Notes under the pieces: model-generated
Database searches by the model: none
What the model saw: the letters and a program-made list of their open reading frames with translations, nothing else
What the model was told of the DNA's origin: nothing
From: a virus
Virus record (IMG/VR): IMGVR_UViG_3300020456_000187
Span: 1 to 28,306 of that record
Strand: one strand, 5' to 3'
DNA: 28,306 nucleotides
Program-made: the position numbers and the translations under genes
In this document: positions 1-28,306 of the stretch, piece by piece
Position numbering within the stretch: position 1 is the stretch's first letter
Layout of the letters: each line of letters starts with the position of its first letter

Positions 1-156
1 AGAGCAGAGCGTCCATTCTTGAGAGCGATAGGAACAGCAGCAAAGCTAGGACTTAGACTGATGGTATTCATGGAGCCGCCACCGCCTGAACTTAACTATG
101 AGACAAGACTAGGGTCAGACGGTTACATGGAACTAAATCATGAAACCTCTCTCTGA
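1..156 (+). CDS. Unknown protein, C-terminal end only (5' truncated)
   Basis: The first frame is open from base 1 to a TGA at 154-156, while the other two forward frames close within about 55 bases. This reads as the last 51 codons of a gene starting upstream of the window. The visible part begins with a basic helix-like stretch containing a short hydrophobic patch (AKLGLRLMVF), followed by a proline run (EPPPPE) and a polar tail. The next gene starts inside it (overlap 140-156), which is the tight packing seen across the window. I do not recognise a family and cannot give a function. Confidence 0.5.
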   Translation, partial: RAERPFLRAIGTAAKLGLRLMVFMEPPPPELNYETRLGSDGYMELNHETSL

Positions 157-298
157 CCCTGACAGCATCGGCGTGAACCTTAGCGAGATGTCTAGGTCTG
201 AGGTGTTCTGGTTCTATTACGAGATAGACTTCTGGAATAACTACAATATGTATATGTACGAAAACATAGATTCGTTGATGAGTCTGATAGGAGGATGA
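140..298 (+). CDS. Small acidic aromatic-rich protein of unknown function (52 aa)
   Basis: ATG at 140 opens a 52-codon frame ending at TGA 296-298. The product is acidic and rich in Tyr, Trp, Phe and Met (for example EVFWFYYEIDFWNNYNMYMY), with no cysteines and no clear membrane segment. It overlaps the preceding partial gene by 17 bases and ends one base before the next start. Its last codons carry the AGGAGG ribosome binding site (289-294) of the following gene, which suggests coupled translation. Small accessory proteins like this are common between phage genes. It is called from packing and coding-like composition only, and no family is recognised. Confidence 0.5.
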   Translation: MKPLSDPDSIGVNLSEMSRSEVFWFYYEIDFWNNYNMYMYENIDSLMSLIGG

Positions 299-299
299 C

Positions 300-575
300 A
301 TGAGATACCTTACAGCGTTGCTTACGTGGCTATCAGCAGACCCAGTTGTGATAGACCTTGAGATACCGAAGGCGTCTGCGTGTGTGACTGCATCGTATGC
401 CTCACTCTGTACTGAGGAGGAGGGGGGGGTGTCGGCAAGAGACGAAAAAAAAGAGAGGGGGGGGGTGGGGTCTGAGAAAACAAAAGTAGAGCCTGCACCC
501 GAAGAACCCAAGAAGAAAGATAAGAAGATGCGTAAGGTCTGCGTGAATGGGAAGTGCTACTACATTGAAGAGTAG
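300..575 (+). CDS. Small protein with charged low-complexity middle (91 aa), unknown function
   Basis: ATG at 300 follows a perfect AGGAGG (289-294) at a 5-base spacing. The first 25 or so residues are moderately hydrophobic (MRYLTALLTWLSADPVVIDL) and could be a short membrane or signal-like segment. Residues from about 38 to 75 are a Lys/Glu/Gly low-complexity linker. The protein ends in a compact motif with two cysteines, VCVNGKCYY. The linker is encoded by long homopolymers: G8 at 422-429, A8 at 445-452 and G9 at 457-465. A change of one base in any of them would shift the frame, so this reading frame is sensitive to sequencing error or slippage. The function is unknown. Confidence 0.55.
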   Translation: MRYLTALLTWLSADPVVIDLEIPKASACVTASYASLCTEEEGGVSARDEKKERGGVGSEKTKVEPAPEEPKKKDKKMRKVCVNGKCYYIEE

Positions 576-580
576 GCACG

Positions 581-1429
581 ATGCCACGAAGACCACCGGC
601 ACATCAGCCGAGAAGATTGAGAACCAGAGCAGATGTAACTCAGTCATCTAAGTTCAAAGACATCAGTACCCCAGACGACAGGCCTAACGCTGCACAGAGA
701 GGCTACTGTAGCAAGAAGCATAGAGCATGGCGTAAGGCAGTTTTATTGAGAGACGCTTGGACGTGCGTGAAATGCAAGCGTGTGTGTACGGATGAGAAAG
801 AAGCACAGGCTGACCACGTATCACCGATAGTCCGTGGTACTGACCGTTGCAGAGATGGGTCGGGTAGGTACGACGTAAGCAACGGGCAGACATTGTGCAT
901 GACGTGTCATGCTAAGAAGACAGCTGAAGAGTCAGGTAGAAGAAGTAAGTACTGTTCGTTTCATCCTCAGTGGTTACCAAAAAGCAACATACCTGTAACG
1001 CTTGTATGTGGACCGCCTGCTAGTGGTAAGACTACATACGTCAAAGAGAACATGAGCGAAGGCGATATAGTTATAGATACTGACGCGATAGCTAGTGAAG
1101 GCTTAGAGGATACAGTGCATGACTGGAGCAGAGATAACCTTAGTGAAGTCATAAGGAAACGTAACGCTATGATAGCCGAACTGCACCGAGAAGAAGTAGC
1201 GGGTAGGGCATGGTTGATATGTTGTGAACCAGACCCCGGGCATAGACAGTGGTGGGTAGATAAGATCGGGGTGGGTAGAGTAGTTGTTATTGAAACGGCA
1301 GCGGGTGTGTGTGAGCAAAGAATACAAGCGGGTGGGTCAGACCGTAGCGGACAGCGTGGGGCAGCAGTCCGTTGGTGGCGTGAGTACGTCACCCGTTTTG
1401 GAGAAGAGCGGGTAGTGGTCGGTGATTGA
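581..1429 (+). CDS. HNH endonuclease fused to a P-loop kinase-like domain
   Basis: This 282-residue protein has two parts. Residues about 40-120 form an HNH nuclease with zinc-binding CVKC (62-65), the catalytic DH pair (78-79), Asn101 and CMTCH (106-110). Residues about 138-282 form a P-loop domain with Walker A GPPASGKTT (144-152), then VIDTDAI (165-170), as in small kinases where an Asp-x-Asp follows a strand, and a basic Arg-rich C-terminal region like a lid. HNH proteins are established partners of terminase in HK97-type packaging, so the nuclease half probably acts in cos cleavage or packaging. The P-loop half could be a polynucleotide kinase or a nucleotide/base kinase, and its substrate cannot be read from the sequence. 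The start is 5 bases after the previous stop. Homing nuclease activity is an alternative, but the fixed fusion argues against it. Confidence 0.8.
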   Translation: MPRRPPAHQPRRLRTRADVTQSSKFKDISTPDDRPNAAQRGYCSKKHRAWRKAVLLRDAWTCVKCKRVCTDEKEAQADHVSPIVRGTDRCRDGSGRYDVSNGQTLCMTCHAKKTAEESGRRSKYCSFHPQWLPKSNIPVTLVCGPPASGKTTYVKENMSEGDIVIDTDAIASEGLEDTVHDWSRDNLSEVIRKRNAMIAELHREEVAGRAWLICCEPDPGHRQWWVDKIGVGRVVVIETAAGVCEQRIQAGGSDRSGQRGAAVRWWREYVTRFGEERVVVGD

Positions 1430-1472
1430 AGTAACAGTAGGGGTGGCGTGTTAAAAAAAAGACGGGGGTGCT

Positions 1473-1601
1473 ATGACGGTGGGCGGTAGCAAGATAACGG
1501 GGGGGCATATTGATATGGGGTCTGAGCCCGGGGGGCAGTGGGACGACTCATCCACCACCGGGCTGACCAACCGGCACCCTCCACCCGTAGGGGGGGTCTA
1601 A
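1473..1601 (+). CDS. Possible tiny ORF in the G-rich island (42 aa), doubtful
   Basis: ATG at 1473 opens 42 codons ending at TAA 1599-1601. The product is Gly- and Pro-rich (MTVGGSKITGG at the start, NRHPPPVGG near the end). The frame stays open across several G runs, which encode glycine. There is only a weak G-rich sequence in place of a ribosome binding site. It is listed because it almost fills the left half of an otherwise empty interval. The composition could equally be a by-product of the homopolymers, and I see no family resemblance. Confidence 0.2.
   Translation: MTVGGSKITGGHIDMGSEPGGQWDDSSTTGLTNRHPPPVGGV
1525..1564. repeat. Inverted repeat AGCCCGG / CCGGGCT
   Basis: The arms AGCCCGG (1525-1531) and CCGGGCT (1558-1564) are exact reverse complements separated by 26 bases. 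The repeat lies in the G-rich part of the non-coding island and has no T run after it, so it does not look like a terminator. It could be a protein-binding site or part of a folded packaging or origin region, but a GC-rich chance repeat cannot be ruled out. Confidence 0.35.
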
Positions 1602-1697
1602 TCGTAAATCGGAAAAAAGCACCAAACCGACACGGCCCACTCTTTTCACGCGCCCGGGAATTTTTGACCCCCCCCCGAAGCCTGTCAGGAGCCGTTT

Positions 1698-1717
1698 AAC
1701 GCTCACCCTATAGCGTT
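1698..1717. repeat. Short hairpin AACGCT / AGCGTT
   Basis: Six-base arms AACGCT (1698-1703) and AGCGTT (1712-1717) flank an 8-base loop. The sequence after the right arm is TTCTGG, too poor in T for a good terminator. It lies between the homopolymer zone and the first ParB-like gene and may be a weak terminator or an operator-like site. Confidence 0.25.
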
Positions 1718-1864
1718 TCTGGTCTTCCCAATACTTGCGTAAGTAGTTATACCCTACAGACCTTTTGAGCCTCTAAAGTGAACCTACGAGATCACAGGGA
1801 TAACCGCATCAAGCCTCCAAAAATGCGATCTAAAACTGCATAGTAGAAAAGGATCAAACATACC

Positions 1865-2467
1865 ATGGCAATACGGAATAGGGTTCTCGGCCTAACCTAC
1901 GTAACCAAGGAACTGCTTAAACCTAACCCGCGTAACTGGAGGACCCACCCTGACTTCCAGAAGACTGCGCTCAGGCAGATCCTGTCTGAAGTCGGAGTAG
2001 CAGACGCCTGCATCGCACGGAAACTTCCAGACGGATCACTCGAACTGATTGACGGTCATATGAGAAGAGAAGAAAGCGAAGGCAAGATACCTGTATTAGT
2101 CTTGGACGTGACTGAGCAAGAAGCAGACAAACTTTTAGTGTCACTTGATCCGCTGAGTGAACTTGCTGAGTCTGATGAGACCTTGTTAAGAGACTTGATG
2201 AAGACAACAAAGGTAGACAACAAAACTTTGCGTGACTTTATAAAGTCATCAGCACCAGACGCACTTGAAGAAAAGAAACAAGAACTGCAGCAAGACGACA
2301 CCTTTATCAATAACTCGATTAAGAAGGTCATTATAAACTTTGAATCGGAAGAGTATGAACAGGTTGTAGAGGCGTTGAAAGAAGCTGGTGAATCATTAGG
2401 CTTTGAGGACAACACTCAAATAATAGTTAAGTTACTCATAACAGCGGTGGACGATGAAGACATATGA
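1865..2467 (+). CDS. ParB-like protein, first of three paralogues
   Basis: The protein has 200 residues. Residues about 5-100 form a ParB/sulfiredoxin-type domain: conserved entry motif NPRNWRTHP (21-29), then LIDGHMRREE (61-70) matching the ParB box, then VLVLDV and a DKLLxSLDPL segment. The middle is charged and helical. The last 45 residues form a strand followed by two helices (KKVIINF, then EEYEQVVEALKEA and a C-terminal helix), shared with the second paralogue. ParB-fold proteins can bind DNA, hydrolyse CTP or cut DNA. Phage members of this type often lie beside DNA-modifying enzymes. A weak AGGA precedes the start. It overlaps the methyltransferase gene by 14 bases, so the two are probably translated together. 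DNA recognition for the neighbouring enzymes is my inference. Confidence 0.8.
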   Translation: MAIRNRVLGLTYVTKELLKPNPRNWRTHPDFQKTALRQILSEVGVADACIARKLPDGSLELIDGHMRREESEGKIPVLVLDVTEQEADKLLVSLDPLSELAESDETLLRDLMKTTKVDNKTLRDFIKSSAPDALEEKKQELQQDDTFINNSIKKVIINFESEEYEQVVEALKEAGESLGFEDNTQIIVKLLITAVDDEDI

Positions 2468-3134
2468 CGTCGAAGGTCTTACGTTTAATGTAAGAAGCAA
2501 AGCAGACTCGGCTGTGTGCGACGAGGTGTGCAAGAAGAAAGCATACTTGAAACCACGTTTAGGTTTTGAGCCAAACGAAGGGGACACGTGGATTGATTGC
2601 GGCGCAAACATCGGCGCGTTCGGCGTATGGTTGGAGCAAAGATACAAGTGTGCCGTGATAGGTTACGAAGCATGCCAAGAGAACACAGACTTGGCGAACG
2701 AGAACCTACAATTAAACGGTTGTGAGTCATGGGTTGAAACAGCGTTCGTGACCAGCAAGCCTAAGGGAGTCACGTCAGTTTCATTTAACCCGAAGACACC
2801 TGCACGTTCGTCGATGTTATCTAACGGAGACCAGAGATTTGTAAAGAACGTATGCCTGAATGAAAGCATAAAGCTATATCAACCACAAGGATTGAAGATA
2901 GACATAGAAGGCGGCGAGTTTGCGTTACTTGACGAAGGCATAGACCTGTCAGGGATAACGCACTTAGCTATTGAGTATCATTTTCGTTTTGACAAAGATT
3001 GCAAGAAGGCTTTGAGAAGGTTGCAGCCTTTGATAGATCACTTTGACAAACACAGCATACCGTCAACGATATTCAAAGAAGACCAGTGGCCAGCATGGGT
3101 AGACGCGATGATGTTTTTCTGGAGAACAAAATGA
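2454..3134 (+). CDS. FkbM-family SAM-dependent methyltransferase
   Basis: The protein is 226 residues long. SAM motif I is clear: WIDCGANIG (46-54), followed by an acidic strand end (VIGYEAC, 68-74). The FkbM signature LKIDIEGGEFALL lies at about 147-159. FkbM enzymes usually O-methylate sugars or natural products. Members in phages have been reported near base-oxidising enzymes. Its place between two ParB-like genes, with overlaps of 14 and 4 bases, suggests it works with them rather than on cell-surface sugar. It has no signal peptide and should be cytoplasmic. The length is normal for the family and both motifs are intact. The family call is firm, but the substrate is unknown. Confidence 0.85.
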   Translation: MKTYDVEGLTFNVRSKADSAVCDEVCKKKAYLKPRLGFEPNEGDTWIDCGANIGAFGVWLEQRYKCAVIGYEACQENTDLANENLQLNGCESWVETAFVTSKPKGVTSVSFNPKTPARSSMLSNGDQRFVKNVCLNESIKLYQPQGLKIDIEGGEFALLDEGIDLSGITHLAIEYHFRFDKDCKKALRRLQPLIDHFDKHSIPSTIFKEDQWPAWVDAMMFFWRTK

Positions 3135-3793
3135 AACCTAGAAACAGAATTATTGGCTTGAGGAATGTGAAGGCTTCTGAGTTAGTCGCTAACCCGAAGA
3201 ACTGGAGGAAGCACCCGGAACACCAGCGAGCGGCATTGAAAGGAATCCTTGATGAAGTAGGCATGGCAGACGCCTGCATCGCTACGGAGTTGCACGACGG
3301 CAGGTTGATGCTACTTGACGGTCACTTGCGGGCAGAAGAGTTAGGAGACGAAGAGGTGCCAGTGTTGGTACTTGACGTTGAACCTGAAGAAGCTGACAAG
3401 TTACTCTTGACGCTAGACCCATTAGCAACTTTAGCAGGCAACGACGCAGAGAAGTTAGATGCGTTGCTACAGAAAACAGAGAGTAGGAACGAAGCGTTAC
3501 AAGAGTTGTTTGCTCATACGGCAGCGAAGGCAGGACTGTACGAGTCCATGACCACTGAAGCACCTGCAGAAGAAGTTGAAAGTAAACAGGCAGAAGCCGG
3601 TGATACTGAGCGAGAGTACACCGGTGACAAGTCTCACCAGATTGTTTTGGTGTTCTCGAACGCAGAGTTTGAGGAGTTCTTAGGGGCAGTGGGTGAATAC
3701 GCTGAAAGATTTGGATTGTCGAACAATCGTGAAGTAGTTATGCACTTATTAGAATCGAACGGGTATGCAGTATCTAGACCTGACGCCGGTTGA
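3131..3793 (+). CDS. ParB-like protein, second of three paralogues
   Basis: I chose ATG 3131, which overlaps the previous stop as ATGA, because it makes the N-terminus (KPRNRIIGLRNV) match the other two copies. An in-frame ATG at 3086 would add 15 unmatched residues. The 220-residue product repeats the ParB-type domain: NPKNWRKHP, LLDGHLRAEEL, VLVLDV and DKLLLTLDPL. A Glu/Ala-rich linker follows (about 140-165). The C-terminus repeats the strand-helix-helix unit of copy one (HQIVLVF, then EFEEFLGAVGEYAERFG). The copies are clearly diverged in sequence, so duplication is not recent. It overlaps the oxygenase gene by 29 bases. The likely role is DNA binding or processing alongside the flanking enzymes (inference). 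Confidence 0.8.
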   Translation: MKPRNRIIGLRNVKASELVANPKNWRKHPEHQRAALKGILDEVGMADACIATELHDGRLMLLDGHLRAEELGDEEVPVLVLDVEPEEADKLLLTLDPLATLAGNDAEKLDALLQKTESRNEALQELFAHTAAKAGLYESMTTEAPAEEVESKQAEAGDTEREYTGDKSHQIVLVFSNAEFEEFLGAVGEYAERFGLSNNREVVMHLLESNGYAVSRPDAG

Positions 3794-4601
3794 GATTGAC
3801 ACGAAGTCTTTGCAGAAGAGGTCAGCGAAAGAGGACGACTGTAGTCGTCTGATTACGAATGACTGCATTGTTAGGGTTGACGGCGTTACGAAAGTTGTCT
3901 ACCTGTCGCAAGTTAGGCATCCTGATATTGAGCGAGCAAGAGAAGCTGTAAAAAAGATCAAGTACAACACCTCAACAAGAACAGGCGGCTTAGTATCGAC
4001 CAGTCGTATTTTTGGCTTTGCTCCGAGGAACGTACTGCGAGGTCATCCGTGTAGAGCAACTACGTTAGCGTCAGAGTCACAGTCTCAGCATGACGCTATA
4101 TGTAAGACTGCACCAGTCTTGAATGAGTACTACGAAAAATACTTTCCAGAGATCCACAAGAATCACTCTGAGATGACTGATAAAGTTATGAACGAGTGGA
4201 GGATACCTGACAGCGTATTCACTAGCGGTATAGTCAACTGCAATAACCCTCTGCAGTATCACTTTGACGCAGGAAACTTTAGTCAAGTGTGTTCAGCGAT
4301 GCTAGGTTTTAGACACAAGATACAAGGAGGGTACCTTTCATGCCCTGAACTAGATGCAGCGTTTGAGATCAGCGACTACTCCGTGATACTTTTTGATGGA
4401 CAGAAATTATTGCACGGCGTGACGCCGATGAAAAAACTGTCTGATGAGTCGTTCAGATACACGATAGTTTATTACTCACTGAAACAGATGTGGCACTGCG
4501 ACACGGTAACTGAAGAAGTGGCGGCACTTAGAGCAAGGCGTACTGAGATAGAACGTAGAAAGGTAGCGGTGAAAGCAAGCCATGATAAAAAACAGGATTA
4601 A
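3765..4601 (+). CDS. 2-oxoglutarate/Fe(II) dioxygenase, TET/JBP-like candidate
   Basis: The protein is 278 residues long. The double-stranded beta-helix core shows the full metal and cosubstrate set: YHFDAGNF (165-172, ligands H166 and D168), QGGYLSCPEL (187-196), SVILFDG followed by LLHGV (ligand H217), and R231 in FRYTIVYYS as the probable 2-oxoglutarate-binding arginine. The pattern HxDxxN, then GG(x)L...PEL, then a late LLHGV resembles TET/JBP oxygenases, which hydroxylate methylcytosine or thymine in DNA, more than prolyl hydroxylases. The N-terminal SRIFGFAPRN (80-89) also fits that group. The C-terminus is a charged helix. It overlaps both neighbouring ParB-like genes (29 and 20 bases). 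The oxygenase fold is confident, and the DNA-base substrate is inferred from motif shape and context. Confidence 0.75.
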   Translation: MQYLDLTPVEIDTKSLQKRSAKEDDCSRLITNDCIVRVDGVTKVVYLSQVRHPDIERAREAVKKIKYNTSTRTGGLVSTSRIFGFAPRNVLRGHPCRATTLASESQSQHDAICKTAPVLNEYYEKYFPEIHKNHSEMTDKVMNEWRIPDSVFTSGIVNCNNPLQYHFDAGNFSQVCSAMLGFRHKIQGGYLSCPELDAAFEISDYSVILFDGQKLLHGVTPMKKLSDESFRYTIVYYSLKQMWHCDTVTEEVAALRARRTEIERRKVAVKASHDKKQD

Positions 4602-5172
4602 AGAGTTGAGGAATGTTAAGTCAAAAGACTTAGTACCTAACCCAAAGAACTGGAGGACGCACCCGAAGAAACAACAGGAAGCCTTGAAGAGCATACTCGG
4701 AGAGATTGGCTTTGCAGATGCGGCACTTGCTAGAGAGTTACCTGATGGCAGGTTGATGTTGATTGACGGTCACTTGCGAGCAGAGACAACACCTGAAGAA
4801 GAACTACCTGTTTTAGTGCTAGACGTTAACGAAGAAGAGGCAGACAAGTTACTACTGACTGTAGACCCACTGTCTGAGATGGCAGGCACTGACGTCGAAG
4901 CGTTGAATGACTTGAGAGAAAACGCAGAGACAGCCAGCGAGACTTTGAAAGAGTTGTGGTCTGAGCAGTCAGGTGCTTTGACATCTGAAGCCGTTGAACC
5001 TCCGAAGGTTAAGAAACTAGAAGTTAGGACACCTCCGAAGATGGCATGGGTTTTGTTCGGCGTACCCGTAGTACGATTTGGAGAAGCACAACCACATATT
5101 GACGCTTTGTCGAAGATTAACAACTCCACCTTACTGAGTACAACCAATGACACGACTTATGAAAAAGACTGA
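4582..5172 (+). CDS. ParB-like protein, third paralogue with a different C-terminus
   Basis: The protein has 196 residues. The N-terminal ParB-type domain is intact: NPKNWRTHP, MLIDGHLRAE, VLVLDV and DKLLLTVDPL match the other two copies. After residue about 130 it departs from them. The strand-helix-helix end is missing and is replaced by PPKMAWVLFGVPVVRFGEA and a short alpha/beta-looking tail. This suggests a different partner or oligomer. It overlaps the oxygenase gene by 20 bases and the next gene by 14-26, depending on that start. No good ribosome binding site precedes the ATG, so coupling to upstream translation is likely. Confidence 0.78.
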   Translation: MIKNRIKELRNVKSKDLVPNPKNWRTHPKKQQEALKSILGEIGFADAALARELPDGRLMLIDGHLRAETTPEEELPVLVLDVNEEEADKLLLTVDPLSEMAGTDVEALNDLRENAETASETLKELWSEQSGALTSEAVEPPKVKKLEVRTPPKMAWVLFGVPVVRFGEAQPHIDALSKINNSTLLSTTNDTTYEKD

Positions 5173-5731
5173 CAATGACTTCTTAGCAAGCAAGTTGGCT
5201 TTGAGAAGGTTTATGCTTGATCGCTTTCATGCAGACGGAGACATTAGAGTCTTTGATTGTTGTCAAGGAGACGGTGTTGTATGGTCTGAGTTGAGGAAAG
5301 ACTTTGACTTACAGAAGTACTGGGGCGTTGATGTAAAGAAACGTAGAGGCAGACTAAAAGTAGACTCGAAGAGAGTGGTAGCACAGCCGGGGTTAAACTG
5401 CAACGTAGTTGACATAGATACTTACGGCATGCCGTGGGACCACTGGCTTAACTTGTTTCCTAACATCACTGAGCCAACTACAGTGTTCCTGACCATTGGC
5501 TTGATAACGATGGGCGGCGGTTCAGCTTTGTCGAAGACGATAAGAAACTTTATGCAGTTTCCGAAAGACTGGCCTTTGTCTCCAGTCTTTACACCTGAGA
5601 TAGTTACGCAGTCAGTGCAAAGGTTTCTTGCCTTAACTAACGACAGAGGGTTTAAAGTTGTTGAAGCATACGAAAGCGACAAGGGGCGAAGTGCAAGGTA
5701 CATAGGATGTCGCATAGATGTTGCAACTTAA
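5147..5731 (+). CDS. SAM-binding-like Rossmann protein, possible methyltransferase
   Basis: The protein has 194 residues. A motif like SAM motif I is visible, VFDCCQGDGVVW, ending a strand after the first helix. A YWGVDVKK segment follows, like the second strand with its acidic end, then NVVDIDTYGMPWDHW and a hydrophobic strand TTVFLTIGLITMGGG. The glycine motif has a single central GDG, so it may be catalytic or degenerate. Starts at 5147 and at ATG 5159 are both possible, and neither has a strong ribosome binding site. It lies directly before a Gp37/Gp68 gene, and such genes are known to pair with methyltransferase-like TcmP proteins. A similar pairing is possible here but not shown. No closer family is recognised. 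Confidence 0.6.
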   Translation: MTRLMKKTDNDFLASKLALRRFMLDRFHADGDIRVFDCCQGDGVVWSELRKDFDLQKYWGVDVKKRRGRLKVDSKRVVAQPGLNCNVVDIDTYGMPWDHWLNLFPNITEPTTVFLTIGLITMGGGSALSKTIRNFMQFPKDWPLSPVFTPEIVTQSVQRFLALTNDRGFKVVEAYESDKGRSARYIGCRIDVAT

Positions 5732-5939
5732 CCCTCCTATATGGGTCAATACGCCACTTGGAGAAGGGCATGCTCTAGTCATCATAGACTACGGCGTATC
5801 AATCAATACGGTATGGTTAGTGCATTTGTTTGAAACAGGGAAGGTCATTCACATAGACAGCAGTGAGATCAGAGTGATGGGAAACGATATGTACGGTATC
5901 GAACACCCGAGGCAACCGTTAAGAAGCATGCACAAGTAA
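5718..5939 (+). CDS. Small conserved phage protein (73 aa), unknown function
   Basis: The protein has 73 residues and is mostly beta, with the pattern NPPIWVNTPLGEGHALVIID near its start, followed by two more hydrophobic strands and an Arg/Gly-rich tail. Small proteins with a PxxVxTPxGEG start and an IDYG motif are common close to terminase or DNA-metabolism genes in diverse phages, and none that I know of has an assigned function. It overlaps the previous gene by 14 bases and closes the chain of overlapping genes that starts at 1865. A promoter follows it, so it probably ends that transcription unit. Confidence 0.6.
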   Translation: MLQLNPPIWVNTPLGEGHALVIIDYGVSINTVWLVHLFETGKVIHIDSSEIRVMGNDMYGIEHPRQPLRSMHK

Positions 5940-5945
5940 TTATCA

Positions 5946-5974
5946 TTGTTCTATTGTCTCGCTTTGTCTATAAT
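5946..5974 (+). promoter_or_regulatory. Sigma70-type promoter before the Gp37/Gp68 and terminase genes
   Basis: TTGTTC (5946-5951) and a perfect TATAAT (5969-5974) are separated by 17 bases, the optimum for sigma70-type promoters. Transcription would start near 5981, upstream of the GGAGGA site (5995-6000) of the gene at 6008. It lies in the first clear gap after seven overlapping genes, so it probably begins the packaging and head transcription unit. The -35 half matches consensus at only three positions. Confidence 0.6.
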
Positions 5975-6007
5975 CTGGCATTGAGTTTAACCACGGAGGA
6001 CAAAACG

Positions 6008-6769
6008 ATGCCAGAGAAAACTATAATAGCTTGGACTGATCACACTTTTAACCCTTGGATGGGATGCGTCAAAGTCTCGGCAGGATGTGCTAACTGCTAC
6101 GCTGAGAAGTTGACAACAGACCGGATGGGATTGAGGTTATGGGGCAAGGACTCTAGCCGCAAGGTTACTGTAACACCTTGGAAGAACGTCAAGACATGGA
6201 ACAACGCTGCTAAGAGAGACGGAGTACAAAGAAAAGTTTTTTGTGCGTCACTGTGTGATGTCTTTGAAGATCATCCTACTGCCAACGCCACACGTCCTAA
6301 GCTATGGGAACTTGTTAGGGAGTGCCAGAATCTTGACTGGCAGATACTGACAAAGAGACCAGAGAGAATCAGAGACAACTTGCCTGAGTCGTGGGGTGAT
6401 GAAGGTTGGAGCAACGTATGGTTAGGCACTAGCGTAGAGGACATGCGAGTGGCTGAACGTGTTGACCATCTTAGAGACATACCTGCTGTAGTTAGGTTTA
6501 TCTCTTATGAGCCAGCGATAGGACCGTTGGACGACTTAGACATTAGTGGCATAGACTGGATCATATACGGTGGAGAGTCAGGACCGGGATACAGACCAGA
6601 GAATAAAGACTGGGCTAGAGTTATGCACAAGAAGTGCATTGAGTCTGAGGTTGCTTTTTTTCACAAGCAGTCGTCAGGTTATCGCACTGAGTTAGGTATA
6701 GAGCTAGACGGCAAGATTGTCCGTGAGTACCCGACACCACGCCGAGTGAGTAACGCAACTTTATTCTGA
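6008..6769 (+). CDS. Phage Gp37/Gp68 family protein (DUF5131), three-Cys radical-SAM-like
   Basis: The start at 6008 is set by GGAGGA (5995-6000) seven bases upstream. An in-frame ATG at 5954 lies inside the promoter and adds 18 unconserved residues. The 253-residue product carries the family signature near its N-terminus, TFNPWMGC, then SAGCANCYAE, with Cys20, Cys27 and Cys30 placed as if to hold an iron-sulfur cluster. The rest follows the family pattern: VFCASLCDVFED, WQILTKRPER, VWLGTSVED, RFISYEPAIGP and WIIYGGESG. This family has a radical-SAM-like barrel, and no reaction that I know of is established for it. It may act on nucleic acid, with a methyltransferase-like neighbour upstream as possible partner. 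Confidence 0.88.
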   Translation: MPEKTIIAWTDHTFNPWMGCVKVSAGCANCYAEKLTTDRMGLRLWGKDSSRKVTVTPWKNVKTWNNAAKRDGVQRKVFCASLCDVFEDHPTANATRPKLWELVRECQNLDWQILTKRPERIRDNLPESWGDEGWSNVWLGTSVEDMRVAERVDHLRDIPAVVRFISYEPAIGPLDDLDISGIDWIIYGGESGPGYRPENKDWARVMHKKCIESEVAFFHKQSSGYRTELGIELDGKIVREYPTPRRVSNATLF

Positions 6770-6777
6770 GGAAACTT

Positions 6778-7302
6778 ATGGGTAAAAGAGGACCTAAGCC
6801 ACAGCCTTCAATTATTAAGTACATCAGAGGCAACCCGAGCAAAGAGGCTTTGCCTACTGATGAACCTACTCCAGATTTATTACCCATAAGAGTTCAGCCA
6901 CCTGAGTGGCTTGAAGGCAGAGCCGTTGAAGTATGGCACAAGTCGGTAGAGCGTCTGTCGAACATGAGAGTTTTGACTGAAGCAGATGTACCGGCAGTGG
7001 CTAGGTATTGTGTAGAGACAACCCTATATCTTGCATGCTATGAGAAAGTAAAGACAGCCGGTGAGGAGTACATACACTGGGAGCCTGATCCAAACAGGAC
7101 TGACGGCAAGCTGAGGATTAAATATACTCAAGTTGCGCCGTGGGCTACTCAGATGAATCGTCATCACGCTAACATGCTACAGATCGAACGAGAGTTTGGC
7201 ATGACTCCGAGTAGTCGAACACAAATCTCTACAGGTATAGAAAAGCAAGATGACCCGATTAGAGCGTTTGCCAAAAAACGAAGCGATAGAGCAGGGGCTT
7301 GA
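6778..7302 (+). CDS. terS: Terminase small subunit, P27 family
   Basis: The protein has 174 residues. The N-terminus MGKRGPKPQP and IRGNPSKE, the PPEWLEG segment and the helical body (AVEVWHKSVERL, then LTEADVPAVARYC) are the hallmarks of P27-type small terminase subunits. These bind the phage DNA packaging site and hand it to the large subunit. The region up to about residue 110 contains an inserted polar loop (EEYIHWEPDP). The C-terminus PSSRTQI is also typical. GAGGAAA eight bases or so upstream of the ATG can serve as ribosome binding site. It overlaps the large subunit gene by 53 bases. Confidence 0.88.
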   Translation: MGKRGPKPQPSIIKYIRGNPSKEALPTDEPTPDLLPIRVQPPEWLEGRAVEVWHKSVERLSNMRVLTEADVPAVARYCVETTLYLACYEKVKTAGEEYIHWEPDPNRTDGKLRIKYTQVAPWATQMNRHHANMLQIEREFGMTPSSRTQISTGIEKQDDPIRAFAKKRSDRAGA

Positions 7303-8854
7303 GTACTACTTCAATGAAGACAGGGCGTTGCACGTCACTGAGTTCTTTGAAAGTTGGTTGAGGCACAGCAAAGGCAGGTTTGCCGGAAAGCCTTTTGAGT
7401 TGCTACCTTGGCAGCGTAACATGCTTGAAGAACTGTTCGGATGGGTCACGGTTGACTCAGAGCTACGTCGGTATCGAATGGCATACGTGTCGACGGCGAA
7501 GAAGTCAGGCAAGAGCACTCTGTTGGCAGGCATCGGTTTATACATGCTAGTTGGTGACGGTGAACCGGGATGCGAAGTATACGGTGCAGCGAGTGACCGT
7601 GAACAAGCAGCACTGGTTTATAGAGAAGCCGCGTCTATGGTTCGTGCTTCGCCTTTTCTTTCACAGAGTCTTGAAGTTGTAGACTCTAGAAAAACTATAG
7701 CGTATAAGTCTGAGTCATCATTCTATAGAGTCTTATCAGCCGACGCTTTCAGAGCAGAAGGATTAAATATCCACGCTTTATTATTTGATGAGCTACATGC
7801 ACAAAGATCGCGGGAATTGTTTGATAGTTTGCGTTACGGTGGAGCGGCAAGAGAGCAGCCACTTCTATGCTCGATAACAACAGCAGGTTATGACCGCAAC
7901 TCGATATGCTGGGAACAGTATTCATACGCAAAGTCGGTGCTAGAAGACTGGACGTATGACCCGTCGTTCTTTGCCTGCATATATGAAGCAGAAGAGTCAG
8001 ACGACTGGACTGACAAGGAAGTGTGGCCGAAGGCAAACCCGTCTTGGAACGTCACGATAAACCCAAAGACGTTTGCTACTGACTGCAAAGAGGCACAAGT
8101 ATCTAACACGAAAGAGAACGCATTCAAACGATACCGTCTGAATATGTGGACGCAATCAGACACACGTTGGATAAAGTCTGAAGCGTGGACGGCATGCTCT
8201 AGTGGACCGCCTGCAAGTCTTGAGGGTCGAGAGTGTTGGTGTGGTCTTGACTTGGCAACGACATACGATACGTCTGCATTCGTTGCGGTGTTCCCTGCAC
8301 CTGATGGTACATACGACGTACTGTGTAAGTTTTGGATACCGGGTGACAATGCACTAGACCGAGAAAAACGTGATCGAGTACCGTATACAAGATGGGCTGA
8401 CGAAGAAGAGAACGGGCTGACGATGACTGACGGAAATGTTACGGACTACGATATAGTGAGGAGAGACATAAACGAGTTCTCGAAGGTCTATAATATAAGA
8501 CAAATAGCTATTGACCGTTGGAATGCAACTCAGCTGTCGATTCAACTGCAAGGGGATGGCCTTGAGGTGGTAGGATTCGGGCAGGGGTTTGGCTCGATGT
8601 CTGCACCGAGCAAACTTTTAGAGAATTTGATTGCCTCAGGCAAGTTGAGACATGGAAACAATAAGATACTAAACTGGATGGTTGGAAACTGCAGCGTCAA
8701 GGTGGACGCTTCAGGTAACATGAAACCTATAAAACCTAAAGCTGGTTCACCCGAACGTATTGACGGCGTAGTGAGTCTAGTGATGGCACTCGGTGCGCAC
8801 AGTAGCGAAAGACCCGAAGGCGAAACTCCACAACCTAACATAGTGATGATATGA
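7250..8854 (+). CDS. terL: Terminase large subunit (packaging ATPase and nuclease)
   Basis: The protein has 534 residues. It is the ATP-driven DNA packaging motor and genome-cutting nuclease, acting at the portal vertex. The ATPase half shows FELLPWQRNML, Walker A STAKKSGKST (81-90) and Walker B LLFDE (177-181), followed by a coupling motif region (LLCSITTAG). The nuclease half shows CGLDLATTYDTSA around residue 333, with the first metal-binding Asp, and IAIDRW near 420. Length and order are normal for HK97-type large terminases. The start overlaps the small subunit gene by 53 bases, which is long, and a later start cannot be excluded. It ends with ATGA overlap into the portal gene. Confidence 0.95.
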   Translation: MTRLERLPKNEAIEQGLEYYFNEDRALHVTEFFESWLRHSKGRFAGKPFELLPWQRNMLEELFGWVTVDSELRRYRMAYVSTAKKSGKSTLLAGIGLYMLVGDGEPGCEVYGAASDREQAALVYREAASMVRASPFLSQSLEVVDSRKTIAYKSESSFYRVLSADAFRAEGLNIHALLFDELHAQRSRELFDSLRYGGAAREQPLLCSITTAGYDRNSICWEQYSYAKSVLEDWTYDPSFFACIYEAEESDDWTDKEVWPKANPSWNVTINPKTFATDCKEAQVSNTKENAFKRYRLNMWTQSDTRWIKSEAWTACSSGPPASLEGRECWCGLDLATTYDTSAFVAVFPAPDGTYDVLCKFWIPGDNALDREKRDRVPYTRWADEEENGLTMTDGNVTDYDIVRRDINEFSKVYNIRQIAIDRWNATQLSIQLQGDGLEVVGFGQGFGSMSAPSKLLENLIASGKLRHGNNKILNWMVGNCSVKVDASGNMKPIKPKAGSPERIDGVVSLVMALGAHSSERPEGETPQPNIVMI

Positions 8855-10119
8855 GTGAAGCAACATCAAGCAACAGGATACTCTGGCTACCCGGTTCAGA
8901 GCAAAGGTTTTACGGGTGGGACGAATACACAAACAGTCGCAACGCTTCCGGCGTTAGAGTCGATTCTTCTTCGGCCTTGAAGTCAACTGTAGTGTTAGCC
9001 TGTGCAAGAGTCTTAGCTGAGTCAGTCGCGGGCTTACCTTTGCACTTATACAAGAATGACACAGACGGATCTAAACAGATTGCTCGAGAGCATCCACTAT
9101 ACAAGATACTCCACCAGTCTCCGAATCAATGGCAAACGTCATTTGAGTTTAGAGAGCAAGCCATGCTGCATCTTTGTCTGCACGGTAATTTTTATAGCGA
9201 GATAATACCCGGTGCCACTGGAGCAGTTAGTGAACTTTATCCACTGCACCCTAGTCGCATGAAGGTTGAACGCCTTGAGAACGGACGTCTGAGGTATAAG
9301 TATCGAGAGCAGAACGGTTCTGAAACTCTATACACGCAAGATCAGATCATGCACATTAGATGGATGACAGACGACGGCGTGAATGGAATGGTACCGATTG
9401 AATTAGCTAAGGATGCAATAGGTTTAGCAAGAGCCTGCGAGATACACGGTGCATCGTTCTTTGGTAACGGAGCAAGACCCGGCGTAGTCTTGAAGACTGA
9501 CGGTGAGTTAGCAGCAGACGCGGCTGAACGCCTGAGAGACAACTGGGAAAGAATGCACCGAGGAGTAGACCAGAGTCACAAGACAGCGGTACTCACTGGA
9601 GGCTTAACGCCTGTTGAACTTGGTACTACTAACCAAGAGTCACAGTTTTTAGAAGCACGAAGGTTTCAGGTCGAAGAAGTCTGTAGGCTTTATCGAGTTC
9701 CACCACACTTAGTTGGAGACCTTACCCGTTCGTCGTTCTCTAACATTGAGCAGCAGTCGATGGACTTTGTGCAGCATACTTTGCTGCCATGGTTGCGACG
9801 TTTTGAGTCTGCGATTACTAGAGACTTGATCAGTGACGACACGAAATACTTTGCTGAGTTTGACACGAAAGGTTTGTTGAGAGGCGACGCCGCTGCTAGG
9901 TCGTCGTACTATCAGACCTTATGGAACCTTGGCGTGTTCTCTATCAACGAGATCAGAGCAAGAGAAAACATGAACCCAGTTGAAGGCGGTGACGCAAGGT
10001 TTATTCAACTAAACATGCAAGAGTTAGGCGGCGACCCAGTCGGGCAACCTGAACAACCTCAAGAACCTGTTCAGCCCGAGCCTGAGGAAGAACCTGAAGA
10101 GACAGAGCCTTCGGAATAA
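8851..10119 (+). CDS. Portal protein, HK97 family
   Basis: The protein has 422 residues. It forms the dodecameric ring at the head vertex through which DNA enters and leaves. Recognisable segments are VLACARVLAESVAGLPLHLY, HPLYKILHQSPN, FREQAMLHLCLHGNFYSEI, VEEVCRLYRVPPHLVGDL and SIEQQSMDFVQHTLLPWL-like helices. The end FNEIRARENMNPV-like (SINEIRARENMNPVEGG) is also a portal landmark. The C-terminus is a Glu/Pro-rich disordered tail. It starts inside the terL stop (ATGA at 8851-8854), showing coupled translation. Confidence 0.94.
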   Translation: MSEATSSNRILWLPGSEQRFYGWDEYTNSRNASGVRVDSSSALKSTVVLACARVLAESVAGLPLHLYKNDTDGSKQIAREHPLYKILHQSPNQWQTSFEFREQAMLHLCLHGNFYSEIIPGATGAVSELYPLHPSRMKVERLENGRLRYKYREQNGSETLYTQDQIMHIRWMTDDGVNGMVPIELAKDAIGLARACEIHGASFFGNGARPGVVLKTDGELAADAAERLRDNWERMHRGVDQSHKTAVLTGGLTPVELGTTNQESQFLEARRFQVEEVCRLYRVPPHLVGDLTRSSFSNIEQQSMDFVQHTLLPWLRRFESAITRDLISDDTKYFAEFDTKGLLRGDAAARSSYYQTLWNLGVFSINEIRARENMNPVEGGDARFIQLNMQELGGDPVGQPEQPQEPVQPEPEEEPEETEPSE

Positions 10120-10121
10120 TT

Positions 10122-11144
10122 ATGGGTAAGTACGATCATATAAACTTCAAGCCTCCAGCGGGCGTAAGGAAAGAAGCGGCGAAGGGACTTGAGTGGCGTA
10201 AAGAGTTTGGACGCGGCGGCACTGCTATTGGTGTTGCAAGAGCGAGAGACTTGAAGAACGGTGTAACCATCAGTCCCAGAACAGCTAAAAGGATGAAAGC
10301 CTTTTTTGATAGACATCAAGTAAACAAGAAAGCAGAAGGATGGTCACCCGGTGAGAAAGGTTTTCCGAGCAACGGAAGAATCGCATGGGCTTTATGGGGC
10401 TCAGACGCAGGATGGTCATGGTCTAAGAAACTTGTCAAGCAGATAAACGCAGCAGACGAAAGGAACACTGAGATGCCAGAGAGTATTGAACGCAGAGCTT
10501 TTTTTGATGAAGAGAAGTCAGAGAGTCCACTGCTAAAAGTTGAGAGCCGAGCAGCAGGCGAAGGCGAAGAAGAGACACGCTGGATAGTTGGTTATGCAGC
10601 CAAGTTTAATGTTGACTCGTTAGACATGGGCGAGTTCACTGAGCGTATTGCACCGGGAGCGTTTGGGATTGTTAGCGAGCGTAGAGGTCGCAAGACACCA
10701 TTGGAGACAAGAGCACTTTGGAATCACGACCCTAACTACCCACTAGCGAGATACCCCACGAACCTGAGGATGCACGTCGACGATGTTGGTTTGCGTTACG
10801 AGTTTCCTGTACCTGACACAACATACGGTCGAGACTTGGCGAACAACATTGAGGCAGGCATAGTCCGTGGGTCTTCGTTTAGTTTTGTCGTCGCGAACGG
10901 CGGTGAATCGTGGGACGTAGTAGAGGGCAAGAACGTCAGGATGATTAACTCGATATCAGAACTGTATGACGTTGGACCCGTGACTTATCCTGCGTACCCT
11001 GACGCTACGTCAGGAATAGCAAAAAGATCCTTTGACGAGTTCATGGCAAAGAAGAATGAAGAGTGCGAAGTCAGAAAGAAACTGAAGTCTACTTCGGACG
11101 AAATTAAAGATTTCCTCAGAGACCGTGGTTGTGAAGTCAGGTGA
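10122..11144 (+). CDS. HK97-type prohead protease with an extra N-terminal module
   Basis: The protein has 340 residues, longer than the usual 200 or so. Residues 1-110 form a separate basic module (KYDHINFKPPAGVR, LEWRKEFGRGGTA, GFPSNGRIAWALWG) also seen as a free or fused unit in other phages, with no known function. Residues about 125-330 are the S78 prohead protease: RWIVGYAAKFN, ERIAPGAF, the catalytic His in WNHDPNYPLAR (H202) and the catalytic Ser in GIVRGSSFSF (251 or 252). This enzyme trims scaffold and capsid subunits during head maturation. The C-terminal tail is charged. It starts three bases after the portal stop. Confidence 0.93.
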   Translation: MGKYDHINFKPPAGVRKEAAKGLEWRKEFGRGGTAIGVARARDLKNGVTISPRTAKRMKAFFDRHQVNKKAEGWSPGEKGFPSNGRIAWALWGSDAGWSWSKKLVKQINAADERNTEMPESIERRAFFDEEKSESPLLKVESRAAGEGEEETRWIVGYAAKFNVDSLDMGEFTERIAPGAFGIVSERRGRKTPLETRALWNHDPNYPLARYPTNLRMHVDDVGLRYEFPVPDTTYGRDLANNIEAGIVRGSSFSFVVANGGESWDVVEGKNVRMINSISELYDVGPVTYPAYPDATSGIAKRSFDEFMAKKNEECEVRKKLKSTSDEIKDFLRDRGCEVR

Positions 11145-11295
11145 TAAGTGTCCATCATGCGGCAAAGCTCGGCTTGCTACTATATCTAGCAGGGCTGTCG
11201 GTGAGGTGCAGTTAAGATATTTGAGATGCGGTCGCTGCGGGTACTCTACAAAGTCACTCGTAGAATCGCATTTGATTCGTAGACGTTCTGCATAG
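11131..11295 (+). CDS. Small zinc-ribbon protein (54 aa)
   Basis: A GTG at 11131 (or in-frame GTG 11125) opens 54 codons to TAG 11293-11295. The product has two cysteine pairs, KCPSCGKA and RCGRCGY, about 28 residues apart with a strand-rich stretch between them. This is the layout of a zinc ribbon. The C-terminus is basic (HLIRRRSA). It overlaps the protease gene by 14 bases. Small zinc ribbons sit at this place between protease and capsid genes in various phages, without known role, and DNA or RNA binding is possible. The ribosome binding site is poor, so translation is probably coupled to the protease gene. Confidence 0.6.
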   Translation: MKSGDKCPSCGKARLATISSRAVGEVQLRYLRCGRCGYSTKSLVESHLIRRRSA

Positions 11296-11326
11296 AACAA
11301 AGTTTAAAAGATAACTGGATTAGGTT

Positions 11327-11357
11327 TTGACAGTTTGTTTAAGATAACCCGTATAGT
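11327..11357 (+). promoter_or_regulatory. Probable promoter of the major capsid gene
   Basis: A perfect TTGACA (11327-11332) precedes TATAGT (11352-11357, five of six matches) with a 19-base spacer, longer than ideal. It lies in the 85-base gap before the capsid gene, where a dedicated strong promoter makes sense. The strong terminator at 13217-13250 would close the unit. Confidence 0.5.
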
Positions 11358-11380
11358 CCCGTACACGAAGGAGAAATAGC

Positions 11381-12733
11381 GTGTCATCACAAGTAAAACT
11401 ATTGCTAGACGAATTAGCAGGTGTTCTCGCAGAGATGGGAGCACTTGAAGATATCGCTGAGGAAGGCGAACGATCTGAGCCAATGTCTGAAGAGCAAGAG
11501 GCTAACTTAGAAGAGTTGTCTCAGCGAGCAGACAAACTTCGAGATCGTATTACGTTCCACGAAAAAATTGCAGAGAAAGAGAAGGAGTTGAGAGCAGTTC
11601 TTGAAAGGTCTGCACCCGCTCCAGTCCCTACACCAGTTGAAGAAACGGAGAACGCTGTAGTGGAAAAACGAGAAATGATTATCCCTAAGTCGCATAATAA
11701 CTTGCGAGCGTTTAGCAAACCTGAAGATGCCTATCGTGCTGGAATGCACCTTAAAGGTTTCTTGCTTGGTGACGAAGAAGCTAGACGATGGTGTTTTGAC
11801 CACGGCGTAGAGAGCCGTGCACAAGGATCTTCAACTAACGCACTTGGTGGTGTGTTGGTTGCTGACGAGATGAGCAACGAGATCATCCGACTTGTCGAGG
11901 CATTTGGTGCTTTTCCAGCCAATGCACGACGCATGCCAATGTCTAGTGAGCATATGGTCATCGCGCGTCGTACTGGTGGACTAACAGCCCGGGCTGTTGG
12001 GGAGAACACTGAGATCTCTACTACTGATGTGAACTTTGACAACGTGCAGTTGACTGCGAAGATTTGGGGCATTGCCAACCGAATCCCGAACTCACTGTTA
12101 GAAGACAGCATCATTGATCTTGCCGATGTAATGGCAGTTGAAATTGCACAGGCTTTTGCCGAAGCATTTGACAACGCCGGTTTCATTGGCGATGCCTCCA
12201 GTACATACCATGGGGTAACTGGTGTAACAACCAAGATTGCAGACGGCAATCACTCGGCCTCAGTGTCAACAGCAGCCAGTGGCAACAGTACCTTCGGTAC
12301 TCTTGACCTGTCTGACTTTACTAACGCTGTAGCCAAGCTACCACTATACGCTCGACGTAATGCAAAGTGGTACGTATCACCAGCAGGATACGGTTCTTCG
12401 ATGCTTCGACTTATGGCAGCAGCCGGTGGTAACACCAAGGGCGATGTCGCAAGTGGTTACGCAGAGCAGTTCTTAGGCTATCCGGTTGTCATGGCACATC
12501 CGATGGAAAGTAACCTGACTGGCACAACAGGCAACATCGCTTGCTTGTTTGGCGACCTGTCGCAAGCTGCTACGTTTGGAGAACGACGTAATGTCTCTAT
12601 CCGAACAGCTAGTGAGCGTTACATTGAGTATGATCAGACTCTCACGTTTGCAACTACTCGGAATGCTATCGTAGTTCATGACCTTGGCGACACGTCAAAG
12701 GCAGGACCACTTATCGGACTCAAGTTTGCTTAA
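11381..12733 (+). CDS. Major capsid protein, HK97 fold
   Basis: The protein has 450 residues and starts at GTG 11381, seven bases after AAGGAG (11368-11373). Residues 1-80 are an acidic coiled coil (LLLDELAGVLAEMGALE, QRADKLRDRITFHEK), matching the scaffolding delta domain of HK97 that the protease removes. After a proline linker (APAPVPTPVEE), the mature subunit begins around residue 145 with the familiar SSTNALGGVLVADEMSNEI. Further landmarks are GENTEIS, AKIWGIANRIPNSLLEDS, FIGDASSTYHGVTG, ARRNAKWYVSPAGYG and FLGYPVVMAHPM. It assembles the icosahedral shell. The exact cleavage site cannot be placed. It appears to have its own promoter and, with the next gene, its own terminator. Confidence 0.95.
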   Translation: MSSQVKLLLDELAGVLAEMGALEDIAEEGERSEPMSEEQEANLEELSQRADKLRDRITFHEKIAEKEKELRAVLERSAPAPVPTPVEETENAVVEKREMIIPKSHNNLRAFSKPEDAYRAGMHLKGFLLGDEEARRWCFDHGVESRAQGSSTNALGGVLVADEMSNEIIRLVEAFGAFPANARRMPMSSEHMVIARRTGGLTARAVGENTEISTTDVNFDNVQLTAKIWGIANRIPNSLLEDSIIDLADVMAVEIAQAFAEAFDNAGFIGDASSTYHGVTGVTTKIADGNHSASVSTAASGNSTFGTLDLSDFTNAVAKLPLYARRNAKWYVSPAGYGSSMLRLMAAAGGNTKGDVASGYAEQFLGYPVVMAHPMESNLTGTTGNIACLFGDLSQAATFGERRNVSIRTASERYIEYDQTLTFATTRNAIVVHDLGDTSKAGPLIGLKFA

Positions 12734-12760
12734 TCACCTCAAGGAAATGGAGTAAAACAA

Positions 12761-13192
12761 GTGAATCAACTTGAAAACACTAAGACCGTAGCTACGGTCA
12801 TTGACGGCACTGACATTAGCCTTGCGGTAGATACCAAAGGTTTTGTGAAAGCGTCGATTGATGTTGTCTTTGAACCAGTAGGAAGTGGCGGTGACGTTTC
12901 TAATCCTATTGCTTCAGCACTCGCACTACAGCAGAGTGACACGAACGGGTCATATGCAGACCTCTCTGGTTTTGTTGGAGGCACAGACTTTACAGTGCCA
13001 ACACCAGCCGGTGAGGACACAGTCGAATCAGTACGATTTGACGTTGACCTCCGTGGCAAGAAACGGTACTTGCACGTTGACGGCACAAAAGCCGCATCGG
13101 GTGGAGTTGCCGTAGTTGTTAGACTTGGTCGTGCAGAGCAAGGACCAAACACAGCAGCAGAGAAGGGTGTAGACGTAGCGGTATCCGGCTAA
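12761..13192 (+). CDS. Probable head decoration or accessory head protein
   Basis: The protein has 143 residues and starts at GTG 12761, eight bases after GGAG (12749-12752). It is acidic and entirely beta-like, with VDTKGFVKASIDVVFEPV, ALALQQSDTNGSYADLSGF, VRFDVDLRGKKRYLHVDGT and a C-terminal NTAAEKG. Proteins of this size and type often follow the capsid gene in environmental phages and are abundant virion components. A shell-binding or stabilising role is my inference. It shares the capsid promoter and is followed directly by a strong terminator, so it should be made in amounts like the capsid protein. No catalytic motif is visible. Confidence 0.6.
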   Translation: MNQLENTKTVATVIDGTDISLAVDTKGFVKASIDVVFEPVGSGGDVSNPIASALALQQSDTNGSYADLSGFVGGTDFTVPTPAGEDTVESVRFDVDLRGKKRYLHVDGTKAASGGVAVVVRLGRAEQGPNTAAEKGVDVAVSG

Positions 13193-13216
13193 TCATACCG
13201 CTTAGGATAAGCAGGG

Positions 13217-13250
13217 ACGGCAGGCCGGATAACTCCGGTCTGCCGTTTTT
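13217..13250 (+). terminator. Strong rho-independent terminator after the capsid genes
   Basis: Arms ACGGCAGGCCGG (13217-13228) and CCGGTCTGCCGT (13235-13246) pair over 12 positions with one G-T wobble around a 6-base loop (ATAACT). Five T residues end the structure (13246-13250). It separates the capsid/decoration pair from the connector genes. Confidence 0.9.
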
Positions 13251-13268
13251 CTTAGGAGGCGAATGTTG

Positions 13269-13874
13269 ATGCGCTATAGATCACTAAACAAAACAGTCGA
13301 GCCAACCTTAGAGCCTGTAACGCTTGCAGAAGCTAAGAAGCATTTACGTGTTGAGCATGATGACGACGACACAGTTGTATCTGAGTGCATAAAAGCAGCA
13401 CGCGAGTGGGTTGAGTCTTACTTAGATGCAACAGTCATGCTGACAAAATGGGAGATGACAACGGATCACTTCCCTACAGAGATACGTTTACCTAAGCCGC
13501 CGATGTCGAAGGACAGCAGTTATCAAACGGTCACTGTAACGTACATGAATGACAGCGGAGTGGTAACTACTTTGCCTACCGATGAGTACCGCGTAGACAG
13601 AAACGCAGTACCCGGTGTTATTAGACCTCCATACTCAAGGTCATGGCCAGCATACAGAGCGGACTATAACTCTATCACGATAACGTGGTACGCAGGTTAT
13701 GCCACGACGGTTGATGATGTACCGCGTGTTATAAGAAGTGCAATCCTGATGCTTATGACCAACTATTACGAAAACAGAAATGCCATGATAGTTGGACAGG
13801 GTATAGTCGGAATGAAACTGGAGTACGGCTTAGTTAGTTTGCTTGACTCGATCAAATGGGGTTCATACACATGA
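13269..13874 (+). CDS. Head-tail connector protein, gp6-like
   Basis: I take ATG 13269 as the start because AGGAGG (13254-13259) is nine bases upstream. An ATG at 13263 would be only three bases away. The product, about 201 residues, begins with the family pattern EPVTLAEAKKHLRVEHDDDD followed by helices (CIKAAREWVESYLD). It then has a beta-rich insertion (VTVTYMND, EYRVDRNAVPG, TITWYAGYA) and ends with PRVIRSAILMLMTNYYENR. This is the gp6-like ring protein that sits under the portal and begins the neck. The strong terminator lies just upstream, so expression depends on readthrough or on a promoter I cannot see. Confidence 0.85.
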   Translation: MRYRSLNKTVEPTLEPVTLAEAKKHLRVEHDDDDTVVSECIKAAREWVESYLDATVMLTKWEMTTDHFPTEIRLPKPPMSKDSSYQTVTVTYMNDSGVVTTLPTDEYRVDRNAVPGVIRPPYSRSWPAYRADYNSITITWYAGYATTVDDVPRVIRSAILMLMTNYYENRNAMIVGQGIVGMKLEYGLVSLLDSIKWGSYT

Positions 13875-14260
13875 GCATAAACGGTCGCTTGAATGTCGAT
13901 GCTTTGGTACATGACGCAACGACAGGAAGCATGAAGGTATTAGATTTAGATAGCAGCGAGTCCATCGGAACGAAGGCAGCGTTAGTAACTGGCACTGCAA
14001 CAGCAGGAGGTCTTGCTGTTGACCCTGAGGACACGGGTTACTTAGACAGCAGTGGTAATGAAGTCACGTTTACGTCTGTGTCTGTCATTGTTGTATTTAG
14101 TAACAGCGAAACAAGCAGCGTCAGGGTTATGGGTCAGCTTACATCCGTACATGCAGCAGCAGGCAAGTGTGCTGTAGCGTACTTACCTGCGACTCACGGC
14201 AGTAGCGATTTTACTGTTATAGGAGATGACGCCTTTTCACTTCTTATGATCGGTGAGTGA
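13871..14260 (+). CDS. Unknown virion-type protein between connector and adaptor genes (129 aa)
   Basis: The start at 13871 overlaps the connector stop as ATGA. An ATG at 13856 would give a longer overlap without a better ribosome site. The 129-residue product is small, acidic and beta-rich (STGLMKV-like N-terminal strands, then TFTSVSVIVVFSNSETSSVRV and FTVIGDDAFSLLMIG), with no catalytic motif. Position within the neck genes suggests a head-tail joining or minor head protein. No family is recognised. Confidence 0.55.
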   Translation: MSINGRLNVDALVHDATTGSMKVLDLDSSESIGTKAALVTGTATAGGLAVDPEDTGYLDSSGNEVTFTSVSVIVVFSNSETSSVRVMGQLTSVHAAAGKCAVAYLPATHGSSDFTVIGDDAFSLLMIGE

Positions 14261-14261
14261 G

Positions 14262-14579
14262 ATGAATCCCGGCATACTCAGAGAACGTATTAAGATTAAG
14301 AAGTCTGCCGAGACTAGAAACTCGCTCGGTGAGGTAACGCAGAACTTCACAACATACGCGACGAGGTACGCTAGTGTGAAAACGCTGAGTAGCAAAGAGG
14401 CTTTAAGTCAAAGGCAGCAATCAGACTTAACTGTAACGCACAAGATTAAGATGAGATACTTAGACGGACTGAACGCTTCTAATGTCATTGAATGGAGAGG
14501 CAGAAAACTTCAAATAGTTAGTGTGCTTGAGTTAGATCAGTTTACTATTCACGAACTGCTATGTGAGGAGAAACGCTGA
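14262..14579 (+). CDS. Head-tail adaptor (phage head-tail joining protein)
   Basis: The product from ATG 14262 has 105 residues and begins MNPGILRERIKIKK, the usual start of this family. An in-frame GTG at 14253 would add three residues. The family pattern continues: NSLGEVTQNFTTYATRYASVKTLS, then HKIKMRYLDGLNASNVIEWRGRKLQIVSV and a final short strand. These proteins bind beneath the connector ring and help close the head after packaging. It sits between the connector and gp10-like genes as expected, and its stop overlaps the next start (TGATG at 14577-14581). Confidence 0.85.
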   Translation: MNPGILRERIKIKKSAETRNSLGEVTQNFTTYATRYASVKTLSSKEALSQRQQSDLTVTHKIKMRYLDGLNASNVIEWRGRKLQIVSVLELDQFTIHELLCEEKR

Positions 14580-15088
14580 TGGCTGGAGGCATTAGGCTTG
14601 AGATACATGCCACTATGTATAAGGAGATGGGGAAGTACTTGCAAGACGGCGGTCTTGGAAAAGACGCTATGTCAGCAGCGTACAAAGGCGTGATGGGTCG
14701 CCTTGGCACGAAAGGCAAGCAAGAGCTAAAACGAGTCACTGAAAAGCACACGGGTTCATTAGCTGCATCTGCAAACAAGAAGCACGACAGGACACCAGAC
14801 AGAGAAGTTGTATGGCTAGTAGTTGGTTACATGAAGAAACCGTCTGGTGGCGGTAGTCCTAATAAACAGTTTTGGTATGTATTTGGAACAAAGTCAAGGT
14901 ACACCCAAGAGCCTAGACAATACAAAGGCGAGATGCCACCGGCTGAACCTGAACCTATAGGAGCAGCATACCAGACCATGCAGCGGTCAGCACCTAGCAT
15001 ACTGAAGCAGCACGGTAAAAACTATGTCTTGAAAGAGTTCACAAAGGTAGGCAACAAGTACGGCAGAAAGTTGCAGAAACTTCTATGA
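14579..15088 (+). CDS. HK97 gp10-like neck protein
   Basis: The protein has 169 residues and a basic N-terminal helical region (GLGKDAMSAAYKGVMGRLGTKGKQELKR). The strand segment VVWLVVGYMKK follows, then FWYVFGTKSRYTQEPRQY and a C-terminal helix with many lysines. Helix, basic glycine turn, and an E/GTK...P motif followed by a C-terminal helix is the gp10-like layout. Such proteins complete the head-tail interface or tail terminator. The start overlaps the adaptor stop by one base, and its end overlaps the next gene by four. Confidence 0.72.
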   Translation: MAGGIRLEIHATMYKEMGKYLQDGGLGKDAMSAAYKGVMGRLGTKGKQELKRVTEKHTGSLAASANKKHDRTPDREVVWLVVGYMKKPSGGGSPNKQFWYVFGTKSRYTQEPRQYKGEMPPAEPEPIGAAYQTMQRSAPSILKQHGKNYVLKEFTKVGNKYGRKLQKLL

Positions 15089-15498
15089 AATATCCTGAGC
15101 AAGTTTTATGCAGAAGATTAGCAGCAGACCCGGCAGTCGCTCGGCATATTGGGTTTAAGATGTACCCGTTAGTCGTGCCTTATTCTTCAGACTTACCTTA
15201 CGCGGTGTATCAGCGTAACTCTGTAAATAGAGAATCCGTCTTGGGCGTGACACCACCGGGCGTGGCGATGGTTTCTACGTCCTTGATGATACTTGCAGAC
15301 AGTTACGCTATTGTTCGAGAGATTGCAGACGCATGCCGTAAGGATCTAGATCACATAAACGTATCATCTCAAGGTATTAAGATTCATCATGTTAGAATTG
15401 CAGATGAGTCCGAGACAATAATTCAACTAGAAGGAGGTGATTTGCCTCCAGCGTGGCAAGTGACTTTTAATTTAGACATCCAGTGGAGTGAAGAATAA
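15085..15498 (+). CDS. DUF3168-type tail completion protein
   Basis: The protein has 137 residues. It begins with a short helix (EQVLCRRLAADPAVARHIG), then KMYPLVVPYSSDLPYAVYQRNS. The SLMILADSYAIVREIADACRKDL region and a final beta strand (WQVTFNLDIQW) complete the DUF3168 pattern. These proteins cap the tail tube and join tail to head. ATGA overlap at its start (15085-15088) and ATG overlap at its end tie it to both neighbours. It is followed by tail-tube-like genes, as usual. Confidence 0.8.
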   Translation: MKYPEQVLCRRLAADPAVARHIGFKMYPLVVPYSSDLPYAVYQRNSVNRESVLGVTPPGVAMVSTSLMILADSYAIVREIADACRKDLDHINVSSQGIKIHHVRIADESETIIQLEGGDLPPAWQVTFNLDIQWSEE

Positions 15499-15842
15499 TG
15501 TCAACAGCAAGTAACCTTAGCGTATCTTTACCGGGTAGCATCACTGCAAGCGATGTGCACTCGTTTACAATTACCACATCAGGCGCGGAGACGATTGAGA
15601 TTACACCCGTTACGCAATCGAGTGGCAAGCGTAAGTACATCGAGACACCATTAGGCACTACTTTTGAAGCGTCTGTTAGCTACTACGGAAGCGCACAGCC
15701 TACTATCGGTTCAGCCGGTAACGTGACGATAGGCGATACGACTTTTTATGGTGTGTGCACTTCGTCGTCATCGACAGCAGGAGTAAATGACGTAGCAAGA
15801 TATGACGCTACATTCAAACAGATAACAGCACCATCTAGTTAA
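15498..15842 (+). CDS. Tail tube-like protein, copy 1
   Basis: The protein has 114 residues and is all beta, rich in Ser/Thr. It carries ETIEITPVTQSSGKRKYIE, then TTFEASVSYYGSAQPTIG and a C-terminal DVARYDATFKQI. The order of strand, conserved Thr, polar loop and then FEASVSYYG resembles small tail tube proteins, which stack as hexamers round the tape measure. It aligns with the next gene over most of its length (shared CTSS and DAT[F/Y]xxI). Which copy is the main tube protein cannot be decided. Confidence 0.62.
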   Translation: MSTASNLSVSLPGSITASDVHSFTITTSGAETIEITPVTQSSGKRKYIETPLGTTFEASVSYYGSAQPTIGSAGNVTIGDTTFYGVCTSSSSTAGVNDVARYDATFKQITAPSS

Positions 15843-15867
15843 AAAGTAAAACAGGGAGAACAGTTTT

Positions 15868-16221
15868 ATGGCAACGAGCGCACATACAACATCAGTGACA
15901 GCACCGGGTATCACCTCGGCAGCATTAGTTACAAATGTAAGTATCAGTCAGAATGGAGACGATCCGCTAGACGCTTCGCACCTTGGTCAGTCAGCAGGGG
16001 CTTCCGCACATTTTGTTGCAAGTCCTTTTACTGGCACAGTTGAGGTTTCGATATCGTTTATCGGTACTGAACTACCAGAAGCAGGGGACACAGGAGCCTT
16101 GACGGTGACAGGTGGAGTTGCAGTTTCTTTATCAAACTGTGTCTGCACTTCGTCTACTCAAACGGGTAATGTTGGCGAACTGATCACTGGTGACGCTACT
16201 TACTCAGAGATAGAAACTTAA
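15868..16221 (+). CDS. Tail tube-like protein, copy 2
   Basis: The protein has 117 residues, preceded by GGGAGAA. It is a paralogue of the previous gene: SHLGQSAGASAHFVASPF lines up with VTQSSGKRKYIETPLG, VEVSISFIG with FEASVSYYG, and CTSSTQTGNVGELITGDATY with the same region of copy 1. It is acidic and beta-rich, without catalytic motifs. Two tube-like proteins side by side could make a tube with a specialised end or a tube plus a surface protein. That is inference from duplication. Confidence 0.6.
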   Translation: MATSAHTTSVTAPGITSAALVTNVSISQNGDDPLDASHLGQSAGASAHFVASPFTGTVEVSISFIGTELPEAGDTGALTVTGGVAVSLSNCVCTSSTQTGNVGELITGDATYSEIET

Positions 16222-16231
16222 TGGAGCAATC

Positions 16232-16543
16232 ATGGCAGGAGTTGCATCAGGCGTAACTGTGACTCTACCAGATGGCACCCTTGCTGAAGTTGCTTCTATA
16301 AAAAGCAGCAACGGAGGTCTGTCTGTCGGGTACAACAGTACGTTCAATCCGAACGCAGGCACACTTGTGTTTACAAGTTATGACCACCCGGGTTCTACTA
16401 TTGGCAAGAGAGGTACAGTCGGAGTAACCGGCACCAACATAAGCCTTAGTTTCCCCCGAGGGTACGTGACAAGAGTTGACACCAGTGCTAGTACCAGAGG
16501 AGTCGTAATGTATACGACAACTGTAAGGCTTGTGACTCACTGA
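16232..16543 (+). CDS. Small beta-rich tail-type protein (103 aa)
   Basis: The protein has 103 residues, rich in Gly, Ser, Thr and Val, with strands GVTVTLPDG, GLSVGYNSTF, AGTLVFTSY, ISLSFPRGYVTRV and VMYTTTVRLVTH. The size and texture match the two genes before it, but sequence similarity is weaker, so it may be a distant third copy or a separate tail protein. A possible ribosome site (GGAGCAA) precedes the ATG. It lies just before the tail chaperone genes. No family is recognised. Confidence 0.55.
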   Translation: MAGVASGVTVTLPDGTLAEVASIKSSNGGLSVGYNSTFNPNAGTLVFTSYDHPGSTIGKRGTVGVTGTNISLSFPRGYVTRVDTSASTRGVVMYTTTVRLVTH

Positions 16544-16572
16544 GACAGATGACCATTTGAGGAATTGCAAAT

Positions 16573-16929
16573 ATGAACAACTTGCTTCAGCGAATAAAGA
16601 ACGCAGACAAACCTGACCTGCTTCCAGTAGAAGTTCCAGAGTGGGATGGGATTACTGTTTATGTAAAACAGTTGACGGTTGGAGAACGAGATTTATTTGA
16701 GAAAGCAGCTTTTCAAGCAAACAAAGAAGGCGAAGGGATTGTAGATAACACACGTAGCAGGTTTTTAGCGTTAGTGCTTTGTGACAAAGACGGACACAAC
16801 TTGGTCGAGCCTGAAAACTTTAAAGAACTTAGTGGGTTGTCAAGCAGACCAATGGAGAGACTGTTTGACGTAGCGTCGAAACATAACTACCTGTCTGACA
16901 CTGACATGGAGGAGTTGGCAAAAAAATAA
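16573..16929 (+). CDS. Tail assembly chaperone, upstream frame (G-like)
   Basis: The protein has 118 residues. A GAGGA site lies about eight bases upstream of the ATG. The sequence LLQRIKNADKP, ITVYVKQLTVGERDLFEKAA and RSRFLALVLCDKDG fits the first of the two tail chaperones of siphoviruses, which coat the tape measure protein before tube assembly. Its final codons read GCA AAA AAA TAA, forming a slippery heptamer just before the stop. A minority of ribosomes should shift to the -1 frame and make a longer protein with the next reading frame. This short form is expected to be the major product. Confidence 0.8.
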   Translation: MNNLLQRIKNADKPDLLPVEVPEWDGITVYVKQLTVGERDLFEKAAFQANKEGEGIVDNTRSRFLALVLCDKDGHNLVEPENFKELSGLSSRPMERLFDVASKHNYLSDTDMEELAKK

Positions 16930-16971
16930 AAGCCCAGCCGATTAAGCTCTTTATGTTTAAGTTAGCTGGGC
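16920..16971 (+). promoter_or_regulatory. Programmed -1 ribosomal frameshift signal
   Basis: The heptamer A AAA AAA (16920-16926) is in the correct phase for a tandem -1 slip. Five bases later an exact 7-base-pair stem follows, GCCCAGC (16932-16938) with GCTGGGC (16965-16971), around a 26-base loop. After slipping, translation continues ATA AAA GCC, in frame with the second chaperone region. Slippery site, short spacer and stem are the classic parts. The size of the loop leaves room for further folding. Confidence 0.88.
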
Positions 16972-17246
16972 ATTTGAAGATGACGGTTGGAGAACTTAAA
17001 TCAAGGATCACATGGAGGGAGTTAGTTGAGTGGATCGCCTTAGACTTATTTATTAGTCCGCTGCCGAACAGCTGGTTAGAAGCTGGCACTGTAGCTTCAG
17101 CGGTATTGGCACCACATATGAAGAAAGGCACACCACCTCCTGCGCCTGAAGAATTTATGCCTAAGCAAAAAATAAAACAGAGCGAAGACGAGATGATGAG
17201 AGAACTTATGAAACTTAAAGCACTAACAGAACACAGGGACGGATAA
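16926..17246 (+). CDS. Tail assembly chaperone, downstream frame (T-like), made by frameshift
   Basis: This frame is entered by -1 slippage at 16920-16926 and runs to TAA 17244-17246. The fused product would have about 224 residues, 118 from the upstream frame plus 106 here. The downstream part shows FKLAGHLKMTVGELKSRIT and WRELVEWIALDLF, a pattern typical of the T part that contacts the tape measure. It ends in a charged helix (DEMMRELMKLKAL). An internal ATG at 16953 has no ribosome binding site in front of it, which argues against independent translation. The stop overlaps the tape measure start. Confidence 0.82.
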   Translation: MKAQPIKLFMFKLAGHLKMTVGELKSRITWRELVEWIALDLFISPLPNSWLEAGTVASAVLAPHMKKGTPPPAPEEFMPKQKIKQSEDEMMRELMKLKALTEHRDG

Positions 17247-19114
17247 TGGCATCATCTATCGCTTTAAACTTTAAGATGAACGCCTTTGTAGACAAGTTCA
17301 ACAAGTCTATGGGGCAAGTCAACACCGCACTTGGCGGTATTGAAAAGAGCAGCAAGTCGTCTGCCGCATCAATGAAGTTACTTGCACGTATTGAAATGGG
17401 CAAGTTGCTTGTGTCTGGTCTTGGAAAAGTAAAGAACGCAATAAAGTCTGTCGGTTCTAGCGTTATGGGCTTTGCTAATAGTGCGAGAGACGTAGCAGAC
17501 AAACTAGGAAAGTTATCTAAGCAAACAGGAATGGCAGTTGAGCCGCTGCAAGTGCTTCAGCAGATCGCTGAGTACTCAGGGCTAGAGCTAGATAGTTTTA
17601 GAAACGCGGCTCAAAAAATGTCAAGAAGTTTGGGTGACGCCGCTAACGGAACAGGCATGGCGGGCAAAGCACTTGAACGAATGGGCTTGAACTTGCAAGA
17701 CGTTCTGAAGATGTCACCGTCTGACCAATTCATGCTCATAGGTGAATCTATTGCAGGCATTGAAGACCCCGCGCTGCGTAGTGCTGAAGCTGCAAACATA
17801 TTTGGACGGAACGGCATGGCGATGATGCCTATGTTCAAAGACCTCAAGAACGTAGCTGCTGAGACTGGTGCAGAGATGCTGCAACTTGGTCAGGTGTTGA
17901 GCCAAGAGCAAACTACCAACATTGAAGACATGAATGATAGTTTTGTGAAGGTTTACTCTACAGCCAAGAAAATTGGTACTCAGGTGCTTGCAAACTTTGC
18001 TCCGATGATTACGAGAGCAAACGAGATGCTTATGGAGTTTGTTAAAAACTTTCAGTACAACGGTTTAGAAGGCGGTCAGGCTTTCGTTGCAGCAGCAACA
18101 GACATGCTGAAAAAAGTTGTATCGTCATTAGCAGGGTGGGCAGACACGTTGCTTAATGGACTCAACAAAGTAGCAGCATTCTTCATTGATATGGGCGGGA
18201 AACTGTTAGGAGCACTTGCTGTTGTGGGTGCTGGATTAGGCTTTGACACGACCGGCCTTACCAACCTGTCTTTGAAAGCAGATTTTGCAGCAGACCGTCT
18301 GGGTTCGTTTGAAAGCAAGATACAAGCAAACATAGATCCGTTACTAAACATGGTTGATGGCACTACGAGTGCGAAAGCGGCGTTAGCCGACATGACTTCA
18401 TCTGCGGACATGGTTCCGAGCAAGTTTGCATTGATGGCAAAGGCAGCTGAGTCTGCTGCATTGAGCTTCACCGAAGAAGTTGGTGGAGTGTTAAAAGCAG
18501 GAATAACAAACGCCAGTGACGCTCTTGAGTGGCTAGGTAAGTCACCTAGCAAGGTAGTAGACGGAATAGACTCTATGGGTCGAGGCTTGATGGATATCCT
18601 TGAGCCGCTTGGTTTTACCAAGTCAGCGATTCAAGCTATGGGTGAAGCAGCCGCAGAACAAGCTAAATTTAAAGAGTCGCTTATATCAAACGCTATGTCT
18701 GTTTGGGATCAACAGGCTCAAGCCATGATGGAGCAATACGTGAACAGAGGGGCAAACCCTTTTGAAATGCACGAGAAGATGCTGGCAGAGCGGCAGAAGT
18801 ATCACGACGGCATAACGAAACAGCTTGAAGGCTTGCAGGAACAATACAAACTCAAGAAGGCTTCATCGAAAGAAGTGAAGGAGTCGTTTGACAAGGTTGC
18901 AAAGGGATTGCCTGAAGCGATGTCTATTGCAACAGACAAGATGTCGTCGATGGCAAACGACTTGTCAGAGTGGTTAGGCTTTGACCCTGAAACCGGTTTT
19001 GACATGGAAGGTGAAGAGACCTTACCTGAACTTGAGAAGCAATCATCGCATTTAGAAAAGATAGCATCAAGCATAGAAGATATTGGTACGACTTTCATAC
19101 TGGGAAGTTTCTAA
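17246..19114 (+). CDS. Tape measure protein
   Basis: The protein has 622 residues, is mostly helical, and has many Ala, Lys, Ser and Met residues. The N-terminal half has the tape-measure pattern KLGKLSKQTGMAVEPLQVLQ, and EYSGLELDSFRNAAQKMSRS then FGRNGMAMMPMFKDLKN. A hydrophobic helical patch lies at about 297-337 (KVAAFFIDMGGKLLGALAVV), as in tape measures that insert into the host membrane. The C-terminus has acidic coiled coils. By the usual rule of about 1.5 angstrom per residue the tail would be roughly 90 nm, suggesting a medium-length tail. It starts one base inside the chaperone stop (TAATG). No lytic transglycosylase motif is visible. Confidence 0.9.
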   Translation: MASSIALNFKMNAFVDKFNKSMGQVNTALGGIEKSSKSSAASMKLLARIEMGKLLVSGLGKVKNAIKSVGSSVMGFANSARDVADKLGKLSKQTGMAVEPLQVLQQIAEYSGLELDSFRNAAQKMSRSLGDAANGTGMAGKALERMGLNLQDVLKMSPSDQFMLIGESIAGIEDPALRSAEAANIFGRNGMAMMPMFKDLKNVAAETGAEMLQLGQVLSQEQTTNIEDMNDSFVKVYSTAKKIGTQVLANFAPMITRANEMLMEFVKNFQYNGLEGGQAFVAAATDMLKKVVSSLAGWADTLLNGLNKVAAFFIDMGGKLLGALAVVGAGLGFDTTGLTNLSLKADFAADRLGSFESKIQANIDPLLNMVDGTTSAKAALADMTSSADMVPSKFALMAKAAESAALSFTEEVGGVLKAGITNASDALEWLGKSPSKVVDGIDSMGRGLMDILEPLGFTKSAIQAMGEAAAEQAKFKESLISNAMSVWDQQAQAMMEQYVNRGANPFEMHEKMLAERQKYHDGITKQLEGLQEQYKLKKASSKEVKESFDKVAKGLPEAMSIATDKMSSMANDLSEWLGFDPETGFDMEGEETLPELEKQSSHLEKIASSIEDIGTTFILGSF

Positions 19115-19115
19115 C

Positions 19116-19358
19116 ATGGGCTTAATTGAAATACATCCTCGTACGATTGCGAAGGCAAGAGCAGGTAGTCCGTCAGCACAGAGGCGTTTCTTGGATACAC
19201 CAGACACAGACGTTGAAGAAGCATTGCCAGCATTAGGCGAAGAGCATCCAGACTTTGCAGCGATGGTTGCTACAAGAGTCACTACAACAACATTTTACAA
19301 CAACGACCCGCAGCAGACTTTGCACGTTGTTGACTACGAGCACCCGGTAATTCAATGA
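19116..19358 (+). CDS. Small tail-tip region protein (80 aa), unknown
   Basis: The start is ATG 19116, two bases after the tape measure stop. An upstream in-frame ATG at 19083 lies deep in the tape measure gene. The product is 80 residues, with a basic N-terminus (IHPRTIAKARAG), an acidic middle (TPDTDVEEALPALGEEH) and a short strand at the end (FYNNDPQQTLHVVDY). It overlaps the next gene by four bases. Its place directly after the tape measure suggests a tail-tip assembly role. No family is recognised. Confidence 0.55.
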   Translation: MGLIEIHPRTIAKARAGSPSAQRRFLDTPDTDVEEALPALGEEHPDFAAMVATRVTTTTFYNNDPQQTLHVVDYEHPVIQ

Positions 19359-20080
19359 GTACACTTGAACCGAATCCGTTACACAGGCTTCCTGTGTTCT
19401 CACTGTCTTCTAGTACATCAACAGTCGGCTTTACAGAAGTCTTCAGAGACTTCACTGGAGCAGGAGAAACGTCCGGCGGTGACGACTTCTTACCTGATGA
19501 CGATGCTAACGCAAAGATAGTGATCGCTAACTCAGCGGGCGATCCGATAACAGGCCTGAAGAGAAGATCGCCTGAGATGAACCTGTCTGCGAAGTTTAAC
19601 AAGCAATATCTGACGCAAGAGATATTAGGTTCTTCAGGCAAGATTAACAATGCAGACTGGGGCATGTTCAGCAAGTCGACACTTTTGATAACAAACTTGT
19701 CTGCTAACCAAAGCTCTGCATTAGTTGACAGCGTACTGATAGACTACTGGGAGGTAAGCGTAACCTGCGCTTACCGTAGAGACACATGGCATACGAACGC
19801 CCCAGACGTAGGACTATTTTATTTAGAAGTCACAGACGCCGACGCAGAACCGCCAACTACCGTAAAGAAACGGTTTATGTATACGGACGAAGATGGATTT
19901 TCGCAAAAGAATCCTGAGAGGCAACCATTGAACGCAGATGGCACAGCTAGAGGCGCTAACGAGTTTCCGAAGATACTCAACGTAACAGAAAGAATTTACG
20001 AGTACGTCGACTTTTCAACTTTGATAGGGCTACCACCTGAGACAGACCCAGAAGAAGACACCGGCGAAGAAGAAAGCTAA
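19355..20080 (+). CDS. Tail-tip or distal tail structural protein, unknown family
   Basis: The protein has 241 residues and starts with ATGA overlap. It is beta-rich with a Trp/Tyr-rich central part: IVIANSAGDPITGL, RRSPEMNLSAKFN, SVLIDYWEVSVTCAYRRDTWH and FYLEVTDADAE. The tail is acidic and disordered (ETDPEEDTGEEES). The strand-loop layout resembles distal tail or baseplate hub proteins, and it sits where such genes are found, between tape measure and fibres. I recognise no named family, so the functional call rests on position. Confidence 0.5.
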   Translation: MSTLEPNPLHRLPVFSLSSSTSTVGFTEVFRDFTGAGETSGGDDFLPDDDANAKIVIANSAGDPITGLKRRSPEMNLSAKFNKQYLTQEILGSSGKINNADWGMFSKSTLLITNLSANQSSALVDSVLIDYWEVSVTCAYRRDTWHTNAPDVGLFYLEVTDADAEPPTTVKKRFMYTDEDGFSQKNPERQPLNADGTARGANEFPKILNVTERIYEYVDFSTLIGLPPETDPEEDTGEEES

Positions 20081-20085
20081 CACAC

Positions 20086-20460
20086 ATGGCCAGCAATCCT
20101 ACTTATTCCGTCTTACCTGCGACGTTAGATATAACGGCATTGAAGGGTGACGAGTTTGGAATGGATCTAAACTTTTCAGTCAACCTTTCAAACTACACGT
20201 GGGAAGCGTTTGTTTTCAAGACAAGAAGAACAGTCAATAGCCAGTATCCCGGCGGCTTGAACACTCAAGGAGAAACGGCGGTTACGTTTACAGTGAACGT
20301 AGTCGACGCGGCTAACGGCGAGTTAAACTTACACCTTGACGAGACTGATACGAACGACTTAGACGAAGCGATTGCATACAGATGGTTACTTAGAGGAGTC
20401 GCACCGGGGTCAGTTACAAGAACTTATGTCAGCGGAGCATTTACGGTACAAGCACCATGA
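20086..20460 (+). CDS. Baseplate-type beta domain protein (124 aa)
   Basis: The protein has 124 residues. The layout SVLPATLDITALKGDEFGMD, then TWEAFVFKTRRT, GELNLHLDETDTND, AIAYRWLLRG and TYVSGAFTVQ matches the compact beta domain found at the N-terminus of BppU-like baseplate proteins and beside fibre genes, which attach fibres to the tail tip. Its stop overlaps the giant fibre start by four bases. It is likely a fibre adaptor. Alternatives are a tail-tip Ig-like protein. Confidence 0.55.
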   Translation: MASNPTYSVLPATLDITALKGDEFGMDLNFSVNLSNYTWEAFVFKTRRTVNSQYPGGLNTQGETAVTFTVNVVDAANGELNLHLDETDTNDLDEAIAYRWLLRGVAPGSVTRTYVSGAFTVQAP

Positions 20461-23400
20461 GTATTTCAATCAATGTGAGTTCGAGTACCGGCGGCGAAAT
20501 AACTGTCGGTGATAGTTCTGCACCAAATATTTCACTAGACGTTACTGGAGGCGTAGGACCTAGTGGCGCAGGCGACCTGACGCTGGCAGCGGGAACAGGT
20601 ATTTCGATTGTTCAATCGTCCGGTACCGCAACTATCAGTTCAACCGTCACGGGGTCTGGTAATCTTGCTCTGAATGACTTGACCAACGTGAACGCCTCAA
20701 GTCCCAGCCAAGGGCAAATATTAGAGTATAACGGGACTCAGTGGGTGGCGGCTTCTAGTGACACGGGGTCAAACGTCACCAGTCTGGGGACGCTTTCAGA
20801 CGTTACGCTGAGTAGCACTTCAAGCGGCCAATTTTTGTCCTACAACGGCACTGCATGGACTGCGGTAGATGCACCGTCAGGAGGCGGTACGAGCGATCTG
20901 GCACTGTCTACGAGCGTCCCCGGGGCAGATCTCGGTACTTCAGGCGTAGGATCATCCGGTCGGGCTGCACGGGCTGACCACGTTCACGATATGCCAACAC
21001 TCGGAGACGTACTGAGTAAGTCTGATGTAGTGACCGGTGATGTATCGTTAACAAGCACAAGCAACTTTTCGATAACTGCACAGGGCAATAGCTTTGTTGT
21101 ATCGAGTGGTCAGTCAGAGTTGACAGTAGCAGGCGGTTCATCCGGTTCAGGTTCATTGACTTTGAACTGCGAGCAGAACAGTCATGGCGTTACCATTAAA
21201 GGACCAGCACACTCAGCAAGTGCAACTTATACCTTGACGCTTCCTGATGATGTCGGTTCAGCAAATCAGCTTTTGACAACTGACGGTACGGGGGGGCTAT
21301 CTTGGTCAACACCTGAAGCTGCATCAGGTTTTGTATCGTGGACAACGACTGCGCCTACCACAAGTAACACGACAGGCTCTGGTGGCGACATAGCTTATGA
21401 CGCAAGTGGTTTTTATTACGTGCATACAGGTACGAGTTGGGTTCGCACTCAGTTAGAAGAGTTTGGCGTGTCGACTCCAGTTATCTCGATAGACCAGCAA
21501 CCTGAAAACGCAACCATAAACCAGAACGGTAACGGGCAGTTTAGTGTGTCAGCCTCTGTAACTGGAGGAGCATTGCTCACGTTCCAGTGGGAGAAAAGCA
21601 CGAACAACGGCGCATCATGGTCAACGCTTGCAGGCTTCACTAGCAGCGTACTGTCACTAACTGGAGTGTCTATTAATCAAGACGGTACTTATTACAGAGT
21701 TATAGTTTCGTCAGCAGGAGCGACGAGCGTTACCAGTAATTCAGCGATACTCACAGTCGGTGAAGGCAACGGGATAGTAACAGAAACAAACGACTTGATC
21801 CTGACAGAGTCGAATGACATTCTTAGGTTTGACGAGTCGACCGTCGAAGCTGGTACGATAACGATAACTTCGCAAAGCACTTCCGCTAGTCTCAGCGCAA
21901 GCGGAGAAGCTACGTTTACAGTTGATGGGACAGCAAGCAACGGAGCAACAGTACGCTTTCAATGGCAAGAAGCTATCAGTATTAGTTCGACCTTTACTAA
22001 CATTGGCGACACGGTGACGGGCTATAACTCACCCGAACTGAATCTTACCAATACTACATCAGCAAAAGACGGATACGCTTATAGATGCGTACTGAGTGCT
22101 AACGGTTGTGACGACGCAACTAGCACACCCGTGATACTTAGTGCCTCAGCAGTTTTGGGAAGAGAAGGCAGCAGGATTACGAGCGTTACGGCAGCTGATT
22201 TTATTGGTAGAACCACAGCAGTCAATGAAGACGGAACGAGAGTTGTAGTTGGCGGCGATAAGTTTTGTAGAGTTTACGAGTACAACTCAACAAGCGATAC
22301 GTGGGACCAGAAGGGCAACGACCTGAGGAACTTTGCGGAAGGGTCTACTTCTACGGAGAAACTAGATTTTGGCGTAAATGGATTCTTTGCCTCTATGTCA
22401 GACGATGGATTAACTGTAGCTATAGGCGACAGAAATTGGAATAACGGTTCAGCAGGCAGCACTGATCGAAGTGGAGCGGTTGTAGTCCTTGAGTACAACA
22501 GTACTTCAGACGAATGGGACGAGAAGGGAGACGCAAACGACATTCACCTTGCAACGGTGTACGCACAAGACAGCACCCTTGGCGTTGGAGCAGCTGGTGG
22601 CGGCTGGACGGTTCATTTGTCAGGCGACGGTGACACGGTTTATATCGGTGGCGACCCCAATGAAATAGTAGGAAGGAATGAGGGCGCGAGAGTTTTTCAT
22701 TACGACTCATCAACCACAACTTGGAAGCCAAGGTTTACCAGTGCTAACGACTTGCAAGCAACTTACTTTCACGGCATAGACAGTTATGACATTAGCGGAC
22801 TAAGTTACTACCAGTCCGTCAGTGCCACTTCAGAAAACATGATGACGCTTGTGACATCAGACTCTACGGATGGCAAAGTTTTTGTTGCAGACTATCAGGG
22901 TGATTACGATGACACAGACATGACAAACTTCGGATACAACCAAGCAAGCGGAGGATATAAGGGTCAGGTGTTGTCGCCGGTTGCAGGACAAGAATCAAGA
23001 ACAGATATCAACGGGTATTACGGAAAGTCTGTAGACCTATCATCAGACGGGTTAGTGCTATCCGTTGGGGTGTATCGAGGATACGCACCGGGAGAGACAG
23101 CAGCAGGCGATAGCACAGAGTGTAAACCCGGTGCTGTAGTTGTATACGAAAGAGATGCAGTCGGTGACGACTTTACTAGAAGAGAGTTGCTGAACGGAAC
23201 AGTATGTCACACATCCCAATACGGAGGCACCAGCACGCCCATCTCGCAGAGATACTTCGGGGCAAGAGCATGCCTTAACGAAGATGGTAAGATTCTTGTT
23301 GTGGGGTCAGACTACGGAGCACTCTGGTTGTTTGAGTGGAACGGTAGTCAGTACGAACAACTCGGAGGCATTGTTACACCCGGTACGCTTGAAGGTTTTT

Positions 23401-25181
23401 CTGACGCAGAACTTGACGAAGAGTATAATTCGCAGTGGTCTGAGTTCTTTAACTTGTCAAAAGACGGAAGCACTATTGTTTTAGGCGACAGTCTATTTGA
23501 CATCGGAAGTTTAGTTTACAACGTCGGTGCAGTAGACGTACTTAAATTAAATAGAAGCGTAGCTATCACGACACAGCCTGCTTCGTCATTGACAGTGTTT
23601 GATGGGCAGATACAGCCAACCGTAGAAGCGACGGTGTCTACCGGTACGGTTATTAAATTTTTATGGCAAGTTAAAGCGTCTGGTACTTCGACGTTTGTTG
23701 ATACTTCTTATACAACTAAGAATCCTACTATTACCGGCCTCACGAATTCCAACAATGGCGATGTGTACCGCTGCGTAGTCTCGGCAGCAGGAGCCACATC
23801 AGTTACTTCAAATGAAGTTACTGTCGTAGCGTCAAGCTGGACAGCAAGAGGAGGCAACATATGGGACACCGCTCAACCTTTAGTTACTGGTTCTTTGTTG
23901 TCACCTTGCGGTCTTAGTGACGACGGTTCAAGAATTATAGTTGGAGCACCCGGTCAAAACACTTACGCAGGTCACGCGCAAGTACTTGAGTACGACTCAT
24001 CAACAGATGCGTGGTCGAGATTAGGTCAAGTGCTAGACACAGGCGAGAGTCAATTTACTTTCGCCGGAAAAGATGTTTCGATTTCATCAGATGGCAATAG
24101 GGTTTTAGTCAGCGGAGGTATAGACACTAACTTTCTGACTGACAACTTGCAACGCAATAGGCGATACATGGTCTTTGATTACAACTCAACATCAGACGCG
24201 TGGACAGCGAAGTTTACTTGGTTGAGTAGCCGATACCTAGACATTAGAGAAATTAAAATGAGCAGAGACGGAAAGTATCTGTTCATGTCAGTTTACCGAA
24301 CAGGTAGCTCGAATGACTTGTATGTAGTTAAAGTGTCTGAGTTAGGAACCACTGCGCAAACCACAGAAATACCTCGCAACTACATGAGGACTCAGGACGC
24401 ATCTGGCAACGCTGACGGATTAGGCACAACGTATGGATTAACTCAGAGTCTTTCGATTAGCGACGAGTACACTGAAGGCGACGACAAGTTTGTTAATGTT
24501 GCATTCGGTAACTTTTACGGAGACGATACTTCGTATGGTCAAGAAGGCAGAGTGCGAGTCTTTAAGGTAAACGTGAACAACTATACTGAAAGCACCTCAG
24601 GAGGCTCGACGCTTATAACAACCACGATGGAAGGCTTGAAGGTCACTAATCACTCATACTTCGGTACGGATATAGCTTTAGACAAAACAGGAAAATGGTT
24701 GGCAGTTGGAGCACCGGGTACGTTTGACGGTGGAGCGGCTGTATCATCATCGCTTGATATCTCTGAAGGAGCCGTATATGTATATCAGCTTACTGGGACA
24801 TCAACGTGGCAGCAACGCGGTCTTCCGTTTGGACTCTCAAGAACGGGAGGGAGTATATCTGGAATAGCAGACTCCTACAAAGGAAGCGGCAGCGGTACAT
24901 CTTTAGATATAAGCGGCGATGGATCGAAAGTTATTGTTGGAGCACCATACCGTACTGGGCCGACTGAAGTGAAGAGTGGAGCCGTTAAAGTCTTTGAGTA
25001 TGACTCAGTAAACCAAGAATGGGATGCAGTTATAACAACTTTAGTAGGAGACGACGCTGAACAGCAGTTCGGGTTGCACGTTGCAATAAGTGGTGACGGC
25101 GAAGTTATAGCGGTAGGTGCGCCGAGAGACGATGCAGTGAACACAAACGCCGGTTCGGTTAAGTCTTACTCAGGTTCTTAA
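20457..25181 (+). CDS. Giant tail fibre with Ig-like and beta-propeller-like domains (1574 aa)
   Basis: The gene starts as ATGA overlap. Residues 1-335 hold phage fibre repeats: LNDLTNVNASSPSQGQILEY and LGTLSDVTLSSTSSGQFLSY (each followed by NGTxW), a HVHD site near 175, and a GSANQLLTTDGTGGLSW motif near 265-283. Three Ig-like domains lie at about 338-436, 467-564 and 1035-1126, each with a central FQWE/FQWQ/FLWQ strand and a YRx(V)VS strand. Ig1 and Ig3 share AGATSVTSN. Two propeller-like regions (567-1033 and 1128-1574) are made of FG-GAP/Kelch-like repeats such as DGLTVAIGDR, DGSKVIVGAPYR and DGEVIAVGAPRDDA. It probably binds the host surface. A polymerase-style open frame of this length shows no break. 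Calcium-binding DxDG-like turns are possible. Confidence 0.88.
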   Translation: MSISINVSSSTGGEITVGDSSAPNISLDVTGGVGPSGAGDLTLAAGTGISIVQSSGTATISSTVTGSGNLALNDLTNVNASSPSQGQILEYNGTQWVAASSDTGSNVTSLGTLSDVTLSSTSSGQFLSYNGTAWTAVDAPSGGGTSDLALSTSVPGADLGTSGVGSSGRAARADHVHDMPTLGDVLSKSDVVTGDVSLTSTSNFSITAQGNSFVVSSGQSELTVAGGSSGSGSLTLNCEQNSHGVTIKGPAHSASATYTLTLPDDVGSANQLLTTDGTGGLSWSTPEAASGFVSWTTTAPTTSNTTGSGGDIAYDASGFYYVHTGTSWVRTQLEEFGVSTPVISIDQQPENATINQNGNGQFSVSASVTGGALLTFQWEKSTNNGASWSTLAGFTSSVLSLTGVSINQDGTYYRVIVSSAGATSVTSNSAILTVGEGNGIVTETNDLILTESNDILRFDESTVEAGTITITSQSTSASLSASGEATFTVDGTASNGATVRFQWQEAISISSTFTNIGDTVTGYNSPELNLTNTTSAKDGYAYRCVLSANGCDDATSTPVILSASAVLGREGSRITSVTAADFIGRTTAVNEDGTRVVVGGDKFCRVYEYNSTSDTWDQKGNDLRNFAEGSTSTEKLDFGVNGFFASMSDDGLTVAIGDRNWNNGSAGSTDRSGAVVVLEYNSTSDEWDEKGDANDIHLATVYAQDSTLGVGAAGGGWTVHLSGDGDTVYIGGDPNEIVGRNEGARVFHYDSSTTTWKPRFTSANDLQATYFHGIDSYDISGLSYYQSVSATSENMMTLVTSDSTDGKVFVADYQGDYDDTDMTNFGYNQASGGYKGQVLSPVAGQESRTDINGYYGKSVDLSSDGLVLSVGVYRGYAPGETAAGDSTECKPGAVVVYERDAVGDDFTRRELLNGTVCHTSQYGGTSTPISQRYFGARACLNEDGKILVVGSDYGALWLFEWNGSQYEQLGGIVTPGTLEGFSDAELDEEYNSQWSEFFNLSKDGSTIVLGDSLFDIGSLVYNVGAVDVLKLNRSVAITTQPASSLTVFDGQIQPTVEATVSTGTVIKFLWQVKASGTSTFVDTSYTTKNPTITGLTNSNNGDVYRCVVSAAGATSVTSNEVTVVASSWTARGGNIWDTAQPLVTGSLLSPCGLSDDGSRIIVGAPGQNTYAGHAQVLEYDSSTDAWSRLGQVLDTGESQFTFAGKDVSISSDGNRVLVSGGIDTNFLTDNLQRNRRYMVFDYNSTSDAWTAKFTWLSSRYLDIREIKMSRDGKYLFMSVYRTGSSNDLYVVKVSELGTTAQTTEIPRNYMRTQDASGNADGLGTTYGLTQSLSISDEYTEGDDKFVNVAFGNFYGDDTSYGQEGRVRVFKVNVNNYTESTSGGSTLITTTMEGLKVTNHSYFGTDIALDKTGKWLAVGAPGTFDGGAAVSSSLDISEGAVYVYQLTGTSTWQQRGLPFGLSRTGGSISGIADSYKGSGSGTSLDISGDGSKVIVGAPYRTGPTEVKSGAVKVFEYDSVNQEWDAVITTLVGDDAEQQFGLHVAISGDGEVIAVGAPRDDAVNTNAGSVKSYSGS

Positions 25182-25227
25182 AGTTTGCACAGTTTTATAT
25201 ACTCAAGGATAAACGGAGTTTTAGCAG

Positions 25228-25476
25228 ATGGCAGATAAAAAAATTAGCGAATTAACAGCTAACACAAACCCGTCGAAGGACGACATTGCACCCGTAAGTA
25301 ACTCGGCGGCAACATCAACCAGCAAAGTAACGCTGAGGAACATTGCAAAAAACTTTTCTGACAACACAGGAATTACTGGAGCAGATAAAGTTAGCAACAT
25401 AGTTAGCCTTACTCAGTCTGAGTACGACGCACTTAGTAGTTATGACGCAAGCACAGTTTACATTATTGTCGGTTAG
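25228..25476 (+). CDS. Small fibre-associated protein (82 aa)
   Basis: The protein has 82 residues. The start MADKKISELTA with the following DDIAPVSN and TSKVTLRNIAKN is a standard phage structural module that forms short trimerising or tail-attachment segments. The second half, NIVSLTQSEYDALSSYDAST followed by VYIIVG, is a small domain found at the ends of many fibre proteins. It lies between the two propeller-bearing fibre genes and probably helps join fibre parts. A GGAG about 10 bases upstream of the ATG can serve for initiation. No enzyme motif is visible. Confidence 0.65.
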   Translation: MADKKISELTANTNPSKDDIAPVSNSAATSTSKVTLRNIAKNFSDNTGITGADKVSNIVSLTQSEYDALSSYDASTVYIIVG

Positions 25477-25484
25477 GGAAAACA

Positions 25485-26834
25485 ATGGGCATAGAACTTG
25501 GTGAAGGCGGTTACGGACAGCAGACCGTTGTGAAGATGTATGTTGGCACAAACGCGGTGTCCAAAGGATACCTCGGTACCAGCTTATTTTATGATGCGTC
25601 CTCATCAGATAGTTCAAGTTCAGGCACTAGCTGGACGCAAAGCGGGCAAGACATAGTCGGTTCTGACGCTGGCGATCATATGGGGTACAGTCTTATGCTG
25701 TCTGAAAACGGCTACAGACTTGTAGTGAGTGCATACAAAGAGGACGTAAGCACCGGCTCAGACAACGGTGTTGTCTACGTTTACAACATAAACTCAGAGA
25801 ACACCACTTGGTCGCAAGTTGGTAACTCAATTACAAACAGCGTTGGTAACGCGCAAGACTACTCAGGCTTTGCAGTAGACTGCGACAGGTTAGCAGGAAG
25901 AGTAGTAATAGGAACGCCGTACAGAGATTCAAACAGCAAAATAAACAACGGTTTAGTCAGAGTGTTTGATTTGAACAGTTCTAACACTAGCTGGGTGCAG
26001 TCAGGCACCGATTTTGCTGGAGCAAACGGAGGCGACTTATTTGGATGGTCAGTAAGCATGAGCGACACCGGGTCAAGGATGGTTATAGGTGCGCCAACAC
26101 AAGACTCAGAAGCTATGCCTTCAGGTAACGAAGCTGGCAGAGTAGTCGCATACGAACTCTCAGGCAGTACGTGGTCTGTACTTGGCAACGTAACAGACAT
26201 GCGTGGCGAAGCTACTGACGAAAATTTTGGATGGTCATGCGATATGTCGGCAGACGGAGCATACATAGTAGCAGGAGGCGCAGAAACAAACGGAAGTGGC
26301 AGCGGAGTAGCAAGAGTTTACGGGTATGATTCGTACAACGATGAGTGGACGCAAGTCGGTTCTGATATAGACGGTGACGACACCAACGATTCATTCGGTG
26401 CGTCCGTAGCTATAAACAGAGACGGCACAAGAATTATTATCGGAGGCGTATACGGTGGAAATAACTCCTCTGGTTACGCAAAAGTGTATGCCAGAAGTGG
26501 AAGCAACTTTACTCAGTTAGGCTCTACCATATACGGCTCCGATAACGAAAATTTTGGAAGATCAGTTGACATAAATGAAGACGGCGATCGAATTGTAATC
26601 TCTGGCATGATTGCAGATAACTCAACAGGTGTAGCAAGAGTGTACGAGTGGAGCGGGTTGCAGTGGTCGAAGATGGGAGCAGACTTCGACGGTGCAAGAA
26701 GCAACAGCCTTCTTGGAAGCAACGTAGCGTTTGACGCAGACGGTACTACTCTCGCAATAGGATCTTCACAATACGATGGCGTAAACAACGACACTGCAAA
26801 CATAGGACGAGCCAGAGTCTTTAGGTGGGGTTAA
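25485..26834 (+). CDS. Second tail fibre: single seven-bladed beta-propeller (449 aa)
   Basis: The protein has 449 residues. After an N-terminal attachment part (GYGQQTVVKMYVGTNAV and a Ser-rich linker), residues about 55-449 are seven similar repeats of some 55 residues. Each has FGxSVxxxxDGxRxVIG, then a GxxxVY or ARVY strand, and ends in WxQxG. The seven core motifs are at MGYSLMLSENG, SGFAVDCDRL, FGWSVSMSDTG, FGWSCDMSADG, FGASVAINRDG, FGRSVDINEDG and LGSNVAFDADG. The N-terminal SWTQSGQDI supplies the strand that closes the ring, as in propellers with a velcro closure. It resembles the second half of the larger fibre. Host surface binding is inferred. Confidence 0.82.
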   Translation: MGIELGEGGYGQQTVVKMYVGTNAVSKGYLGTSLFYDASSSDSSSSGTSWTQSGQDIVGSDAGDHMGYSLMLSENGYRLVVSAYKEDVSTGSDNGVVYVYNINSENTTWSQVGNSITNSVGNAQDYSGFAVDCDRLAGRVVIGTPYRDSNSKINNGLVRVFDLNSSNTSWVQSGTDFAGANGGDLFGWSVSMSDTGSRMVIGAPTQDSEAMPSGNEAGRVVAYELSGSTWSVLGNVTDMRGEATDENFGWSCDMSADGAYIVAGGAETNGSGSGVARVYGYDSYNDEWTQVGSDIDGDDTNDSFGASVAINRDGTRIIIGGVYGGNNSSGYAKVYARSGSNFTQLGSTIYGSDNENFGRSVDINEDGDRIVISGMIADNSTGVARVYEWSGLQWSKMGADFDGARSNSLLGSNVAFDADGTTLAIGSSQYDGVNNDTANIGRARVFRWG

Positions 26835-26837
26835 TTT

Positions 26838-27731
26838 ATGACTCACCAAAACGTAGCTGTAGTACTCTCGTTTTTTGCGCCGGTTCCATACGAGTTACCT
26901 GTCAGACACTTTCACGCTGTCTTGCATACCCTGCATGCACAAGGCATACCGTTAGTTGTTACTCAAGCAGTGTACCCCGGGGGGGAGGCTGAGTATGTAC
27001 CGTCTTGTATTCCGCAAGCGGCCTATGACACAAAAAGTTTTTTGTTCCATAAAGAAAGACTATGGAATCTTGCAGCCGGTCTAACTGATGCAGACAAACT
27101 TATATTCTTAGATGCAGACGTTGTGTTTGGCGCAAGTGATTGGCTCACTCAGTGCGTATCTTGCTTAGACCGCTTTGACATTATTCAGCCTTACACTAGA
27201 GCAAGATGGTTGGACTATTCTGGCAGGCCAGACATGGAACGCCCACCATTTACTGAAGCTATAAGTAAAAACTTACCGCCTAAATTTAAAACATATCACC
27301 CGGGTTTCGGATGGGGAATGACAAGAAGAGCATTTGATCTCATAGGAGGTTTCTACGACTTGAGTGTATGTGGTAACAGTGACAGTTTGTTTGCCCTGTC
27401 GCTAAGAGACAACGAACTTCAGGCACCTATTGTGAAATGGTTTGGTGATGTTCAAGACCCGTCAATCATGTGCCAGTCTTATAAAGACTATAAGAAGAAT
27501 GCGAGCGGACTGAACTTAAAAGTTGGATTACCTAAAGGCGTTACGCTTACGCACCTATGGCACGGCGATAGAGGAAACAGGAATTACGTCAACAGAGGCA
27601 AGTTGTTTCCTCGTAAGCCAAACTCAGAGTACCCATGCCACACAGCAAGCACCGGTTTACTTGAGTGGGACGACTTAACGACAAATGACCTAGTGCATAA
27701 ATATTTTGTGGAGAAAAAGGACGATGGTTAA
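26838..27731 (+). CDS. GT-A type glycosyltransferase
   Basis: The protein has 297 residues. The nucleotide-sugar fold shows VAVVLSFFAP at the start, an Arg/Trp-rich region (HKERLWNLAAG), and the metal-binding DxD motif in LIFLDADVVFG (D92 and D94). A C-terminal half with YHPGFGWGMTRRAFDLIGGF resembles the acceptor part of galactosyltransferase-like enzymes, followed by LTHLWHGDRGNRNY. All expected motifs are intact. There is no signal peptide, so it acts in the cytoplasm, on phage DNA, virion proteins or host sugar precursors. It follows the fibre gene after three bases and overlaps the sulfotransferase by eight. A run of G (27? bases into the PGGE codons) is unremarkable in length. Confidence 0.82.
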   Translation: MTHQNVAVVLSFFAPVPYELPVRHFHAVLHTLHAQGIPLVVTQAVYPGGEAEYVPSCIPQAAYDTKSFLFHKERLWNLAAGLTDADKLIFLDADVVFGASDWLTQCVSCLDRFDIIQPYTRARWLDYSGRPDMERPPFTEAISKNLPPKFKTYHPGFGWGMTRRAFDLIGGFYDLSVCGNSDSLFALSLRDNELQAPIVKWFGDVQDPSIMCQSYKDYKKNASGLNLKVGLPKGVTLTHLWHGDRGNRNYVNRGKLFPRKPNSEYPCHTASTGLLEWDDLTTNDLVHKYFVEKKDDG

Positions 27732-28299
27732 GCCGCATATTTTTGGAGTTGGCACAGGCAAGACGGGAACAAACTCTTTAGCAGTTGCTTTGCAACAGAT
27801 GGGTCTGAGTTGTTATCACGCAGGGCATGAGTCGTATTACGAAAACGACGAAATAAAAAACAAACTGCTAGAGAACAAAAAGGAAAAGAAACCTCCGACG
27901 GAAGGCATCGAAGGGTATGACGCACTTATAGACTACCCAGTCTTTACGATGTTTAAAGAGCTAGATAAGACTGTGAGCAACGCTAAGTTTATCATGACAT
28001 ACAGACCTCCAGATGACTGCGCTTTGTCTTGGTGTCGAATGATAACGGATCAACATGAACGCAATATTTCACGGAAGTGGAGGAGAGGTTTTAAAGACTA
28101 CTCTGAGTTTGTTCGTAGTCATAATGATTCAGTGTTAAAATACTTTTATGCAAGGCCTGAGAAACTTTTGATACTAGACGTAAGAGAAGAAGACCGTACC
28201 AAGTGGGCGTTGCTGACCAAGTTTCTCGGTAAGAACTGTCCTAAAGGCGTACCGTATCCGCAAAAGTTTCGGTATACGTCTTGGCAACTGGAGGAATAA
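27724..28299 (+). CDS. Sulfotransferase family protein
   Basis: The start is ATG 27724, inside the last codons of the glycosyltransferase gene. A TTG at 27706 would add six residues. The 191-residue product opens with IFGVGTGKTGTNSLAVAL, the loop that holds the 5'-phosphosulfate group of PAPS. DYPVFTMFKELD follows, then AKFIMTYRPPDDCALSW, whose Arg and later Ser fit the 3'-phosphate site. LLILDVREED and the C-terminal PYPQKF also match the family related to Sulfotransfer_4. The enzyme would move sulfate from PAPS to a hydroxyl or amino group. Its pairing with a glycosyltransferase suggests a sulfated sugar as product, which is inference. Confidence 0.8.
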   Translation: MVKPHIFGVGTGKTGTNSLAVALQQMGLSCYHAGHESYYENDEIKNKLLENKKEKKPPTEGIEGYDALIDYPVFTMFKELDKTVSNAKFIMTYRPPDDCALSWCRMITDQHERNISRKWRRGFKDYSEFVRSHNDSVLKYFYARPEKLLILDVREEDRTKWALLTKFLGKNCPKGVPYPQKFRYTSWQLEE

Positions 28300-28302
28300 A
28301 CA

Positions 28303-28306
28303 ATGT
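28303..28306 (+). CDS. Start of the next gene (cut by the window end)
   Basis: ATG at 28303-28305 is preceded by GGAGGA (28290-28295) at a suitable spacing, just after the sulfotransferase stop. Only one codon is visible, so nothing can be said of the product. Confidence 0.35.

Follow-up and report, generated by a model that had tools for sequence, protein, structure and literature searches.

What might three ParB-like proteins be doing in a single phage locus where each is followed by a different enzyme? The question is raised by positions 1865–5939 of a viral sequence of 28,306 nucleotides (IMG/VR record IMGVR_UViG_3300020456_000187; hereafter, the window). Seven ORFs lie in this block, all on the plus strand: ParB1 (1865–2467), an FkbM-family methyltransferase (2454–3134), ParB2 (3131–3793), a TET/JBP-family 2-oxoglutarate oxygenase (3765–4601), ParB3 (4582–5172), the class-I methyltransferase-like orf6 (5147–5731, with an alternative ATG at 5159), and orf7, which encodes 73 amino acids (5718–5939) and matched no family in profile searches. 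The same strand carries, upstream, an HNH nuclease and a P-loop protein whose best PHROG is named terminase small subunit (581–1429; profile searches) and, downstream, a Gp37/Gp68-like DUF5131 protein with a CX6CX2CY motif (6008–6769; PF07505, 228 bits). Genes named from their ORF sequences as the small (6778–7302) and large (7250–8854) terminase subunits follow. The alternation of ParB and enzyme genes described in a first-pass annotation was confirmed, but its right-hand limit was not, as the functional block probably extends to DUF5131. The ORF coordinates also reproduce exactly the overlaps reported there (14, 4, 29, 20, 26 or 14, and 14 bases, in order). These fit translational coupling without demonstrating it, and the claim that the genes must be co-translated was too strong. 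Overlaps were rejected as special evidence at ParB junctions; they occur at 51 of 59 unfused ParB junctions and at 66 of 86 other late-gene junctions. Promoter-like matches in the window reach about twice the shuffle expectation and terminators equal it; neither is decisive. The start ATG of DUF5131 at 6008 has GGAGG just upstream.

The three ParB-like proteins are homologous, as had been proposed from their common NPxNWRxHP and DGHxRxE motifs. A ParB3 query retrieves the other two with E values of 8e-47 (60% identity) and 2e-38 (52%), and the alignment shows no variation at the motif positions among the three. Most core residues of both motifs are still invariant in a 34-member family alignment; D63, G64, H65, and R67 are unchanged in all 34 sequences, so that the pocket motif with its conserved arginine (GxxR) is present. 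The ParB_N profile (PF02195) scores below its cut-off or is absent in all three, but they match PHROG ParB profiles (1e-10 to 1e-12) and, at best with 1e-13, a profile of ParB-methylases. PDB sequence searches with ParB, TET, or orf6 queries yielded nothing useful. An AlphaFold2 model of ParB2 (pLDDT 77) was compared by Foldseek with Noc (7nfu), ParB (6sdk), and Srx (6ky4), giving probabilities of 1.00 and a best E value of 1e-4; ParB2 is predicted to adopt the ParB/Srx α+β fold. The linker (residues 142–165), which is predicted to be disordered, falls below a pLDDT of 50, and the tail helices (177–194 and 199–209) lie at ∼90–96. These do not appear to be canonical partition ParBs of the ParABS type, as no HTH family was matched in any of the window ParBs by Pfam and the record, possibly a fragment, holds no ParA-type (PF13614) match. 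A recent local triplication was rejected: the window N-modules are 55–65% identical to one another and up to 62–71% identical to N-modules of other phages.

The identities assigned earlier to two of the enzymes hold. The oxygenase matches PF12851 (Tet_JBP) at 47.4 bits (cut-off 34.9), and its HFD, HGVTP, and R segments align with phage TETs, so that the iron and 2-oxoglutarate residues (HxD..H..R; H166, D168, H217) are retained. The FkbM protein matches PF05050 at 36.3 bits (cut-off 22.7) and TIGR01444 at 48.4 bits (cut-off 37.7). FkbM adjoins TET in loci L004, L009, L010, and L072, in Pelagibacter phage HTVC112P, and in cyanophage MED4-184, and the order ParB-FkbM-TET was found again in L072 and MED4-184. 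The context favors a DNA-base pathway for FkbM over the sugar-modifying role also considered in the first-pass annotation. A TET that acts on 5-methylcytosine would need a C5-methylase partner; none (PF00145) was found in the window, which may be incomplete, and none in nine isolated phages with TET, although the host could supply such a methylase.

We read the block as a phage DNA-modification locus that occupies a recurring slot, in which HNH, ParB, modification enzyme(s), TerS, and TerL genes succeed one another among 80 viral loci. Many related loci have an HNH gene ahead of ParB, and terminase homologs stand after ParB and the enzymes in ∼50. At least eight unrelated chemistries occur after ParB: N6/N4 methylase, C5 methylase, TET, TAGT glycosyltransferase, DpdA/QueC/QueD/QueE/FolE, Mom, ABC-ATPase with GNAT, and a PAPS-reductase type. 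ParB genes of this family thus repeatedly co-occur with DNA-modifying enzymes, and the refuting condition set in the first-pass annotation, that they never do so, fails. Covalent fusions are also seen, of ParB with N6N4 methylase and, in L070, of a ParB tail with ABC/GNAT. Three copies had been called unusual, and they are: 73 of the 80 loci have one N-module copy and none has three. Stacked cassettes do exist elsewhere, as in L142 (ParB fused to N6N4, then ParB-ABC/GNAT), and Arthrobacter phage Kharcho carries three ParB genes ahead of TET. The enzymes that follow the three ParB-like proteins probably alter the virus's own DNA.

Each window ParB consists of an exchangeable N-module of ∼120 residues and a C-terminal tail that identifies the next enzyme. 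When tails were clustered they grouped by enzyme class, the zinc-ribbon tail excepted; N-modules that are 86–94% identical bear unrelated tails and unrelated enzymes, and enzyme class switches 35 times along the N-module tree. An HMM of the TET-type tail, trained on nine metagenomic ParBs with the window left out and run against 12,779 frames, matched ParB2 (tail ∼3566–3778) with an E value of 1.6e-15. It also recovered TET-adjacent ParBs of HTVC112P (8.5e-12), Mycobacterium phage Nigel (8e-5), and Gordonia phage LittleMunchkin (2e-4), and every match below 0.01 among the frames was a ParB of a TET locus. An N-module HMM at 1e-3 detects none of the TET-adjacent ParBs of isolated phages. The TET-type tail thus keeps company with TET even where the N-module escapes the window-family profile, as in isolates among the actino-, pelagi-, and cyanophages. 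The modeled ParB2 tail has two confident helices behind an extended segment, matched in alignment by other TET-type tails, and resembles a ribbon-helix-helix (RHH) domain, which is strand-helix-helix and dimeric. When 52 bacterial genome contigs from an independent set were examined, the tail predicted the right enzyme in 33 of 33 testable cases.

Strict tail specificity in every class was nevertheless rejected. The zinc-ribbon tail is common to several contexts: some copies accompany C5 methylase or Mom (L042, L043), and others have no recognized enzyme beside them (L056, L063). The ParB1 tail (∼2267–2443) is of the TET-pathway type (E = 8e-4 with the same window-free HMM), yet its neighbor is FkbM. 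The suggestion that each ParB copy serves one enzyme is consequently strongly supported for ParB2-TET and ParB3-orf6, in which tails track the enzyme across unrelated N-modules, and weaker for ParB1-FkbM.

The ParB3 tail (∼4999–5169; WVLxGxPxxRFG) leads to a putative enzyme family that is absent from PHROGs. A close-relative search with this tail gave no matches, and one with orf6 found none in viral contigs or isolated phages because the 8-residue exact patterns used were too strict; degenerate motif scans recovered the homologs. A blind scan with the ParB3 tail motif returned 11 viral contigs with an orf6 homolog adjacent in all 11, and orf6 therefore represents a recurrent, uncatalogued family, now numbering 67 homologs. 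Conversely, a ParB with this tail lies directly upstream of 37 of 40 orf6 genes retrieved by the orf6 motif, and none of 132 other ParB loci has the tail. The orf6-linked set spans several N-module types. Profile HMMs gave E values of 4.1e-15 for the ParB3 tail and, with the window left out, 7e-68 for orf6. Members carry a DCCQGxG motif (in longer form DCCQGxGxxW) and a DIDxYGxP motif (DIDTYGxPW), the latter of which we take to resemble a Trm1 motif. Some relatives show weak TRM/TRM1, Methyltransf_23, and PrmC matches. The family shares motif and weak TRM1 scores with the Trm1 tRNA guanine-N2 methyltransferases, but it is short, uncatalogued, phage-borne, and ParB-linked, and presumably acts on DNA. 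A single-sequence AlphaFold2 model (pLDDT 41.6) was too poor to use. DUF5131 follows orf6 in 18 of the 49 orf6 loci with room for it, as it does in the window, whereas none of 132 other ParB loci contains it (p = 4e-12); it probably belongs to the ParB3-orf6 cassette as a third member.

We consider it probable that the locus comprises three stacked cassettes, ParB1-FkbM, ParB2-TET, and ParB3-orf6(-orf7)-DUF5131, in which each ParB serves the enzyme encoded after it as a dedicated accessory subunit and has a tail specific to the enzyme class. The N-module would be the common part, an NTP-binding-type ParB/sulfiredoxin fold that most likely loads on DNA in an NTP-dependent manner and delivers the enzyme to phage DNA or carries it along the molecule. 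The tail would couple the N-module to the enzyme or pick a DNA context for it. TET would hydroxylate a 5-methyl group, with thymine a likelier substrate than 5-methylcytosine; FkbM may O-methylate the hydroxymethyl product, and orf6 with DUF5131 may make a second, independent modification. Computed support comes from paralogy, the recurrent slot, the tail-enzyme correspondence, and recurrence of the orf6 cassette. The slot, tail clusters and swaps, the TET-tail HMM, the 52-contig test, the blind scan, the fusions, DpdB (see below), and the absence of a C5-methylase were counted in its favor. Counted against it were the shared zinc-ribbon tail, the TET-type tail beside FkbM, and the possibility that an RHH-like tail binds DNA instead of the enzyme. 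A further point against it is that Caulobacter phage Cr30 and Synechococcus phage S-CBWM1 carry TET with no annotated ParB neighbor, and TET chemistry is therefore not always ParB-dependent.

Tail and enzyme could also stay paired by linkage alone, if the N-module were a recombination hot spot behind which both are swapped as a passive block, the tail bearing no specific relation to the enzyme. N-modules are indeed highly conserved and the sequence on their 3′ side is replaced as a whole; the terminase side, also conserved, would supply a second homology arm. We regard this as unlikely, since the TET pairing survives replacement of the N-module by one from a distant ParB clade and wide tail divergence across actino-, pelagi-, and cyanophages, the orf6 set keeps its pairing with several N-module types, and the L070 fusion retains a tail-like segment.

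Two further explanations were weighed. The ParB proteins might nick or cut DNA under NTP control, opening or degrading, for example, unmodified host DNA, with the adjoining enzyme protecting phage DNA as in restriction-modification. Nicking or nuclease activity is reported for the ParB-methylase Bce_0392, Osa, and GmrS (reviewed in PMC5512222), and an HNH gene lies upstream of the block; a nuclease would, however, not require its tail to change with the modification enzyme, and ParB pairs with late-pathway enzymes (glycosyltransferase, 7-deazaguanine transglycosylase), making this distinctly improbable. That they are transcriptional regulators or partition proteins with incidental enzyme neighbors seems very improbable. 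The ParB fold and RHH-like tails are both frequent in DNA-binding regulators, and one ParB-like protein, DndB, acts as a repressor (cited in PMC12704722), but the missing PF13614 and HTH matches, the position in the late packaging region, the tracking of tail with enzyme type, and the direct ParB-enzyme fusions all speak against it.

A close parallel to the cassette arrangement is the Dpd 7-deazaguanine DNA modification system, in which the base-modifying DpdA works with DpdB, a ParB-like ATPase (PMC12839542; PMC6392294). The window-type ParB family itself precedes DpdA-like genes in L006, L016, L054, and others. Here, in contrast, a single N-module type serves many chemistries through exchangeable tails, and the window carries TET, FkbM, and orf6 with no DpdA seen. 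ParBc genes recur beside CmoX/CmoA in 5-carboxymethylcytosine phages, where the available sections of the report state that the role of ParB is unknown and describe no tail-enzyme correspondence (PMC12783734); the window enzymes differ from these. The ParB fold, members of which bind ATP, CTP, or GTP, is fused to N6_N4 methylase in phages (Kaljevic et al., 2025, PMC12704722), whereas in the window each ParB is a protein of its own, and its short tail is non-catalytic. Nigel, Tonitrus (annotated for thymidine hypermodification; PMC11955845), Margaery, and HTVC112P (ParB-TET-FkbM) likewise place ParB directly or nearly directly ahead of TET, but these isolated-phage loci have one ParB, with an N-module from a different clade, and no orf6 cassette. 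ParB beside phage modification genes was thus already known; the tail-enzyme code and the orf6 cassette appear to be new.

More broadly, one ParB-fold loading module may be plugged to unrelated base-modifying enzymes via enzyme-specific tails, a code that would reveal enzymes not yet known, with orf6 (with DUF5131) the first found in this way and the maker of a new DNA modification; we hold this general form tentatively, at slightly less than even chances. The tail-enzyme correspondence makes the role of ParB beside phage modification genes testable, and the tail offers a means of searching for modification enzymes not yet described, one that has already led to the orf6 family in viral contigs. 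With cassettes stacked in one operon, a single phage could carry at least two independent base modifications, which is relevant to restriction escape and to enzyme discovery.

The first-pass annotation had described an overlapping block in which three ParB-like paralogues alternate with enzymes, and its coordinates and gene overlaps were all correct. ParB1 (1865–2467), ParB2 (3131–3793), and ParB3 (4582–5172) are true homologues, and a model of ParB2 predicts the ParB/sulfiredoxin fold for these proteins. The proposed FkbM methyltransferase (2454–3134) and 2-oxoglutarate (TET/JBP) oxygenase (3765–4601) both score above curated cut-offs, and the oxygenase retains HxD, H and R. Among 80 viral loci encoding related ParB, 73 contain a single ParB frame and seven contain two, with no locus reaching three, which bears out the suggestion that three copies are unusual.

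The common layout of these loci is HNH, ParB, at least one modification enzyme, TerS, TerL, and portal. The window runs, left to right, HNH/P-loop gene, ParB-enzyme block, DUF5131, small and large terminase, portal, protease, and capsid and tail genes (the terminase and all genes beyond were named from sequence). The window spans the entire 28,306-base IMG/VR virus record, in which no end repeats were found and which is therefore possibly a fragment. Two proteins of 1574 and 449 amino acids (20457–26834), consisting of repeats of the G-x-P and S-x-D-G-x-R types and β-propeller-like by eye, are probably a tail fiber or adhesin. At the right end (26838–28299), a glycosyltransferase-like gene precedes a sulfotransferase (PF17784), a pair that could decorate a surface glycan.

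The enzymes found 3′ of ParB span unrelated chemistries: fused N6/N4 methylase, TET/JBP, C5 methylase, Mom, radical SAM, TAGT glycosyltransferase with UDP-galactopyranose mutase, DpdA-like protein with QueC/QueD/QueE/FolE, ABC-ATPase+GNAT with formyltransferase, PAPS-reductase type, and amino-acid:DNA transferase with DNA kinase. Mom-like DNA modification proteins (phrog_1384) are further partners of window-type ParB, in locus L108 (2956–3759) and after ParB in L042 and L043. Since most bacterial contigs carrying related ParB are planctomycetes, a planctomycete host is suggested for the window virus. The commonest pairing in planctomycete genomes is ParB with an ABC-ATPase+GNAT protein (phrog_11143), at times with formyltransferase; found in loci L045, L046, L048, L052, L062, L065, L070, and most planctomycete contigs L100–L142, it looks like an uncharacterized acyl-type DNA modification system. 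Public annotations of phage TET genes as "queuine tRNA-ribosyltransferase" and of one ParB as "DNA methylase" (e.g., NC_011044.1 gp2, JF974286.1 CPAG_00033) look like misannotations.

All these ParBs share an N-module of ∼120 residues and differ in the C-terminal tail, which clusters by enzyme class. N-modules that are 86–94% identical bear unrelated tails and unrelated enzymes. On the poorly resolved tree of N-modules, the class of enzyme switches 35 times. The tail-enzyme correspondence was probed in three tests on data independent of those that revealed it. An HMM of the TET tail, built from nine metagenomic ParBs and scored against 12,779 frames, matched the TET-adjacent ParBs of the isolated phages HTVC112P (8.5e-12), Nigel (8e-5), and LittleMunchkin (2e-4), none of which was detected by the N-module HMM at 1e-3; it also matched ParB2 (1.6e-15) and ParB1 (8e-4), and nothing below 0.01 other than ParBs of TET loci. 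Alignment revealed the same strand-helix-helix tail in phages Kharcho, Tonitrus, Margaery, Bolt007, and MO526 and, more loosely, in cyanophage MED4-184. Among 52 genome contigs, the enzyme that follows was correctly predicted from the tail in 33 and wrongly in none (one contig showed no downstream enzyme); because nearly all cases belong to one class (ABC/GNAT), this result probes specificity more than breadth.

The third test matched a degenerate DNA pattern for the ParB3 tail motif, WVLxG[VIM]Px[VIM]RFG, against viral contigs. All 11 contigs recovered encode a homologue of orf6 (5147–5731 in the window) after ParB, with N-modules of several types (DGHLR, GHGR, GNGT). Conversely, a ParB with this tail lies directly upstream of 37 of 40 orf6 homologues that were fetched by an orf6 motif and had room upstream; none of 132 other ParB loci has the tail. 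The orf6 family (67 homologues among the loci examined) is absent from PHROGs (0 of 40 members), and isolated phages gave nothing beyond one marginal hit (E 0.2). A subset of its members has weak hits to models of Trm1 guanine-N2 methyltransferase, PrmC, and generic methyltransferases. DUF5131 lies within 1.5 kb 3′ of orf6 in 18 of the 49 loci that extend far enough and is absent from the 132 other ParB loci, so the window copy (6008–6769) is probably a third member of this cassette. Just 5′ of it, TTGTTC-N17-TATAAT (5925–5976) is promoter-like by eye and unlisted by a consensus scan, which gave 10 matches against 5.3 expected from shuffles (SD 2.3), a moderate excess only.

Tail and enzyme might be linked merely passively, which we consider unlikely. 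The zinc-ribbon tail is not class-specific, and some TET phages have no annotated ParB neighbor. ParBs with zinc-ribbon tails occur as tandem pairs in loci L024, L033, L034, L037, and L073, followed by a C5-methylase in the last four. If the tail instead has an active role, as we favor, it would couple the N-module to its cognate enzyme or to that enzyme's DNA context. The N-module would load on DNA and may bind an NTP, since its pocket arginine is invariant and ParB folds bind ATP, CTP or GTP (PMC12704722). The closest precedent in function is the DpdB–DpdA pair (PMC12839542). The N-module and enzyme are joined in one chain in ParB∼N6/N4 methylase and ParB-tail∼ABC/GNAT (L070) fusions. The lack of a C5-methylase in the window and in nine isolated TET phages favors thymine as the putative TET substrate.

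Within the window, ParB2 carries the tail type seen in L004, L009, and L010, which are ParB-TET-FkbM loci, and is followed by TET; ParB3 has the orf6-type tail and is followed by orf6. ParB1 has a TET-pathway tail, yet FkbM comes next, an order (ParB-FkbM-TET) also seen in locus L072 and MED4-184. Stacked cassettes also occur in L142 and Kharcho. The window N-modules are 55–65% identical among themselves and 62–71% identical to those of other phages. They thus resemble N-modules of other phages at least as much as one another, which makes assembly of the stack more likely than a recent triplication.
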